Positions 1-64,000 of a DNA stretch of 64,000 nucleotides are shown in pieces. The translations under genes were made by a program, and so were the position numbers. This stretch comes from Fidelibacterota bacterium (GTDB lineage: Bacteria > Fidelibacterota > Marinisomatia > SCGC-AAA003-L08 > TS1B11), in assembly GCA_004124295.1 (NCBI GenBank), contig SCKI01000005.1:62001-126000 (forward strand), given 5' to 3'. How positions within the stretch are numbered: position 1 is the first letter of the stretch; every line of letters begins with the position of its first letter. The notes beneath the pieces were generated by a model, which was not told where the DNA came from, made no database searches, and worked only from the letters and a program-made list of their open reading frames with translations.

Positions 1-1
1 T

Positions 2-331
2 TTGGCGCCGGCCGAGAAAACCGCTCTGAAGCTGTCGGTGTATGAGTGCGGCGAGGAGGTTGAAGGGCCGGCCTGGATACAGTTCAACATTCGGTTTTAC
101 GTTATCGCCCTGATATTCCTGATATTTGATGTGGAGGTTGTGCTGCTGTTCCCCTGGGCCGTCGTATTCAAGGATCTCGGCTGGGTGGCCTTCATCGAAA
201 TGCTCATTTTTCTGGGAATCCTGACGGTCGGCCTGGTGGCGGTTTGGAGCCGCCGGGACCTGGATTGGGTGAAGATGAAGGTGCCCTACGGGCAGGGGCG
301 CTACGCCAAGTTGCGCGGGTCGGCAGAATAA
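2..331 (+). CDS. nuoA: NADH-quinone oxidoreductase subunit A, complex I copy 1 (5' end cut by window)
   Basis: Small membrane subunit of complex I at the junction of the peripheral arm and proton-pumping arm. The frame is open to the left edge, so the first transmembrane helix and true start lie outside the window. What remains shows the family signature [10 protein letters not shown], then the [15 protein letters not shown] helix with its conserved acidic residues, then a third helix. The order A-B-C-D-H-I-J-K-L-M-N follows directly. A second, complete nuoA is at 12084. Family assignment is secure; only the start is missing. Confidence 0.95.
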
Positions 332-376
332 CGCTGCCGCTCCCTTTTTCTCTGACAGGATAATCGAGGACACGAT

Positions 377-871
377 ATGGCTCTTTCCCTTGTGCATAAA
401 TTTGACCAGGACAACGTCATTGTCGAGAAGCTCGACAACCTGCTTAACTGGGCCAGGTCCAATTCGCCCTGGTTTTTCCAGTTCGGCCTGGCCTGCTGCG
501 CCATCGAAATGATGGCCGCCGCTGCCCCGCGCCACGACCTGGAGCGGTTCGGCGCCATGCCCCGGGCCTCACCCCGGCAGTCGGACGTGATGATCGTGGC
601 CGGTACGGTGACCATGAAAATGGCCACCCGCATCAAACGGCTCTACGAGCAGATGGCCAATCCGAAGTACGTGATATCCATGGGCAGTTGCGCCAACAGC
701 GGCGGACCCTACTGGCAGTACGGCTACCACGTGCTCAAGGGGGTCGACCTGGTGGTGCCGGTCGATGTCTATGTGCCCGGCTGCCCGCCCCGGCCGGAAG
801 CGCTGATCCAGGGCATCAACGAGCTGCAACGCCAGATCAGGGAAGAAACGCCCCTGCGGAAGGTCTCCTGA
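377..871 (+). CDS. nuoB: NADH-quinone oxidoreductase subunit B, copy 1
   Basis: Carries the N2 iron-sulfur cluster, the last electron carrier before quinone. The 164-residue protein shows the cluster ligands: adjacent cysteines at residues 40-41 (ACCAIEM), the MGSCANSGG motif, and the [11 protein letters not shown] motif near the C-terminus. Length is normal. ATG start with a purine-rich stretch (CGAGGA) just upstream. It lies between nuoA and nuoC in the operon that lacks nuoEFG. It is clearly a different gene from the nuoB at 12440, with different sequence throughout. Confidence 0.97.
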
Positions 872-896
872 GGACAGTCCGGCCGGACTGTGGCAG

Positions 897-1388
897 ATGG
901 ATCTTCAAAGCATAGTTAAATCGGTGCGCGGGGCCCAACCTGAGGCCCTGGTGGCGGATGCTGCCCAGGAAGAGCACCTGGAGCTGACCCCTGACCGCTG
1001 GCGGGAAGTGGCCCGGCACCTGATCGATGACGCCGATCTCCAATTCGACGCGCTGATGTGCCTCTCGGGCTATGATGAGGGGCCGGAGGGGAGCCTGGCG
1101 GTGATCTACCACCTGTTCTCCATGCAGCACAAACACAAGCTGGAAGTGCGCATCAAGGTGCCCCGGGACGGTGGCAGCCTGCCCAGCGTCGCCGACATCT
1201 GGCGGACGGCGGACTGGCACGAGCGGGAGGCTTACGACCTCTTCGGCATGACCTTCGAGGGGCATCCCGATCTGCGGCGCATTCTGCTGCCCGATGACTG
1301 GGAGGGGCACCCCCTTAAAAAGGATTATCTGACGCCCGACTACTACCGGGGCATCCCGGTGCCCAAGGACAAGCGCGGCTGGGAATGA
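897..1388 (+). CDS. nuoC: NADH-quinone oxidoreductase subunit C, copy 1
   Basis: 30-kDa-type subunit of the peripheral arm that supports NuoD near the quinone site. The 163-residue protein has the diagnostic block from DIWRTADWHEREAYDLFG to [14 protein letters not shown] and ends with a basic-aromatic tail. Its last 4 bases overlap the start of nuoD, which suggests translational coupling. NuoC is not fused to NuoD here, unlike in Escherichia coli. Confidence 0.95.
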   Translation: MDLQSIVKSVRGAQPEALVADAAQEEHLELTPDRWREVARHLIDDADLQFDALMCLSGYDEGPEGSLAVIYHLFSMQHKHKLEVRIKVPRDGGSLPSVADIWRTADWHEREAYDLFGMTFEGHPDLRRILLPDDWEGHPLKKDYLTPDYYRGIPVPKDKRGWE

Positions 1389-2533
1389 CGGCGACCGACA
1401 GCAAATCGTCCAATTTCGGCGTGGTGGAAACCGAGGAGATGGTGCTCAACATGGGGCCCCAGCACCCCAGCACCCACGGCGTCCTGCGGCTCAAGATCCG
1501 CACCGACGGCGAAATTGTCACCCACATCGAACCGCACCTGGGCTATCTCCACCGCTGCTTCGAGAAGCATTGTGAAAACCTCTCCTACGAGCAGGTGATT
1601 CCCTTTACCGACCGCTGTGACTACCTGGCATCCATGGCCAACAACCATATCTATGCCCTGGGGGTGGAGCAGATGATGGGGCTGGAGGTGCCCGACCGGG
1701 TGGAGTACATCCGCATCATCATGGTCGAGCTCCAGCGCATCGCCAGCCACCTTATGGGGGTCGGCACGTTCGGCCTTGATGTGGGCGGCATCACCCCCTT
1801 TACCTACTGCTTCCGGGACCGGGAACGGGTCCTCGACCTGTTCGAGTACACCTGCGGCGCCCGGCTGCTGTACAACTATATATGGATCGGCGGCCTGTCC
1901 CACGATCTGCCGGAGAATTTTGTGCAGTACGCCAACGAGTTCCTGGACTACTTTGAGCCCAAGATCGACGAGTATAACCGCATCCTGACCTACAATAAAA
2001 TTTTCATCGAGCGCACCGGCGATGTGGGCGTGCTGCCGGCGGATGTGGCGATCAGTTACGGCTGCACCGGTCCCGTGCTGCGGGGCTCGGGGGTCAGCTG
2101 GGACCTGCGCAAGAATGAGCCCTATTCCATTTACGACCGCTTCGAATTTGACACGGTGCTGGGGACCGGCGAAATGGGCACCCTCGGCGACTGCTGGGAC
2201 CGCTACTTCGTGCGCATCCAGGAGATGCGCGAGAGCATAAAGATCGTGCGCCAAGCCCTGGCCCAACTGCCCGAGGGGGATGTCTTTGAGGCGCTGCCCA
2301 AGAAGGTCCGGCCGCCGGAAGGGAGCATCTACTTCCGGGGCGAAAGCCCCCGCGGCGAACTGGGCTACTTCATCGTCAGCGACGGAAAGAACGTTCCCTA
2401 CCGGGTGAAGATGCGTTCGCCGGCCTTCTGCAACCTGTCGGTGATCAACGAGATTGGCGCCGGCTGGATGATTTCCGACATCGTCACAATCCTGGGGAGC
2501 CTCGATATCGTGCTGGGTGAAATCGACCGGTGA
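1385..2533 (+). CDS. nuoD: NADH-quinone oxidoreductase subunit D, copy 1
   Basis: 49-kDa-type subunit that forms the quinone-binding cavity with NuoB. The 382-residue protein has the N-terminal PQHPSTHGVLR loop, whose His is a quinone-site residue in the family, and the C-terminal IVTILGSLDIVLGEIDR end typical of NuoD. No gaps or missing blocks. Overlaps both nuoC upstream and nuoH downstream by 4 bases (ATGA and GTGA junctions), consistent with coupled translation. Confidence 0.97.
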   Translation: MTATDSKSSNFGVVETEEMVLNMGPQHPSTHGVLRLKIRTDGEIVTHIEPHLGYLHRCFEKHCENLSYEQVIPFTDRCDYLASMANNHIYALGVEQMMGLEVPDRVEYIRIIMVELQRIASHLMGVGTFGLDVGGITPFTYCFRDRERVLDLFEYTCGARLLYNYIWIGGLSHDLPENFVQYANEFLDYFEPKIDEYNRILTYNKIFIERTGDVGVLPADVAISYGCTGPVLRGSGVSWDLRKNEPYSIYDRFEFDTVLGTGEMGTLGDCWDRYFVRIQEMRESIKIVRQALAQLPEGDVFEALPKKVRPPEGSIYFRGESPRGELGYFIVSDGKNVPYRVKMRSPAFCNLSVINEIGAGWMISDIVTILGSLDIVLGEIDR

Positions 2534-3654
2534 CCTCTTTCACCGATTCCCTCACCGGCTGGTTCAATGGCCTGACCTGGCTACCGGATATGAGCCCCGC
2601 CATTGTGGCCGTCTTTGTGGCGGGGATACTGGCCCTGGCGGTGTTCACGTTCATGAGCCTCAACGCCCTGGTAGCGGTCTACTTCGAACGCAAGGTGTCG
2701 GCCTTCATGCAGGACCGGCTGGGGCCGATGGAAGTGGGCATCTTCGGCTTCAGGGGGGGCAAGAAATTCTGGGGCGGCATCGGGCAGACCCTGGCCGACG
2801 CCATCAAGTTGCTTGGCAAGGAAGACACCATCCCGGCGGATGCGGACAGGCCGCTGTTCATCCTGGGTCCCTTCATACTGTTTGGGGCCGCCTTTACCGC
2901 CTTCATCGGTCTGCCCATCGGTTGGGGCATGGTCATTTCCGATTTCAACATCGGCGTCTTTTTTATCACCGCCATCACTTCGGTGGGGGTCATCGGCATC
3001 ATCCTTTCCGGCTGGGCCTCCAACAACAAGTGGTCGCTGTACGGGGCCATGCGCTCGGCGGCGCAGATCATCAGCTACGAGCTGCCCCTGGGCATGTCGC
3101 TGCTGCTGGTGGTGATGGTGGCCGGCAGCCTGCAGTTTTCCGATATCGTGCAGTGGCAGGAGGACAATCGCTGGTTCATCATCCACAGCCCCTTTACCGT
3201 GGTGGCCTTTATGATCTTCCTGGTTTCCGGCGTGGCCGAGGCGAACCGGACCCCTTTCGATCTGCCTGAGGCCGAGTCCGAGCTGGTGGCGGGCTACATG
3301 ACCGAGTACTCCGGCTTCCGCTGGTCGCTGTTCTTCCTGAGCGAATATGCCAGCATGGTGATCATATCGCTGATGACCGCGATCGTATTTCTGGGGGCCT
3401 GGCTGTCGCCGGTGGCCGGCATCCTGCGGATGTTCGGTGTGCCGGAGGGCTGGTACTACCTGTCGGGTCCCCTGTGGGGCCTGTTCTGGCTGATGGGGAA
3501 GGTGGCCTTTCTGATTTTCACGATGATGTGGTTCCGCTGGACGTTCCCCCGCCTGCGCCCGGACCAGCTGATGTACACCGCCTGGAAAGTTTTTTTGCCC
3601 TTCGCCCTGGCGAATATCTTCTTCGTCGGCTTGTGGGAACTGCTTTTAGCATAG
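2530..3654 (+). CDS. nuoH: NADH-quinone oxidoreductase subunit H, copy 1
   Basis: Multi-helix membrane subunit that links the quinone cavity to the proton channels. The 374-residue protein contains the family blocks ERKVSAFMQDRLGPMEVG, EANRTPFDLPEAESELVAGY and WFRWTFPRLRPDQLM. GTG start overlapping the nuoD stop as GTGA. About 30 residues longer than the second copy at 18089, mainly in the loop after GPMEVGIFGFRGGKKF and in the last periplasmic loop. It follows nuoD directly, so nuoE, nuoF and nuoG are absent from this operon. Confidence 0.96.
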   Translation: MTSFTDSLTGWFNGLTWLPDMSPAIVAVFVAGILALAVFTFMSLNALVAVYFERKVSAFMQDRLGPMEVGIFGFRGGKKFWGGIGQTLADAIKLLGKEDTIPADADRPLFILGPFILFGAAFTAFIGLPIGWGMVISDFNIGVFFITAITSVGVIGIILSGWASNNKWSLYGAMRSAAQIISYELPLGMSLLLVVMVAGSLQFSDIVQWQEDNRWFIIHSPFTVVAFMIFLVSGVAEANRTPFDLPEAESELVAGYMTEYSGFRWSLFFLSEYASMVIISLMTAIVFLGAWLSPVAGILRMFGVPEGWYYLSGPLWGLFWLMGKVAFLIFTMMWFRWTFPRLRPDQLMYTAWKVFLPFALANIFFVGLWELLLA

Positions 3655-3673
3655 GATCGGAGAGTAAGCGGAA

Positions 3674-4933
3674 ATGAGCGCATATTTCAGAAATATCGGC
3701 GTGGCAATATTATCCCTGGTGGACGGCATGCGGGTGACCCTGTGGCACTTCCGCAACAAGCGCACGCTTAACGCCACCCTGCAGTATCCCCGTGAAAAGT
3801 GGCCCATCCCGGAGCGCCACATCGGGTTCGAGGAGACCCAGTACAATGTGATCCGCTCCCGGCTGCATGTCGATATCGACGATTGCATCGGCTGTCTGCA
3901 GTGCGAGCGGGTCTGCCCGGTGGACTGTATCAAAATCGAGACCATCAAAGTGCCCAAGGAGATGGAACTGGGCACGATCCCCCACTCGACCCAGCCCAGC
4001 GCCACTTCCGGCGGAACGGCCAAGAAGCTGCTGGTGGTGCGCTTCGACATCGACATGGCCGAGTGCTGCTACTGCAACCTGTGTATCTACCCCTGCCCGG
4101 AGGAATGCATCTACATGGTGGGGGGCCCCAACGCGGACAAGCACGAGATCGATTACGAATTTTCCGTCAGCGACCGCAACGCCCTGGTGTACGAATTCGC
4201 CAGCGCCACCGATGAGGAGGTAACCGAGCTGGCCAAGGTGGTGGGCACGTCCGATCCCCGGGCCAAGCGCCGGGAACGCCGCGAGGCCGAGCTGGCCAAG
4301 GTTGCTCCCATGGCCGAGGCGGTGGATGTGGTGACCACCCCGGAGGCCGCAGCCGAAGTGGCCGCCAAGCCGAAGAAGAAGGCCATCACCGAGCCGAAGA
4401 TTGATATGACCGCCCTGGGCGAAATCGGCGACCGGGTGGCCCGGGGCCTGGCCAAGAAGGCCGCCATGGCGGCGGTGCGGGCCGGCAACGAGGCCCCCGC
4501 GGCGGCCGAGGCGGTAAAAGCAGCCCTGGAAAAGGCCGAAAAATGGGATCCGGATTACGAAGCTGCGCTGGCCAATCTGGCGGCCGCCACCATCGAGAAG
4601 CCCGGGGATGCGCCAGAAGCGGCGGCCGAGCCAGCCCCGGAGGCTGCCACCGCGGAAGCAGCGCCGGCCACGGAAGCCACTACCCCGGAAGCGGCTGATA
4701 CTGCTACGCCGGCAGCCCAAGAGGCCCCCCAGGCCAAGGCCGGGGTCGACCTGACTGTCCTCAACGGCATCCCCGACCGGGTGGCCCGGGGCAAAGCCAA
4801 GGCGATCCTGAACAAGATCACCCGCCAGGGCGGCTCCCCCAAAGAGGCCGCCGGAGAGATCCGGGCCACCTTGGAAGGGTTGGGCAAACTGGACAGCGAC
4901 ACCGAGGCCATCCTGGCCGAGCTGGAGGCCTAG
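3674..4933 (+). CDS. nuoI: NADH-quinone oxidoreductase subunit I with long C-terminal extension bearing two 62-residue repeats, copy 1
   Basis: Ferredoxin-like subunit carrying clusters N6a and N6b. Both four-cysteine motifs are intact: CIGCLQCERVCP and CYCNLCIYPCP. A normal NuoI is about 160-180 residues, as in the copy at 19139; this one is 419. After residue 200 comes an Ala/Lys/Glu-rich linker, a 62-residue domain (243-304), an Ala/Pro/Glu-rich linker, and a second 62-residue domain (358-419) that ends the protein. I count 28 of 62 positions identical between the domains, with a shared DRVARG-x-AK core. The tail is in frame, has no internal stop and keeps the repeat, so it looks selected, not a read-through error. 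Its function is unknown; I infer a docking or assembly role. Confidence 0.93.
   Translation: MSAYFRNIGVAILSLVDGMRVTLWHFRNKRTLNATLQYPREKWPIPERHIGFEETQYNVIRSRLHVDIDDCIGCLQCERVCPVDCIKIETIKVPKEMELGTIPHSTQPSATSGGTAKKLLVVRFDIDMAECCYCNLCIYPCPEECIYMVGGPNADKHEIDYEFSVSDRNALVYEFASATDEEVTELAKVVGTSDPRAKRRERREAELAKVAPMAEAVDVVTTPEAAAEVAAKPKKKAITEPKIDMTALGEIGDRVARGLAKKAAMAAVRAGNEAPAAAEAVKAALEKAEKWDPDYEAALANLAAATIEKPGDAPEAAAEPAPEAATAEAAPATEATTPEAADTATPAAQEAPQAKAGVDLTVLNGIPDRVARGKAKAILNKITRQGGSPKEAAGEIRATLEGLGKLDSDTEAILAELEA
4400..4930 (+). repeat. Pair of protein-level repeats in the NuoI tail (4400-4585 and 4745-4930)
   Basis: Two stretches of exactly 62 codons encode related domains. Shared positions include D-x-T-x-L near the start, DRVARG-x-AK, an AA pair in the middle, LE, and a D-x-D-x-EA-x-LA-x-L-x-A end. 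They are joined by a linker of about 53 residues made almost only of Ala, Pro, Glu and Thr. The second copy ends at the stop codon. I do not recognise the domain from any family. Confidence 0.85.
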
Positions 4934-4938
4934 CGACT

Positions 4939-5433
4939 TTGGCGGAGTTCGGCTTCACCGGCATCGCCGCCCTGGTTATCGCCAGCTCCTTCTGGGTGGT
5001 CACGGCCCGGAACCTGGTCCATGCGGCGGTGGCCCTGATGGGCACCCTGTTCGGCGTGGCCGGCCTGTATGTCTACCTGTATGCCGACTTTTTGGCTGCC
5101 ACCCAGGTGATAATCTACGTGGGCGGCATCCTGGTGCTGATTATTTTCGGCGTGATGCTGACCCAGCGGATCAGTTCGGCGGTGTTGCTCCAGACCCATA
5201 TGCCCAACCGGCCGCTGGCCGGCGTGGTGGTCTTTTTCCTGTTCATGGGCCTGACGTCGCTGCTGTTCCGCACCCCCTGGCACGAGGGCGAGCAGGTCAT
5301 GCCCGAGAGCACGGTGACCATCATCGGCACCTCGCTGCTGACAAAATATCTGCTGCACTTCGAGGTGGCCTCGGTGCTGCTGCTCGTCGCCCTGCTGGGC
5401 GCGGCCTATCTGTCGCGGAGAGAAGATGGATAG
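4939..5433 (+). CDS. nuoJ: NADH-quinone oxidoreductase subunit J, copy 1
   Basis: Membrane subunit of complex I. The 164-residue protein has five predicted helices and the family block ATQVIIYVGGILVLIIFGVML. The start is TTG at 4939, five bases after the nuoI stop; a GGAGG at the end of nuoI (4924-4928) can serve as ribosome binding site. Its end overlaps nuoK by 8 bases. Copy 2 is at 19669. Confidence 0.93.
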   Translation: MAEFGFTGIAALVIASSFWVVTARNLVHAAVALMGTLFGVAGLYVYLYADFLAATQVIIYVGGILVLIIFGVMLTQRISSAVLLQTHMPNRPLAGVVVFFLFMGLTSLLFRTPWHEGEQVMPESTVTIIGTSLLTKYLLHFEVASVLLLVALLGAAYLSRREDG

Positions 5434-5737
5434 CCTGCAGTCATACCTGTTTATCAGCATTGTCATGTTCTGCCTCGGGCTATACGGGGTCATGACCCGC
5501 CGCAACGGGGTGGCCATCCTGATGGGGATCGAGCTGATCCTCAATTCGGCGAACCTGAACTTTGTGGCCTTCAACCGCTTCGGGGGGCTGGGCGAGCACC
5601 TGCCGGGCCATGTGTTCGCCCTGTTCGTCATCGTCATGGCCGCATCCGAGGCGGCGGTGATGCTGGCTATCATCATTAACCTCTACAAGAACTTCCAGAC
5701 CGTCAATGTGGACGAAGCCCACGAGATGAGCGGCTAG
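5426..5737 (+). CDS. nuoK: NADH-quinone oxidoreductase subunit K, copy 1
   Basis: Three-helix membrane subunit related to MrpC. The 103-residue protein has the conserved in-membrane acidic positions in GIELILNSANLNFVAF and the AASEAAVMLAIIINLYK helix. Length is standard. It overlaps nuoJ and ends two bases before nuoL. Confidence 0.95.
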   Translation: MDSLQSYLFISIVMFCLGLYGVMTRRNGVAILMGIELILNSANLNFVAFNRFGGLGEHLPGHVFALFVIVMAASEAAVMLAIIINLYKNFQTVNVDEAHEMSG

Positions 5738-5739
5738 CC

Positions 5740-7812
5740 GTGGACATCCGCAGCACGTTCGCCCTGCTCATTCTCTTTCTGCCGCTGGCCTCCTTTGTCC
5801 TGCAGATATTTTTCGGCCGCCGGTTGGGGCCCAAGGGGGTCTGGATTTCAGTGGCGGCGCTCTTCGCCACCCTGATCCTGGCGGCCAGCATGCTGGCGAC
5901 GGTGGTCCTGGGCACCCCCATGGACCACCACCCGGAGGTGGAGTGGTTCAGTATCGGCGATTTCAGTATCACCCTCGGCTTCCAGCTCGACAACCTGGCC
6001 GTGACCATGCTGGTGATCGTGGCCCTGATCTCCTCGCTGGTGCACCTCTATTCGGTGGAATACCTGCGCGGTGATGTCCGCTACACCCGCTATTTCGGCT
6101 ACCTGGGCCTGTTCACCTTTTCGATGAACGGTATCGTGCTGGCCCACAGCCTGATCATGATGTACATGTTCTGGGAGCTGGTGGGGCTGAGCTCCTACCT
6201 GCTCATCGGCCACTGGTTCGAGAAGGACTCCGCGGCCAGCGCCGGCAAGAAGGCCTTCCTCACCAACCGGGTGGGGGACATCGGCATGTTCATCGGCATC
6301 ATGCTGTTCTGGTCGGTCACCGGCACGTTCACTTTCCACGGCCTGTATGAACTGGTGGACGTGGACGGGGCCAACCTTTTCGCCGGACAGATGGGCCTGC
6401 TGTCGCTGGCCGGAGGGCTGGTGTTTGTGGGCGCGATGGGGAAATCGGCCCAGTTCCCGCTGCATATCTGGCTGCCCGACGCCATGGAAGGCCCCACGCC
6501 GGTGTCGGCCCTGATCCATGCGGCCACGATGGTGGCTGCCGGGGTCTACCTGACGGTGCGCCTGTTCCCCATCCTGACCCCCGCCGCACTGCTGTTTGTG
6601 GCCACCATAGGCGCCATTACGGCCGTGCTGGGGGCGCTGATTGCCATCACCCAGGTTGACATCAAGCGGGTCCTGGCCTATTCCACCATCAGCCAGCTCG
6701 GCTATATGGTGATGGCGGTCGGTCTGGGCGCCCAACAGGCCGCCTTCTTCCACCTGGCCACCCACGCCATGTTCAAGGGACTGCTGTTCCTCTGCGCCGG
6801 GTCGGTGATCCATGCCCTGCATCACGCCCTTAAGCAGCGGAACGACCACGAAACGGATGCCCAGGATATGCGCAATATGGGCGGCTTGCGCTCAAAAATG
6901 CCCATCACCTGGATCACCATGGTCATCGGCGCCCTGGCCATATCGGGCGTGCCGCTGTTCTCGGGCTTCCTGAGCAAGGACGCCATCCTGGCCGGTACCC
7001 TGGCCTTTGCCGGCGAGAACTCCGCCTGGTGGGCCGTGCTGTTTCCCATCGCCGGATTCGGGGCGGCGGCCATCACCGCCTTTTACATGTTCCGGCTCAT
7101 CTTCATGACCTTTCACGGCAAACCGGCCGATGCGGCGGTCCACGCGCATGTCCATGAGTCGCCACCGGCGATGACCGGACCGCTGGTGCTGCTGGCGGCG
7201 CTCAGTTTTGCCCTGTTCTTTACCCTGCCCCAGGTCAATCCGCTGAATTCGGAGGGCTGGCTCACCGAGGCCCTGCCCCAGGTTGAAAACCTCACCGGCC
7301 ACGCCGATCTGGGGGTGGAGCACCTGGAACACGGCTGGCACGAGGCCCACGATACGGCGGTGAATCTATCCCTGACCGTGGCCGGAGGGGGCATCCTGCT
7401 GGCGGTGCTGGTCTACCTGCTCAGCCTGATCAACGCGGCTGCCATCGCCCGGCAGTTCCGGCGGGTGGGGCTGTACCAGCTATCGTTCTACAAATTTTAC
7501 TTCGATGAGATTTACGACGCCCTGATTTACCGGCCGTTCCTCTGGCTGACGGAGGTGGTGGCCTGGCTCGACTGGAACTTCTGGGACCAGTGGTTCATCG
7601 ACGGTTTGGGGCGTAATACGGTCCGGGGAGGCAATGCCTCCGGTTGGCTCGACTACGTCTGGCTCGACCAGTACCTCGTCGACGGCATCGGCCGGCTGAC
7701 CCAGCGCATCGGCGCAACCGGACGCAAACTGCAGAGCGGCAGGGTCCAGAACTACCTCATGTGGGCCCTGGCCGGAGGCATGATTGTCTTTTTCGTGGCA
7801 AGCCAGTTGTGA
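5740..7812 (+). CDS. nuoL: NADH-quinone oxidoreductase subunit L, copy 1
   Basis: Largest antiporter-like proton channel of complex I, at the far end of the membrane arm. The 690-residue protein shows the channel Glu in FWELVGLSSYLLIG and the channel Lys in MGKSAQFPLHIWLPDAM, followed by GPTPVSALIHAATMV. The C-terminal third contains the long amphipathic-helix region and a final anchor helix. GTG start. Copy 2 at 20480 is about 50 residues shorter. Confidence 0.96.
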   Translation: MDIRSTFALLILFLPLASFVLQIFFGRRLGPKGVWISVAALFATLILAASMLATVVLGTPMDHHPEVEWFSIGDFSITLGFQLDNLAVTMLVIVALISSLVHLYSVEYLRGDVRYTRYFGYLGLFTFSMNGIVLAHSLIMMYMFWELVGLSSYLLIGHWFEKDSAASAGKKAFLTNRVGDIGMFIGIMLFWSVTGTFTFHGLYELVDVDGANLFAGQMGLLSLAGGLVFVGAMGKSAQFPLHIWLPDAMEGPTPVSALIHAATMVAAGVYLTVRLFPILTPAALLFVATIGAITAVLGALIAITQVDIKRVLAYSTISQLGYMVMAVGLGAQQAAFFHLATHAMFKGLLFLCAGSVIHALHHALKQRNDHETDAQDMRNMGGLRSKMPITWITMVIGALAISGVPLFSGFLSKDAILAGTLAFAGENSAWWAVLFPIAGFGAAAITAFYMFRLIFMTFHGKPADAAVHAHVHESPPAMTGPLVLLAALSFALFFTLPQVNPLNSEGWLTEALPQVENLTGHADLGVEHLEHGWHEAHDTAVNLSLTVAGGGILLAVLVYLLSLINAAAIARQFRRVGLYQLSFYKFYFDEIYDALIYRPFLWLTEVVAWLDWNFWDQWFIDGLGRNTVRGGNASGWLDYVWLDQYLVDGIGRLTQRIGATGRKLQSGRVQNYLMWALAGGMIVFFVASQL

Positions 7813-7863
7813 TAAGCCGCTGGCCGAACATGTTGACCTGCCAGCATAGAGGAACCTGATTCT

Positions 7864-9432
7864 ATGGCATCTTCCGTACTGACCATTCTCGTTTTTCTGC
7901 CCGTAGCCGGCGCCCTGGCCATGCTCTTTTTGCCCAAGGACAAGGCCGATCTGTTCAAATGGATCGCCCTGGGGGCCACCGGGCTGCAGCTGCTGGTTGC
8001 CCTCTGGCTGCTCGGCACATTCGACCGCAGTGCCGTGGGCATGCAGTTCACCTTCATGGCCGAGTGGATACCCTCTTTCAACATCTTCTACCATGTGGGG
8101 GTGGACGGCCTCTCCATGCCGATGGTCTTATTGACGGCCCTGTTGTCGTTCCTGGCGATCCTGACCAGCTGGAACATCACCAAGGCCCCGCGGGGTTACT
8201 TCAGCCTGTTCCTGCTGCTGGACGCCGGCATGATGGGGGTTTTCGTATCGCTCGATTTTTTCCTGTTCTACATGTTCTGGGAAGTGATGCTGCTGCCCAT
8301 GTATTTCCTGATCGGCATGTGGGGCGGACCCCAGCGCCAGTACGCCGCCATCAAGTTTTTCCTGTACACCCTGTTCGGCTCGGTGCTGATGCTGCTGGCC
8401 ATGCTGGCACTCTATTTTTACACCGAACCGCACACCTTCAACCTGATCATCCTTATCGAGCAGGCCCGCCATATTGATGTGCAGTTGTGGGGTGTTGACA
8501 TGCGCTGGCTCATCTGGCTGGCCCTGTTCATCGGTTTCGCCATCAAGGTGCCCATATTCCCCTTCCACACCTGGCTCCCGCTGGCCCATGTGGAGGCGCC
8601 GACGGCCGTATCGGTGATCCTGGCCGGCGTGCTGCTGAAGATGGGCACCTACGGTCTGCTGCGGATCAGCTTTCCCCTGCTGCCGGCGGAGGCGGTCTAC
8701 TTTGCCTACATGCTGGCCCTGTTGGGGGTGATCAACATCATCTGGGGGGCGGCCAACGCCATCGCCCAGGTCGACCTGAAGCGCATGGTGGCCTATTCAT
8801 CGGTGAGCCACATGGGTATTGTGCTGCTGGGCATGTCGGCTATCGTCAGCACCAACCGGGGTGGCGCCGAAGCGGGCTTGAACGGAGCCGTGCTGCAGAT
8901 GTTCAACCACGGCATCATCACGGCCATGCTCTTTATGCTGGTGGGGGTCCTCTATGACCAGGCCCACCACCGCTTTATCGTCTATCCCAAGGATTACGAG
9001 GACGAATCGCTACGGGGCAAGCTCGGCTTCGGCGGCCTGGCCGGCCACCTGCCCATTTTTACCGCCTTTACGGCGGTGGCCTTTTTTGCCGGCCTGGGAC
9101 TGCCGGCCCTGTCCGCCTTTGTCAGCGAGCTGATGTCGTTCATCGGCGGCTTCTCCGCCTTCCGGACCCTCACCATCATCGCCACCATCGGCATACTGCT
9201 GAATGCCACCTACTTCCTGCGGGCCTTCCAGCGCATTTTCCAGGGGCCGGCGAACGAAAAGTGGGCCTCTCTGAAAGACTTGTCCGGGCGTGAGATTGCC
9301 ATGCTGACGCCGTTGCTGGTGCTGATCATAGGGCTGGGTGTTTACCCCCGGCCGGCCCTGGAAATTATTGCCGTGACTATGGGCGAGTTGATCGACCTGG
9401 TGCAGGCCGTGATACCGCTGGCGGCACGGTAA
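7864..9432 (+). CDS. nuoM: NADH-quinone oxidoreductase subunit M, copy 1
   Basis: Antiporter-like proton channel. The 522-residue protein has the channel Glu in FWEVMLLPMYFLIG, the channel Lys in FAIKVPIFPFHTWLP, and HVEAPTAVSVILAGVLLK. It starts 51 bases after nuoL. It is followed not by nuoN but by a small four-helix-bundle gene and repeats, after which nuoN resumes the operon. Confidence 0.96.
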   Translation: MASSVLTILVFLPVAGALAMLFLPKDKADLFKWIALGATGLQLLVALWLLGTFDRSAVGMQFTFMAEWIPSFNIFYHVGVDGLSMPMVLLTALLSFLAILTSWNITKAPRGYFSLFLLLDAGMMGVFVSLDFFLFYMFWEVMLLPMYFLIGMWGGPQRQYAAIKFFLYTLFGSVLMLLAMLALYFYTEPHTFNLIILIEQARHIDVQLWGVDMRWLIWLALFIGFAIKVPIFPFHTWLPLAHVEAPTAVSVILAGVLLKMGTYGLLRISFPLLPAEAVYFAYMLALLGVINIIWGAANAIAQVDLKRMVAYSSVSHMGIVLLGMSAIVSTNRGGAEAGLNGAVLQMFNHGIITAMLFMLVGVLYDQAHHRFIVYPKDYEDESLRGKLGFGGLAGHLPIFTAFTAVAFFAGLGLPALSAFVSELMSFIGGFSAFRTLTIIATIGILLNATYFLRAFQRIFQGPANEKWASLKDLSGREIAMLTPLLVLIIGLGVYPRPALEIIAVTMGELIDLVQAVIPLAAR

Positions 9433-9434
9433 CG

Positions 9435-9460
9435 GTTGGCAGTGGCAGTGGCAGTAGCAG
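9435..9460 (+). repeat. GGCAGT microrepeat, left flank of the four-helix-bundle gene
   Basis: Three GGCAGT units follow a GTT, and the run then decays to AGCAG. Its reverse complement matches the CTGCCACTGCC core of the right-flank repeats at 9903-10003. It fills most of the gap between the nuoM stop and the next ATG at 9477. Confidence 0.8.
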
Positions 9461-9476
9461 TACAGAAGGGCGCTGA

Positions 9477-9899
9477 ATGAGCGGCGGCAGCTTCAAGGAT
9501 CTAAAGGTCTACCAGCTGGCATACCGGCTGGCTACGCAGATTTTTCAGGTCACAAAATCGTTCCCGGTTGAGGAGCGCTATGCGCTGACCGGCCAGATCA
9601 GGCGGTCATCCCGGTCAGTGTGCGCCAATCTCGCCGAGGCCTATCGCAAGCGCCGCTATGAGAAGCACTTTATCGCCAAGGTCACCGATGCCGATGGTGA
9701 AGCCAGCGAGACATCGGTCTGGCTCGACTTTGCCCTGGATGAGGACTATATCACCCGTGGGCAGCACGCGGAATTTTCGGCCGGTTACCGTGAGGTTGGA
9801 AAGATGCTGGGTTCCATGCAGGCTAATCCGGAGCGGTTCTTGCCAAAAGATCGGCAAGTTTCAGAAATCGAGTTGGCCTATGAGGCCGTTGAGGACTAA
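9477..9899 (+). CDS. Four-helix-bundle protein of the S23/23S rRNA intervening-sequence (IVP) family
   Basis: The 140-residue protein matches the family pattern FKDLKVYQLAYRLA, then FPVEERYALTGQIRRSSRSV, then the NLAEAYRKRR block and a final pair of helices. Members form pentameric four-helix bundles and occur inside 23S rRNA genes or free in genomes; relatives act as accessory (Avd) proteins of diversity-generating retroelements. No reverse transcriptase or variable repeat is near, so the Avd role is not supported. The molecular function of free-standing members is unknown. It has its own ATG, is co-directional with the operon and is probably co-transcribed with it. Confidence 0.88.
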   Translation: MSGGSFKDLKVYQLAYRLATQIFQVTKSFPVEERYALTGQIRRSSRSVCANLAEAYRKRRYEKHFIAKVTDADGEASETSVWLDFALDEDYITRGQHAEFSAGYREVGKMLGSMQANPERFLPKDRQVSEIELAYEAVED

Positions 9900-9902
9900 G
9901 CC

Positions 9903-10003
9903 ATGATTATTCTCTGCCAACTGCCAGTGCCACTGCCACTTCTTCAAAAGAAGGCCGCCTGATGATTATTCTCTGCCAACTGCCAGTGCCACTGCCACTT
10001 CTT
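9903..10003 (+). repeat. Perfect 42-base direct repeat (9903-9944 and 9962-10003) upstream of nuoN
   Basis: The unit begins ATGATTATTCTCTGCCAACT and ends with CACTTCTT. Both copies are identical over 42 bases and are separated by 17 bases. The 17 bases after each copy are also related (both end AAGGC-x-x-x-CTG), so the true unit is a tandem duplication of about 59 bases abutting the nuoN start. The ATG at the head of each copy opens only a short frame. Confidence 0.95.
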
Positions 10004-10023
10004 GCTTTTAAGGCTGGCTGAGA

Positions 10024-11511
10024 ATGTCCAACTTCGACAGCCTGGCCTATTTCCTGCCCGAGCTGGCCCTCACCGTCCTCATCGTCAGCCTGGTCCTGGC
10101 GTCCGTGCTGCTCAAGTCGGACCGGGACAGGATCGTCTGGATCATCAGTCTGGCAGGGCTGGCGGTGACGGCCGTCCTGCTGGCCATCCAGCCGGCCACG
10201 GACCAGTCGATATTTATGGGCGCCCTGGCCGTGGATCCCTACAGCCGGTTCTTCAAGTGGATATTCCTGGTCGCCACCGCCGTCATTATCATCGCTTCGC
10301 CGTATACGAAGCAGCTGGACGGCTCACAGCGGCACGAATACTACCTGTTTCTGATTGCGGTGATGTTCGGCCTGTTCCTCATGGCCTCGTCCCTCGACCT
10401 GATCATCGTCTACCTGTCGATAGAAATCGTCAGTATCGGTTCCTTCATCCTGGCCGGGTTCCTGAAGGATGATCCGCGCTCCAACGAGTCGTCGCTCAAG
10501 TATGTCATCTACGGCGCCCTCTCATCCGGCGTGATGCTCTACGGCCTGAGCCTCCTGTTTGGCATGGCCGGCTCGACCAATGTATTTGAGGTGCAGGCGG
10601 CCCTCGTCGTGCTGCCCGAGAAAGCCCATCTGACCCTGGCGGTGGCCCTGCTGCTGATCCTGGTCGGTTTCGGCTACAAGATTTCCATGGTGCCGTTCCA
10701 CTTCTGGACGCCCGACGTCTACGAGGGCGCGCCCACCACCATCACCGCCTACCTGTCGGTAGCGCCCAAGGCTGCCGGGTTTGCGCTGGCCCTGCGCATA
10801 CTGGGCACCGCCTTCGGCTCCACCGGGGATCTAAACATAGGCGACTGGTCGCCGGTGCCGGGTTTGGCCTTCGGTTCCGTCATAGCCATCTTCGCCGCCC
10901 TGACAATGACCGTGGGGAACTTCCTGGCCATCCAGCAGAACAGCGTCAAGCGGCTGCTGGCCTATTCCAGCATCGCCCACGCGGGCTACATGCTGATGGC
11001 GGCGGTGATACTCAACGGCCAGGCCTTCGGGGCCATTATGTTTTACCTGGCCATCTACCTGTGCATGAATCTGGGCGCCTTTCTGGTGACCATCTTTGTC
11101 CATAACCGTTTCGGCTACGATGAGATTGACGATTGGAAAGGGTTCGGTTTTCAGGCCCCCCTCATTGCCGTGCCGATGGGTATATTCCTGTTCAGTCTCA
11201 CCGGCCTGCCGCCCACGGCCGGCTTTATCGGCAAGGTGTACCTCTTTTCGGTGCTGATAGAGGCGGGCCAGTACTGGTGGCTGGCGCTGGTCGGTATCCT
11301 CAATTCGGTGGTCTCGCTCTATTACTATGCGCGCATTATCAAGGTGATGTTTCTGGATGGCGAACCGACGGACGAAACGGTTACCGGCCATCCGGTCATG
11401 ACCGGCCTCATCCTGATGCTCACGGTACCGGTTCTGCTCTTCGGCATTTACTGGACCCCACTGATGGGCGCGGTGCAGTCTTCGCTGAAATTTTTCACCC
11501 AGGGGATGTGA
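10024..11511 (+). CDS. nuoN: NADH-quinone oxidoreductase subunit N, copy 1
   Basis: Third antiporter-like proton channel of the first complex I. The 495-residue protein contains GYKISMVPFHFWTPDVYEGAP, with the channel Lys, and the KRLLAYSSIAHAGYML helix. It is separated from nuoM by the four-helix-bundle cassette but is intact. The start is the ATG three bases after the end of the duplicated leader. It ends the first nuo operon; the next gene starts 28 bases later. Confidence 0.95.
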   Translation: MSNFDSLAYFLPELALTVLIVSLVLASVLLKSDRDRIVWIISLAGLAVTAVLLAIQPATDQSIFMGALAVDPYSRFFKWIFLVATAVIIIASPYTKQLDGSQRHEYYLFLIAVMFGLFLMASSLDLIIVYLSIEIVSIGSFILAGFLKDDPRSNESSLKYVIYGALSSGVMLYGLSLLFGMAGSTNVFEVQAALVVLPEKAHLTLAVALLLILVGFGYKISMVPFHFWTPDVYEGAPTTITAYLSVAPKAAGFALALRILGTAFGSTGDLNIGDWSPVPGLAFGSVIAIFAALTMTVGNFLAIQQNSVKRLLAYSSIAHAGYMLMAAVILNGQAFGAIMFYLAIYLCMNLGAFLVTIFVHNRFGYDEIDDWKGFGFQAPLIAVPMGIFLFSLTGLPPTAGFIGKVYLFSVLIEAGQYWWLALVGILNSVVSLYYYARIIKVMFLDGEPTDETVTGHPVMTGLILMLTVPVLLFGIYWTPLMGAVQSSLKFFTQGM

Positions 11512-11539
11512 TGGTCCGGTCTGCCCCGCAGGAGTAGCC

Positions 11540-12070
11540 GTGGCCCAACCCCTTGGATCTGCAGCCCCTTCCGGCCCCTCCGAACGTCCCGTCGCCGATT
11601 CCCAGGTCATCATGAATGAGCTGGCCTTGCCCAATGACGCCAATGCCCTGGGCAACGTGTTGGGCGGCCGGGTGATGCACCTGATGGATATGTGCGCGGC
11701 CATGGCGGCCATGCGGCACTGCCGCAAGGTGGTCGTCACCGCTTCGGTGGACCAACTCAGCTTTCTGCACCCTGTGCAGGTGGGCATGGTGATGAGCCTG
11801 AAGGCGTCGGTGAACTATGCCGACCGGACCTCCATGGAAGTGGGCGTGCGGGTCGAGGCCGAGCATCCCCTGACAGGCCAGCGCCGGCACACCAGCTCGG
11901 CCTATCTCACCTTTGTGGCCCTGGATGAGCAGGGCCGGCCGACGCCGGTGCCACGGATCGTTCCGGTCAGCGAGATCGAACAGCGCCGCTATGCGGAGGC
12001 TGAGGAGCGCCGGGCGGCCCGGCTGGCGGCCCGGGCGAAGCAGGCTGCGGCCCGGGAGGCGGCCCAGTGA
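11540..12070 (+). CDS. Acyl-CoA thioesterase, hotdog fold (YciA/YkhA type)
   Basis: Probably hydrolyses acyl-CoA to free acid and CoA in the cytoplasm. The family block is clear: ELALPNDANALGNVLGGRVM, in which Asp and Asn are catalytic positions, followed by ASVDQLSFLHPVQVG and the SSAYLTFVALD strand. The 176 residues start from GTG at 11540; an ATG at 11613 would remove a poorly conserved leader. The C-terminal 35 residues are an Ala/Arg-rich helix. It stands between the two nuo operons, 13 bases before the second nuoA, so it may head operon 2. Substrate length cannot be read from sequence. Confidence 0.88.
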   Translation: MAQPLGSAAPSGPSERPVADSQVIMNELALPNDANALGNVLGGRVMHLMDMCAAMAAMRHCRKVVVTASVDQLSFLHPVQVGMVMSLKASVNYADRTSMEVGVRVEAEHPLTGQRRHTSSAYLTFVALDEQGRPTPVPRIVPVSEIEQRRYAEAEERRAARLAARAKQAAAREAAQ

Positions 12071-12083
12071 TCGGGGAGCGGCC

Positions 12084-12449
12084 ATGATCGGCGACTATCT
12101 GCCGATCCTGTTTGTCTTTCTGCTGGCGGCCGGATTCGCCCTGGGCGCCCTCGGCCTGACCCATGTGGTCGGCCCGCGCATCAAGACCCGCGTGAAGCTG
12201 TCGGCGTACGAGTCGGGCGTCGATCCGGTGGGGCCCACCCACAGCCGTCTCAATGTGCGCTACTTTCTGATCGGCCTGGTGTTCATTATTTTCGATCTGG
12301 AGGTGGTGTTCCTTTATCCCTGGGCAGTAATTTTCAGGGAGCAGGCGGCGCAGGGCCCTTTCATCTTGTACGAGATGCTGTTTTTCCTCGTGGTCCTGCT
12401 GGTGGGTTACCTCTATATCTGGCGGAAGGGGGTGTTTGAATGGGAGTAA
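12084..12449 (+). CDS. nuoA: NADH-quinone oxidoreductase subunit A, copy 2
   Basis: Complete 121-residue subunit with three helices; signature [13 protein letters not shown] followed by [22 protein letters not shown]. The frame is open upstream into the thioesterase gene, but ATG at 12084, preceded by GGGGAGCGG, gives the normal N-terminal helix and length. The usual family Cys in the YECG motif (present in copy 1) is Ser here. It overlaps nuoB by 10 bases and opens a full 14-subunit operon. Confidence 0.95.
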
Positions 12450-12946
12450 AGCAGCCCCAGTCGGCTGATTGGGTGACGACCCGGGTAGACAGCCTGGCCA
12501 ACTGGGCCCGCAAGAATTCGCTCTGGCCGATGCCGTTCGGCACCGCCTGCTGCGGTATCGAGTTCATGTCGGTGATGACCTCCCGGCACGATCTGGCCCG
12601 GTTTGGCGCCGAGGCGATCCGTTTTTCGCCCCGCCAGTCGGACCTGCTGATTGTGGCCGGCCGCATCAGCATCAAGATGATGCCGGTGCTGACCCGCATC
12701 TACGAGCAGATGCCGGAGCCCAAATGGATCATCTCCATGGGGGCCTGCGCCTCCAGCGGCGGGGTCTTTGACACCTATAGCGTGATCCAGGGTATCGACC
12801 GGTTCCTCCCGGTGGACGTCTATCTGCCCGGCTGTCCGCCCCGCCCCGAGGCGATTCTGGATGGCTTGATCAAGATTCAGCAACTCATCGAGCGGGACTC
12901 GCTCAGCCACTATCCGGCCCCGGCCGAAACCGAGCCGCTCAGCTAA
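12440..12946 (+). CDS. nuoB: NADH-quinone oxidoreductase subunit B, copy 2
   Basis: N2-cluster subunit, 168 residues. Ligand motifs are [19 protein letters not shown] and [11 protein letters not shown]. The segment [22 protein letters not shown] is of the common bacterial type, whereas copy 1 has [16 protein letters not shown]. The two complexes therefore carry clearly distinct NuoB proteins. Confidence 0.97.
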
Positions 12947-12950
12947 GCCC

Positions 12951-13493
12951 ATGCTGCAGGCCGACCTGATACCGACCGTGATGCAGGACCGTTACCAGAA
13001 CGATTTCCTGGGCATTACCGATTTCCGGGGCATGGTGACCATCAATATCCGCGGCGCCATCGTTCTGGATGTGCTGCGGATGATGAAGACCGATCCCCGC
13101 TTTGCCTGCAATTTTCTGGCCGACCTGACGGCCGTGGACCATCTGTTAAAGGGTGGCCATGCCCGGTATTCGGTGGTCTACCACCTGCTGAACCAGTACG
13201 ACGCGCTGCGCATCGTGGTGCAGGCCTGGGTGGATGAGGAGGCGCCGAGCCTCGCTTCGGTTGCGGCCCTCTGGCGCACCGCCGATTGGCAGGAGCGCGA
13301 AGTTTACGATCTGTTCGGCATCGAATTCGAGGGCCACCCCGATCTGCGCCGCATTCTCAATCCCGACGATTATAAGGGCCACCCCCTGCGCAAGGACTAT
13401 CCTCTGCAAGGCCGGGGCGAGCGCGATGACTTCCCGGTGGTGGAGCGCAGCATCGGCAGCAAATGGCCCACTGGACAGGCCGGCTTTGAATAA
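12951..13493 (+). CDS. nuoC: NADH-quinone oxidoreductase subunit C, copy 2
   Basis: Peripheral-arm subunit of 180 residues with [21 protein letters not shown] and [20 protein letters not shown]. Separate gene, not fused to nuoD. Its N-terminal 90 residues differ strongly from copy 1. Confidence 0.95.
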
Positions 13494-13523
13494 CTTTCCG
13501 CAGCCCCTCAGCCTGGCAGCCGC

Positions 13524-14723
13524 ATGACCCTGGAAGCCCAGCCCCTCATCACCGAGCCGCTGATACTCAATTTCGGGCCGTCGCACCCGGCCACCCACGG
13601 CACCCTGCGGGTGATCATGGAGCTCGACGGTGAACTGGTCACCAAGGTGACAGCGGAGATCGGCTACCTGCACTCCGGCTTCGAGAAACTCGGCGAGCAT
13701 CTGGATTACAACCAGTACATCACCATCACGGACCGGATGAACTATATGTCGCCCATGTGCAACAATGTTGCTTTTGCCCTCGCGGCTGAGCAGCTGCTGG
13801 ACCTGGAGGTGCCCCTCCGGGCGCAATACCTGCGGGTGCTGATGTGCGAATTCTCACGCATCGCCGACCACCTGCTGTGTGTTGGCATGCAGGCCGTTGA
13901 CGTTGGCGCCTTTACCGTCTTCTTGTATGGCTTCCGCATGCGGGAGCAGATTTACGACCTGTTTGAACTGGTCTGCGGCTCCCGGCTCACCACCAGCTAT
14001 ACCCGGGTGGGCGGGCTGATGCGTGACCTGCCCGATGGCGCCATACCGCTGGCGGCCTACCTCATTGAGGAAATCCCCAACACGCTGCGGGAGATCGACG
14101 GACTGCTCAGCCACAACCGCATCTGGCTCGACCGGACCCGGGGCATATCGCCCATCAGTCCCGAGCAGGCCATCAGCTATGGCCTTAGCGGCCCCCTGGC
14201 CCGGGCCTGCGGTGTCGACTACGATATCCGGGTCAAGGAGCCCTACTCGGCCTACGGCGACTTCGACTTTGACGTGATCATCGGCAAGGACGGGGACGTT
14301 TACGACCGCTACATCGTGCGCCTCCACGAGATGTGGGAAAGTTTGAAAATCTGCCGGCAAGTGCTGGAAAAGCTGCCTGGCGGCCCGGTGAATGTGGACA
14401 CCGATTCCAAGGCCATCCTGCCCCCGCCGGACGAGGTGTTCAACTCCATCGAAGGGCTGATCTATCATTTTGAACTGACCATGGAGAACCGCGGCTTTGA
14501 GCCCCCCGTCGGCGACAGCTACGTGCCCACCGAATCGCCCAACGGCGAACTGGGCTTCTATATCGTCAGCGACGGCGGCCGCGAGCCGTACCGGATCCGG
14601 ACCCGGCCACCTTCGCTGATGAACTATTCGATATTCGAGGAACTGGTGCCGGGGCTGATGGTGTCGGATGTGGTGGCGGTGCTCGGCAGCATGAACATCA
14701 TTGCCGGGGAGCTGGACCGGTGA
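13524..14723 (+). CDS. nuoD: NADH-quinone oxidoreductase subunit D, copy 2
   Basis: Quinone-site subunit, 399 residues, with PSHPATHGTLR near the N-terminus and the VVAVLGSMNIIAGELDR end. The conserved interior is complete. It ends in a 4-base GTGA overlap with nuoE, typical of coupled translation in this operon. Confidence 0.97.
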   Translation: MTLEAQPLITEPLILNFGPSHPATHGTLRVIMELDGELVTKVTAEIGYLHSGFEKLGEHLDYNQYITITDRMNYMSPMCNNVAFALAAEQLLDLEVPLRAQYLRVLMCEFSRIADHLLCVGMQAVDVGAFTVFLYGFRMREQIYDLFELVCGSRLTTSYTRVGGLMRDLPDGAIPLAAYLIEEIPNTLREIDGLLSHNRIWLDRTRGISPISPEQAISYGLSGPLARACGVDYDIRVKEPYSAYGDFDFDVIIGKDGDVYDRYIVRLHEMWESLKICRQVLEKLPGGPVNVDTDSKAILPPPDEVFNSIEGLIYHFELTMENRGFEPPVGDSYVPTESPNGELGFYIVSDGGREPYRIRTRPPSLMNYSIFEELVPGLMVSDVVAVLGSMNIIAGELDR

Positions 14724-15193
14724 GCTTCGCCTTTGATGCCCCCCGCACCAAGCGCTTCAAGGCCCTCGTGCGCCAATATCCCGACAGGCGCTCGCTGGCC
14801 CTGCCCCTGCTGCACATGGCCCAGGATCAGGAGGGCCACATCTCCCGGGATGTGCTGCTGGCCTTGGCGGAAATGCTGAAGATCTCCCCGGCCGAACTCT
14901 TCGATACGGTATCGTTCTACAGCATGTTCAACCTCGAGCCGAAAGGGAAATACCTGCTGCAGGTCTGCCAGACCCTCTCCTGCAGTCTGGCCGGGGCCGA
15001 CCTGGTGGTGGATCACATCGGGGCGAAGTTCAAGCTCAAGCCGGGCGAAACCACGGCGGACGGCCGGTTCACCCTGCTGAAGGTGGAATGTCTCGGCTCC
15101 TGCGGGACGGCCCCGGTGGTGCAGATCAACGACGATTACTACGAAAAAATGACCGTGGACAAGGTCGGCCGGGTACTGGAAAAGCTGTCGTGA
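14720..15193 (+). CDS. nuoE: NADH-quinone oxidoreductase subunit E
   Basis: 24-kDa-type subunit that carries the N1a 2Fe-2S cluster next to NuoF in the NADH module. The 157-residue thioredoxin-like protein has the four ligands in CQTLSC and ECLGSCG. GTG start overlapping the nuoD stop. Together with nuoF and nuoG it makes this complex an NADH oxidase; the first operon lacks all three. Confidence 0.95.
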   Translation: MSFAFDAPRTKRFKALVRQYPDRRSLALPLLHMAQDQEGHISRDVLLALAEMLKISPAELFDTVSFYSMFNLEPKGKYLLQVCQTLSCSLAGADLVVDHIGAKFKLKPGETTADGRFTLLKVECLGSCGTAPVVQINDDYYEKMTVDKVGRVLEKLS

Positions 15194-16491
15194 AGCGTTA
15201 CCAGCCCATCCTGACCAAGTACCTTGACGAACCGGGCTCGGCCACCATCGATTTTTACCTGGTGCATGAGGGTTACAGGGCTGCCCGGAAGGCGATCCTG
15301 GAGATGGACGCCGGGGAGATCATCGAGGAAGTCAAGGCGTCCGGGCTGCAGGGCCGGGGAGGGGCCGGTTTCCCGGCCGGCGTAAAGTGGGACTTCATTC
15401 CCAAGAACTCGAAGAAACCGACCTACCTGATCAACAACGCCGATGAAAGCGAGCCGGGCACTTTCAAGGACCGCCTGCTGATGAACCACAATCCCCACCA
15501 GATGCTGGAGGGGATGATTATTGCCAGCAAGGCCATTGGCTGCCACCTGGCCTTCATCTATATCCGGGGCGAATTCGTAAAGGAAGCCCGGCTGCTGGAG
15601 ACGGCCATCGCGGAGTGCCGGGCCAACAACATTCTGGGCAAGGGCATCTTCGGCAGCGACTACAATCTGGAGATCGTCGTCCATCGCGGGGCCGGGGCCT
15701 ACATCTGCGGCGAGGAGACCGGCCTGATCGAATCGCTGGAGGGCAAGCGGGGCTGGCCGCGCATCAAGCCCCCCTTCCCGGCCATCGAGGGCTATCTCAA
15801 GTCCCCGACGGTGGTGAACAATGTCGAGACCCTCTGCAACCTGCCCCATATCCTGAACGAAGGGGCCGCTTGGTTCCGCAAGATCGGCGCCAGCAAGGAG
15901 AGTCCCGGTCCCAAGCTGTACTGCCTCAGCGGCGGAGTGCAGAAACCGGGCGTCTATGAGGCCCCCCTGGGTACCCTGCTGGAGACCCTGATCTACGACT
16001 TCGCCGGCGGCATCGCGGACGGCCGGGAGCTGAAGGCGGTGATCCCCGGCGGCAGCTCGGCGCCCCTGCTGAAGGCCGACGAGATCGAGGGGCTGAAGAT
16101 GGACTTCCCCTCGGTGAAGGCCGCCGGGAGCATGCTCGGCTCGGCCGGAATCATCGTGCTGGACGATACGGTGGACATGGTGCAGGCCTGCTATAATCTG
16201 GCCCGTTTCTATGCCCATGAATCGTGCGGCCAGTGCACCCCCTGCCGGGAGGGGACCACCTGGCTCACCAAGATATTGGCCCGCTTCACCGCCGGCCAGG
16301 GACGGCTCGAGGACCTCGACCTGATCCTGGAAGTGACCGACAACATCGGCGGCCTGATCGACTTCTCGCAGGGCAGCTTCGGCAAGACCATCTGTCCCTT
16401 CGGCGAGGCGGTGGCCTGGCCGGTGCGGGCCTTCGTGGAAAAATTCCGGGCCGAGTTCGAGGCCTATCTGCCCCGGGAGGCGCTGGCCTGA
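15190..16491 (+). CDS. nuoF: NADH-quinone oxidoreductase subunit F
   Basis: NADH- and FMN-binding subunit with cluster N3. Residue blocks: GRGGAGFPAGVKW (FMN/NADH loop), YICGEETGLIESLEG, and the 4Fe-4S ligands C346, C349, C352 (SCGQCTPCREG) and C402 (TICPFGEA). I chose GTG at 15190, which overlaps the nuoE stop as GTGA and gives 433 residues; the frame remains open further upstream, but that part has no resemblance to NuoF. Confidence 0.95.
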   Translation: MKRYQPILTKYLDEPGSATIDFYLVHEGYRAARKAILEMDAGEIIEEVKASGLQGRGGAGFPAGVKWDFIPKNSKKPTYLINNADESEPGTFKDRLLMNHNPHQMLEGMIIASKAIGCHLAFIYIRGEFVKEARLLETAIAECRANNILGKGIFGSDYNLEIVVHRGAGAYICGEETGLIESLEGKRGWPRIKPPFPAIEGYLKSPTVVNNVETLCNLPHILNEGAAWFRKIGASKESPGPKLYCLSGGVQKPGVYEAPLGTLLETLIYDFAGGIADGRELKAVIPGGSSAPLLKADEIEGLKMDFPSVKAAGSMLGSAGIIVLDDTVDMVQACYNLARFYAHESCGQCTPCREGTTWLTKILARFTAGQGRLEDLDLILEVTDNIGGLIDFSQGSFGKTICPFGEAVAWPVRAFVEKFRAEFEAYLPREALA

Positions 16492-18092
16492 TGCCCCTGC
16501 TCAAGATAGATCATCAGGAACTGGAGGTGGCGGCCGGCAGCCAGGTGCTGGAGGCGGCCCTGGCGGCCGGGATCGAGATTCCCCACTATTGCTACCACCC
16601 CGCCCTGTCGGTGGTGGGGAGCTGCCGCATGTGCATTGTGGAAGTGGAAGGGATGCCCAAGCTGCAAACCGCCTGCTCGACCCCCATCGGCGAGCTGCCG
16701 GCGGACCGGAAGGTGGACGGCAAGTACGATATGGTGGTGCACACCGAGTCGGAGAAAGTGGTGGCGGCGCGCAAGCTGATGCTGGAATTCCTGCTGCTGA
16801 ACCACCCCCTCGACTGCCCGGTCTGCGACCAGGCCGGCGAGTGCTTTCTGCAGGACTATTCCTTCAAGTACGGCAGCGCCCACAGCCGCTTCATCGAGGA
16901 GAAGCGGGTCCGGCCGGCGGAGGATTTGGGCAGTGGCGTGGCCATCAACCATGACCGCTGCATCATGTGCACCCGCTGCGTCCGCTTCACCCGGGAGATT
17001 ACCGGTACCGACGAACTTTTTGTAATGGACCGGGGCTATTCCAATAGAATCGCCGTTTTCGACGGCCTGCCCCTGGACAATCCCCTGGCCGGCAACGTGG
17101 CCGACATCTGCCCGGTGGGGGCCCTGCTGCTGAAGGACTACATGCACACGACCCGGGTCTGGCACCTGTCCCACACCGAATCGGTCTGCAACGAGTGCGC
17201 CAGCGGCTGCAGCATCACCGTGGATGCCCGGGATAACAAGATATACCGTATCATCAGCCGGGAAAATCCCCAGGCCAACGGCTACTTTATCTGCGATTAC
17301 GGCCGCTACAGTTTCCACAAATATGCCGACAGCCCGCTGACCAGGCCCCTCCAGCGGACCAAGGACGGCTGGGAGATGATCGACTGGGACACGGCCTATC
17401 GCCAGGTGCTGGAGCAGGTGCAGGCGACCGGCGGTAAAGGGGCGGTGCGGGCCCTGGCCTCACCCACTTTCCCCAACGAACCGAACTTTGTGCTGGGGCA
17501 GTTCATGGCCCGGCTCAGCGACCGCAAGAACATCGCCCTGTTGCCCACGCTGAAAGAGGACGACCAGGAGTTCCCCGGCGGCTTCCGCATCAGCGGCGAA
17601 AAGGGGGGCAACCTGCGGGGCGTACAGGCGATGGTACCGGGGCTGGCCGCAGCCATGAAATCGCTCATGCGGGGGGAGCCGGGCGTGCTCATCGCCCTGG
17701 ACGGGGACGGCCGGGCGCACCTTACGGGAGAGCTGAAACGGCTGCTGGAGCTGGTGGCCTTCAAGGTGGTGGTGGCCAGCATGCCTTCGGATCTCACCGC
17801 CCAGGCCGACCTCGTGCTGCCGGTGGCCACCCCTTACGCCCGGGAAGGGACCATGACCAACGACAAGGGACTCGTGCAGTGGCTGCAGCCGGCCCTGCAT
17901 CCGGCCGGCGAGGTGCGCCCCGACTGGCAGGTGATCGCCGAACTGGGCCAGCTGCTCACCGGCGAAGGGCACCTGTACACCTGTGCCGGAGACGTGACCT
18001 GGAAAATCAACCAGACCACGCCCGGCTACAGCCAGATCACCCGCTTCCGCCTGGGCCGGACCGGGCAACTGAGCGGCAGCGAGGCGGCATGA
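16491..18092 (+). CDS. nuoG: NADH-quinone oxidoreductase subunit G, short form
   Basis: Iron-sulfur subunit that passes electrons from NuoF towards NuoI. N-terminal 2Fe-2S ligands lie in GSCRMCIVEVEG and TACSTP; then the His-Cys cluster region NHPLDCPVCDQAGEC, the CIMCTRCVRF plus ADICPVG cluster, and a further CNECASGC motif at the start of the molybdopterin-like domain. At 533 residues it is far shorter than the roughly 900 of Escherichia coli because most of the molybdopterin-like domain is missing. ATG at 16491 overlaps the nuoF stop (TGATG). Confidence 0.93.
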   Translation: MPLLKIDHQELEVAAGSQVLEAALAAGIEIPHYCYHPALSVVGSCRMCIVEVEGMPKLQTACSTPIGELPADRKVDGKYDMVVHTESEKVVAARKLMLEFLLLNHPLDCPVCDQAGECFLQDYSFKYGSAHSRFIEEKRVRPAEDLGSGVAINHDRCIMCTRCVRFTREITGTDELFVMDRGYSNRIAVFDGLPLDNPLAGNVADICPVGALLLKDYMHTTRVWHLSHTESVCNECASGCSITVDARDNKIYRIISRENPQANGYFICDYGRYSFHKYADSPLTRPLQRTKDGWEMIDWDTAYRQVLEQVQATGGKGAVRALASPTFPNEPNFVLGQFMARLSDRKNIALLPTLKEDDQEFPGGFRISGEKGGNLRGVQAMVPGLAAAMKSLMRGEPGVLIALDGDGRAHLTGELKRLLELVAFKVVVASMPSDLTAQADLVLPVATPYAREGTMTNDKGLVQWLQPALHPAGEVRPDWQVIAELGQLLTGEGHLYTCAGDVTWKINQTTPGYSQITRFRLGRTGQLSGSEAA

Positions 18093-19117
18093 GCGGATTC
18101 GATATCGCCGCCGCCCTGGTGAAAGTGCTGCTGGTCTTCGGCGTGACCATGCTCACCATCATGCTGATGACCCTGGCCGAGCGCCGCGTATCGGCTTTCA
18201 TGCAGTACCGGCTGGGACCGAACCGGGTCGGTTTTGGCGGCTTGCTGCAACCGCTGGCAGACGGCCTGAAATTTCTGCTGAAGGAAGACATCATCCCCAC
18301 GCAGGCCAACCGGCCCATCTATCTGCTGGCGCCGGTGATAGTGATGGTGCCGGCCCTGATGACCATGGCGGTGATTCCGTTCGGGGCGCCGCTGCAGATC
18401 GGTGAGCACCTGGTGCCGCTGCAGGTCGCTGACCTGAATATCGGCGTGCTCTACATCCTGGCCCTGACCTCCGTGGGAGTTTACGGGCTGGTGCTGGCCG
18501 GCTGGGGCTCGGGCAGCAAGTATCCGCTGCTGGGAGGGCTGCGGGCCTCGGCCCAGCTGATCAGCTACGAGCTGGCCATGGGGCTGTCCATTATCGGCGT
18601 GGTGATGCTCACCGGCGGCCTCACGTTCGGCGAGATCATCGCCTACCAGCAGGAGACCGGCTGGAATATCTGGAAGCAACCGCTGGCGGCGCTCATTTTC
18701 CTGATCGCCATTTTCGCCGAAACCAACCGCCTCCCGTTCGACCTCACCGAGGCGGAGCAGGAGCTGGTGGGGGGCTATCACACCGAGTATTCCAGCCTCA
18801 AGTTCGCCATGTTTTACCTCTCGGAATATGCCAATATGATCACCGCCTCCGCCTTCATGGTGAGCCTCTTTTTTGGCGGCTGGGATGTCCCCTTTGTCGA
18901 TGAGCTGGCCATGGGGGGCTGGGGTGTGGCGCTCTCGGTGCTGGCCTTCGTCGTCAAGGTCGGTTTCTTCCTGTTTTTGTACATCTGGGTGCGCTGGACC
19001 TTCCCCCGGTTCCGCTACGACCAGCTGATGCGGCTGGGCTGGAAGGTGCTGCTCCCGCTGGCGCTGGTGAATGTGGTGCTTACCGGATTCTGGCTGGTGT
19101 GGCGGGCCGGCGCCTGA
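18089..19117 (+). CDS. nuoH: NADH-quinone oxidoreductase subunit H, copy 2
   Basis: Membrane subunit of 342 residues with ERRVSAFMQYRLGPNRVG, ETNRLPFDLTEAEQELVGGY and WVRWTFPRFRYDQLM. ATG at 18089 overlaps the nuoG stop by 4 bases; the upstream part of the open frame lies within nuoG and is not used. This copy has the textbook length, unlike the longer copy 1. Confidence 0.96.
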   Translation: MSGFDIAAALVKVLLVFGVTMLTIMLMTLAERRVSAFMQYRLGPNRVGFGGLLQPLADGLKFLLKEDIIPTQANRPIYLLAPVIVMVPALMTMAVIPFGAPLQIGEHLVPLQVADLNIGVLYILALTSVGVYGLVLAGWGSGSKYPLLGGLRASAQLISYELAMGLSIIGVVMLTGGLTFGEIIAYQQETGWNIWKQPLAALIFLIAIFAETNRLPFDLTEAEQELVGGYHTEYSSLKFAMFYLSEYANMITASAFMVSLFFGGWDVPFVDELAMGGWGVALSVLAFVVKVGFFLFLYIWVRWTFPRFRYDQLMRLGWKVLLPLALVNVVLTGFWLVWRAGA

Positions 19118-19138
19118 GCGCGCCCTGAGAGCAGTCTG

Positions 19139-19672
19139 ATGGCAACGGTACAGCGCACCTACGAACCCCAGTTCTCGGACCGGTTCTACCTGCCGGCGGT
19201 GGTCCGGGGTCTGTGGATGACCTTCGTGCGCATTTTCCGCCGCAAGGATACCATCCCGTACCCCGACCGGAAATATGTTCCGGCGGACGGTTACCGGGGG
19301 CTGCAGCGGCTGAACAAGGACGCTGAAGGGCGCATCAAGTGCGTGGCCTGCGAGATGTGCCAGACCGCCTGCCCGGCCCACTGCATCACCATTGTGCCCT
19401 CACCGGCCCCCTGGGATGAGGGCGAGGAACGCTACCCGGTGCAGTTCGACATTGACCTGCTGCGCTGCATCTTTTGCGGCTTCTGCGAGCTGGCCTGCCC
19501 CAAGGAGGCCATCGAACTTACCGAGATTTACGATTATGCCAGCTACACCCGGGACGACCTGATCATCAATATGGAGGGCCTGCTGAAAGTCTACGACGTC
19601 ACCAGCCAGGGGAATATTTACAAGCGCCAGAATGAGGGCGAGTCCATTACCATCGATACGGGAAAACTGTGA
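19139..19672 (+). CDS. nuoI: NADH-quinone oxidoreductase subunit I, copy 2
   Basis: Two-cluster ferredoxin-like subunit of normal length (177 residues). Cluster motifs: CVACEMCQTACP and CIFCGFCELACP. The C-terminus is ordinary, with none of the extension found in copy 1. Overlaps nuoJ by 4 bases. Confidence 0.96.
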   Translation: MATVQRTYEPQFSDRFYLPAVVRGLWMTFVRIFRRKDTIPYPDRKYVPADGYRGLQRLNKDAEGRIKCVACEMCQTACPAHCITIVPSPAPWDEGEERYPVQFDIDLLRCIFCGFCELACPKEAIELTEIYDYASYTRDDLIINMEGLLKVYDVTSQGNIYKRQNEGESITIDTGKL

Positions 19673-20172
19673 CCACGGCCCTGTTCTATCTCTTCTCCAT
19701 TTTCCTGCTGGGCAGCGCTCTGTTCGTGGTCCTTAACCGGCATCCGGTGTACAGCGTGGTGATGCTGGTGTTTTCCTTCGCCAACCTGGCGGGCATCTAC
19801 TTTCTGCTGGAGGCCTACTTCATCGGCATCCTGCAGGTGCTGGTCTATGCCGGCGCCATCATGGTGCTGTTCCTGTTCGTGGTGATGCTGCTGAATGTCT
19901 CTCCGGAGCGGCCCCGGGCCCGCTGGGTGCCCCTCGACCGCTGGTGGTTCGGCGCCGTGGCCCTGGTGTTTGTCATCAGCCTGGGGGCGCTGCTCGTCCG
20001 GGGTGTGGGGCAACTGCCCAGCGCCCGCAGCGAGGTGCCGGACGGCTTCGGAGGCATCACCCAGATCGCCGAGGCCCTGTTCTCCCGCTACCTGCTGCCT
20101 TTCGAGACCGCCGCCCTGCTGCTCACCGTTGCCCTGGTGGGGACCGTCTTTCTGGCCAAGCGCAAGATATAG
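19669..20172 (+). CDS. nuoJ: NADH-quinone oxidoreductase subunit J, copy 2
   Basis: Membrane subunit of 167 residues with five helices, including [25 protein letters not shown] start overlapping the nuoI stop. Followed by nuoK two bases after its stop. Confidence 0.94.
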
Positions 20173-20174
20173 GC

Positions 20175-20480
20175 ATGGTAGCGCCTCTGCAGCATATCAT
20201 CGCCGTTGCCGGACTGCTGTTTTCCATCGGCGTGCTGGGGGTCCTTTTCCGGCGCAACGCCATCATCGTTTTCATGAGCATTGAGATCATGCTCAACGCC
20301 GTGAACCTGGCTTTCGTGGCCTTTTCCCGCTACCACGGGAACATCGATGGACAGGTGTTTGTCTTCTTCAGCATGACCCTGGCGGCGGCTGAGGTTGCCG
20401 TGGGGCTGGCCATCATGGTGGCCCTGTTCCGCAACCTGAAGACCACCGATATCTCCAAGATCAGCAGTCTGAAGTACTGA
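20175..20480 (+). CDS. nuoK: NADH-quinone oxidoreductase subunit K, copy 2
   Basis: Three-helix subunit of 101 residues. [17 protein letters not shown] and [17 protein letters not shown] carry the in-membrane acidic residues. The frame is open upstream within nuoJ; ATG at 20175 gives the normal length. Its TGA shares a base with the nuoL ATG. Confidence 0.95.
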
Positions 20481-22396
20481 TGGCCGACACCCTCTATCTG
20501 CTGGTCCTGTTCCCGTTCATCGGTTTCCTGGTGAACGGCCTGGGCGGCCGCTGGCTCAGCGGAAAGCAGAGCGGGCTGGTGGCCTCACTGGCGGTGGCCG
20601 GCTCGTTCCTCATCGGCGCGCAGCTGTTTCTCGGACTGCTCGCCCGTCCCGAGGATAACCGCCGGCTGGTGCAAACCCTTTTCACCTGGCTGCCGGTGGG
20701 TGAACTGAACATCCACGTCACCTACGTCTTCGATCCGTTGGCGGCGATCATGGTGCTGGTCATAACCGGCGTCGGACTGCTGATCCACATCTACTCCATC
20801 GGCTACATGCGCGACGATCCGGGCATCCGGCGCTACTTCGCCTATCTGAACCTGTTCACTTTCATGATGCTGAACCTGGTCCTCAGCGACAGCCTGGTGC
20901 TGCTGTTCATGGGCTGGGAGGGGGTCGGTCTCTGCTCCTACCTGCTGATCGGATTCTGGTTTAGCGATGCGGCCAAGGCCCGGGCCGGGATGAAGGCGTT
21001 TGTGGTGAACCGCATCGGGGACGCCGGATTTTTGATTGCCATGATCATGATCTTCGACCGTTTCGGGACCCTCAGCATGGCCGATATCAGCTGGCTGGCG
21101 CCGGGCGCCGGGATTGACACCACGTTTATTACCACCGTCACCCTGCTGATGTTTGTCGGGGCGGTGGGCAAGTCGGCCCAGGTGCCGCTGTACGTCTGGC
21201 TGCCCGATGCCATGGCCGGCCCCACGCCGGTTTCGGCATTGATCCACGCGGCGACGATGGTCACGGCCGGAGTTTACCTCGTGGCCCGGAACTCGGCCCT
21301 GTTTGCGTTGGCGCCGATCACCATGGGCATCATTGCCGCCATCGGCACCATCACCGCCCTGCTGGCCGCCATTATCGCCATCACCCAGACCGACATCAAG
21401 AAGGTGCTGGCCTATTCCACCATCAGCCAGTTGGGCTATATGTTCATTGCCCTGGGGGTGGGGGCCTTCTCGGCCGCCATTTTCCACCTGATGACCCACG
21501 CATTCTTCAAGGCCCTGCTGTTCCTGGGGGCCGGCAGCGTGATCCATGGCATGGGCGATGAACAGGACCTGCGCAAGATGGGCCGCCTGCGCCAGCTGAT
21601 GCCCACCACGTTCATGACCATGACCATCGGCGCGCTGGCCATCGCCGGGCTGCCGGGACTGGCCGGATTCTTCAGCAAGGATGAAATTCTGTGGAGCGCT
21701 TTCAACAGCAGCGGGGGGATCAGCTGGATATGGCTGGTGGGCCTGGCCACGGCGGGTCTGACGGCCTTCTACATGGCCCGGATGCTGTTCCTCACCTTTT
21801 TCGGCGAGCGCCGCTGGGCCGAGGGGGTGAAGCCCCACGAGTCGCCTTCAGTGATGACGGTACCGCTCATTATCCTGGCCTTCCTCTCCATCGTTGGTGG
21901 CTATGCGGGTGTCCCGGAGGCGCTGGGGGGCCATAATGCCCTGCATCATTTTCTGGCGCCGCTGATGGCCACTTTCCAGGCCTCCGGGGAGGCGTCCCAG
22001 GCCGCCAACCACCCCCTGGAGCTGCTGCTGATGCTGCTGAGCACCGGGGTCGTGCTGGTGGCCGCCTACTATGCCTACCGCTTTTTCGTGCAGCAGCCCG
22101 GCCTCCCCGAGACTGCGGCCGGGAAATTCCCCCAGCTTTACCGGCTGTCGAACCGGCGTTTCTACGTCGATGAGATTTACGCCCTGCTGATTATCAGACC
22201 GTTCCGGGCGCTGGCCGACCTGCTGTGGAAGTGGATTGATGTGCGGATCATTGACAATCTGGTGAACCTGGCCGGCCGCACCACCGAGCGGCTGGGCGGC
22301 GCCCTGCGGTTGATGCAGAGCGGACTGATTCAGCATTACGCCTCCCTGCTGCTGCTGGGCGTGGTGTTCATCCTTCTGGCCGTCGCGATGGGCTAG
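20480..22396 (+). CDS. nuoL: NADH-quinone oxidoreductase subunit L, copy 2
   Basis: Antiporter-like channel of 638 residues with GWEGVGLCSYLLIGFWF, the channel Lys in VGKSAQVPLYVWLPDAM, and GPTPVSALIHAATMV. The lateral-helix and anchor region at the C-terminus is present. It is closer to the common bacterial form than copy 1. Confidence 0.96.
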   Translation: MADTLYLLVLFPFIGFLVNGLGGRWLSGKQSGLVASLAVAGSFLIGAQLFLGLLARPEDNRRLVQTLFTWLPVGELNIHVTYVFDPLAAIMVLVITGVGLLIHIYSIGYMRDDPGIRRYFAYLNLFTFMMLNLVLSDSLVLLFMGWEGVGLCSYLLIGFWFSDAAKARAGMKAFVVNRIGDAGFLIAMIMIFDRFGTLSMADISWLAPGAGIDTTFITTVTLLMFVGAVGKSAQVPLYVWLPDAMAGPTPVSALIHAATMVTAGVYLVARNSALFALAPITMGIIAAIGTITALLAAIIAITQTDIKKVLAYSTISQLGYMFIALGVGAFSAAIFHLMTHAFFKALLFLGAGSVIHGMGDEQDLRKMGRLRQLMPTTFMTMTIGALAIAGLPGLAGFFSKDEILWSAFNSSGGISWIWLVGLATAGLTAFYMARMLFLTFFGERRWAEGVKPHESPSVMTVPLIILAFLSIVGGYAGVPEALGGHNALHHFLAPLMATFQASGEASQAANHPLELLLMLLSTGVVLVAAYYAYRFFVQQPGLPETAAGKFPQLYRLSNRRFYVDEIYALLIIRPFRALADLLWKWIDVRIIDNLVNLAGRTTERLGGALRLMQSGLIQHYASLLLLGVVFILLAVAMG

Positions 22397-22401
22397 CCGG
22401 T

Positions 22402-23961
22402 ATGCTGCTGGACCATCTCCTCTCGCTGACGATATTTGTGCCCCTGGCCGGCACCGGGCTGCTGTTGTTTATCGACGGCGGGCGGAAGGCGCTGCTGAGG
22501 GGCATTGCCCTGGGCACATCGCTGATCACCCTAGGTCTCTCGTATCTACTGTTTCTCGGCTTCCGGCCCAATGCCGAATTCCAGTTCGTGGAAGAGGCGC
22601 CCTGGATTCCCGGCTATGGCATCAGCTACCTGGTGGGACTGGACGGCATCAGCCTGCTGCTGATTATCCTGACCACCTTCCTGGTGCCGCTGGCGATCCT
22701 CTCCTCCTACAAGGCGATTACCGAGAAAGTGAAAGGCTTCATGGCCGCCCTGCTGGTGATGGAGACCGGTATCCTGGGCGTCTTTGCCGCGCTGGACCTG
22801 TTTCTGTTCTACATTTTCTGGGAGGCGATGCTGATTCCGATGGTTTTCCTGATCGGCATCTGGGGCGGCGAGCGCCGGCTGTATGCCTCCATCAAATTTC
22901 TCCTGTTCACGATGCTGGGCAGCCTGTTGATGCTGGTGGCCATCATCGCCCTGTACAACCAGGGTTATGCCGAACTGGGCCGCTTTACCACCAGCTACCT
23001 CGACCTGCGGCAGATCAGCCTCTCCCCGGCCACCCAGACCTGGATGTTCCTGGCTTTCGGCCTCAGTTTTGCCATCAAGATACCCATGTTTCCGCTGCAC
23101 ACCTGGCTCCCCGACGCCCATGTGGAGGCCCCCACGGCCGGCTCGGTGCTGTTGGCCGGAGTGCTGCTGAAATTGGGCGGATTCGGCTTCCTGCGCTACT
23201 GCCTGCCGCTGTTTCCCCTGGCGGTGGAGCGGTTCGCGCCGCTGATGGTGGCCCTGGCCGCCATCGCCATCATCTACGGCGCTCTGTTGGCCTTCGCCCA
23301 GACCGATATGAAAAAACTGGTGGCCTACTCCAGCGTCAGCCATATGGGCTATGTGGTGCTGGGCATTTTCGCCCTGACGCTGCAATCGGTGACCGGCGGC
23401 CTGTTGCAGATGATCAACCACGGACTGACCACCGGGGCTCTCTTTCTGCTGGTGGGCATGCTATACGAGCGGACCCACACCCGGGAAATCGCCCACTACG
23501 GTGGCGTGGCCCAACTGCTGCCCAAATTCTCGGCCATTTTTTTAATCACCGTACTGGCCAGTATCGGCCTGCCGGGACTGAACGGCTTTGTCAGCGAGTT
23601 CCTGATTATCCTGGGCAGTTATCCCACCCAACCGGTGGGCGCCATTGTGGCTGCCTTAGGTGTAATATTATCGGCGGTGTATCTGCTCTGGCTGGTCCAG
23701 CGGGTGTTCTACGGGATGCCCTCGAAACAATTGAAGGCCATCGCCGAGAAAGAGGGCAAAATGCCCAGTGACCTGAGCCGGCGCGAATGGGCCGTGCTGC
23801 TGCCCATCGTGGCCATGATGATATGGATCGGGGTCTATCCCCGACCGCTGGTGAGCCGGATAGAGCCGTCGGTGCAGGCCCTGGTGAGCGAGTACCGGGC
23901 GGCCACGGAAGTCGCCGCTGAGGATTTTGCTGAGACCCTAGGCAATAATGGAGAAAATTGA
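22402..23961 (+). CDS. nuoM: NADH-quinone oxidoreductase subunit M, copy 2
   Basis: Antiporter-like channel of 519 residues with FWEAMLIPMVFLIG, FAIKIPMFPLHTWLPDAH and EAPTAGSVLLAGVLLK. The stop overlaps the next gene, an ion antiporter, by one base (TGATG). nuoN comes two genes later. Confidence 0.96.
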   Translation: MLLDHLLSLTIFVPLAGTGLLLFIDGGRKALLRGIALGTSLITLGLSYLLFLGFRPNAEFQFVEEAPWIPGYGISYLVGLDGISLLLIILTTFLVPLAILSSYKAITEKVKGFMAALLVMETGILGVFAALDLFLFYIFWEAMLIPMVFLIGIWGGERRLYASIKFLLFTMLGSLLMLVAIIALYNQGYAELGRFTTSYLDLRQISLSPATQTWMFLAFGLSFAIKIPMFPLHTWLPDAHVEAPTAGSVLLAGVLLKLGGFGFLRYCLPLFPLAVERFAPLMVALAAIAIIYGALLAFAQTDMKKLVAYSSVSHMGYVVLGIFALTLQSVTGGLLQMINHGLTTGALFLLVGMLYERTHTREIAHYGGVAQLLPKFSAIFLITVLASIGLPGLNGFVSEFLIILGSYPTQPVGAIVAALGVILSAVYLLWLVQRVFYGMPSKQLKAIAEKEGKMPSDLSRREWAVLLPIVAMMIWIGVYPRPLVSRIEPSVQALVSEYRAATEVAAEDFAETLGNNGEN

Positions 23962-25448
23962 TGTTGCATAGCCTGACCGGAATACGTAAGCGCAGCCTGC
24001 TGTGGGCCAGCCTGGGCATCGGGGCTATGTTTCTGCTACCTGAAATGGCCCTGGGGGCCGAGATCAGCGGGGAGGACCTGGGCTCCAAATTGCCCTTATG
24101 GAGCGTGATCCCGTTCGTCGGCATTCTGCTTTCGATTGCGCTGATGCCGTTGCTGGCGCCCCAGGTCTGGCACCACCATTTCGGCAAAGTGGCGGCCGGC
24201 GGGGCGGTCCTCCTGGCGGCGCCGTTCTGGCTGGTCTACAGGGAAGCGGCATTCCATGAGCTCGCCCATATCATCCTCATCGACTATGTCCCCTTTATCA
24301 TTGTCCTCTGGGGCCTGTTCACTATCGGTGGGGGTATCGTGCTGAAAGGGAGCCTGGTCGGCAGGCCGGCGACGAATGTGGCGCTGCTGCTGATCGGCAC
24401 AATCATGGCCAGTTGGGTCGGCACGACCGGCGCGGCCATGCTGCTGATCCGGCCGCTGATCCGGGCCAACGCCTGGCGCCACCACAAGCAGCACATCATC
24501 ATTTTCTTCATCTTCCTGGTGGCCAATATCGGCGGCTCCCTGACACCGTTGGGCGACCCGCCCCTGCTGCTCGGCTTCATCCACGGCGTGCCCTTTTTCT
24601 GGACCATGGCCCTGCTGCCGGCCATGCTCGTAGCGGTGGCCCTGATCCTGGCGATCTTCTACCTGGTTGACGTCTACTATATGAAGAAGGAGGCCCATCC
24701 GCCGCCGGAACATAGCGGACCGCAGGAGCCGATGCATATCGAGGGAGCCCATAATTTCATCTTCCTACTCGGCGTCCTGCTACTGGTGCTGTTCAGTGGC
24801 AGCGTCCAGATGTCGGAGATTACCGTCCTTGGAATCCACCTGGCCTGGCAGGATATCATCCGCAATTTCGGCATCGTGGTGATGGGCTGGCTTTCGCTGA
24901 AGACCACTTCCCGGGCCCTGCGCACGGCCAACGACTTCAGTTGGGCGCCGATCCTGGAGGTGGCCTACCTGTTCGCCGGTATTTTCATCACCATTATTCC
25001 GGCTTTGGTCATGCTGCGGGCCGGATCTGAAGGGGCGATGGCTTTCATCACCGAGTTGGTGGAGGAGCCGTGGCAATATTTCTGGGTGACCGGAATCCTA
25101 AGCAGTTTCCTGGACAATGCGCCTACCTACCTGACCTTCTTCAACACCGCCCTGGGCAAGCTGCGCCTCACCGAAGAGGAGGTATCGGCGTTCCTGACCA
25201 CGGGGGAAACCCTGGCCGTTGCCGGTCCGGCGGCCCTGGCCACCTTCGAACAACTGCTGTATGCGATCTCCATGGGTGCGGTGTTTATGGGGGCCGTTAC
25301 CTACATCGGTAATGCGCCCAACTTCATGGTCCGGGCCATTGCCGAAGAAAACGGGATTGAAATGCCCAGCTTCTTCGGCTTTATGTTCTGGTCGGTGATA
25401 ATCCTGATGCCGATATTCGTCATTATCACATTTATTTTCCTGAGGTAA
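23961..25448 (+). CDS. Putative sodium:proton antiporter of the CitMHS/NhaD-like superfamily, inside the nuo operon
   Basis: Polytopic membrane protein of 495 residues, about 12-13 helices. An N-terminal hydrophobic segment ending ALGAEIS could be a cleaved signal or a first helix. Family-type blocks: LPLWSVIPFVGILLSIALMP, WVGTTGAAMLLIRPLIRANAW, NIGGSLTPLGDPPLLLGF and SSFLDNAPTYLTFFN, with the paired polar hairpin motifs typical of this ion-transporter fold. ATG at 23961 is preferred over the TTG one codon earlier because it makes a TGATG junction with nuoM. Ion and direction are not shown by the sequence. Sitting between nuoM and nuoN, it is probably co-made with complex I and could exchange pumped protons for sodium; that is inference. 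Confidence 0.85.
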   Translation: MLHSLTGIRKRSLLWASLGIGAMFLLPEMALGAEISGEDLGSKLPLWSVIPFVGILLSIALMPLLAPQVWHHHFGKVAAGGAVLLAAPFWLVYREAAFHELAHIILIDYVPFIIVLWGLFTIGGGIVLKGSLVGRPATNVALLLIGTIMASWVGTTGAAMLLIRPLIRANAWRHHKQHIIIFFIFLVANIGGSLTPLGDPPLLLGFIHGVPFFWTMALLPAMLVAVALILAIFYLVDVYYMKKEAHPPPEHSGPQEPMHIEGAHNFIFLLGVLLLVLFSGSVQMSEITVLGIHLAWQDIIRNFGIVVMGWLSLKTTSRALRTANDFSWAPILEVAYLFAGIFITIIPALVMLRAGSEGAMAFITELVEEPWQYFWVTGILSSFLDNAPTYLTFFNTALGKLRLTEEEVSAFLTTGETLAVAGPAALATFEQLLYAISMGAVFMGAVTYIGNAPNFMVRAIAEENGIEMPSFFGFMFWSVIILMPIFVIITFIFLR

Positions 25449-25452
25449 CATC

Positions 25453-25926
25453 ATGTTTCATTCCATTCTATGTGCCACTGATTTAAGTCCCCGCTCCGAG
25501 GAAGCACTGCGGGCAGCCGTGCAGCTGGCGGCCCATTTCGGCGCCGAACTCACCGTCCTCAATGTCCACGAGGAGTTCATGGACAAGCAGGAGATGGTGA
25601 TGCTGCGGGTCAGCGTGGACCATATGCAGGAGCATTTCCGGGATATAGCGCTGAAGGCCCGGGAGGAGATGCGCGAACGGGTCAGCGCCATCGGCGTGGA
25701 GGACCTCAAGGTGCACTACTTGCTGCATGAAGGCAAGCCTGCCGAAACCATCCTGGCAACGGCCGCAGAGATCGCCGCCGGGCAGCAGGGACAAGGGGTC
25801 GTCCTCACCGTGATGGGCTCCAACGGCCGGGACAGTCTGATGGACATGCTACTCGGCTCGGTGGCGGAGCATGTGGTGCGTAACGCCACGATGCCGGTGC
25901 TGGTCATCCCGCACGTTACCCGATAG
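25453..25926 (+). CDS. Universal stress protein (UspA family), ATP-binding type
   Basis: Single-domain cytoplasmic protein of 157 residues. It begins FHSILCATDLSPRSEEALR and ends with the nucleotide-binding pattern G-2x-G-9x-G-S (MGSNGRDSLMDMLLGS) before the last strand PVLVIP, so ATP binding is expected. It starts four bases after the antiporter stop and ends six bases before nuoN. UspA domains often regulate transporters, sometimes fused to them, so I infer a regulatory partnership with the antiporter or complex I. Confidence 0.92.
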   Translation: MFHSILCATDLSPRSEEALRAAVQLAAHFGAELTVLNVHEEFMDKQEMVMLRVSVDHMQEHFRDIALKAREEMRERVSAIGVEDLKVHYLLHEGKPAETILATAAEIAAGQQGQGVVLTVMGSNGRDSLMDMLLGSVAEHVVRNATMPVLVIPHVTR

Positions 25927-25932
25927 CTGCCT

Positions 25933-27369
25933 ATGGGTTCTGCCGACATACTCAGCACCCTGCCCGAGCTGGTCCTGATCGCCACCGCCCTGCTGCTGCT
26001 GGTGATGGAATCGGCCGCCGAACCGCACCGGGAGCTGCTGGCCGCCACCGCCCTGGGCGGTTTGGCGATAGCCCTGGTGACGGCGCTGGGCTATGGGGCC
26101 GACGGCCTCTATTACTCAGGTATGCTGCAGGTGGACCCCTATGCCCGCTTCGTGAGCGCCCTGGCCCTGGTCCTGGCGGCACTGGCCATCATGGTGGCGG
26201 TGCCGTATCTGCGCCGTACCCTGGAGGAGCGGGGCGAGTACTACAGCCTGATGCTGTTTGCGACGGTGGGCATGCTGTTGATGGTCAAGGCCCAGGACCT
26301 GACGATGGTTTTCCTGGGGCTGGAGCTGCTCTCGATCCCGCTCTACGTGCTGGCCGGGTTCTACCGCCATCGCAGCAGCTCCAATGAGGCGGGGCTGAAA
26401 TACCTGCTGCTGGGGGCTTTTGCGGCCGGCTTTTTCCTGTTTGGCATTGCCCTGCTTTACGGCAGCACCGGAACCACCAGCTACAGCGGTATGGCCCAGG
26501 CCATCAATTCCGGCACGGAGCTCTCCCGGGTGCTGACGCTGGCGGGCTTCGGCCTGCTGTTGGTCGGCTTTGCCTTCAAGGTGGCTCTGGCGCCGTTCCA
26601 CATGTACGCCCCCGACGTCTATGAGGGGGCTCCCACCTCTATGAGCGCCTTCCTGAGCACCGGCCCCAAATTGGCCGGATTCGCCACCTTGCTGAAATTG
26701 ATCGCCGTCGTCTTTGCCGGAACGATGGTCCATTGGTGGACCGCCATCTGGATACTGGCCGCGCTCACCATGACTGTCGGCAACCTGGCGGCCCTCCGGC
26801 AGGACAGCCTCAAGCGCATGCTGGCCTACAGCAGTGTGGCCCACGCCGGATACCTGGCGCTGGCCATCCTGGTGACCAACTATGACAGCGGATTCGCCAT
26901 GCTGTTCTATCTGACCGTCTATGTGCTGACCACCCTGGCGGCTTTCGGCATCGTCTCCCTGCTGGAGGAGGGTGAGGAGAGCGCCATGCCCGGCGTGGAG
27001 GCCTGCAAGGGTCTGGCCCGGCGCAATCCCTGGCTGGCCGCCGCATTTACGCTGGCCCTGCTCTCCCTGGCCGGCTTCCCGCCCACGGCCGGATTCCTGG
27101 GAAAATTTTTCCTGTTTAACGCCACCCTGGACGCCGGCTACCTGTGGCTGGTTATCCTGGCGGTGTTGAACAGTCTGGTTTCGGTTTATTATTACCTGCG
27201 GCCGGTGGTGGCCATGTATATGCAGCCGGGGAAGAATACCTCGGCCCTGCCTATCCCCCGGATGCTGATCCCGGCCCTGCTGGCCCTGGCCGTGGTGGCC
27301 CTGGGCGCGGGCTTCATTCCGGCCCCGCTGGTCCATGCCACCGCCAGCGCCATTTCCGCCATCCTGTGA
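25933..27369 (+). CDS. nuoN: NADH-quinone oxidoreductase subunit N, copy 2
   Basis: Antiporter-like channel of 478 residues with AFKVALAPFHMYAPDVYEGA, containing the channel Lys, and KRMLAYSSVAHAGYLAL. Complete despite its separation from nuoM by two genes. Its stop overlaps the cobalamin adenosyltransferase start (GTGA). Confidence 0.95.
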   Translation: MGSADILSTLPELVLIATALLLLVMESAAEPHRELLAATALGGLAIALVTALGYGADGLYYSGMLQVDPYARFVSALALVLAALAIMVAVPYLRRTLEERGEYYSLMLFATVGMLLMVKAQDLTMVFLGLELLSIPLYVLAGFYRHRSSSNEAGLKYLLLGAFAAGFFLFGIALLYGSTGTTSYSGMAQAINSGTELSRVLTLAGFGLLLVGFAFKVALAPFHMYAPDVYEGAPTSMSAFLSTGPKLAGFATLLKLIAVVFAGTMVHWWTAIWILAALTMTVGNLAALRQDSLKRMLAYSSVAHAGYLALAILVTNYDSGFAMLFYLTVYVLTTLAAFGIVSLLEEGEESAMPGVEACKGLARRNPWLAAAFTLALLSLAGFPPTAGFLGKFFLFNATLDAGYLWLVILAVLNSLVSVYYYLRPVVAMYMQPGKNTSALPIPRMLIPALLALAVVALGAGFIPAPLVHATASAISAIL

Positions 27370-27908
27370 CCCGGTCCAGACGCCAGGGGCTTCTGCTGGT
27401 CTATACCGGCGATGGGAAAGGGAAAACCACCGCTGCCCTGGGAACCGCCTTGCGGGCCTTGGGGTATAACTGGAAGATCTGCATGGTCCAGTTTATCAAG
27501 GGCACCTGGAAGTATGGCGAAATGGAGTCCATCGCCACCTTTGGGGAGCAGTTCGAACTGCACCGCATGGGCGCGGGCTTCTATAAAATCATGGATGACG
27601 ACCTGCCCGAGGAGGTGCACCGGGAGGCCGCCGCCGCCGCCATCGAACTGCTGGTGGGGAAGCTGCAAGCCGGGGCCCATGACCTGGTCATCGCTGACGA
27701 ACTGAATGTGGCCTTCAGCACCGGACTTATCGATGAGAGCGCCTTCCGGCGGGTCCTTGAAGCCCGGCCGGCCCCGGTGCATCTGATCGTCACCGGGCGT
27801 GGGGCCCCTGATTTTCTCATCGAGGAAGCCGACCTGGTGACCGAAATGCGCGAAATCAAGCATCCCTTCACCGGCGGCACTCTGGCCCAGCCGGGCATCG
27901 ATTACTGA
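27366..27908 (+). CDS. cobO: Cob(I)yrinic acid a,c-diamide adenosyltransferase (CobO/CobA/BtuR type)
   Basis: Transfers adenosyl from ATP to the cobalt of corrinoids, making adenosylcobalamin. The 180-residue P-loop protein has Walker A GDGKGKTTAA at residues 15-24, the MVQFIKG segment, and DLVIADELNVAFSTGLID as the Walker B region. GTG at 27366 overlaps the nuoN stop; the open frame further upstream lies inside nuoN. The product is the cofactor of the acyl-CoA mutase at 34022. Confidence 0.93.
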   Translation: MTRSRRQGLLLVYTGDGKGKTTAALGTALRALGYNWKICMVQFIKGTWKYGEMESIATFGEQFELHRMGAGFYKIMDDDLPEEVHREAAAAAIELLVGKLQAGAHDLVIADELNVAFSTGLIDESAFRRVLEARPAPVHLIVTGRGAPDFLIEEADLVTEMREIKHPFTGGTLAQPGIDY

Positions 27909-27922
27909 CCGGCCCCTTTTTT
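27890..27922 (+). terminator. Weak candidate terminator after cobO
   Basis: GCCGG (27890-27894) can pair with CCGGC (27909-27913), followed after three C by six T (27917-27922). The stem is only five pairs, with a 14-base loop that spans the cobO stop. It would close the second nuo transcript. Low certainty. Confidence 0.35.
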
Positions 27923-27964
27923 ACAGCCGGCATTCAGCGCCCGGGTTACGCCTGCCGCCCGTCC

Positions 27965-27993
27965 TTGGCATCACCTGGCGCGGAACGTAAATT
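27965..27993 (+). promoter_or_regulatory. Candidate sigma70-type promoter upstream of nrnA
   Basis: TTGGCA at 27965-27970 and TAAATT at 27988-27993 with a 17-base spacer. The -35 matches 5 of 6 and the -10 matches 4 of 6 consensus bases. It lies in one of the larger non-coding gaps of the window (27909-28103), just where a new transcription unit would be expected. Confidence 0.45.
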
Positions 27994-28020
27994 AGCGTCT
28001 GAACCCTATTTAAAGGCAGA

Positions 28021-28044
28021 TGCGGTCAACCATATTGGACCGCA
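28021..28044 (+). promoter_or_regulatory. Inverted repeat in the nrnA leader (possible operator or RNA hairpin)
   Basis: TGCGGTC (28021-28027) and GACCGCA (28038-28044) are perfect 7-base arms around a 10-base centre. No T run follows, so it is not a simple terminator. It lies about 30 bases downstream of the candidate -10. The centre contains CCATATTGG, also found in the inverted repeat before dnaK. Confidence 0.4.
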
Positions 28045-28103
28045 AGTTCAGTTATAACCGGCAGACGGAACAGCACAGCAAGTATGAACGGAGTGGAGTA
28101 GGA

Positions 28104-29189
28104 ATGGCCTCGTCTATCAAACAAATGACTGCCGAGATTAATATCGACGCGGAGCGCAGCGAGTTGGCCGCTGAATGGTCGCACTTCCAGGATGCGCTGA
28201 ACAGGGCCGGCCGCATCATCCTTTCCACCCACGAAAATCCTGATGGGGACGGCATCGGCGCCCAGCTGGCCCTGTGCGAGCACCTCAAGATGCTGGGCAA
28301 GGATGTGCGCATATTGAACTGCAGCCAGGCGCCCTCGGTGCTTGAGTTTCTCGATCCCAACGGCTGGCTCGAGGTCTATGATCATGGAAATGATGAGGCT
28401 TGGCTGAAGGATTGCGATCTGGGCGTGGCCTTCGACCTGGGGGATTTCCGCCGCCTGCACGAGGTGGGCGAGAACCTGGTCATGCACAAGGTCCCCCTGG
28501 CCTGCATCGACCACCATCCCCAGATGGGCTATGGCGAGAACGGCTCCCCCTACCGCTACACCCTTATCGATTTTACGGCCCCTTCCACCGGGACCCTGGT
28601 CTGGCAGTATCTGCGCAGCTACCGGAAGGAAGCGATCACCCGCACCATGGCGGATGCCCTCTATACAGCTCTGGTCACGGATACGGGCTCGTTCAAGTAC
28701 GACAACACCGATGGCCGGGCGCACCTGATGGCCATGGACCTGATGCAGGCCGGCGTCCATCCGTACTATATCCATAAGCGGGTCTATGAGCAGCGCACCC
28801 ACGCCCAGACCATGTTGCTGGGTGTCGTCATTAAATATATCCAGTATTCCGCCGACCACCGCATCGGCTGGTGTGTGCTGACCAAGGAGCGCTTCGCAGA
28901 GGCCGGCGCCGAGCTCGATGATGTGGAGGGATTCTCGGAGTTCATCCGGACCATCAAGGGGGTCCAGGTCTCGGCCCTGATCACCGAAGTGGAACCGGGC
29001 AAGACCCGGGTCAGCATGCGCAGCAAGGGCTCACTGCCCATCAATGACGTGGCCGAACAGATGGGCGGCGGTGGCCATGCCTTCGCTTCGGGGATATCGC
29101 TGGATCAGACCTGGCAGGAGGTGGAGGCTCAACTGCTGCCGCTGCTGGAGGCCAAGGTGGCCAACTTCAATTTCGAGGACGGGGCCTGA
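28104..29189 (+). CDS. nrnA: DHH-family phosphoesterase, NrnA-like (nanoRNase / pAp phosphatase)
   Basis: Probably degrades very short RNAs and, in many members, dephosphorylates 3'-phosphoadenosine 5'-phosphate or linear dinucleotides from c-di-AMP turnover. Metal motifs: [15 protein letters not shown], then [10 protein letters not shown], the DHHPQ motif, and [12 protein letters not shown]. The C-terminal DHHA1 domain ends with [14 protein letters not shown] at 28104 follows GGAGTGGAGTAGGA and gives 361 residues; the frame extends to 28020, but that part is not family-like. A diadenylate cyclase gene lies further along (51411), so a link to c-di-AMP is possible. Confidence 0.9.
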
Positions 29190-29191
29190 CG

Positions 29192-29746
29192 GTGGGTATC
29201 CAACCGGACAGCTGGATCGAGAGAATGGCCCGGGACCACGGCATGATCGAGCCGTTCGAGCCGGGGCAGATGAGAGTGGGCAAAATCTCCTACGGCGTCT
29301 CCTCCTACGGCTACGATCTGCGGGTGGCCGATGAGTACAAGATTTTCACGAACGTCAACAACAGTATCGTCGATCCGAAGCAGGTCGATACCGACTCCTT
29401 CGTCGACTTCCAGGGTGAGGTCTGCATCGTGCCGCCCAACAGTTTTGCCCTGGCCCGAAGCGTGGAATACTTCCGCATCCCGCGCAATATCCTGACCCTT
29501 TGCGTCGGCAAATCGACCTATGCCCGCTGCGGCATCCTGGTGAACGTGACCCCCTTCGAGCCGGAATGGGAAGGCAACGCGACGCTGGAAATCTCCAACA
29601 CCACCCCGCTGCCGGCGAAGATTTATTCCTTCGAAGGGCTCTGCCAGGTGCTCTTTTTCCAGGGCACCGAACCGTGCGCCATCTCCTACAAGGACCGCCA
29701 GGGCAAGTACCAGGGGCAGTCGGCCATCACCACGGCGCGGATCTGA
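29192..29746 (+). CDS. dcd: dCTP deaminase
   Basis: Deaminates dCTP to dUTP in pyrimidine deoxynucleotide synthesis. The 184-residue trimeric-dUTPase-fold protein has [20 protein letters not shown] and [20 protein letters not shown], the active-site blocks with catalytic Glu, and the QVLFFQG strand. GTG start two bases after nrnA. Whether it also has dUTPase activity cannot be decided here. Confidence 0.93.
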
Positions 29747-29756
29747 GGATGCACTG

Positions 29757-30605
29757 ATGGAAATTGTGATCGCCAAGGATGCAGGCTACTGCTTCGGTGT
29801 CCGTGATGCTGTCGCCACCGCCTTTGAAGCAGCCGAGAAGCATGGCGCCGTCTACATGCTCGGCGACATCGTCCACAATGAGCAGGTGGTACAGGATTTG
29901 GCCAGTGCCGGCGCACAGATCGTCGAATCGCTGGACGATGTGCCGGAGGGAGCGCCGGTGCTGTTCCGGGCCCACGGCACCCCGGAGGACGTCTGGGATA
30001 CGGCCCGGGACAAGGACATCCGCATCATCGACGCCACCTGTCCTCTGGTGCGGGAGATTCATCAGGAAGTGGTACGCATTTCCGCCGACGGCCGCCAGGT
30101 CATCATCATCGGCGACCACGGCCACGATGAGGTGGTGGGGATCGCCAGCCAGGTCCGGGACGCGATCGTAGTGGCGACGCCGGAGGAGGCCCAGGGGCTG
30201 CGCAAAATGCGCCGGGCGGCCGTTGTTACCCAGTCAACCCAGATGATCGAGAACGTGCAGGCCATCGTCAATGTGCTGATGACCAGGGTTTTCGATCTGC
30301 ACTTCGTCAACACGATCTGCTTTCCCACCAAGCGGAACCACGAGCAGATCAAGGAGTTGGCCTCCCAGGTTGACGTGATGCTGATCATCGGTTCCTTTAC
30401 CTCCGCCAATTCGAAGCGGCTGACCCAGTTGTCTCTGGAGCGCAACCCCCGCTCCCATCAGGTCACCAGCGGTCCCGAAGTCAAGGCGGAATGGTTTGAG
30501 GGGGCCGAGAGGGTCGGCATCTCCGCCGGGGCTTCCACGCCCGATTATCTCATTTCCGAAGTTCGGGCTGCGGTGGAGAAACTGGCCACCGTGGCAGCCG
30601 CATAG
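29757..30605 (+). CDS. ispH: 4-hydroxy-3-methylbut-2-enyl diphosphate reductase
   Basis: Last step of the MEP isoprenoid pathway, giving IPP and DMAPP. The 282-residue protein has the three cluster cysteines: C12 ([10 protein letters not shown]), that in DATCPLV, and that in NTICFPTK. Conserved His residues lie in DIVHNEQ, RAHGTPE and [10 protein letters not shown]. After the last Cys the usual RQ pair is replaced by RNHEQ, a small oddity. dxs, the first enzyme of the same pathway, is three genes downstream. Confidence 0.94.
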
Positions 30606-30651
30606 CAGGGCCGGCAGCGGTGCACCTTGCAAAGGGAGAGATGGAGACACC

Positions 30652-31539
30652 ATGACGACTGACACAGGCTCGTCCGAGGTCAAAATAGGCCTGGCGGAAA
30701 TGCTGAAGGGCGGCGTGATCATGGATGTCACCACAGCGGACCAGGCCAAATTGGCACAGGATGCCGGTGCGGTGGCAGTGATGGCGCTGGAGCGCATCCC
30801 GGCCGATATCCGGGCGGACGGCGGCGTGGCCCGGATGTCCAACCCGGCGATGGTCCAGTCCATCCAGGAGCAGGTTTCCATTCCGGTCATGGCCAAGTGC
30901 CGCATCGGCCATTTCGTCGAAGCGCAGATTCTGGAGGCCCTGGAAGTCGATTTCATCGATGAAAGCGAAGTATTGACGCCGGCCGACGACGCCAATCATA
31001 TCTACAAGCATGATTTCAAGGTGCCTTTCGTGTGCGGCTGCCGGGACCTGGGCGAGGCCCTGCGGCGCATCGGCGAAGGGGCGGCCATGATCCGCACCAA
31101 GGGCGAGGCCGGCTCGGGCAACATCGTCGAGGCGGTGCGGCACCTGCGTACGGTCATGTCCCAGATCCGCCGGTTGACGGTGCTGGATACGGACCAACTG
31201 ATGAGCGAGTCGAAAAATCTCGGGGCCCCCTTTGCCCTGGTGGAGCAGGTGGCCCGCATCGGCAAACTGCCGGTGCCCAATTTCAGCGCCGGGGGCATCG
31301 CCACGCCGGCCGATGCAGCCCTGATGATGCAGCTGGGGGCCGAAGCGGTGTTCGTCGGATCGGGTATATTCAAGTCCGAGGACCCGGCCAGCCGCGCCGA
31401 GGCCATGGTCGCTGCCACCACCTATTATAACGATGCGGACAAACTGGCCCAGATTTCCGCCGGCCTCAAAGGGGCCATGGCCGGACTGGAGATGTCCGCG
31501 ATCCCCCCGGCGGAACGCCTGCAGGAGCGGGGCTGGTGA
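30652..31539 (+). CDS. pdxS: Pyridoxal 5'-phosphate synthase subunit PdxS
   Basis: Makes pyridoxal phosphate from ribose 5-phosphate, glyceraldehyde 3-phosphate and ammonia. The 295-residue TIM barrel has [40 protein letters not shown] and [18 protein letters not shown] at 30652 follows AAAGGGAGAG closely; the frame is open further upstream inside ispH, but that part is not PdxS-like. Overlaps pdxT by 4 bases. Confidence 0.97.
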
Positions 31540-32108
31540 CCACCGTCGGCATCCTGGCGCTGCAAGGCGATTTTGACCGCCACGAGAGGGCCTTGGCCCG
31601 GCTGGAGTTGGCCTCACGGCAGGTGCGCTACCCCGATGAACTCGACGGTCTGTCCGCCCTGATCATACCCGGCGGCGAGTCGACGACCATCAGCAAACAG
31701 CTCAACCGCAGCGGCTTGCGCAGCGAAATTGTGGCCTTTGCCCGGCAGCGGCCGGTCATGGGCACCTGCGCCGGACTGATTCTCATGGCCCGGGAAAGCG
31801 GCGATCCCCAGGTGGAGCCGCTGGGCCTGCTGGACCTGGAGATAAGCCGGAACGGCTGGGGCCGCCAGGTGCACTCCTTCCGCACAACCCTGACCGCCGA
31901 CATTGCCGGCGACCGGGCCGAGCTGCCGGCCATCTTCATCCGCGCGCCGCGCATCGTGGCTACCGGCCCGGAGGTGGAAGTGCTGGCCGAACTGGACGGC
32001 GCTCCGGTGTTGGTCCGGCAGGGCCACCACCTGGCGATGAGTTTCCATCCCGAGCTGACCCCTGACGCCCGCATCCACGGCCTTTTCATGGCGGCGCTGG
32101 CGGCATGA
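31536..32108 (+). CDS. pdxT: Pyridoxal 5'-phosphate synthase glutaminase subunit PdxT
   Basis: Class I glutaminase that feeds ammonia to PdxS. The 190-residue protein starts [17 protein letters not shown] and has PGGESTTI, the nucleophile in GTCAGLIL, and the FHPEL catalytic His-Glu pair. GTG start overlapping pdxS, end overlapping dxs by 4 bases. Confidence 0.96.
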
Positions 32109-33997
32109 GCGGCAGTTCCAACCTGCTGGCCGGCATCGACAGCCCGGCCGATCTGAAGAAATTGCGGCCGGAGCAGTTGCCCGAGCTGGCCCAGGAGATC
32201 AGCGAGCTAATCCGTACGGTCGTCGAGGAGATTGGCGGCCATTACAGCTCGCCCCTGGGGGTGGTGGACCTGACCCTGGCCCTGCACTATGTCTTCGATT
32301 CTCCCCGCGATAAGATTGTCTGGGATGTGGGCCACCAGGCCTATGCCCACAAAATTATAACCGGCCGCCGGGACAGTTTCGCCACCCTGCGGACCATGGA
32401 CGGCATCAGCGGTTTCCTGAAACGCTCCGAATCGGAGCACGACATGTTCGGCGCCGGCCACGCCAGCACCAGCATCTCCGCCGCCCTGGGCATTGCCGAG
32501 GCCCATCGCCTGAAGGGCGAGGATGGCCACGTGGTGGCGGTGGTGGGGGATGGGGCCCTTACCGGGGGTCTGGCCTATGAAGGGCTAAACAATCTGGGTG
32601 TCACCAAGCGCAGAATGACGGTGGTGCTGAATGACAACCGTATGTCCATTTCGCCGTCAGTGGGGAGCCTGTCCCGGTACCTGACGCGCATCGTCACCAA
32701 CCCCCTGTACAACCGGATACGGGATAAACTCTGGCATATCACCGGCAAACTGCCCATCGGCAAAAAAACCATCCGGCTGTTGTTCAAGAGCCTGGAGGAA
32801 GGCCTCAAGGGGCTGCTGACCCCGGGGGTGATATTCGAGGAGCTCGGCCTGCGCTATTTCGGCCCCATTGACGGCCACGATTACCAGGCCATGCTGTCCG
32901 TCCTCAAGTCGGTGCGCAGCCTGCCCTACCCGACGCTGGTGCATGTGCTCACCCAGAAAGGGCACGGTGTCAAGGAGGCCGAGGCCGACTCGGAGCGGTA
33001 CTACAGCCTGTCCGGCCGGGCCGGCGGGAAATCCAACGGCCGGGCGGCGCCGGGCTACAGCAAGGTATTCGGCCAGGTGGTGGTGGAGCTGGCCCGGGAA
33101 CATGACCAGGTCTGTGCCGTCACCGCGGCCATGGAAGTGGGCACCGGTTTCGGCGCCTTTGCCAAGGAATTTCCCGACCGCTATTTCGATGTCGGCATCG
33201 CCGAAGAGCACGCCGTTACCTTCGCGGCCGGGCTGGCCACCCAGGGACTGCTGCCGGTGGTGGCCATCTATTCGACCTTTTTGCAGCGCGGCTTCGACCA
33301 GGCCATGCACGACGTGGCCCTGCAGGAGCTGCCGGTGATTTTTTGCCTCGACCGGGCCGGGCTAGTGGGTCCCGACGGGCCGACCCACCACGGCGTTTTC
33401 GACCTGGCCCTGTTCCGCATGATCCCCGGCGTGGCGCTGGCGGCGCCCCGGGACGGCGACGAACTGCGCAACCTGCTGTTCAGTGCGGCCACCTATGGCA
33501 AGCCGGTGTTTATCCGCTATCCCAAGACCTCCAGCATACGTTTTACCCCCCAGGGCAAGGCGACCATTCTGGAGGAGGGCTCCTGGGAACAGTTGCGCTC
33601 CGGGGACGATGCGGTAGTGCTGGCAGTGGGCAGTATGGTGGAGCCGGCCCTGCTGGCTGCGGACATTCTGGACGAGCAGCACGACGTGAACCTGCGGGTG
33701 GTGAATGCCCGCTTCATCAAGCCGCTGGATGAGGACATGTTGTCCGCGATACTGGTCCAGCAGCTGCCGATACTATCGGTGGAGGAAGGCGTTTTGGCCG
33801 GCGGGTTCGGATCGGCGCTGCAGGAATTCATCCGCCAAAACGGTTACCGGCCGAGCCTGCTGAGCCTGGGCATCGGCGACGCCTATGTGGGGCATGGCAC
33901 CCGGGCCGAACTGCTGGAGGTTGTCGGCCTGACCCCCGGCAATATTGTCGAACAGGTGCGGATCATGGTGGAACAGTCTGTCCCCCGATCCCTGTAG
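32105..33997 (+). CDS. dxs: 1-deoxy-D-xylulose-5-phosphate synthase
   Basis: Thiamine-diphosphate enzyme joining pyruvate and glyceraldehyde 3-phosphate; first step of the MEP pathway and also a vitamin precursor source. The 630-residue protein has VGHQAYAHKIITGR, the cofactor motif GDGALTGGLAYEGLNN with N-terminal G-D-G and downstream N, and VGIAEEHAVTFAAGLA in the transketolase middle domain. Grouped with pdxST and ispH in one run. Confidence 0.96.
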   Translation: MSGSSNLLAGIDSPADLKKLRPEQLPELAQEISELIRTVVEEIGGHYSSPLGVVDLTLALHYVFDSPRDKIVWDVGHQAYAHKIITGRRDSFATLRTMDGISGFLKRSESEHDMFGAGHASTSISAALGIAEAHRLKGEDGHVVAVVGDGALTGGLAYEGLNNLGVTKRRMTVVLNDNRMSISPSVGSLSRYLTRIVTNPLYNRIRDKLWHITGKLPIGKKTIRLLFKSLEEGLKGLLTPGVIFEELGLRYFGPIDGHDYQAMLSVLKSVRSLPYPTLVHVLTQKGHGVKEAEADSERYYSLSGRAGGKSNGRAAPGYSKVFGQVVVELAREHDQVCAVTAAMEVGTGFGAFAKEFPDRYFDVGIAEEHAVTFAAGLATQGLLPVVAIYSTFLQRGFDQAMHDVALQELPVIFCLDRAGLVGPDGPTHHGVFDLALFRMIPGVALAAPRDGDELRNLLFSAATYGKPVFIRYPKTSSIRFTPQGKATILEEGSWEQLRSGDDAVVLAVGSMVEPALLAADILDEQHDVNLRVVNARFIKPLDEDMLSAILVQQLPILSVEEGVLAGGFGSALQEFIRQNGYRPSLLSLGIGDAYVGHGTRAELLEVVGLTPGNIVEQVRIMVEQSVPRSL

Positions 33998-34021
33998 AGC
34001 CCGGCCCTTGAAGGACCCCCG

Positions 34022-35695
34022 ATGAGCAGTGACGGAAACGGACGCCTGGCCGGCAAGTACGCTGAAGCCCGGCAGCTCTGGGAAGCGGCCTACCGGCAGG
34101 CGGCCCAGCGCGACGCCAGCTTCGATACGGTGTCGGCCCAGCAGGTGGAGTCCCTCTACCTGCCTGCGGAACCGGGCGGCGACTACCTGGAGCAGCTCGG
34201 CTTCCCGGGCCAGTATCCCTTTACCCGGGGCGTGCACCCCAACATGTATCGCGGCAAACTGTGGACCATGCGCCAGTTCGCCGGCTACGGCACCCCCGAG
34301 GAGACCAACCGGCGCTACAAATATCTGCTGGAGCAGGGCCAGACCGGGCTGTCGGTGGCCTTCGACATGCCGACCCTCATGGGTTACGATGCCGACGACC
34401 CCATGGCTCTTGGCGAAGTGGGCCGCTGCGGGGTCAACGTCTCCTCCCTGGAGGACATGGAGACCCTGTTCGGCGGCATCGACCTGGGCGCCATCAGCGT
34501 TTCGCAGACCATCAACGGTCCGGCCTATATCCTGCTGGGATTCTATGTGGCGGTGGCCGAAAACCACGGCGTCGAACGCCAGCGCCTCACTGGCACGCTG
34601 CAGGCCGACATCCTCAAGGAGTATATCGCCCAGAAGGAGTGGATCTACGCCCCTGAGGAATCGATGCGCATCGTGATCGACATGATCGAATTCTGCGCCG
34701 GGCAGATGCCCCGCTACAATCCCATCTCGGTGAGCGGTTACCATATCCGCGAGGCCGGCAGCACGGCCCAGCAGGAGCTGGCCTTTACCCTGGCCAACGG
34801 TTTTGCCTACGTGGAGCACGGCATCAAGCGCGGCCTGGAGGTCGATTCCTTCGCGCCCCGCATCTCCTTTTTCTTCAACTCGCACCTCGATTTTTTTGAG
34901 GAGATCGCCAAATTCCGGGCTGCCCGGCGCATCTGGGCCAAACGGCTGCGGCATACCTACGGCGCCCGGGACAGCCGCTCCTGGCGCTTGCGGTTTCACA
35001 CCCAGACCGCAGGCGTGTCGCTCACCGAGCAGCAGCCCGAGAACAACATCTCCCGGACTGCTTTTCAGGCCCTGGCGGCGGTGCTGGGGGGGACCAACTC
35101 GCTGCATACCAATTCCATGGACGAGACCGTCGGCCTGCCCACCGAGAAGGCCGCCACCATCGCCCTGCGGACCCAGCAGCTGATTGCCTACGAAACCGGC
35201 GTGGCCAACGTCATCGATCCCCTGGCCGGCTCCTGGTTTCTGGAGGACCTCACCAACCGTATGGAGGCCCAGGCCGAAGCCTATTTCACCCAAATTGACG
35301 CCTTGGGCGGCGTCATTCCGGCCATCGAAGCCGGCTTTTTCCAGCGCGAGATCGCCCAGTCGGCCTACGACTACCAGCGGGCCGTGGACAGCGGGAAACG
35401 GATCATCGTGGGGGTGAACGAATTTGTCCACCAGGACGAGGAACTGGAGATTCCGGTGCTGGAAATCAGCATGGCAGCCGAGCACCGGCAGCAGGAGAAG
35501 CTCCAGGGGCTCCGGGCCCGCCGCGATGCCGCCGCAGTGGAAAGCACCCTCGCGGCGCTGAAAGAAGACTGCGCTTCCGACCGGAACATCATGCCGGCGG
35601 TCATCGCGGCGGCCAAGGCCCACGTTACCCTGGGCGAAATCGTCGCCGCCATGAAGGAAGTCTACGGAATCTGGATCGAAGAAGCGGCTTTCTGA
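34022..35695 (+). CDS. Adenosylcobalamin-dependent acyl-CoA mutase, large subunit, isobutyryl-CoA mutase-like
   Basis: Carbon-skeleton mutase catalytic subunit without the B12-binding domain (557 residues, the size of IcmA-type large subunits). The barrel block around [15 protein letters not shown] and [17 protein letters not shown] is typical. The two positions that separate methylmalonyl- from isobutyryl-CoA mutases (Tyr89 and Arg207 in Propionibacterium numbering) are F86 and Q204 here, spaced the same 118 residues apart; Phe and Gln are the isobutyryl type. A generic methylmalonyl-CoA mutase call would therefore be doubtful. The small B12 subunit is not in this window. A cobalamin adenosyltransferase is at 27366. 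Confidence 0.85.
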
Positions 35696-35696
35696 C

Positions 35697-36836
35697 ATGC
35701 CCGACTATAGCGCACGTTTCAAGCACCGCCGGCACTTCACCGTGGGGGTGGAGGAGGAGTATATGCTCTGTGATCCCCGCAGCGGTGGCCTGATTGACCG
35801 TGCCGATCAGATCATGGAGCGTCTGGAGCCGGAGGAAAAGGAGCGCTTTACCTACGAGCTGATCCAGTCCGAGATCGAGATCAACACGCCGGTGGCGGCG
35901 GACGTGGACGAGGTCATGGGGCAGGTGGTCCACTTCCGGCAGCGGGTCCGCGAGCTGGGGGCCGAACTGGGCTACCGGCTCGGCATCAGCGGCACGCATC
36001 CCACGGCCCTGGCCGATGATCAATCTTTCGTCGATTCGGAAGGCTACCAATGGGTGGCCCAGCAGCTGCACTTCTACGCCCAGCGGAACATCACCTTTGC
36101 CACCCATGTGCACGTGGCCATGCCCGATGCCGAAGCGGCCATTGCGGTCACCAATGCGGCCCGGCGCTGGCTGGCGCCCCTGCTGGCCCTCTCCACCAAT
36201 TCGCCCTTTTTCCACGGGCACGACACCGGCATGCTCTCCAGCCGCACCTTTCAGTTCGGCGCCTTTCCCCGCACCAATGTGCCCGACACCTTCCGCTCCT
36301 TTGAGCATTTCGGCCACATTCTCGATACCTATATCGAAATGGGCTCCATCAATCAGCCTCGGCAGATATGGTGGAAAATCAGGCCCCATGGCCATTACGG
36401 CACGGTGGAGTTCCGCATCTGTGATGTCCAGCGGTCCCTGGCCCGGACGCGGATGCTGGTGGGGCTGAGCCAGGCCATCTGCCACCGCATCGTGAGGGAC
36501 TTTGAGGCCGACCAGCTCCAGCAGCACTTCGAGATGGAGTTTCTCAATGACGCCATCTGGAAGGCGACCCGCTTCGGCTTCGATGCCAAGGTGGCCGATC
36601 CGGCGACCCACGAGATTATGCCCATGCGGGATATGGTGGAGCAGATGGTGGACTATGTCCGGCCGTCCCTCAGCGAGTTGGGCACGGCTGATATTGTCTC
36701 CACTGTGGAGGAGGTGCTGCTACAAGGGAGCGAGGCGATGGAGCAGTTGGCCGTCTACCGGGCCGGCGGCTTCGAGGCCCTGCAGCAGATGCTCATGGAT
36801 AGGGTCGAGTTCGAAGAGACCGTCCAGGCTTCATAA
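35697..36836 (+). CDS. Carboxylate-amine ligase of the glutamate-cysteine ligase 2 family (YbdK-like)
   Basis: ATP-dependent ligase fold related to gamma-glutamylcysteine synthetase. The 379-residue protein begins FTVGVEEEYMLCDPRSGGL and has SEIEINTP, GTHPTALADDQ, THVHVAM and HGHYGTVEFRICDVQ, which match GCS2-type sequences. Many members have only weak glutamate-cysteine ligase activity and unknown substrates. It starts one base after the mutase stop, so the two are probably co-transcribed, but no metabolic link is obvious. Confidence 0.85.
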   Translation: MPDYSARFKHRRHFTVGVEEEYMLCDPRSGGLIDRADQIMERLEPEEKERFTYELIQSEIEINTPVAADVDEVMGQVVHFRQRVRELGAELGYRLGISGTHPTALADDQSFVDSEGYQWVAQQLHFYAQRNITFATHVHVAMPDAEAAIAVTNAARRWLAPLLALSTNSPFFHGHDTGMLSSRTFQFGAFPRTNVPDTFRSFEHFGHILDTYIEMGSINQPRQIWWKIRPHGHYGTVEFRICDVQRSLARTRMLVGLSQAICHRIVRDFEADQLQQHFEMEFLNDAIWKATRFGFDAKVADPATHEIMPMRDMVEQMVDYVRPSLSELGTADIVSTVEEVLLQGSEAMEQLAVYRAGGFEALQQMLMDRVEFEETVQAS

Positions 36837-36956
36837 ACACTTCAAACAGAATTCATCGCCGGTTCGCTTAATCAGGACCGCAAAGCCTTAAATTCTCCCG
36901 GCTTCGTGGGCAGCTATGGCTGCCAAAACCGCAACCCTGGTTGGAAGGAATATTTT

Positions 36957-37379
36957 ATGCCGGGCCAACGTAAAAAGTTCATTATTCTCATCGTCGCATT
37001 CAGCGTCGTGACATTCGGCTGGATCACTATCGGCGCGGGCAGCGATGAGGTGCCCTATGTCAGCATCGCCCAACTGGTGGATACCGACCACGAATGGAAG
37101 CAGACGCGCTTCCGGCTGGGCGGCTATGTCGACGAGGGCTCTATCGTTTATTCCAACGCCCGCCGGACGGTCGAGTTTACGCTCATCCAGGAGGATGACC
37201 AGTTGCCGGTGCGCTATGAGGGCCTGACCCCGGACATGTTCAAGGACGATGCCGAAGTGATCGTGCTGGGCCAGCTGGACGATGGCGTATTCGTGGCCGA
37301 CAACCTGATGACCAAGTGTGCCTCGCGGTACGAAGTGGATATCAGCGAACCCGCTTACGACCTGGGCCGGAAAATCTAG
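36957..37379 (+). CDS. ccmE: Cytochrome c maturation haem chaperone CcmE, Cys (CxxxY) variant
   Basis: Membrane-anchored periplasmic haem chaperone of System I. The 140-residue protein has one N-terminal helix (KKFIILIVAFSVVTFGW) and an OB-fold domain with RLGGYVDEGSI and VRYEGLTPDMFKDDAEVIVLG. Where most CcmE proteins have a haem-binding His in an HxxxY motif, this one has C121-ASR-Y125. Cys variants are known from some deltaproteobacteria and archaea (System I*). ATG at 36957 after GGAAGGAA is chosen over an upstream in-frame GTG at 36906. First gene of a ccm operon. Confidence 0.92.
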   Translation: MPGQRKKFIILIVAFSVVTFGWITIGAGSDEVPYVSIAQLVDTDHEWKQTRFRLGGYVDEGSIVYSNARRTVEFTLIQEDDQLPVRYEGLTPDMFKDDAEVIVLGQLDDGVFVADNLMTKCASRYEVDISEPAYDLGRKI

Positions 37380-37381
37380 CC

Positions 37382-39354
<1,973 letters not shown>

Positions 39355-39358
<4 letters not shown>

Positions 39359-39810
39359 ATAAATTTCGACTGGGGCTGCTGCTGCTGGCCCTGGCCGCGG
39401 GACTGGCGGGGCAGGAGGGCAAGGACGCCCTGCAACGGGAGCTGGAGAAAGAGGTTATGGCCCCCTGCTGTTATGGCGCTCCCGTGTCGGAGCACGAATC
39501 GGAGGCGGCCAAACAGGTCCGCGGACAGATCACGCAACTCATTGGCGAAGGGCGCACAAGGGAAGAGATACTGGATATGTACGTCGCCATTTATGGCGAG
39601 CGGATTCTGGCCCAGCCCCGGGCCGAGGGCTTCAACCTGATGGCCTATGTGATGCCGCCCATGTTTCTGCTGGTCGGGGGCATTCTGCTGGTCTATATCA
39701 TCAACCAGATGAAAACACCGGCCACGGCTACGGCGACCCGGCGCAAGAAAACCTACAGCGATGAATTTTTCGACAAGGTTGAGCGGGAGATGAAGGAGAT
39801 GGGTATTTGA
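39355..39810 (+). CDS. ccmH: CcmH/CcmL-like cytochrome c biogenesis protein with a vicinal CC motif
   Basis: In System I, CcmH keeps the apocytochrome CxxCH cysteines reduced, using an LRCxxC motif. The 151-residue protein has an N-terminal signal segment, a domain resembling CcmH (ITQLIGEGRTREEILDMYVA, YGERILAQPRAEGFNLMAYV), then a C-terminal helix and a basic tail. In place of CxxC it has adjacent C38-C39 (MAPCCYGAPVSEHES). The position and the YGERIL block support CcmH; the redox chemistry of CC would differ. Confidence 0.85.
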
Positions 39811-40295
39811 TGGATGCGGTGCTGGCCCCGATCCTGCTGTTTGCCGTATTCAGCGGCGTGATGTACTATGTCTTGCTCCCCTTTCTGGCCCCTATAGTCA
39901 TTGCCACCGGCGAAGAGTCGCACATGGTGGCTATGGCCCTGGACCTGCGCAAAATGAGCCTCTACCGGCAGCTCCGGGAAGCGGAGTTTGAGCGCGAGAT
40001 GGGCCTCATTGACAGCGCCGACTACGACCTTACCCGGACCGACCTGATGGACGAAGTGGCCGGCGTCCTGTCGGCCATCGAAGCGGGCGATGCAGGCACT
40101 GCCGAGTCCCCCGCCCCTGCCGTGGCCGCCTTGGCCGGGCCGAGCTGCCCCGACTGTGGCGCCGAGGCTGAGTCCGGCGCCCGGTTCTGCCAGCAGTGCG
40201 GCGCCCAGATAGGCCAGGCCTGCCCCCAGTGTGGTCAGACCACCCTGCCTGAAGACCGCTTCTGCGGCTCCTGCGGCCGGGGCCTGATTACCTGA
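39810..40295 (+). CDS. CcmI-like membrane protein with two zinc ribbons
   Basis: The 161-residue protein has one N-terminal helix (ILLFAVFSGVMYYVLLPFLA), a helical segment REAEFEREMGLIDSADYDL like the tetratricopeptide-proximal part of CcmI proteins, an Ala/Pro linker, and two C-terminal zinc ribbons with four CxxC pairs (CPDCG, CQQCG, CPQCG, CGSCG). ATG at 39810 gives a TGATG junction with ccmH; TTG one codon earlier is possible. Lying inside the ccm operon, it probably helps handle apocytochrome or assembly, but this is inference. Confidence 0.75.
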   Translation: MDAVLAPILLFAVFSGVMYYVLLPFLAPIVIATGEESHMVAMALDLRKMSLYRQLREAEFEREMGLIDSADYDLTRTDLMDEVAGVLSAIEAGDAGTAESPAPAVAALAGPSCPDCGAEAESGARFCQQCGAQIGQACPQCGQTTLPEDRFCGSCGRGLIT

Positions 40296-40308
40296 ACTGA
40301 CCCCTTTT

Positions 40309-41007
40309 TTGCCCAATCTCCTAACGCTTCAGCAGGTTACGAAGGCCTTTCATCTGCGTCCGGTGCTGCGCGATATCTCGCTCTCACTGCGCGCCGGCGA
40401 AAAGGTGTTTCTGGCCGGCCGGAACGGCAGCGGCAAAACCACCCTGCTCAAGATAATGGCCGGCGTCATGCGTCCCGAAGCGGGCTCGGGGGAGCTGGCC
40501 GGCAGGCGCATGTTTTCCCCGGATGGCCGCTGGCGGAGCAAGATGGCCTACCTGGGTCACCAGCCGAATATGTATCCTTCCTTCTCGGCCCGTGAAAACC
40601 TGCGGCTGGCCCTGCGCATCAGGGGCCAACATTGGCAGGAGCAGCCGTTCCTGGAGGCCCTGGATCGCTACGGGCTGGCCGGCCGGGAGGATGACCCGGT
40701 GGGCACCTATTCCGAGGGCATGTTGCGGCGTCTCGGCCTGGTCCGGATGACCCTGTCGGTGTGGTTATTGGCCCTTCTGGACGAGCCCGGCTCGGCCCTG
40801 GATATTGCCGGCACACAGTTGCTGAGCGCAGCCATCAACCAGTGGCAGCAGGAGGGCCGGGCGGTCCTGTTCACCAGTCACAACATCGCCTGGGGCGTTG
40901 AGCTGGCCGACCGTTGCCTGCTCCTGGCCCGAGGCGTCATAGGCCAGGAGCTGCACCGGCCCGGGGAGCAGCAGGTGGCCGATCTGCTGCGGGAGGACGC
41001 CCCTTGA
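40309..41007 (+). CDS. ccmA: Haem exporter ABC ATPase CcmA
   Basis: ATPase that with CcmB, CcmC and CcmD releases haem-loaded CcmE. The 232-residue protein has Walker A GRNGSGKTTLL, a degenerate signature YSEGMLRRLGL, Walker B WLLALLDEPGSALD and switch His in FTSHN. The start is a TTG overlapping a six-T run, with no clear ribosome binding site; CTG at 40297 is the only other candidate nearby. Ends in a TTGA overlap with ccmB. Confidence 0.9.
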   Translation: MPNLLTLQQVTKAFHLRPVLRDISLSLRAGEKVFLAGRNGSGKTTLLKIMAGVMRPEAGSGELAGRRMFSPDGRWRSKMAYLGHQPNMYPSFSARENLRLALRIRGQHWQEQPFLEALDRYGLAGREDDPVGTYSEGMLRRLGLVRMTLSVWLLALLDEPGSALDIAGTQLLSAAINQWQQEGRAVLFTSHNIAWGVELADRCLLLARGVIGQELHRPGEQQVADLLREDAP

Positions 41008-41672
41008 GCAGTTTCGCGGTGGTGCTGGGCAAGGAACTGCGCCTGGAGTGGCGCACCCGGGAAAGCCTGGCAGTGATGCTGGTCTTCTCGCTGACGGTGA
41101 TTCTGTTGTTTGCCCTGGCCTTCAATGTGGCCGCCACGAAAATCCAGACTTTTGTGCCGGGACTGTTGTGGATGACCTACTTCTTCAGCGCGGCTTTGGG
41201 CCTGTTGCGCTCCTTCGGCCGCGAACGGGAGATGGAGGCCTACGATCTGCTGCTCTCCTCGCCCGCCGACCGGGGCAGCATCTACCTGGCCAAGGCCAGC
41301 GCCTTTCTGCTGCTGCTGCTCACCGTCCAGATCATCAGCCTGCCCCTGTTTGTCCTGTTCCTCGATCTGCAGATCGGGACTGCCCTGGGGCCGCTCCTGC
41401 TGGTGCTGTTGCTGGCCGACATCGGCATATCTGCGGTGGGCATGCTGGTGGCAGGTCTGAGCCTCCGCTCGCCCCGGGGCGAAACGCTATTGCCCATCTT
41501 GCTGTTCCCCCTGCTGACACCGATTCTGATTGCCGCTACCCGGGCCACCGGGGCGGCCCTGGCCCTGCGGCCGATGGCGGAATGGGATATGTGGCTGATG
41601 CTGCTGTTCACCTATTGCGTGGTGTTCACCTTAGCGGGCAGTTTCATCTTTGATTATATTTCGGAGCAATAG
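41004..41672 (+). CDS. ccmB: Haem exporter permease CcmB
   Basis: Six-helix membrane partner of CcmA. The 222-residue protein starts with a cytosolic KELRLEWRTRESL segment typical of CcmB, then helices including FVPGLLWMTYFFSAALGLLR and GETLLPILLFPLLTPILIAA. Start taken as TTG at 41004, which overlaps the ccmA stop; the frame's earlier part lies inside ccmA. Confidence 0.92.
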   Translation: MSSFAVVLGKELRLEWRTRESLAVMLVFSLTVILLFALAFNVAATKIQTFVPGLLWMTYFFSAALGLLRSFGREREMEAYDLLLSSPADRGSIYLAKASAFLLLLLTVQIISLPLFVLFLDLQIGTALGPLLLVLLLADIGISAVGMLVAGLSLRSPRGETLLPILLFPLLTPILIAATRATGAALALRPMAEWDMWLMLLFTYCVVFTLAGSFIFDYISEQ

Positions 41673-41673
41673 C

Positions 41674-42354
41674 ATGCGGCCGTTCCACACCATCAGAGGC
41701 AACCAGATTTTGCTGCTCGTGACGCTGGCAATCGCGGCGCTTAATCTGTACCTTATCTACTTCGTATCGCCGATGGTGCAGGATCAGGAAATGGCCCAGA
41801 AAATTTTCTACTACCATGTGCCCCTGGCTTGGAACGCCTTTTTTTCCTATCTGCTGGCCGCTGTAGCCGGGGGCCTCTACCTGGCGAAGGGCGACACCCG
41901 CTGGGACCGGTGGTCGCTGGCCGGGGCCGAGATCGGCACCATGTTTGCCCTGCTGATCCTGATCACCGGACCGATCTGGGCCACGCCCATTTGGGGCAAA
42001 GCGTGGAGCTGGGAGCCCCGGCTCACCTCTACCCTGATCCTGTTCCTGGTGTTCATGGGTTATTTTATGGTCCGCGAGTTCGGGGGACCTTATGAGCAGT
42101 CCTCCCGCTATGCGGCGGTCATCGGCATCCTCGGCGTGCTGCTGATTCCCTTCGTGGTACTGGCGGTCACCTGGTGGGCGCCGGAAGTGCAGAACCATCC
42201 CCAGATGGAGATGACCGGGCAACCCGGCAGCATCCTGCGGATATTCCTGTTTTCACTGTTCAGCTTCAGCCTGATTATGATCTACCTGATCCGCTACCGG
42301 CGGCATATCGGCGAACTGGTCCTCAATAAAATGCGGGCCGGAGAGGAGGCGTAA
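41674..42354 (+). CDS. ccmC: Haem exporter protein CcmC
   Basis: Membrane protein of the haem-handling family that loads haem onto CcmE. The 226-residue protein has the conserved His in FYYHVPLAWNAF and the tryptophan-rich WGKAWSWEPRLTSTLILFLV motif. ATG at 41674 lies just after the ccmB stop; an ATG at 41650 in the same frame would overlap ccmB. Followed two bases later by a tiny ccmD-like frame. Confidence 0.94.
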   Translation: MRPFHTIRGNQILLLVTLAIAALNLYLIYFVSPMVQDQEMAQKIFYYHVPLAWNAFFSYLLAAVAGGLYLAKGDTRWDRWSLAGAEIGTMFALLILITGPIWATPIWGKAWSWEPRLTSTLILFLVFMGYFMVREFGGPYEQSSRYAAVIGILGVLLIPFVVLAVTWWAPEVQNHPQMEMTGQPGSILRIFLFSLFSFSLIMIYLIRYRRHIGELVLNKMRAGEEA

Positions 42355-42355
42355 C

Positions 42356-42463
42356 ATGGCCAGGTATGGCGGTTATCTGCTGGCCAGCATTCTCAGCGTC
42401 TGGACGGTTATCCTGGCCGTGGTCATCATGACTTGGCTGAGGGAACGCAAATTTTTCTCCTAA
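42356..42463 (+). CDS. ccmD: Small CcmD-like membrane peptide
   Basis: A 35-residue frame begins ATG one base after the ccmC stop and encodes one hydrophobic helix (YLLASILSVWTVILAVVIM) followed by a charged end, WLRERKFFS. CcmD proteins are small single-helix peptides encoded right after ccmC that stabilise the CcmABC-CcmE complex. Size, position and topology fit; sequence is too short for family proof. Confidence 0.7.
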   Translation: MARYGGYLLASILSVWTVILAVVIMTWLRERKFFS

Positions 42464-42505
42464 AACTATAGCCCTATTCATTAGACAAATCGGAACCACC
42501 TGATT

Positions 42506-43576
42506 ATGGCACGGAAAATAGTCCACGTTGTGGGTACCGGCACCATTGGCGAGCCGCTCATCGGCCTGTTAAGCGACTACCGGGAGAAGCTCGGCATAGA
42601 CGAGGTTACCTTTCACAAGCTGACCCCCCTGACCAGTGACCGCTCCAAGGTCCGGGACCTGATACGGCGGGGCGCCAGGCTGGTGGTGAACAAGGATGCG
42701 GTGGACGGCTTCAAGAGCATCGGCCTAGACCCCGATTTCGACACCGAGGAGGCCATCCAGCGGGCGGCGGTGGTCATCGACTGCACGCCCAAGGGGATCG
42801 GCCACAAGAACAAGGCCGAATACTATGACCGCTTCACGGACAGTACCCTCGGCTTTGTGGCCCAGGGGAGCGAATACGGCTTCGGCAAAATGTACGCCCG
42901 GGGCATCAATGATGAGGCCCTGGTGGTCGGCGAGGACCGCTTTATCCAGGTGGTCTCCTGCAACACCCACAACATGGCCAGTATTGTGCAGACTCTGGCC
43001 CTGGATGAACTGGGGCCCGATAACCTGATCGAGGGCCGCTTTGTGGTGATGCGCCGGGCCAACGACATCAGCCAGGATACCTCCTTTGTCCCCTCGCCCC
43101 AGGTTGGCAAGCATACTGATGACACCTACGGCACACACCACAGCCGGGACTGCGCCGGACTCTTTAATACCCTGGGTCACGATTTGAACCTCTACTCATC
43201 GGCGCTGAAGCTCAATTCCCAGTACATGCACATTCTGCACTTTAACCTGCATGTGAAGGAGCCCACCACGCTGCAGAAAGTTATCGACCGGCTCGATGCC
43301 AACGACCGCATATCCCTGACCGAAAAATCGACCGCCAACTCCGTGTTTTCGTTCGGCCGGGACCACGGACATTACGGCCGCATCCTCAATCAATCGGTGG
43401 TGGCGGTCCCGACGCTGCAGGTGCGCAATGAGCACGAAATTATCGGCTACTCCTTCACTTCACAGGACGGCAATTCCCTGTTGAGCTCCATCGCCATCGC
43501 CGACTGGTTCCTCTATCCCCACTCCTTCGAGGAGAAGATTCAGTGCCTGAAGGAACTGTTCTTCAACGAGGTCTGA
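42506..43576 (+). CDS. Type II-like glyceraldehyde-3-phosphate dehydrogenase
   Basis: The 356-residue protein has an N-terminal Rossmann motif (VVGTGTIGEPL), the block VVIDCTPKGIGHKNKAEYY close to archaeal type II GAPDH (x-x-D-x-TP-x-GIG-x-KN), and the catalytic-type VVSCNTHN with C152. Archaeal enzymes usually read SCNTTG here, so the two residues after NT differ. It is distinct from ordinary bacterial GAPDH. Activity as GAPDH is likely but unproven; another phosphorylating aldehyde dehydrogenase is possible. Starts 42 bases after the ccm operon. Confidence 0.75.
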   Translation: MARKIVHVVGTGTIGEPLIGLLSDYREKLGIDEVTFHKLTPLTSDRSKVRDLIRRGARLVVNKDAVDGFKSIGLDPDFDTEEAIQRAAVVIDCTPKGIGHKNKAEYYDRFTDSTLGFVAQGSEYGFGKMYARGINDEALVVGEDRFIQVVSCNTHNMASIVQTLALDELGPDNLIEGRFVVMRRANDISQDTSFVPSPQVGKHTDDTYGTHHSRDCAGLFNTLGHDLNLYSSALKLNSQYMHILHFNLHVKEPTTLQKVIDRLDANDRISLTEKSTANSVFSFGRDHGHYGRILNQSVVAVPTLQVRNEHEIIGYSFTSQDGNSLLSSIAIADWFLYPHSFEEKIQCLKELFFNEV

Positions 43577-43579
43577 GCG

Positions 43580-44251
43580 GTGCCCGTCAGGACCATCGTC
43601 ACCGGATCGTTCAAGGAGAACTGCCACCTGGTGTGGGCCACGGGCCATCCCCAGGCACTGTGCATCGATCCGGGGGATGATGCCCCGGTCCTGCAGGCAG
43701 CGGTGGATGAACTCGGCCTGGAGCTGGCCGCCATCCTGTTGACCCATTGCCATCTCGACCATGTCGCTGCCGTGGATGAGATGCAGGCCTGGTCCGGGGC
43801 CAGCGTGGTGGCCGGGCAGGGCGAGGAAGAGCTGCTGGCCTGGGTGCCGGAGAGCTACCGCTTCTTCGGTCTCCCCGAGCGGCCCGCGCCGCAGGTGGAC
43901 CATTGGCTGCCGCCCGACAGCGCCGATCTGGCCGCCGCCCTGCCGGCCCTCCCCCTGGGCACCCTGCGGGTGCGCATCTACGCCACTCCCGGGCATACCC
44001 CCGGCGGCACCAGCTACCTCATCGGCGACGATTTCTTCCCCGGCGATACCCTGTTCCGGGACTCCATCGGCCGCACCGATCTGCCCGGCGGCGACCTGCA
44101 GACCCTGGCCCGCTCGCTGGCCCTGATGATGGCCCTGCCGGCAGACCTGGCGGTTCATCCGGGGCACGGCGAGTCCACCACCATCGGGCGGGAGCGGCGC
44201 GAGAATCCCTACATCCAGCAGCTCGTGCCCCAGGAGGTGACCCCTGCCTGA
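43580..44251 (+). CDS. MBL-fold metallo-hydrolase (glyoxalase II-like)
   Basis: Binuclear metal hydrolase of 223 residues. H56-x-H58-x-D60-H61 (THCHLDHV), ATPGHTPGGTSYLI, GDTLFRDSIGRTDLPGGD and HPGHGESTT carry the metal ligands. This subgroup includes glyoxalase II and related thioesterases; the substrate is not fixed by sequence. GTG start three bases after the GAPDH-like gene. It ends in an AGGAGGTGA that serves the next gene. Confidence 0.9.
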   Translation: MPVRTIVTGSFKENCHLVWATGHPQALCIDPGDDAPVLQAAVDELGLELAAILLTHCHLDHVAAVDEMQAWSGASVVAGQGEEELLAWVPESYRFFGLPERPAPQVDHWLPPDSADLAAALPALPLGTLRVRIYATPGHTPGGTSYLIGDDFFPGDTLFRDSIGRTDLPGGDLQTLARSLALMMALPADLAVHPGHGESTTIGRERRENPYIQQLVPQEVTPA

Positions 44252-46109
44252 CCGCTCCACATCCCGGCTGCTGGCGGCCCTGGACGACCGGGTGCTGCTG
44301 GCCGACGGCGCCATGGGCACCATGATCTACGAATCGGGTATCTTCGTCAACCGCTGCTTTGACGAGCTCAACCTGAGCAGTCCCAAGCTCATCGTTGATA
44401 TTCACCGCCGCTACATCAAGGCCGGCGCGGAGATTATCGAGACCAACACCTTTGGCGCCAACCGGCTGAAGCTGGAAAAATTCGGTCTGGAGGGCAAAGT
44501 GGCCGACATCAACCGCCGGGGCGCCGAACACGCCCTGGAAGCCGCCGCCGGAAGCAACGTCCTGGTGCTCGGATCGGTGGGCCCCCTCGGCCGGCCCATC
44601 GTCGGCGACAAGGGCATATCGCCGGACCAGGCCCAGGATGCCTTTGCCGAGCAGGTGCAGGTGCTCATCGAGGCGGGCGTGGATGCCCTGCTGTTCGAGA
44701 CATTTGCCCACCTGGGCGAGATGGCCATCGCCCTGGAGGCGGCCCGGAAACTGAGCGCCGATATTCCCGTGGTGGGGCAGTTTTCCTACGCCGATGAAAC
44801 CAATGTGCTGGGGGGCGCTTCCATCCAGGAGGCGGTGGATGTGCTGGAATCCAAGGGGGCCGACGTTATCGGCGCCAACTGTACCGTGGGGCCCAAGGTT
44901 TTGTTGGAGGTGGTGACCCGGTTGGTGGCTCTCACCAGCAAGCCGGTGTCGGTGCTGCCCAACGCCGGCCGGCCCGAGTACGTGGATGGACGCCTCTTCT
45001 ACTTCGCCACCCCCGACTATTTCGCCAAATATGCCAAACGCTTCGTCAACGCCGGCGCCCGGCTGGTGGGGGGCTGTTGCGGCACCACGCCGGATCATAT
45101 CCAGTCCATGGCCGGAGCGGTCCGGGCCCTGGGCAGGGGTTCGCTGTCTGTCATCAAGGTCGAGCCGGTGCAGGAAGAGCAACAGCTGGCCGAGATGCCG
45201 CTGGCCGAACGTTCCCCGTTCGGGCGCAAGCTGGCCGCGGGCGAATTTGTGGTCAGCGTGGAGGTCGATCCCCCCAAGGGGCTGGATCTGGAGAAAACCG
45301 TGAAAGGGGGCCGGCTGCTCAAGGCAGCCGGTGTCGACGTGGCCAACATTGCCGACGGTCCCCGGGCCACTGCCCGCATCAGCGCCCAGGCCATGGGGCT
45401 GATTCTGGAGCGGGAGGTGGGACTGGAGACCATCCTGCACACCTCCTGCAGGGACCGCAATCTGCTCGGGCTCCAGTCGGATATGCTGGGGGCCCACACC
45501 AGCGGCTTCCGCAATATCCTTGCCGTAACCGGCGATCCGCCCCTGATGGGGGACTACCCCTCCGCCACCGGCGTATTTGACGTGGACGCCATCGGCCTGG
45601 TGACGCTCCTGAAGCAGCTCAACCGGGGCCTGGACATGGGCGGACGGGGCATGCAGGGGCAGACCACCTTTACCATCGGAGTCGGGGCCAACCCCGCCGC
45701 CCAGAATCCGCAGCGGGAGATGGAGCGCCTGGAGCGCAAGGCCGAGGCCGGGGCCGAGTTTATCATGACCCAGCCCATCTATGACATTGACCTGCTGGAC
45801 AAATATCTGCTGGAGGTGGCGCCCCTGCAACTGCCCGTGCTGGTGGGAATCCTGCCCCTGGCCTCCTACCGCAACGCCGAATTCCTGCACAACGAGGTCC
45901 CGGGCATGACCGTTCCCGAACATATACGGCAGCGCATGAGCGACGCCGGCGACGAGGGGGCCGCCGAGGGTATCCTGATTGCCCGGGAAATGCTGCTGGC
46001 CGTCAAGGATTCGGCCGCCGGGGTCTATGTCATGCCCCCCTTCAACCGTTTCAGCACCGCCGTGAAAGTGTTGGAGCCGTTGCAGCTACAGCGCCAGCCG
46101 CCCCGGTGA
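44244..46109 (+). CDS. Bifunctional homocysteine S-methyltransferase / 5,10-methylenetetrahydrofolate reductase
   Basis: Fusion as in Bacillus YitJ. The N-terminal half is a zinc homocysteine methyltransferase (LLADGAMGTMIYESG; Cys ligands in GANCTVGP and GGCCGTTPDH). The C-terminal half, from FVVSVEVDPPKGLDLEKT, is a MetF-type barrel that reduces methylene-THF. The start matters: GTG at 44292 would begin right at LLADGAMGT and has no ribosome binding site, whereas CTG at 44244 lies six bases after a near-perfect AGGAGG (44232-44237) and adds the helix LLAALDDRV expected in the family. I therefore take CTG. It overlaps the previous gene by 8 bases. Confidence 0.88.
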   Translation: MPDRSTSRLLAALDDRVLLADGAMGTMIYESGIFVNRCFDELNLSSPKLIVDIHRRYIKAGAEIIETNTFGANRLKLEKFGLEGKVADINRRGAEHALEAAAGSNVLVLGSVGPLGRPIVGDKGISPDQAQDAFAEQVQVLIEAGVDALLFETFAHLGEMAIALEAARKLSADIPVVGQFSYADETNVLGGASIQEAVDVLESKGADVIGANCTVGPKVLLEVVTRLVALTSKPVSVLPNAGRPEYVDGRLFYFATPDYFAKYAKRFVNAGARLVGGCCGTTPDHIQSMAGAVRALGRGSLSVIKVEPVQEEQQLAEMPLAERSPFGRKLAAGEFVVSVEVDPPKGLDLEKTVKGGRLLKAAGVDVANIADGPRATARISAQAMGLILEREVGLETILHTSCRDRNLLGLQSDMLGAHTSGFRNILAVTGDPPLMGDYPSATGVFDVDAIGLVTLLKQLNRGLDMGGRGMQGQTTFTIGVGANPAAQNPQREMERLERKAEAGAEFIMTQPIYDIDLLDKYLLEVAPLQLPVLVGILPLASYRNAEFLHNEVPGMTVPEHIRQRMSDAGDEGAAEGILIAREMLLAVKDSAAGVYVMPPFNRFSTAVKVLEPLQLQRQPPR

Positions 46110-46144
46110 CGTAAATTCCGCCTGTAATATGAGTAACTGGTATC

Positions 46145-47479
46145 ATGACTGACCCGGCCCCACCGTTTAACCCGCCGCAGCAGCTGCCCGGTTTTTTTAG
46201 CGCCCAGGGGATTGCCCTCCCCGGCAGCCATATCCTGGTGGCCCTTTCCGGGGGGCTCGACTCGGTGGTCCTGGCGACCGCCCTGGCCGGCTTGAGGCAG
46301 GCCCACGATCTGACCCTGACGCTGGGCCATGTCAATCACCACCTGCGGGACGATTCGGATCGCGATGAGGCCTTTTGCCGGGGCTTGGCCGCAGACTTGG
46401 ACCTGCCCCTGATGGTGGCCCAGCTGACGCCGCCCGGCCGCCGGGGAGGGTCCGTTTCGCTGGAAGCCTGGGCCCGGACTGAGCGCTACCGGGCGCTGGC
46501 GGACTTTGCCCGCCAATGCGCTGCCGATTGGATCGTCACCGCCCACCACGCCGACGACCAGGCTGAAACGGTGCTCATGCGGCTGGCCCAGGGGTCCGGT
46601 CTGCTGGCGCTGGCCGGCATCCGGCCCCGGCGGGGCAACCTGTTGCGGCCCCTGCTGGATCAGTCCCGGGCAGCCTTGGCCGAATGGGCCCGTAGCGCCG
46701 GTCTGGGGTGGATCGAAGACCCCAGCAACAGCGACAGGCGGTTCCTCCGGAACCGGTTGCGCCACGATGTCCTGACAAAATTGGCCCGTGAGCAACCGGG
46801 TAGCCGGGCGGCGCTGCTGGTCGTGGCCGATCTGGCCGGCAGGTATGAGCGGGACTGCGCGACCGCCGCCACCGCCCTGCTGAAGCGGGTGACTGCCGCC
46901 GCCGAGCCGCCTGCGGGCATGGCCCTGTGCCGGTCCGGGCCGCTCCTGGAGGCCAGCGCGGACGTGCTGACCGTGGCCCTGCGGCGCCTGCTGGAGGACC
47001 GGCTGGGCGAAGCGGTCTTTCTGAGCCGCCAGCACTGGCAGAGTTTCCGCCAATTTGTCCGGGTTGGCCGCACCGGCAAGGTTTTTGACATGTCTAATAC
47101 TGTGAAAGCGCTTGCGGACCGGGACCAGATTTTGTTTTATCGGGCTGAACTTGACCGCCTGCCGGAACCGCAGCCGTTGCGCAGTGGTTTAACCCGCTGG
47201 AACCGGCACCGGTTTCAGGTGGCGCCCCAGGATGAACATGGCCCCGCGCTGCCGCCGTTGATGATCCGGCCCAGGCGTCCCGGCGACCGGTCCCGGACCG
47301 CAAACGGGCGGCACAGGCTGGTGAGCGATCTGATGACCGATGCCCGGCTGAACCGGTTGGAAAAGCAGCGCTGGCCGGTGCTGGCGGGCGCCCATGACGA
47401 ACTGCTCTGGCTGCCGGGGCTGGGGGCGCCACGGAGAGAACTCTATCACAGGGGCTGGAGTATCGTATGGCAATCATAG
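46145..47479 (+). CDS. tilS: tRNA(Ile)-lysidine synthetase
   Basis: Changes C34 of the AUA-reading tRNA-Ile to lysidine. The 444-residue protein has the PP-loop SGGLDS at residues 35-40, GHVNHHLRDDSDRDEAFC, TAHHADDQAETVLMRL and EDPSNSDRRFLRNRLRH, then TilS-type C-terminal domains ending in the LLWLPGLG motif. Its end overlaps hpt by 13 bases, the usual tilS-hpt-ftsH arrangement. Confidence 0.94.
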   Translation: MTDPAPPFNPPQQLPGFFSAQGIALPGSHILVALSGGLDSVVLATALAGLRQAHDLTLTLGHVNHHLRDDSDRDEAFCRGLAADLDLPLMVAQLTPPGRRGGSVSLEAWARTERYRALADFARQCAADWIVTAHHADDQAETVLMRLAQGSGLLALAGIRPRRGNLLRPLLDQSRAALAEWARSAGLGWIEDPSNSDRRFLRNRLRHDVLTKLAREQPGSRAALLVVADLAGRYERDCATAATALLKRVTAAAEPPAGMALCRSGPLLEASADVLTVALRRLLEDRLGEAVFLSRQHWQSFRQFVRVGRTGKVFDMSNTVKALADRDQILFYRAELDRLPEPQPLRSGLTRWNRHRFQVAPQDEHGPALPPLMIRPRRPGDRSRTANGRHRLVSDLMTDARLNRLEKQRWPVLAGAHDELLWLPGLGAPRRELYHRGWSIVWQS

Positions 47480-48042
47480 ATGACAAGCTGGTAACTGTCC
47501 CGGGTGACGGGTCCTTCGCCGGGCGCGAGATGGAACTGCTGATCGACGCTGGGGAATTGCAGAGCAAGGTGGCCGAGCTGGCCGAGGACATTTCCGGGAA
47601 ATACCCCGGCCGCTGTCCTATCATCATCGGCATACTGAACGGCTCATTTGTGTTCATGGCCGACCTTGTGCGGAAATTGACGATCCCCTTCGAGGTCGAT
47701 TTCATCAAGCTCTCCTCCTATGGGAGTGAGACCAGTTCCAGCGGGACGGTGCGGCTACTGAAGGACATCAGCGCCGATATTACCGGCCGGGACGTGATCG
47801 TGGTCGAGGACATTATCGACACCGGCCTCACCATCAACTTTCTGCGGCACAGATTGGAAGAGGCGAGGCCCACTTCGGTGGCCTTCGTGACGCTGCTGTT
47901 GAAAGATGAGGTAGCAAAATTGGACTTTCCTATTGATTATGTTGGATTTAACATTCCCAATCGATATGTGGTTGGTTACGGGCTCGACATCGATCAGCAA
48001 CTGCGCGGATTGGATGCCATCTATGCCTTGAAGGAGAATTGA
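47467..48042 (+). CDS. hpt: Hypoxanthine phosphoribosyltransferase
   Basis: Salvages hypoxanthine (and often guanine) with PRPP. The 191-residue protein has IIGILNGSFVFMADLVR, the PRPP motif VIVVEDIIDTGLT, and the C-terminal base-recognition region VGFNIPNRYVVGYGLD. Embedded between tilS and ftsH, a conserved order in many bacteria. Confidence 0.95.
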   Translation: MAIIDDKLVTVPGDGSFAGREMELLIDAGELQSKVAELAEDISGKYPGRCPIIIGILNGSFVFMADLVRKLTIPFEVDFIKLSSYGSETSSSGTVRLLKDISADITGRDVIVVEDIIDTGLTINFLRHRLEEARPTSVAFVTLLLKDEVAKLDFPIDYVGFNIPNRYVVGYGLDIDQQLRGLDAIYALKEN

Positions 48043-48044
48043 TC

Positions 48045-50204
48045 ATGGCCGGCAAAGAAGAACATCGTTCAGCGGGACGGCCCCGCAAAAAGGGGCCACG
48101 GCCCGGTCAGAAGGGAGCGGCGCACAAGGCCAACGGCTCCGGCCGCAACGGCGGGCCACAGCGGCCCGGTTCCACTGGCGGCTCCAGCGGCAAGCAGCCC
48201 CCCGGCTTTCAGATGGGCCGGGCACTCAAAACCAGTCTCGGCTGGATGGCCATCGTTATGGTGGCCTTCCTCCTGGCCAGCATCTTCTCGTCCGGCAGCT
48301 CCGTCAAGCAGGCCAGCTTCACCGAGTTGCAGGAGTACGTGGTGAACCAGGAAATCGAATCGGCAGTCATCACCGGCCTGACTTTCAAGGGCCGCTACCG
48401 GGCGCCGCGGGAAGAGAGCGGTCCCCGGGGCCAGATCCGGGTCTATACCGAATTTCTGACTATTCTGCCCTATGTTGACAGCGACCTGGTGGAGAACTGG
48501 CAGGCAAACAATCTGAATTTCGAGTTCCAGGAAAGCAGTCCCGGCTGGTTCGACTATCTGTGGAGTGCCTGGCCGATCCTGCTGATCGTCGTTTTCTGGG
48601 TTTTCATCATGCGCCGGATGCAGGGCAGCATGGGTCCCCAGGGGGGCCTGTTCAACTTCGGCAAGAGCAAGGCCAAGCTTATCGTGCCCGATAAGTCCAC
48701 CGTGACCTTTGACGATGTGGCCGGGGCCGATGAGGCCAAGCAGGAGCTGGGGGAGATCATCGACTTTCTGAAAAACCCGGAGCGGTTCGCGAAACTGGGC
48801 GGCAAAATCCCCAAGGGGGCGCTGCTGCTGGGTCCTCCGGGCACCGGCAAAACCCTGCTGGCCCGGGCCGTGGCCGGGGAGGCGGGGGTGCCGTTCTTCA
48901 GCCTCTCGGGAGCCGACTTCGTGGAGATGTTCGTCGGCGTCGGCGCCAGCCGGGTGCGGGACCTGTTCGAGCAGGGCAAGAAGAGCGCCCCGTCCATCAT
49001 CTTCATCGACGAAATTGACGCCGTCGGACGCCATCGCGGCGCCGGTCTGGGTGGGGGCCACGACGAGCGGGAGCAGACCTTGAACCAGCTGTTGGTGGAA
49101 ATGGACGGCTTCGAAACCGACACCAGCGTCATCCTGCTGGCCTCCACCAACCGCCCTGACGTGCTCGATAAGGCCCTGCTCCGTCCGGGCCGGTTCGACC
49201 GCCAGATCGTGGTGGATGCGCCGGGCCTGAAAGGACGCGAAGGAATCCTGCGGGTACATACCAAGAAAATTCCCCTCGATAAGGACGTGGACCTGTCCAT
49301 CCTGGCCCGTGCGACACCGGGTCTGGTGGGCGCCGATCTGGCCAACCTGGTGAATGAAGCCGCCCTGCTGGCGGCCCGGAAGGACCACACCAAGGTCTCC
49401 ATGCAGGACATCGAGGACGCCAAGGACAAGGTGATGATGGGGGTGGAGCGCAAGAGCATCATCCTCAGCGACAGTGAGAAAAAGCTCACCGCCTTCCACG
49501 AAGCCGGCCATGCCGTGGTGGCCTACTATACCCCCGAGGCAGACCCGCTGCACAAGATCACCATTATCCCCAGGGGCCAGTCCCTGGGCCTCACCGCCCA
49601 GCTCCCCCTGGATGACAAGCACAGCTATTCCCGGACGTACATCCGGGGGCGGCTGGCTATCCTGATGGGTGGCCGCACCGCCGAGAAGTTGATCTTTGAT
49701 GAGTTGACCACCGGCGCCGGCAACGATCTGGAGATTGCCACCGATCTGGCCCGCCGCATGGTGGTGGAATGGGGTATGAGCGAGAAAATCGGCCCCGCCA
49801 CCCTGGGCAAATCGGATCAGGAACTGTTCCTGGGCCGGGAGATCCAGCAACAGAAGGGCATCAGCGAGGAGACGGCCAGTGGCATTGATGGGGAGATCCG
49901 TCAAATGCTGCATGATGCGGAGGGGCGGGCGCGGAAAATTCTCACCAGCCGCCGGAAGGAGCTCGACCTCCTGGGACAGGCCCTGCTGCGCTACGAAACC
50001 ATCCACGGCGAAGACCTGCCCCGCCTGTTCGCCGGGGAGCCGCTGCAGCGCGTCCCTACCAACGGCAAAGCAGGCCCCAAAACCAAGTCAGGCAAAGCTG
50101 CGCCCAAGAAGCCCGCCAAGAACCGGGCTAAAGCCAAGAAGAAATCCGGCGCAAAATCTGCCGCCAATAGCGTAACAGCCAAACGTCCGCCTTCGTCAAA
50201 TTAG
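48045..50204 (+). CDS. ftsH: ATP-dependent zinc metalloprotease FtsH
   Basis: Membrane AAA protease. Order of parts: a 65-residue basic, Gly/Pro-rich cytosolic leader; helix ([17 protein letters not shown]); periplasmic domain; second helix ([14 protein letters not shown]); AAA domain with Walker A GPPGTGKT at 263-270 and second region [18 protein letters not shown]; zinc motif HEAGH at 485-489; and a 45-residue Lys/Ala-rich tail. The charged leader and tail are unusual additions for FtsH. ATG at 48045 after AAGGAG is preferred over TTG at 48039; 719 residues. Confidence 0.96.
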
Positions 50205-50211
50205 GATTCCG

Positions 50212-51414
50212 GTGGTGAGCCTGCGGGAAATCATCACCGGATCGGCCGACGATCTTGCCCAGGAGCTGGCCTCCCTCAATGTCGACCAGGGGGGCATCGG
50301 CATCATGGCTCGCAAAGCCCGGCTGCATGTCTTGCGCCTGCGGCAACTCTCCTCACCGGCCGCCAATATCCTGAAGCAGGAAATGCTCAGCCTCGGGGCC
50401 GACTGCGCCACCGGCCGGACGGTTATTTTGGGCGACGAAAATCCCCAGGACGTTTTGGTGCTGGCGACCCGTCGGCAGCTGGACAAGGCCGCCAAAAAAC
50501 TCAAGGCCCAGCCCTTCGGCCTGAAGGTGATTGCCCGGCAGATCGAGTCCTTTCTGGAGGCGCGGTACCGTCCGGGCCGGACTGGCGACCTCCTGAGCCG
50601 GCTGGTATCCGGCAGCGAACCGCCCCTGATCATGGGCATCCTGAACGTGACGCCCGATTCTTTCAGCGACGGCGGCAAGTTTGCCACTGAGGAGGCTGCC
50701 GTGGCCCGGGGCCGGGAACTGTCCCGGCAGGGGGCCGACCTCATCGATGTGGGCGGCGAATCGACCCGCCCCGGCTCCGATCCGGTGCCGGCCGAGGTGG
50801 AACAGGCCCGGGTGGTTCCGGTGCTGGCGGCCCTGGCCGGGCCGGAGCAGGCGCTGCTGTCCATCGATACGATGAAAGCAGAGGTGGCCGCTGCCGCCCT
50901 GCAGGCCGGGGCCGCGCTGGTGAACGACGTGAGCGCCGGACGCCACGATCCGGAAATGTTGCCGCTGATCGCCAGCCACGGTTGCCCCGTGGTGCTGATG
51001 CACATGCAGGGGCAGCCCAGGACCATGCAGGAGGCCCCCGCCTACGATAACCTGATGGACGATCTGCACCGCTTTTTTGATGAACGCCTGGCCGCCGCCA
51101 CGAAGGCCGGAGTCCCGGAGGAGAACATCATCCTCGATCCCGGCATCGGCTTCGGGAAGCGGCTGGCCGACAACTATGAAATCCTGCGGCGGCTGCCCGA
51201 GCTGCTCATTTTCGGCCGGCCCATCCTGGTCGGGGTCTCCCGCAAGTCGTTCCTGCAGAACCCGGCCGGCGAAAAGCCCCGGGAGCGGCTGCCCGAGTCC
51301 ATTACTGCCGGCGCCCTGGCCATGGCCAACGGGGCGGACCTGTTGCGGGTCCATGACGTGGAGCCGGCCGTCAAATCGAGAACCATCGTCCGGCGGCTGT
51401 TGGAGAGAGCATGA
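50212..51414 (+). CDS. folP: Dihydropteroate synthase with N-terminal extension
   Basis: Joins p-aminobenzoate to the pterin diphosphate in folate synthesis. The synthase barrel covers about residues 138-400: MGILNVTPDSFSDGG, GGESTRPGS, DPGIGFGK and GVSRKSFL. A normal enzyme is about 270-280 residues; here some 135 residues precede it, with an alpha/beta look (RLRQLSSPAANILKQEMLSLG, DVLVLATRRQL). Similar leaders exist in some bacterial DHPS; their role is not known to me. GTG start; GTG at 50215 is equally possible. Overlaps cdaA by 4 bases. Confidence 0.93.
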   Translation: MVSLREIITGSADDLAQELASLNVDQGGIGIMARKARLHVLRLRQLSSPAANILKQEMLSLGADCATGRTVILGDENPQDVLVLATRRQLDKAAKKLKAQPFGLKVIARQIESFLEARYRPGRTGDLLSRLVSGSEPPLIMGILNVTPDSFSDGGKFATEEAAVARGRELSRQGADLIDVGGESTRPGSDPVPAEVEQARVVPVLAALAGPEQALLSIDTMKAEVAAAALQAGAALVNDVSAGRHDPEMLPLIASHGCPVVLMHMQGQPRTMQEAPAYDNLMDDLHRFFDERLAAATKAGVPEENIILDPGIGFGKRLADNYEILRRLPELLIFGRPILVGVSRKSFLQNPAGEKPRERLPESITAGALAMANGADLLRVHDVEPAVKSRTIVRRLLERA

Positions 51415-52190
51415 ACCTCGACCTGTTCAAGATCGCCTTTTTCCCCATTACCCTCTTCGACATCATCGATATCATGTTGGTGTCCTGGGTGTTCTATACC
51501 CTCTACCGCTATTTCCAGAATACCCGGGCCGGCCAGATGCTGGTGGGCATCGTCATCATCCTGGGTGTCTCCCTGCTGGCCAGGCTGCTGAACATGAGCG
51601 CCCTCTCCTGGCTCATGCGCCAGTTGCAGACGGTCATGGTGGTGGCCTTCGTGATCCTTTTCCAGCCCGAGCTGCGGCGCCTGCTGATCTACATCGGCCA
51701 GACTCCGGTCATCCGGGGCATATTCCGGGTATCCGGGAGCCGCTCCATCGATGCGGTGGCCGAGGCGGCCCTGGCCCTGGCCAAGGCCAAGTGGGGGGGG
51801 CTCATCGTCATGCAGCGGGATTCGGGACTGCGCTCGTACAAGGAGCGGGGCACGGCGGTCCGGGCCGAGGTTTCCGCCGATCTGCTGATCTCCATTTTCA
51901 ACCCCACTTCACCCCTCCACGATGGCGCCGTTATCATCCAGAATGACATTATCGAGGCGGCCCAGTGCATTTTGCCCCTCAGCGAGAGCGAGACCCTGGG
52001 CCCCGGCATCGGCACCCGGCACCGGGCCGCCCTCGGCCTCACCGAGGAGTCGGACGCCCTGGTGGTGGTGGTCTCCGAAGAAAAGGGGCAGATTTCCCTG
52101 GCCCTCGAGGGCCAGCTCCGGCGGAACCTCGACGAAGCCGACCTGCGGGGGCTGCTGAACAAGTATGTCTTCGTCGGCAGTGGCGAGTAG
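51411..52190 (+). CDS. cdaA: Diadenylate cyclase CdaA
   Basis: Makes the second messenger c-di-AMP. The 259-residue protein has three N-terminal helices and a DAC domain with the catalytic SPLHDGAVII and GTRHRAALGLTEESDA motifs. It is linked to folP as in many genomes. c-di-AMP commonly controls potassium and osmotic balance; the NrnA-like DHH enzyme at 28104 belongs to a family that includes c-di-AMP degraders. Confidence 0.94.
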   Translation: MNLDLFKIAFFPITLFDIIDIMLVSWVFYTLYRYFQNTRAGQMLVGIVIILGVSLLARLLNMSALSWLMRQLQTVMVVAFVILFQPELRRLLIYIGQTPVIRGIFRVSGSRSIDAVAEAALALAKAKWGGLIVMQRDSGLRSYKERGTAVRAEVSADLLISIFNPTSPLHDGAVIIQNDIIEAAQCILPLSESETLGPGIGTRHRAALGLTEESDALVVVVSEEKGQISLALEGQLRRNLDEADLRGLLNKYVFVGSGE

Positions 52191-52296
52191 GCCCCTGCAG
52201 CGACACCCTTTTCGACTACCATTGCCTGCCTGCCGGTAGCAAATTCCCTGCGCTCAGCAAACGATCAACAAGCAGACCGGCCTCTACACAGCAAAC

Positions 52297-53455
52297 ATGT
52301 CACCCAGCGAACAGGCAGCCCTCCGGACCCTGGAAGATTACCGGGAACGATTCCAGGCCGTGGCAGATCGCTACGGGGAATTGTGGAGGTATCTTTGACC
52401 TCGACGACCAGCGCAGCCGCCTGACCGAGCTGCAGAAGACCACCGCCGGGAGCGGCTTCTGGGACAACCGGGCCGCCGCACAGAAAACCCTCAAGCAGAT
52501 CAGCGGGATGGAGAAGGAACTGGCCATGTGGCACGGGCTGTCCGAGCTCCACGATGAGGCGGAGATCCACCTGGAACTGCTCGTGGAGGCCGGCGCCGGC
52601 CAGGTCGATGCCGAGGCCGCGGAGGCGTTGACCGGCTATATCAGCGCGCTGGAAAGGGCCGAGGTGCGGCACCTGCTGAGCGGACCTGACGACGACAAGG
52701 ACGCCATCCTTACGATCCATTCCGGCGCCGGCGGCACCGAATCGCAGGACTGGGCCGAGATGCTCCAGCGGATGTACATGCGCTGGCTGGAGCGGGAGGG
52801 GTTCGATGCCCAGATTCTCGATATCCAGCCGGGCGAGGAAGCGGGCATCAAGGATGTCACCGTGGAAGTGCGCGGCGAGCGGGCCTACGGCTACCTGAAG
52901 GCCGAGGTCGGCGTGCACCGCCTGGTGCGCATTTCGCCTTTTGATTCCAATGCCCGGCGGCATACCTCCTTCGCCGGGGTGTTCGTCTATCCGGCCGTCG
53001 AGGAAGAGGGCGACATCGAAATCAATGACAAGGACCTGCGCATCGACACCTACCGGGCCAGCGGCGCCGGGGGGCAGCATGTCAACAAGACCGATTCGGC
53101 GGTGCGCATCACCCATCTGCCCAGCGGCATCGTGGTGCAGTGCCAGAACGAGCGCAGCCAGACCAAGAACCGGGCCACCGCCATGAAGATTCTCAAGTCC
53201 CGGCTGTACGACCTCCGGCGCAGCGAGCAGCAGGCCGAAAAGCAGAAGCTGGAGGACACCAAAAAGGACGCCGCCTGGGGCAGCCAGATCAGGTCCTACG
53301 TATTCCAGCCCTACACCATGGTCAAGGACCACCGCACCAACGAGGAGTCGGGCAACATCCAGGCCGTGATGGACGGCGATATCAACCGCTTCATCCGGGC
53401 CTACCTGCTGCAGCAGGCCAGTCTGGCTGCGGGGCCGTCCAAGGGGGGCCGCTAG
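52297..53455 (+). CDS. prfB: Peptide chain release factor 2, with programmed +1 frameshift
   Basis: Terminates at UGA and UAA codons. ATG at 52297 opens 33 codons that end at the in-frame TGA at 52396-52398; a +1 shift after CTT (52393-52395) continues from GAC at 52397 to the stop at 53455, for 385 residues. The SPF codon-recognition motif (RISPFDSNARRHTSF) and catalytic GGQ (ASGAGGQHVNKTDSAV) are both present. The second frame is open well upstream of the shift site, but that part is not RF2-like. lysS follows with a one-base overlap. Confidence 0.96.
52385..52399 (+). promoter_or_regulatory. RF2 autoregulatory +1 frameshift site
   Basis: The bases GGAGGTATCTTTGAC contain an internal Shine-Dalgarno-like GGAGG, three bases, then CTT TGA C. 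This is the conserved slippery arrangement of prfB, where low RF2 favours slipping from CUU into the +1 frame at UGA. Frame arithmetic before and after the site supports it. Confidence 0.95.
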
Positions 53456-54954
53456 TGCCCCAGGCCCAGCGGACCCTGCTGGAGATCAGGCAGCAGCGGC
53501 TGCAGAAGCTGGCCGAGCTGCGCGAGCTCGGTTACGATCCCTATCCCTACCGGTTCGAGGTCAGCCACCGCAGCGCCGATCTGCAGAATCTGGATGACGA
53601 TGCCTTCCCGGATGATGTGCGCGTCGCCGGCAGGGTGGTGTCGGTGCGGCGCATGGGGAAGGCCAGCTTCGTCCATCTCCAGGACGTGGACGGCCGCCAG
53701 CAGATTTACCTGAAGCGGGACAATATCGGCGAAGCAGCCTACGAGGAGCTGTTCGGCCGCGTCGACCTGGGTGATTTCCTGGGCGTCAGGGGAGCGGTGT
53801 TCCGGACCCGCACCGGTGAGATTACCGTGGAGGTCCGGGAGCTGACCCTGCTGTCCAAGAGCCTGCGGCCCCTGCCCAACCTGAAGGAAAAGGATGGCGA
53901 GATTTTCGATCCATTCGAGGACAAGGAGAACCGCTACCGGCGGCGCTACCTGGACCTGATCGTCAACCCGGAGGTCCGGGTGCATTTTATGAACCGGGCG
54001 AAGATCATCCGCCACCTGCGGGAAAGTCTGGACGGCCACGGCTTTGTGGAGGTGGAGACACCGGCCCTGCAGCCCCTCTACGGCGGCGCTTCGGCACGGC
54101 CCTTCACGACATATCACAACACCCTGGATCAGACCCTCTACCTGCGCATTGCCGATGAACTCTATCTGAAGCGGCTCATTATCGGCGGTTTCGAGAAGGT
54201 GTACGAGCTGGCCAAGGACTTCCGCAATGAGGGCATGGACCGCAGCCATAATCCCGAGTTCACCATGCTTGAGTTTTACCAGGCCTACGCCGACTATCAC
54301 CAGATGATGGACTTTACCGAGAAGCTTATCCGGGGCGCGGCCTCTGCCACCGGGGAGCTCCAGTTGACCTACCGGGGCCAGGAGATCGATCTGTCGGCCC
54401 CCTTTGGCCGGGCAACCTACTGGGGACTGCTGCAGAAGCATGGCGGCCCGGCGCTGGCCGGCCTCACCACCGCGGAGGAGGTGCGTTCGGCGGCTGAGCA
54501 GCTGGGGCACAACCTGCCGGACGAGCTCAATTTCGGCCAACTGCTGGATAAGCTTTTCGGGATACTGGTGGAGCCGCACCTGATCCAGCCCACCTTCGTG
54601 ATGGACCACCCCAAGGCCATCTCGCCCCTGGCCAAGGCCCACCGGGACGGCGACCCGGCGCTGGTGGAACGGTTCGAGCTGTTCATCGGGGGGCTGGAAA
54701 TTGCCAACGCCTTCAGCGAGCTCAACGATCCCATTGAGCAGCGCAGCCGCCTGGAGGCCCAGGCCGAGCTGGCGTCCGCAGGAGACGAGGAGGCGCAAAC
54801 CCTGGACGAGGACTTCCTGGAAGCGATGGAGTTCGGCATGCCCCCCACCGGCGGCGTCGGCATCGGTGTGGACCGGCTGGTGATGCTCCTCACCGGCCAG
54901 GAGAGCATCAAGGACGTGATCCTGTTTCCGGCCATGCGTCCCGGCCCATCGTGA
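53455..54954 (+). CDS. lysS: Lysyl-tRNA synthetase, class II
   Basis: Charges tRNA-Lys. The 499-residue protein has an N-terminal OB-fold anticodon domain (VAGRVVSVRRMGKASFVHLQ), motif 1 NRYRRRYLDLIVNPEVR, motif 2 DFRNEGMDRSHNPEFTMLEFY and motif 3 GVGIGVDRLVMLLTG. GTG at 53455 shares its G with the prfB stop; the frame upstream of that lies inside prfB. prfB-lysS order is common. Confidence 0.95.
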   Translation: MPQAQRTLLEIRQQRLQKLAELRELGYDPYPYRFEVSHRSADLQNLDDDAFPDDVRVAGRVVSVRRMGKASFVHLQDVDGRQQIYLKRDNIGEAAYEELFGRVDLGDFLGVRGAVFRTRTGEITVEVRELTLLSKSLRPLPNLKEKDGEIFDPFEDKENRYRRRYLDLIVNPEVRVHFMNRAKIIRHLRESLDGHGFVEVETPALQPLYGGASARPFTTYHNTLDQTLYLRIADELYLKRLIIGGFEKVYELAKDFRNEGMDRSHNPEFTMLEFYQAYADYHQMMDFTEKLIRGAASATGELQLTYRGQEIDLSAPFGRATYWGLLQKHGGPALAGLTTAEEVRSAAEQLGHNLPDELNFGQLLDKLFGILVEPHLIQPTFVMDHPKAISPLAKAHRDGDPALVERFELFIGGLEIANAFSELNDPIEQRSRLEAQAELASAGDEEAQTLDEDFLEAMEFGMPPTGGVGIGVDRLVMLLTGQESIKDVILFPAMRPGPS

Positions 54955-56162
54955 CGCCGGAACGGTTGATCGCCCGGCGCTACCTCCGCGCCCGGCACGA
55001 CTACGGCTTTATCTCCTTAATCGGCTACCTGGGCATGATCGGCCTGGCCATCGGGGTGGCGGCCCTCATCCTGACTTTCAGCATTATGCGCGGCTTCCGG
55101 TCCGAAGTGGAGCGGAAGTTGGCCGGCCTGGATGGCCACATCCGCCTCAGCACCGCCCTGGGTGACGGCACACCGCTGAGTGCGGAACTCCTCGGCCGCC
55201 TGGCTGACCGGCCGGAAGTCATTGCCGTGACCCCCTTCGTGGTGCAGAATGCCCTGGCCCGGCACGGCCGCATCTCGGATGGTGTCCTGTTGCTGGGAAT
55301 CGACTGGGGAGGCCTGCGGGAGGCGATAGAAATCGAGTCCTACCTCACCGCCGGCTCTCTGCCGGACCCCGGCACGCGGGGAGAGCTGGTGCTGGGGGCG
55401 AAACTGGCCCGCTCCCTGCGGGTATCCACCGGCGACCGGCTGCACCTGTTCGATATCAACTACCTGCTGGGGGAGCAGGGTCTGCGCGGCGCGGCCTTCA
55501 CCGTGGCGGCCATTTTCCGGTCGGGGATGCTGGAGTACGACCGGCAGCTGGCCTTCGCGGCCCTGCCCGACGCCCTGCGCCTGTTCGGCCTGGAGGGTCC
55601 CCCTAGCCGCGCTATCCTGAGCCTCACGGACCGTAATCTTGCCGATCCCCTGGCCCTGGAACTGGGCCAGGAGCTGGGCTATCCCTACTATTTCACCTCC
55701 TGGCGCCAACGGCATGCCAACCTGTTTGCCTGGCTCAATGACCAGCAGTTGCCGATCCTCATCGTCTTCGGCTTCATCGCCCTGGTGGCCCTGGTGAATA
55801 TCTTCAGCACCCTGTCGCTCGTGGTGCTGGAGAAGTTCCGCGACATCGGTATTTTGCGGGGGCTGGGCTTCAGCCGCAGGCAGATCAGGCGCATCTTCCT
55901 TTACCAGGGCGGCATGGTGGGGCTGGTGGGGAGCCTCAGCGGCCTGCTGCTGGCCGTTATCCTGGGGCTGTTGCAGTCCCGCTACCATTTGCTGTCGCTG
56001 GATGCGGACATCTATTTTATGGACTACCTGCCGGTGCAGTGGACCTGGCGGGCCCTGGCCGGCATCCCGGCGCTGGCCCTGGGGCTGTCGCTACTGGCGG
56101 CATTCTGGCCCTCGCGGAAAGCGGCCAGCATCCTGCCTGCGGAGGCGTTGCGCTATGAGTAG
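54951..56162 (+). CDS. lolC: Lipoprotein-releasing ABC permease, LolC/LolE family (first copy)
   Basis: Inner-membrane permease that extracts lipoproteins for the outer membrane. The 403-residue protein has an N-terminal helix (GLAIGVAALILTFSIMRGF), a large periplasmic domain, and three C-terminal helices in the FtsX fold (VALVNIFSTLSLVVLEKFRD, ILRGLGFSRRQI). GTG start overlapping lysS by 4 bases. Whether it is C or E cannot be decided; the pairing with the next gene and LolD supports the complex. Confidence 0.88.
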   Translation: MTPERLIARRYLRARHDYGFISLIGYLGMIGLAIGVAALILTFSIMRGFRSEVERKLAGLDGHIRLSTALGDGTPLSAELLGRLADRPEVIAVTPFVVQNALARHGRISDGVLLLGIDWGGLREAIEIESYLTAGSLPDPGTRGELVLGAKLARSLRVSTGDRLHLFDINYLLGEQGLRGAAFTVAAIFRSGMLEYDRQLAFAALPDALRLFGLEGPPSRAILSLTDRNLADPLALELGQELGYPYYFTSWRQRHANLFAWLNDQQLPILIVFGFIALVALVNIFSTLSLVVLEKFRDIGILRGLGFSRRQIRRIFLYQGGMVGLVGSLSGLLLAVILGLLQSRYHLLSLDADIYFMDYLPVQWTWRALAGIPALALGLSLLAAFWPSRKAASILPAEALRYE

Positions 56163-57336
56163 GCAGTGGCGGCTGGCCGGCCAGTTTCTCCTCTGGCGGC
56201 AGGAGAACCGGCGCGTCAACTGGAGCGCCCTGCTGTCGGCCGTCGGTGTGGCCATCGGGGCCGCCGTGCTGATCCTCTCCCTGTCGGTGCTGAACGGCTT
56301 CCAGACCGAAGTGGAAGTTTCCCTGAAGCGTTTCGAGGGGGCCGGTATCCTGCATCCCGTCGATCCTCAGGCAGATCCGGCGGCGGCCCGGGAAACCCTG
56401 GCGGACGCCGGGATTTCCAGCAGTCCCTGGGCCGAGCGGAAACTGGTGCTGCAAACGGATGCCGAATACCGGCTGGTGAGCGCCCGTATCGTCACTGATC
56501 GGGACAGCCTCATGGGCCGGCTGGGTGAGAGCCTGCTGACCCTGCGCCCCTATCCGGGCCGGGGCAGGCGGGTCCTCATCGGCTCCCTGCTGGCGAACAA
56601 ACTGGCCCTGTTCCCCGGCGATGTGGTGCGCCTGATTTCGCCCCTGGACGTCTCCCTGGGCAATCCCCGGCCGCCGCAGCTGGAGGTGACGGTGCGCAGC
56701 ATCTTCGAACTGGGGGTCCTTGACTTCGATGACGCCTATATCTTCATCGATTTTGAGACGGCCCGGGGCCTGATCCCCGGCCTGGAAACCATGAGTGGCC
56801 TGGCCCTGCAGGAGGAGGTCGGGGCGGGGGAGCTGGCCGCGCTGCTGCCGCAGGGCCACTGGGAGCTGACGACCTGGCGTAGCGAACACGCCGAGCTTAT
56901 TTCCGCCATGGAGCTGGAAAAAATCGGCAGCATGGTGGTGCTGTTCCTGATCGTGCTGGTCGCGGCTTTCAGCGCCACCAGCACCATGGTAATGGCCGTT
57001 ATGGAAAAGTACCGGCAGATCGGTATCCTCCGCTCCCTGGGCGCCAGCCGGAAATTCGTGGTGGGTCTGTTCCTGCGCCAGGGGCTCATTATCGGCGCGT
57101 TGGGCATCGGTCTCGGCGCCGGGGCGGGGACCGGCTTGACCCTGCTGCAGATGGCGACGGGAATCGTACCCGGGCCGGGCGGAGTCTACCTGGATGGCCT
57201 GCCCATGCTGTTGCTCTGGCGCGACGTGGCCCTGGTGGTGCTGGGGACACTGGCTATCACCATGCTGTCGGCCTGGTACCCGGCCCGCTACGCCGCCGCG
57301 ATCGAGCCGGGTGTGGCGGTGAACTACCAGAAGTGA
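56155..57336 (+). CDS. lolE: Lipoprotein-releasing ABC permease, LolC/LolE family (second copy)
   Basis: Second FtsX-type permease, 393 residues, with N-terminal helix VAIGAAVLILSLSVLNGFQT, a periplasmic domain, and the C-terminal set VAAFSATSTMVMAVMEKYRQ, GILRSLGASRKF. ATG at 56155 overlaps the first permease by 8 bases; the frame's upstream part lies inside that gene. The C versus E label is arbitrary. Two different permeases plus one ATPase suggest a heteromeric LolCDE-like exporter. Confidence 0.87.
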   Translation: MSRQWRLAGQFLLWRQENRRVNWSALLSAVGVAIGAAVLILSLSVLNGFQTEVEVSLKRFEGAGILHPVDPQADPAAARETLADAGISSSPWAERKLVLQTDAEYRLVSARIVTDRDSLMGRLGESLLTLRPYPGRGRRVLIGSLLANKLALFPGDVVRLISPLDVSLGNPRPPQLEVTVRSIFELGVLDFDDAYIFIDFETARGLIPGLETMSGLALQEEVGAGELAALLPQGHWELTTWRSEHAELISAMELEKIGSMVVLFLIVLVAAFSATSTMVMAVMEKYRQIGILRSLGASRKFVVGLFLRQGLIIGALGIGLGAGAGTGLTLLQMATGIVPGPGGVYLDGLPMLLLWRDVALVVLGTLAITMLSAWYPARYAAAIEPGVAVNYQK

Positions 57337-57337
57337 T

Positions 57338-58009
57338 ATGCAAGTTTTAGCGGCCCGGAACATCCACAAAAGTTTTCCCCTGGCGGAGGGCCGCCTCTCT
57401 ATTCTGAAGGGGGTCAATCTGACGGTGGAGGGGGGCGAGATCATCGCCCTGATGGGACCCTCCGGCAGCGGCAAGTCGACCCTGCTGAACATTCTGGGCA
57501 CCCTTGACCGGCCGGACGAGGGCTCTGTCTCCCTGAACGGCGAGGACGTGATGAGCATGAGCGATGATGCCCTGTCCCGGTTCCGCAACGAGCATATCGG
57601 CTTCGTATTCCAGTTTCACCACCTGCTGCCAGAACTCTCGCTGTGGGAAAATTTGGTCCTGCCGACCCAACTGGGAGGGACAGAAAGGGACACCAGCCAC
57701 CTGGATGAACTGTTGGAGTTCACTGGCCTCACCGGGCGCCGGGGCCACTATCCGCATCAACTCTCCGGCGGGGAACGCCAGCGGGTCGCCATGATCCGGG
57801 CCCTGGCCAACCGCCCTGGCATCATCTTTGCGGATGAACCTACCGGAAACCTCGATATGGAAAACGGCGACAAATTAATGGACCTGATCCAAGCGCTGCG
57901 GGAGAGTGAGGGCCAGACCTTTTTCATCGCCACCCACAGCCGGCAAGTGGCCGAAAAGGCCGACCGGCGACTGTTGCTCGATAAAGGTGTGATAAAGTTC
58001 ACAGACTAG
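57338..58009 (+). CDS. lolD: Lipoprotein-releasing ABC ATPase LolD
   Basis: ATPase of the lipoprotein exporter, 223 residues, with Walker A GPSGSGKSTLLN, the family segment FVFQFHHLLPELSLWEN, signature LSGGERQRVAMIRALAN, Walker B IIFADEPTGNLD and switch His in IATHS. Starts immediately after the second permease. Its partners and FQFHHLLPE motif argue for LolD over MacB-type ATPases. Confidence 0.93.
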   Translation: MQVLAARNIHKSFPLAEGRLSILKGVNLTVEGGEIIALMGPSGSGKSTLLNILGTLDRPDEGSVSLNGEDVMSMSDDALSRFRNEHIGFVFQFHHLLPELSLWENLVLPTQLGGTERDTSHLDELLEFTGLTGRRGHYPHQLSGGERQRVAMIRALANRPGIIFADEPTGNLDMENGDKLMDLIQALRESEGQTFFIATHSRQVAEKADRRLLLDKGVIKFTD

Positions 58010-58019
58010 GGCGATGTAG

Positions 58020-58049
58020 TTGATGGCAGCCAATCGGTGGCCTTAATTT
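58020..58049 (+). promoter_or_regulatory. Weak candidate promoter upstream of clpC
   Basis: TTGATG (58020-58025) and TAATTT (58044-58049) with an 18-base spacer lie in the 67-base gap before clpC. Both elements are imperfect. No CtsR-type or other heat-shock operator is seen. Confidence 0.25.
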
Positions 58050-58076
58050 GATCCGCAGAGAGCAGATGCCTGAACC

Positions 58077-60548
<2,472 letters not shown>

Positions 60549-60607
60549 GTCTTTCGGCCCCCTCACTTTTCTTAATCCGGCCATATTTCACCATTTAGGC
60601 AGTATCT

Positions 60608-60622
60608 ATGCCATATTGGCAT
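60608..60622 (+). promoter_or_regulatory. Inverted repeat ATGCCA-TAT-TGGCAT upstream of dnaK
   Basis: Perfect 6-base arms around a 3-base centre, 68 bases before the dnaK ATG. It is not a CIRCE element (TTAGCACTC arms) nor a HAIR element. Its right arm overlaps a possible -35 box (TTGGCA, 60616-60621), the usual place for a repressor site. Confidence 0.45.
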
Positions 60623-60646
60623 GATTCTCGTCCCGGGCACTATTCT
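60616..60646 (+). promoter_or_regulatory. Candidate promoter upstream of dnaK
   Basis: TTGGCA at 60616-60621 and TATTCT at 60641-60646, spacer 19 bases. The -35 is one base from consensus and identical to the one proposed before nrnA; the spacer is long. The gap 60549-60689 must hold the promoter if dnaK is not read only from clpC. Confidence 0.3.
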
Positions 60647-60689
60647 TGTACTGTTCTGGTTGCAATAAATTTTATCTGGAGGGATTGTA

Positions 60690-62600
60690 ATGGGCAAAAT
60701 TATCGGTATTGATCTGGGCACCACCAACTCCTGTGTGGCGGTGATGGAGGGTGGCTCCCCGGTAATCATCCAAAACAGCGAGGGCGGCCGCACCACGCCC
60801 TCTATGGTCGCATTCACCAAGGAAGGTGACCGTCTCGTGGGGCAACCGGCCAAACGCCAGGCCGTGACCAACCCGGAAAAGACCATCTATTCCATCAAGC
60901 GCTTCATGGGGCGCACCTACGGCGAGGTAAAGCAGGAGATCAAGGAAGTCCCCTACAAGGTCAAGAAGAAGGGCAAGCAGAATGAAATCGCCATTGAGGT
61001 TGGCGACAAGACCTATACGCCCCCTGAGATCAGCGCCATGATCCTGCAGAAAATTCGCCAGTATGCCGAGGACTATCTCGGCACCAAGGTTACCGACGCC
61101 GTGATCACCGTCCCGGCCTATTTCAACGACGCCCAGCGCCAGGCCACCAAGGATGCCGGTAAAATTGCCGGCCTGGAAGTCCGCCGGATCATCAACGAAC
61201 CGACGGCCGCAGCCCTGGCCTACGGGCTGGACAAAAACAAGGATGAGAAAATCGCCGTATTCGACTTTGGCGGCGGCACTTTTGACATTTCCATCCTCGA
61301 CCTCGGCGACGGGGTCTTCGAGGTGAAGTCCACCAACGGCGACACCCATCTGGGCGGCGATGACATTGACCAGTTGCTCATCGAGTGGATGGCCGACGAG
61401 TTCAAAAAGAGCGACGGCATCGATCTGCGTGAGGACCCCATGGCCCTGCAGCGGCTCCGGGAGGCGGCGGAGAAAGCCAAAAGCGAGCTCTCCACCGCTC
61501 TGCAGACCGATGTGAACCTGCCCTTTATCACCGCTGACGCAGCGGGTCCCAAGCATCTGAACATACAGATCACCCGGGCCAAATTTGAAAGCCTGGCCGG
61601 CAAACTGTTCGAGCGGCTGCGGGCGCCGTGCCTGAAAGCGCTGGAAGACGCCAGTCTGGGGCCGGCCGACATCGACGAGGTCATCCTGGTGGGCGGCAGC
61701 ACGCGCATTCCCAAGGTACAGCAACTTGTGCAGGAGATTTTCGGCAAGGAGCCTCACAAGGGGGTCAATCCGGATGAGGTCGTGGCGGTAGGCGCCGCCA
61801 TCCAGGGCGGTGTGCTGGGCGGCGAAGTGGAGGATGTCCTGCTGCTGGATGTGACGCCCCTTTCGCTGGGCATCGAGACCCTCGGCGGTGTCATGACCAA
61901 GCTGATCGACGCCAACACCACCATTCCGACCAAGAAAAGCCAGATCTTCTCGACGGCGGCCGACAACCAGCCGTCGGTGGAGATTCATGTGCTCCAGGGG
62001 GAGCGGGCCATGGCGGTCGACAGCAAAACTATCGGCCGCTTCCACCTCGACGGTATCCCCCCGGCTTCCCGGGGTGTGCCCCAGGTTGAGGTAGCCTTCG
62101 ACATTGACGCCAACGGCATCCTGCATGTGTCGGCCAAGGACAAGGCCACCGGCAAAGAGCAGTCGATACGCATCGAGTCGTCCAGTGGGCTGACCGATGA
62201 AGAAATCGAGAAGATGCGCTCCGATTCCCTGGCCCACGAGGCCGAGGACAAGAAAAAGCGCGAAGAGGTCGATCTGCACAACAATGCCGACCAACTGATC
62301 CATCAGACGGAAAACCAGACCAAGGAGTTCGTCGACAAGCTGGCCGATGAGGACAAGGCCCGTCTGGAGGAGGTCGTGGAGAAGCTCAAGCAGGCCAACG
62401 CCGGCTCGGACAGCAAAGCGATCCAGGCCGCCATCGATGACGTGAACAAGGTCTGGTCCGACCTGGCCAGCAAGATGTACGATCAAACCAAAGCGACCGG
62501 CGAAGATGCCGGCGCTGACGGCGCTGACGCCGCGCAGCAAGGTGACGATGGGGAGATCGAAGACGCCGATTTTGAAGTGGTGGATGACGACAGCAAATAA
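60690..62600 (+). CDS. dnaK: Chaperone protein DnaK (Hsp70)
   Basis: ATP-driven chaperone. The 636-residue protein starts [20 protein letters not shown], has [18 protein letters not shown] and [16 protein letters not shown] in the ATPase domain, the [20 protein letters not shown] substrate-domain start, and ends ADFEVVDDD, the usual DnaK tail. ATG preceded by GGAGGG. No grpE or dnaJ is adjacent in this window. Confidence 0.97.
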
Positions 62601-62623
62601 GCTGCCCCCACCACAGGCACTGG

Positions 62624-62656
62624 AAACGGGCGGTTGCGGATCGCCCGTTTTCATTT
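62624..62656 (+). terminator. Rho-independent terminator after dnaK
   Basis: AAACGGGCG (62624-62632) pairs perfectly with CGCCCGTTT (62642-62650) over nine bases around a nine-base loop, and the T-rich TCATTT follows. It lies 24 bases after the dnaK stop and separates it from the next gene. Confidence 0.8.
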
Positions 62657-62737
62657 GTGGAACTGCGGGCGGCAGTCGTATTATAAGATGAGAAGTACGA
62701 TCTCGTTAACCTTATCAACTCAACGGTGGATAGCTCG

Positions 62738-64000
62738 ATGAAGCTGCTGCGGAAGGGCCTGAACATCCTCGGAAAAATCGCTATGGTGGTCACCATCGCA
62801 GCGCTCTCTCTGGTTATGTTTTCGCCGAATATCATCGCCCGCTACCTGCAGGGCTACGCCAACCGGGTCTACCTGAATCCCATCGGCTACAGGCTCAGCT
62901 ACGAGAATTTCCAGGGAGATTTCCTCGGTACGATGAACTTTTCCGAGGTTTCCATACGTTCAACGGACGGTCGCGTGGCCATCGTGGCCCGGAATGCGGA
63001 CTTGAATATCGACATCCTTCGTCTGCTGCCCCGCGATCTCTCATTCGATGATATCTCCATCGACACCCTGCTGGTGCAGATTCCGACCGGCACAGGCGGC
63101 CGCCCGGAGCGGATTCCCATCGAAAAACTGCCCTGGCTTTCGGTCCGTCATCTGCTGATCAAGCAGGGCACCGTAAGCACCGCCGAGGGCGATCTGACAT
63201 TCCGCCTGGAGGGCCAGCTGCAGCTGCGCGAACGGGCGACTTTGGATGAGGCCAGCATCCAGCTGGCACATCCCTCCCTGGCCGATACCGTGACCCTGAA
63301 AGCAAGCCGGCTGGAGTTCGACGGTGCGTCGTTGACGGTAACCGATGGCGAGGCCCGGCACAGGGGGTCACGGATCGTGCTGTCGGGAAATATTGATCTG
63401 CTGCCTGAGCTGGCCTTCGATCTCCGGGCTGCCGCCACGACCCTGGACCCCATCAAAATGCTTCCTGACTGGCTGGCGGTGAACGGATTTCTGGGCCGAG
63501 TGAGCGGCACACCTGAGCGGATGGAGCTGCGACTGGCCCTGGATGCCAGCACCCAGGGGAAGACCTTTGACCGGGCCGAAACCCGTCTTGTGGTGCGCCC
63601 CGGGGCCATTGATCTGACCCGGGTCAATCTGGAATTGAACGGCCAGCAGATCACCCTCTCCGGGAATCTGAAGGCCACAGGGGCAAGCCGGATTGAGGCC
63701 CGCTTCAGCGCCGTCGATCCGGCCGAGTTCATTCCCGGCGCGGCCAAAATGATACTCGACGGGCGGGTAACGGCGAATTTTCCCGCCGGCGTGGAGCATT
63801 GGGAAAGCATGTTGGTGACCCTCGACCTGGACAGGTTGCAGTACCAGGGCAAGCAGGTTTCCCGGGTGCGCGGCCGCATTGCCCGTGACGGCGATATCTG
63901 GAGTATCACCGATACGGTATCCTCCCGCCTGCCCGGTAGCGATGTGCAGCTCTGGGGCAATATCGACGCCGCAGAGCGGGCCCTGGACATCGAACTGTAC
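62738..64000 (+). CDS. tamB: TamB-like translocation and assembly protein, N-terminal part (3' end cut by window)
   Basis: Reading frame open from ATG 62738 to the window end (421 codons seen). It begins with a cytosolic KLLRKGLNILGKI and a single helix (MVVTIAALSLVMFSPNIIA), followed by long beta-rich sequence with repeated patterns such as FLGTMNFSEVSI, DGRVAIVARNADLNIDILRL and ISIDTLLVQIP, as in TamB/AsmA-like proteins that bridge the envelope. GTG at 62726 is an in-frame alternative start. The diagnostic C-terminal domain is outside, so AsmA-like relatives cannot be excluded. Confidence 0.75.
   Translation, partial: MKLLRKGLNILGKIAMVVTIAALSLVMFSPNIIARYLQGYANRVYLNPIGYRLSYENFQGDFLGTMNFSEVSIRSTDGRVAIVARNADLNIDILRLLPRDLSFDDISIDTLLVQIPTGTGGRPERIPIEKLPWLSVRHLLIKQGTVSTAEGDLTFRLEGQLQLRERATLDEASIQLAHPSLADTVTLKASRLEFDGASLTVTDGEARHRGSRIVLSGNIDLLPELAFDLRAAATTLDPIKMLPDWLAVNGFLGRVSGTPERMELRLALDASTQGKTFDRAETRLVVRPGAIDLTRVNLELNGQQITLSGNLKATGASRIEARFSAVDPAEFIPGAAKMILDGRVTANFPAGVEHWESMLVTLDLDRLQYQGKQVSRVRGRIARDGDIWSITDTVSSRLPGSDVQLWGNIDAAERALDIELY

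Follow-up and report, generated by a model that had tools for sequence, protein, structure and literature searches.

The NuoI subunit of a complex I without NuoE, NuoF and NuoG (EFG-less) bears a C-terminal tail of two related, predicted helical domains on flexible linkers, and we put at roughly 0.5 the probability that this tail serves as a flexible, multivalent arm for recruiting acidic, low-potential electron carriers to the entry point of the complex. The gene lies in the window, by which we mean the whole 64,000-nucleotide stretch of DNA analysed here (Table 1), within an operon of order nuoA-B-C-D-H-I-J-K-L-M-N that contains no nuoE, nuoF or nuoG (Pfam for B to N). This operon is an 11-subunit complex I gene set, and the same gene order is found in relatives.

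The direct electron donor of the 11-subunit complex I outside photosynthetic organisms was still an open question in 2024 (PMC11238625). The tail, a stripe of Arg, Lys and Arg on its domains and a natural NuoI-flavodoxin fusion provide a concrete and testable handle on this question, and, since Marinimicrobia are abundant in the ocean, its answer bears on the coupling of carbon oxidation to proton pumping there. The searched text of Getz et al. (2018, PMC6143742) describes a second nuo cluster of Marinimicrobia without NADH-reductase subunits, termed nNDH, and suggests donors such as flavodoxin; from that text, it is the same complex as the one encoded by the EFG-less operon of the window. It contains no mention of a tail or a flavodoxin fusion on NuoI, of a repeat motif or of an extended NuoC. 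Although the 11-subunit complex I is an established type, our search of the open-access literature turned up nothing on the tail domain, on the NuoC extension and its kinship with that domain, or on the fusion.

The first-pass annotation of this DNA had described a two-cluster NuoI with about 220 extra residues, a fair figure given that the core ends near residue 190 according to Pfam and is followed by some 229 residues. The cluster ligands are Cys 71/74/77/81 and 131/134/137/141; the match of the core to the NCBIfam NuoI model NF004537 falls below its cut-off. All eight cysteines are invariant in the sequences of 34 relatives, and both 4Fe-4S clusters are hence kept in EFG-less NuoI. The annotation had also delimited two domains of 62 residues with 28 identical positions, and this count was reproduced exactly: the two domains are equal in length and align without gaps at 28/62 identities, with a BLOSUM62 local score of 110 that none of 5000 shuffles equalled (mean 25.6, maximum 53). 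The linker between them, reported as rich in Ala, Pro and Glu, is indeed A/P/E/T-rich, with a pI of about 4.05, and the paralogue noted at 19139 proved to be tail-less. A search of the whole genome detected two copies of the domain, both in the NuoI of the EFG-less operon.

Table 1. Coordinates of NuoI, its parts and the two nuo operons in the window
Feature	Position	Strand	Description	Basis
NuoI ORF	3674-4933	+	419 aa	
NuoI core	3674..4243	+	residues 1-190; N-terminal helix and two 4Fe-4S clusters	Pfam Fer4_21/Fer4_7/Fer4
Inter-cluster hairpin of NuoI	3920..4063	+	residues 83-130; 48 residues; TAKK motif	loop-length comparison
Pre-tail segment	4244..4399	+	residues 191-242; a charged helix leading into a flexible linker	AlphaFold2 model
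Tail domain 1	4400..4585	+	residues 243-304	profile match; AlphaFold2 pLDDT 94-98
Inter-domain linker	4586..4744	+	residues 305-357; rich in Ala/Pro/Glu/Thr	pLDDT 32-53
Tail domain 2	4745..4930	+	residues 358-419	AlphaFold2 single-domain model; dN/dS
nuoA	2-331	+	start may be upstream	synteny and similarity
nuoB	377-871	+		Pfam
nuoC	897-1388	+	no N-terminal extension	Pfam
nuoD	1385-2533	+		Pfam
nuoH	2530-3654	+		Pfam
nuoJ	4939-5433	+		Pfam
nuoK	5426-5737	+		Pfam
nuoL	5740-7812	+		Pfam
nuoM	7864-9432	+		Pfam
nuoN	10024-11511	+		Pfam
Second operon	12440..19672	+	nuoB2, C2, D2, E, F, G, H2, nuoI2	Pfam
Second-operon nuoE, nuoF, nuoG	14720 (nuoE), 15088 (nuoF), 16224 (nuoG)	+		Pfam
nuoI2	19139-19672	+	177 aa; tail-less	Pfam

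Within the EFG-less operon, nuoM and nuoN are separated by a gene for a protein of the 23S rRNA intervening-sequence type (S23/bAvd-like; 9477-9899, + strand; PF05635, 109.5 bits), and the nuoM-nuoN gap is likewise enlarged in two relatives (L082, L083). A 4HBT thioesterase gene (11540-12070, + strand) follows nuoN and separates the two nuo operons.

Modelled on its own with AlphaFold2, tail domain 2 is confidently predicted to form a four-helix bundle (four helices, pLDDT 94.4, pTM 0.82). The model of full-length NuoI assigns pLDDT values of 94-98 to both domains and of 32-53 to the linkers, with a pTM of 0.40, too low to tell where the domains lie or how the tail packs against the core; in the pre-tail segment it predicts a helix at residues 195-215 and a pLDDT below 50 at 220-234. 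Ratios of dN/dS, which are rough because some dS values lie near or above saturation, are 0.11-0.23 for domain 2 and 0.09-0.18 for the core, and looser for domain 1 (0.24-0.65); the pre-tail segment shows 0.37-0.50. The linkers are 21-38% identical among relatives. These values suggest purifying selection on the folded domains but not on the linkers, which supports the docking arm. The layout, with small folded domains on Ala/Pro/Glu-rich linkers, is that of the 2-oxoacid dehydrogenase E2 core and of the CcmM SSU-like repeats; the analogy stops at layout, the tail having no sequence or fold match to PDB entries.

The conserved positions of the domain are R16 (38/40, Lys in the others), K20 (40/40) and R28 (36/40, Lys in the others), together with I10 and D12. 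Together they make up a basic stripe, which again supports the recruitment of acidic carriers; this is weakened by the net charges of the window's domains, -2 and -1, and by the basic part being the first half alone (median +3). The same stripe would suit a tail that, through a basic helix, contributes to assembly or stability or binds an anionic partner such as lipid or RNA, and that has no part in electron input. A weak profile likeness to the tRNA-binding GatB/YqeY domain (PF02637; hhalign 31% over 52 columns) points the same way, but it lies below significance, and neither the restriction of the tail to the EFG-less complex nor the flavodoxins that stand in its place in the NAT62 genome fits such a role, which we consider very unlikely. 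We did not adopt kinship with GatB/YqeY, for which the suggestive weak match in genomes was GatB itself (in G172), and took other weak domain matches within the window's order, to an LpxA-like protein (G180) and to a secreted protein resembling dockerin (G173), as chance. Pfam holds no family for the domain, with no match at E<=10 for the members scanned, and NCBIfam has none for it either. In the PDB, the only sequences matched were of designed helical or of low-complexity type, none with a domain that passed individually, and a Foldseek search of the domain model against the PDB gave nothing at E<=0.001 (best E 2.4).

To establish the distribution of the domain, 245 genomes of the phylum were searched and the search was repeated on the 41 genomes of the window's order; outside the phylum, genome contigs were scanned with patterns from full NuoI only. 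The named relatives of the window NuoI belong to Candidatus Neomarinimicrobiota (Marinimicrobia), the phylum to which we assign the window. EFG-less NuoI was recovered from 34 genomes of the order, and 31 of these carry the domain on it, in one to five copies, so that homologous tails are widespread among related genomes and the module is older than the window's genus. The three exceptions are NAT62 (G169), with two flavodoxins, G185, in which the frame is broken early, and G183, a near-complete relative (98%) that has lost the tail and thereby weakens the docking-arm reading. NuoI in the rest of the class has about 195 residues and no tail.

The first-pass claim that the tail occurs only on complex I lacking NuoEFG holds for the window and for the relatives: the tail-bearing operon contains no E, F or G gene at any locus where it is readable. 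A second operon with these genes often comes after it, and none of the relatives' NuoC2 and NuoI2 proteins examined scored for the domain, leaving no tail on a NuoI of the NADH-oxidising complex. This confinement to the complex that needs an input other than NADH supports the docking of a carrier.

The loop between the two clusters spans 39-48 residues in all EFG-less NuoI relatives and 48 in the window, against 30 in the window's NuoI2, and the EFG-less hairpins contain basic residues. Cyanobacterial and chloroplast NDH-1 is EFG-less like the window complex, and in the structure of cyanobacterial NDH-1L with ferredoxin the NdhI hairpin and NdhH bind the carrier through basic residues, hairpin lysines among them, while flexible extra parts near the site aid docking (PMC6992706). 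By sequence, the long basic hairpin that characterizes the NDH-1-type ferredoxin site is present in EFG-less NuoI, and its likeness to the NdhI hairpin supports the docking-arm reading. The extra parts of NDH-1 are separate subunits (NdhS, NdhV, NdhO and others; PMC6992706), whereas here a repeated domain is joined covalently to NuoI.

The window genome encodes a 2-oxoacid:ferredoxin oxidoreductase (KorAB-type genes) and, in a frame from 983 on the + strand of L198, a ferredoxin-like protein with a net charge of -20, both of which agree with carrier docking, and no long-chain flavodoxin was found in it. Ferredoxin is therefore more likely than flavodoxin to be the donor of the EFG-less complex in this organism, as far as gene content can indicate. 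The same oxidoreductase could itself be the docked partner, making the tail an adaptor for an alternative input module. The operon has no dedicated input gene, and Willemin et al. (2024, PMC11238625) suggest that several donors may use 11-subunit enzymes as docking platforms, but the KorAB genes are remote, on a different contig (C1), and have neither a ferredoxin nor a nuo gene nearby, and we found no redox enzyme that carries the domain, its carriers being NuoI, NuoC, an SRPBCC protein and one Cys-rich protein; docking of a whole enzyme thus seems unlikely.

A carrier-catching function is also suggested by NAT62 (G169 = L099/L026), where two flavodoxins occupy the position of the tail. Its NuoI ORF encodes 683 aa, with two complete long-chain flavodoxins directly after the NuoI core and a charged segment, and the next gene is nuoJ. 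The fused flavodoxins score 373.7 bits against TIGR01752 (cut-off 146.75), and keep the STGNS loop in both copies. They share 77% identity, against only 40-45% between either of them and the free flavodoxin of NAT62. A domain search of this genome returned no copy of the helical domain. In a tree of NuoD and NuoH, NAT62 is nested among relatives with helical tails (97% SH-aLRT for a set of 16) and is sister to L092 at 94%, and the fusion reads as a derived swap of the dock for the carrier. The fusion is known from a single metagenome-assembled genome of the 41 in the order, which weakens its weight for the docking arm, although its reading frame is unbroken and the rest of the operon follows as usual. 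In the Campylobacter-type complex I without NADH input the donor is also a flavodoxin (Weerakoon and Olson 2008, as cited in PMC6143742 and PMC12361115), there a soluble protein, whereas both flavodoxins of NAT62 are fused to NuoI.

From these elements we infer both carrier binding and an electron path. The small four-helix domains on their disordered linkers would bind soluble low-potential electron carriers, most likely a strongly acidic ferredoxin in the window organism, and the arm would raise their local concentration at NuoI, where the long inter-cluster hairpin would then receive the carrier and electrons would pass from N6a to N6b, N2 and the quinone. In NAT62, the dock would have been replaced by the carrier itself, as two flavodoxins tethered to NuoI. 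The first-pass proposal that the tail may dock a donor or an alternative input module is in this way partly borne out: the flavodoxins in tail position favor it, and their occurrence in one genome and the presence of a related motif on NuoC and an SRPBCC protein tell against it.

That motif shows that the helical module is, as judged by homology, not confined to NuoI. A 34-residue motif, of consensus LVAKALDGDMDAINAIEDRVTRGKAKAALVKAKR, corresponds to the first half of the tail domain; profile comparison (hhalign 98.2% over 26 columns) indicates that the two are homologous, and the conserved R/K/R at positions 16/20/28 of the domain fall at 22/26/34 of the motif. In sister families where NuoI has no tail, NuoC has one or two copies of the motif at its N-terminus; an SRPBCC-like protein has two to four at its C-terminus, and a distant member of the phylum (L133 = L165) has two in its NuoI tail. 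Around G138 it was found in 20 of the 25 genomes searched and, where both genes exist, is confined to NuoC and the SRPBCC protein. SRPBCC proteins are START-like and bind lipids, and one of those with the motif passes the curated Polyketide_cyc2 cut-off (L066, 28.6 bits against 27.4); those of L061, L068 and L069 score below it or do not match. The SRPBCC protein is not known to have a redox or electron-carrier role, and the presence of the motif on it is the main difficulty for the docking arm and favors a broader scaffold role.

The module could accordingly be a respiratory-chain scaffold tag, its copies on NuoI, NuoC and the SRPBCC protein binding a common partner or each other, and the tag could unite a cytochrome bc complex and a quinone-handling SRPBCC protein with complex I in one assembly. 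The shared R/K/R, the homology of domain and motif and the confinement around G138 argue for such a tag, as does the location of the SRPBCC gene in L063, L068 and L069, where genes for a Rieske protein and for cytochromes b and c adjoin it (checked with Pfam in L068). Both the tag and the single assembly are nevertheless doubtful: the neighbors of the SRPBCC gene are unrelated in other lineages, a search of the window's order for the SRPBCC protein with motif repeats was negative, the domain there is essentially restricted to NuoI, and the flavodoxin replacement is left unexplained. A tentative extension of the carrier-docking reading, less likely than not, is that a portable docking domain was put on NuoI, NuoC and a quinone-related SRPBCC protein and organizes an NADH-independent respiratory chain based on ferredoxin/flavodoxin, culminating in a complex I to which its carriers are covalently tethered.

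Several further observations concern NuoI and the domain. The long NuoI proteins of families f30 and f31 showed no folded repeat, their tails being low-complexity; those of f30 (L148, L149, L150, L154) reach 300-368 residues, with Ala/Lys-rich and then acidic sequence, and represent an independent kind of NuoI extension. Marinimicrobia-type NuoI is present in records titled Flavobacteriaceae or Patescibacteria (L101, PACY01000057.1; L105; L110), probably through mislabelled bins or transfer. The only clear carrier of the tail domain other than NuoI in the window's order is a 233-aa Cys-rich protein of G156 (L072, 5537-6235, - strand), which has no Pfam match and contains one copy. The longest helical tail found, with five tandem domains, is on the NuoI of G181 (L070/L089).

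Follow-up and report, generated by a model that had tools for sequence, protein, structure and literature searches.

Inverted arrays of clade-specific core words bound IVP/S23 four-helix-bundle genes in Candidatus Neomarinimicrobiota

The window, the whole stretch of 64,000 nucleotides analyzed here (Fidelibacterota bacterium, contig SCKI01000005.1, positions 62,001 to 126,000), carries a gene of the 23S rRNA intervening-sequence protein family (IVP, or S23) between two genes that we take from their translations to be nuoM and nuoN (Table 1). An IVP-family gene at this place had been proposed in a first-pass annotation made from the letters alone, and the open reading frame positions and profile matches bear this out. 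The 140-residue protein matches PF05635 (23S_rRNA_IVP) at 1.2e-31 and 109.5 bits (cut-off 33.8) and TIGR02436, the NCBIfam 'four helix bundle protein' (97.5 bits, cut-off 24); it also matches bAvd with 48.9 bits (cut-off 40) and scores 41.8 bits against the DGR Avd profile NF033474, which is under the cut-off of 80. Its domain matches are PF05635 and PF22296 only, with no nuclease, transposase or Y1/HUH domain. We note that the window has two presumably nuo-type gene sets in succession, at 2–11511 and about 12086–20480, a naming that again comes from the translations.

Table 1. Features at the IVP locus (positions in the window).
Feature	Position	Strand	Basis or content
nuoM (presumed), left neighbor	7864–9432	+	ORF list
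Left array, GGCAGT/AGCAGT units, CAGT cores in gene sense	9437–9461	+	Repeat comparison and core analysis; sequence TGGCAGTGGCAGTGGCAGTAGCAGT
IVP/S23/four-helix-bundle gene, 140 aa	9477–9899	+	ORF list and profile matches
First 59-nt right-end copy	9903–9961	+	Inverted array 9920–9940, CAGT cores on minus strand
Second 59-nt right-end copy	9962–10020	+	Inverted array 9979–9999
nuoN (presumed), right neighbor	10024–11511	+	ORF list

Opposite-sense repeats of the GGCAGT type had been reported on the two flanks, and this too is confirmed: the left array is 90–95% complementary to the right arrays over 19–21 nt, and both right-end copies contain the inverted word ACTGCCAGTGCCACTGCCACT. The right array is present twice because a 59-nt stretch is duplicated in tandem; the two copies are 86% identical and stop 3 nt before nuoN. 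The repeats themselves are arranged in tandem, and the spacers between them vary. A profile search identifies five PF05635 genes in this genome, and inspection by eye shows each of them flanked left and right by inverted arrays of short period. The array words of the five genes all differ (GGCAGT, GATCAGC, GAGTCC, AATTGTT, and one of an AAGT/AAAAGT type).

The layout is common in the window's class, Candidatus Neomarinimicrobiota, for which 171 genomes were searched. PF05635 is present in 58 of these, with a maximum of 26 copies per genome. A profile built from 94 fetched loci gave 98 gene matches in 96 loci, with the nuoM-nuoN loci L037 and L043 among them. Seven matches were then removed, namely L037 and L043 as duplicates, two second genes that were weak or cut, and three matches with short flanks, leaving 91 IVP genes that are mostly the top-scoring matches of the class, not all of them. 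Arms were scored, under the stricter scoring, by aligning the 250 nt upstream of each gene to the reverse-complemented 350 nt downstream of it; the controls were 329 genes taken from the window and 20 further stretches, after removal of two IVP entries. An arm score of at least 16 is reached by 48 of the 91 IVP genes and by none of the controls, and a score of at least 13 by 79 of 91 and 8 of 329, respectively. The window's gene scores 16.8, and since no control gets to 16 its arms are better than chance. The left arms are biased between strands, with G exceeding C in 60 of 65 and C exceeding G in three. Array-bounded genes are not peculiar to IVP, because the GxxExxY genes of the same class, which belong to the PDDEXK_3 nuclease family, share the layout: inverted short arrays of the CACAAAG type score at least 13 in 22 of 30 loci (L211–L240) and at least 16 in 12 of 30, with nearly all of the latter being of one word type, ACCACAAAGACACAAAG.

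The arms are built in a simple way. Using the criterion of an exact 5-mer present at least five times over both arms at steps of 6–9 nt, a core is found for 40 of 91 IVP genes and for 3 of 329 controls. With one mismatch allowed, four copies per arm is the commonest number in these 40 (17 left and 16 right arms), followed by five (10 left and 8 right), and the steps between cores are 6 nt (33), 7 nt (177), 8 nt (75) or 9 nt (16). One example is the array at L106, GTGTTaac-GTGTTtgc-GTGTTcaa-GTGTTagg-GTGTTcac, in which the spacers are free. The flanks are arrays of about four or five copies of a 4–5-nt core separated by free spacers of 2–3 nt. The first-pass annotation had seen clear candidate boundaries at the window locus; arrays do bound the gene on both sides, but they are core-word arrays and not a fixed inverted repeat.

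The core word follows the clade of the protein. In a tree of 91 IVP domains with their arms, clades have one word in common across genomes, including GGCAGT, TTAATTG, AGAGC, GTTAGAC, GTGTT, GTTCCTGA, GGTGAG, and others. We compared protein identity with word similarity for 79 IVPs with an arm score of at least 13, using 2920 pairs from different genomes with non-homologous outer flanks, and obtained a Mantel r of 0.289 against a permutation maximum of 0.107 (n = 2000). Mean word similarity is 0.47 for pairs with more than 60% protein identity and 0.09–0.14 for pairs below 40%, and it is 0.08 for same-genome paralogue pairs below 30% identity (n = 54). A nearest-neighbor count is weaker, placing the word in the top five ranks for 39 of 75. 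Overall, the match between protein clade and core word at unrelated sites is well supported, and it provides a direct test of which nucleic acid each protein binds. The alignment columns that separate seven of the clades were listed as candidate specificity-determining residues, and none is claimed because about 41 sequences cannot separate such a signal from ordinary clade divergence.

The CAGT core of the GGCAGT word recurs in other phyla. An alignment of five GGCAGT-clade proteins was used as the query, and the best 80 of 510 relatives in named genomes are mostly from Bacteroidota, with others from Chlorobiaceae, Ignavibacteriales, Lentisphaerae, Nitrotoga, Desulfobacteraceae, WOR-3 and Fermentibacteria. 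Three of the 80 loci are elements used earlier and were left out. The GGCAGT type was fixed in advance and the CAGT core was chosen after inspecting these loci; with that choice, 48 of 77 loci have three or more CAGT copies in the expected orientation on each flank, compared to 3, 0 and 3 loci for the reverse complement, reverse and complement control words, and 262 of 269 steps between CAGT starts are 6 or 7 nt. Counting one locus per site cluster (n = 25), the corresponding numbers are 13 for CAGT and 1, 0 and 1 for the control words, so that about half of the clusters retain CAGT; 23 of 25 have an arm score of at least 13. The remaining clusters have drifted to related or different words, one example being GACAGAGGACGGA. 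A single linked site cluster, mostly of Flavobacteriaceae, holds 30 of the 80 loci, and some IVP copies are old residents; vertical inheritance applies to many copies. A search of phage records with the protein gave no match, and 33 plasmid records match it, mostly from Nostoc and other cyanobacteria. Among 12 plasmid loci that were fetched, nine are seen by eye to be flanked left and right by inverted arrays, mostly GAGCAGGGG; of the other three, one is partial, one is without a right array, and one (L327) has direct rather than inverted arrays. A tyrosine recombinase or integrase gene adjoins several of the plasmid loci (L322, L323, L325, L331 and L332).

The window's site is occupied in only some relatives. 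Of 60 genomes searched, 18, among them the window's own, yielded the nuoM-nuoN junction, and the gene is present in three of them (the window's genome G000, G001 of the same genus, and G006) and absent from 15. The two relatives' proteins at the junction are 79% and 64% identical to the window protein, and in all three genomes with the gene at the junction the left array is of the GGCAGT type and the right array of the ACTGC type. An old resident carried by all relatives at this place without repeats, the case set against the small-element idea in the first-pass annotation, is therefore not what the junctions contain. Within the taxonomic family, three of nine genomes with the site have the gene; among the six empty sites a short left-sense solo array is present in four (G005, G002, G008 and G004) and none in two. 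G008 and G004 have the same NuoM, and in a NuoM tree this pair groups with G006 with a support of 0.98. A history of one gain and several losses and a history of two gains both fit.

The complementarity of the arms raises the question of whether they are kept for pairing in the transcript. In this explanation the locus is an RNA-level cassette, with RNase III cutting the stem and the insertion being harmless in the operon. The RNA of the window element folds better than shuffled sequences (z −2.4; 1 of 100 shuffles as good), with the left arm predicted to pair with the first right copy, and known intervening sequences with complementary ends are cut by RNase III (PMC4990558). However, RNA pairing is expected to leave an excess of G-U mismatches on the sense strand, and there is none in either of two counts of G-U against mirror-image mismatches (68 and 79 in the class set; 82 and 73 in the second). 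Moreover, in seven class clades an arm matches its own partner with a mean score of 15.5–18.0 and arms from other elements in its clade about equally well (13.1–17.3), compared to 9.0–9.9 for other clades. Because the G-U bias is lacking and same-clade arms match about equally, the arms resemble protein-recognition arrays and not a pairing stem, and by both of these measures the stem is unsupported as a selected feature in the Marinimicrobia set. The spacers are also free, the cores are kept where pairing is poor (14 of 20 poorly pairing out-of-sample loci have CAGT at least twice on both sides, compared to 1 for the control), and a word that tracks protein clade is not predicted by pairing alone. 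In the Bacteroidota-rich set, the own arm has a median of 15.4 compared to 10.0 for other loci of the clade, and this advantage makes some pairing or within-element copying possible; the RNA stem is retained as a rival for this reason, and we consider it unlikely.

Arrays of one word also occur without a gene, as is evident when the window's genome and its relatives are searched for the same repeats, and they are concentrated in few genomes. Matches to the GGCAGT 19-mer (overlaps counted) number 33 in G000, 61 in G001 and 95 in G006, and 29, 29 and 16 in G004, G005 and G008, members of the family in which the gene was not found; the remaining genomes of the 171 have 0–3. The GGCAGT-clade genomes of other families (G146, G094, G020, G059 and G090) have 0–1 array matches. 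Of 19 GGCAGT sites in the window's genome, 11 are outside crude ORF calls, one of these being the window's own left arm. The AGAGC clade is present in exactly three of the 171 genomes, two of which have about 46 and 21 solo matches and the third only those in its own arms; a similar AGAGCCA array is found in two genomes from which the clade is absent, G065 (29 matches) and G064 (10). On contig C27 of G064 (6845–7278) an IVP gene has an AGAGCCA array ~110 nt downstream, and other AGAGCCA arrays are present in that genome. At least five solo GTGTT matches are found in 6 of 9 genomes with the GTGTT clade and 19 of 162 without it (Fisher 0.0003), or 6 of 9 and 18 of 49 when only genomes with any IVP are counted (Fisher 0.096; rank test 0.0009), where the nine genomes include pseudogene-like and partial copies, and own-arm matches were removed manually from the counts where they were listed, but could not be in every case. 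These links are indications only, because related genomes are not independent. Among the matches listed there are no near-identical young copies at different sites in one genome, and most of the different-site matches listed end in the gene or within about 60 nt, which fits boundaries at the arrays.

The protein offers a plausible reader for such arrays. Its PDB relatives include 2gsc and 2rld, with five chains listed for each, and the Xanthomonas protein is a toroidal homopentamer, as cited in a Coxiella paper that describes the function of S23/IVP proteins as not known (PMC4990558). We propose that the element spans 9437–10020 and would consist of the IVP gene between two inverted arrays with the core CAGT within GGCAGT. 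The core-bearing strand is rich in G, with its 3′ end pointing into the element on both sides. As a ring of five four-helix bundles, the form of its solved relatives, the protein would most probably wrap this single strand with about one core per subunit, in the manner of TRAP. The protein would recognize both ends of the element, and perhaps its own mRNA leader too, and the bound protein could mark the element so that an enzyme acting in trans copies or inserts it. The flexible spacing points to a single strand and away from a rigid duplex, and the inverted layout suggests that two element ends are recognized and not a leader only. The protein quite likely reads the word of its clade, and the unit probably is, or was, mobile. 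As a whole, the proposal of a compact element with an IVP gene, inverted arrays of its own recognition site and a ring protein is the one that we favor on balance, with full ring-wrapping as its working hypothesis. The earlier suggestion that the flanks are the ends of a small element is in part borne out, and broadened, by the class-wide arms, the recurrence of a clade's word at non-homologous sites and the other-phyla set; its mobility, like binding, single-strandedness and the one-core-per-subunit count, is something we infer from these patterns.

The arrays may instead be regulatory, with IVP acting as a TRAP-like repressor on its own leader and on other intergenic repeats, and the gene not being mobile. 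The last left core in the CAGT set starts a median of 45 nt before the matched domain, solo arrays are scattered, 11 of the 19 GGCAGT sites in the window's genome are outside crude ORF calls, and TAACTGA heptamers that closely precede start codons have been ascribed a post-transcriptional regulator in a proposal by MacGregor (2015, PMC4679880). We regard this explanation as improbable, since it leaves unexplained the inverted right array behind the gene, the coming and going of the gene at one site, and the recurrence of clade and word at unrelated sites and on cyanobacterial plasmids. It is more doubtful still that the arrays spread as repeats in their own right or form an insertion hot spot, with IVP genes as passengers landing in or beside them: GGCAGT solo arrays do far exceed genes in number, four of the six empty family sites have a solo left-type array and the GxxExxY/PDDEXK_3 genes are also array-bounded, but if the genes were passengers, a matching word for each protein clade would not be expected, nor would the recurrence of one clade's word in other phyla, and inverted arms are frequent around IVP genes but seldom seen around control genes.

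The proposed element, in which a ring protein reads the arrays at both ends, has partial parallels in known systems. RAYT genes encode HUH transposases and are flanked by inverted copies of a repeat, the short REP palindrome, with solo copies scattered in the same genome and each repeat family tied to a protein family. The IVP elements share the gene between inverted repeats and the tie between repeat and protein families, and the solo arrays of some genomes may be a counterpart of the solo REPs; however, IVP has neither a known nuclease nor a Y1/HUH match, and its repeats consist of cores and spacers in tandem. TRAP, whose ring has 11 subunits and a different fold, regulates trp genes and wraps single-stranded RNA at (G/U)AG repeats; the likeness is in a ring oligomer, short cores, free 2–3-nt spacers and about one core per subunit, the differences are in subunit number, fold and trp regulation, and for IVP the binding itself is only putative. 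Unlike in a classical transposon, the ends of the window element are variable arrays and there is no transposase domain. The intervening sequences of 23S rRNA have the same protein family, a gene between complementary ends and a sporadic occurrence, and have long been suspected to be mobile (PMC4990558), whereas the window copy lies between protein genes and not inside a 23S or 16S rRNA gene, and is bounded by clade-specific arrays whose spacers are free and in which selection for pairing has left no clear sign.

The Avd and bAvd proteins of DGRs are related four-helix bundles, although the window protein passes the cut-off for bAvd alone and IVP genes occur without need of a reverse transcriptase. 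The idea, taken from Avd, of a reverse transcriptase as an obligate partner was rejected. RVT_1 is present in 13 of the 58 genomes with an IVP gene and in 1 of the 113 without, a comparison confounded by genome richness, and it is dispensable because the IVP-rich genomes G049 (26 IVPs), G090, G061 and G106 have none. The sole RVT_1 match in the window's genome is not on the window's contig, C8, but at 65607–66107 of contig C9, ~280 nt from a solo GGCAGT array at 66384–66402 (within L019). A GxxExxY nuclease as an obligate partner was rejected likewise, with no GxxExxY match in the window's genome. Any movement of the elements would proceed without a recognizable transposase.

TAACTGA heptamer arrays of Beggiatoaceae, Cyanobacteria and Bacteroidetes are intergenic and patchy, with no evident mechanism of transfer (MacGregor 2015, PMC4679880), and IVP is a candidate reader for such short intergenic repeat arrays reported without a mechanism. 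Read on the other strand, TCAGTTA, the TAACTGA repeats are CAGT cores with 3-nt spacers. Work in 1990 reportedly dealt with the STRR heptamers of cyanobacteria. A term search of PMC4679880 gives no mention of S23, intervening or four-helix proteins, and we found no report that ties IVP/S23 genes to flanking repeat arrays in the open PubMed Central literature, a scope with most subscription journals outside it. As a speculative generalization, which we hold only tentatively, IVP/S23 proteins may be ring-shaped, sequence-specific single-strand binders in which each subunit takes up one 4–5-nt core particular to the clade; with inverted arrays of that core they would form a widespread class of transposase-less mobile elements, the ribosomal intervening sequences being a specialized case, and they may be the cognate readers of orphan heptamer arrays such as TAACTGA in cyanobacteria, Beggiatoaceae and Bacteroidetes.

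Clusters of solo arrays can join several words in one stretch, for example GTTAGTT, GGCAGT, ATCCAAT and GTCCTTA, and such mixed clusters are present at L001, L003, L005 and L008, around 1400–1620. We also note a palindrome-like short stretch of the type CCCTTCGGC...GCTCAGGG that recurs beside arrays in the window's genome, at L008, L009, L013 and L019, around 1400–1620.
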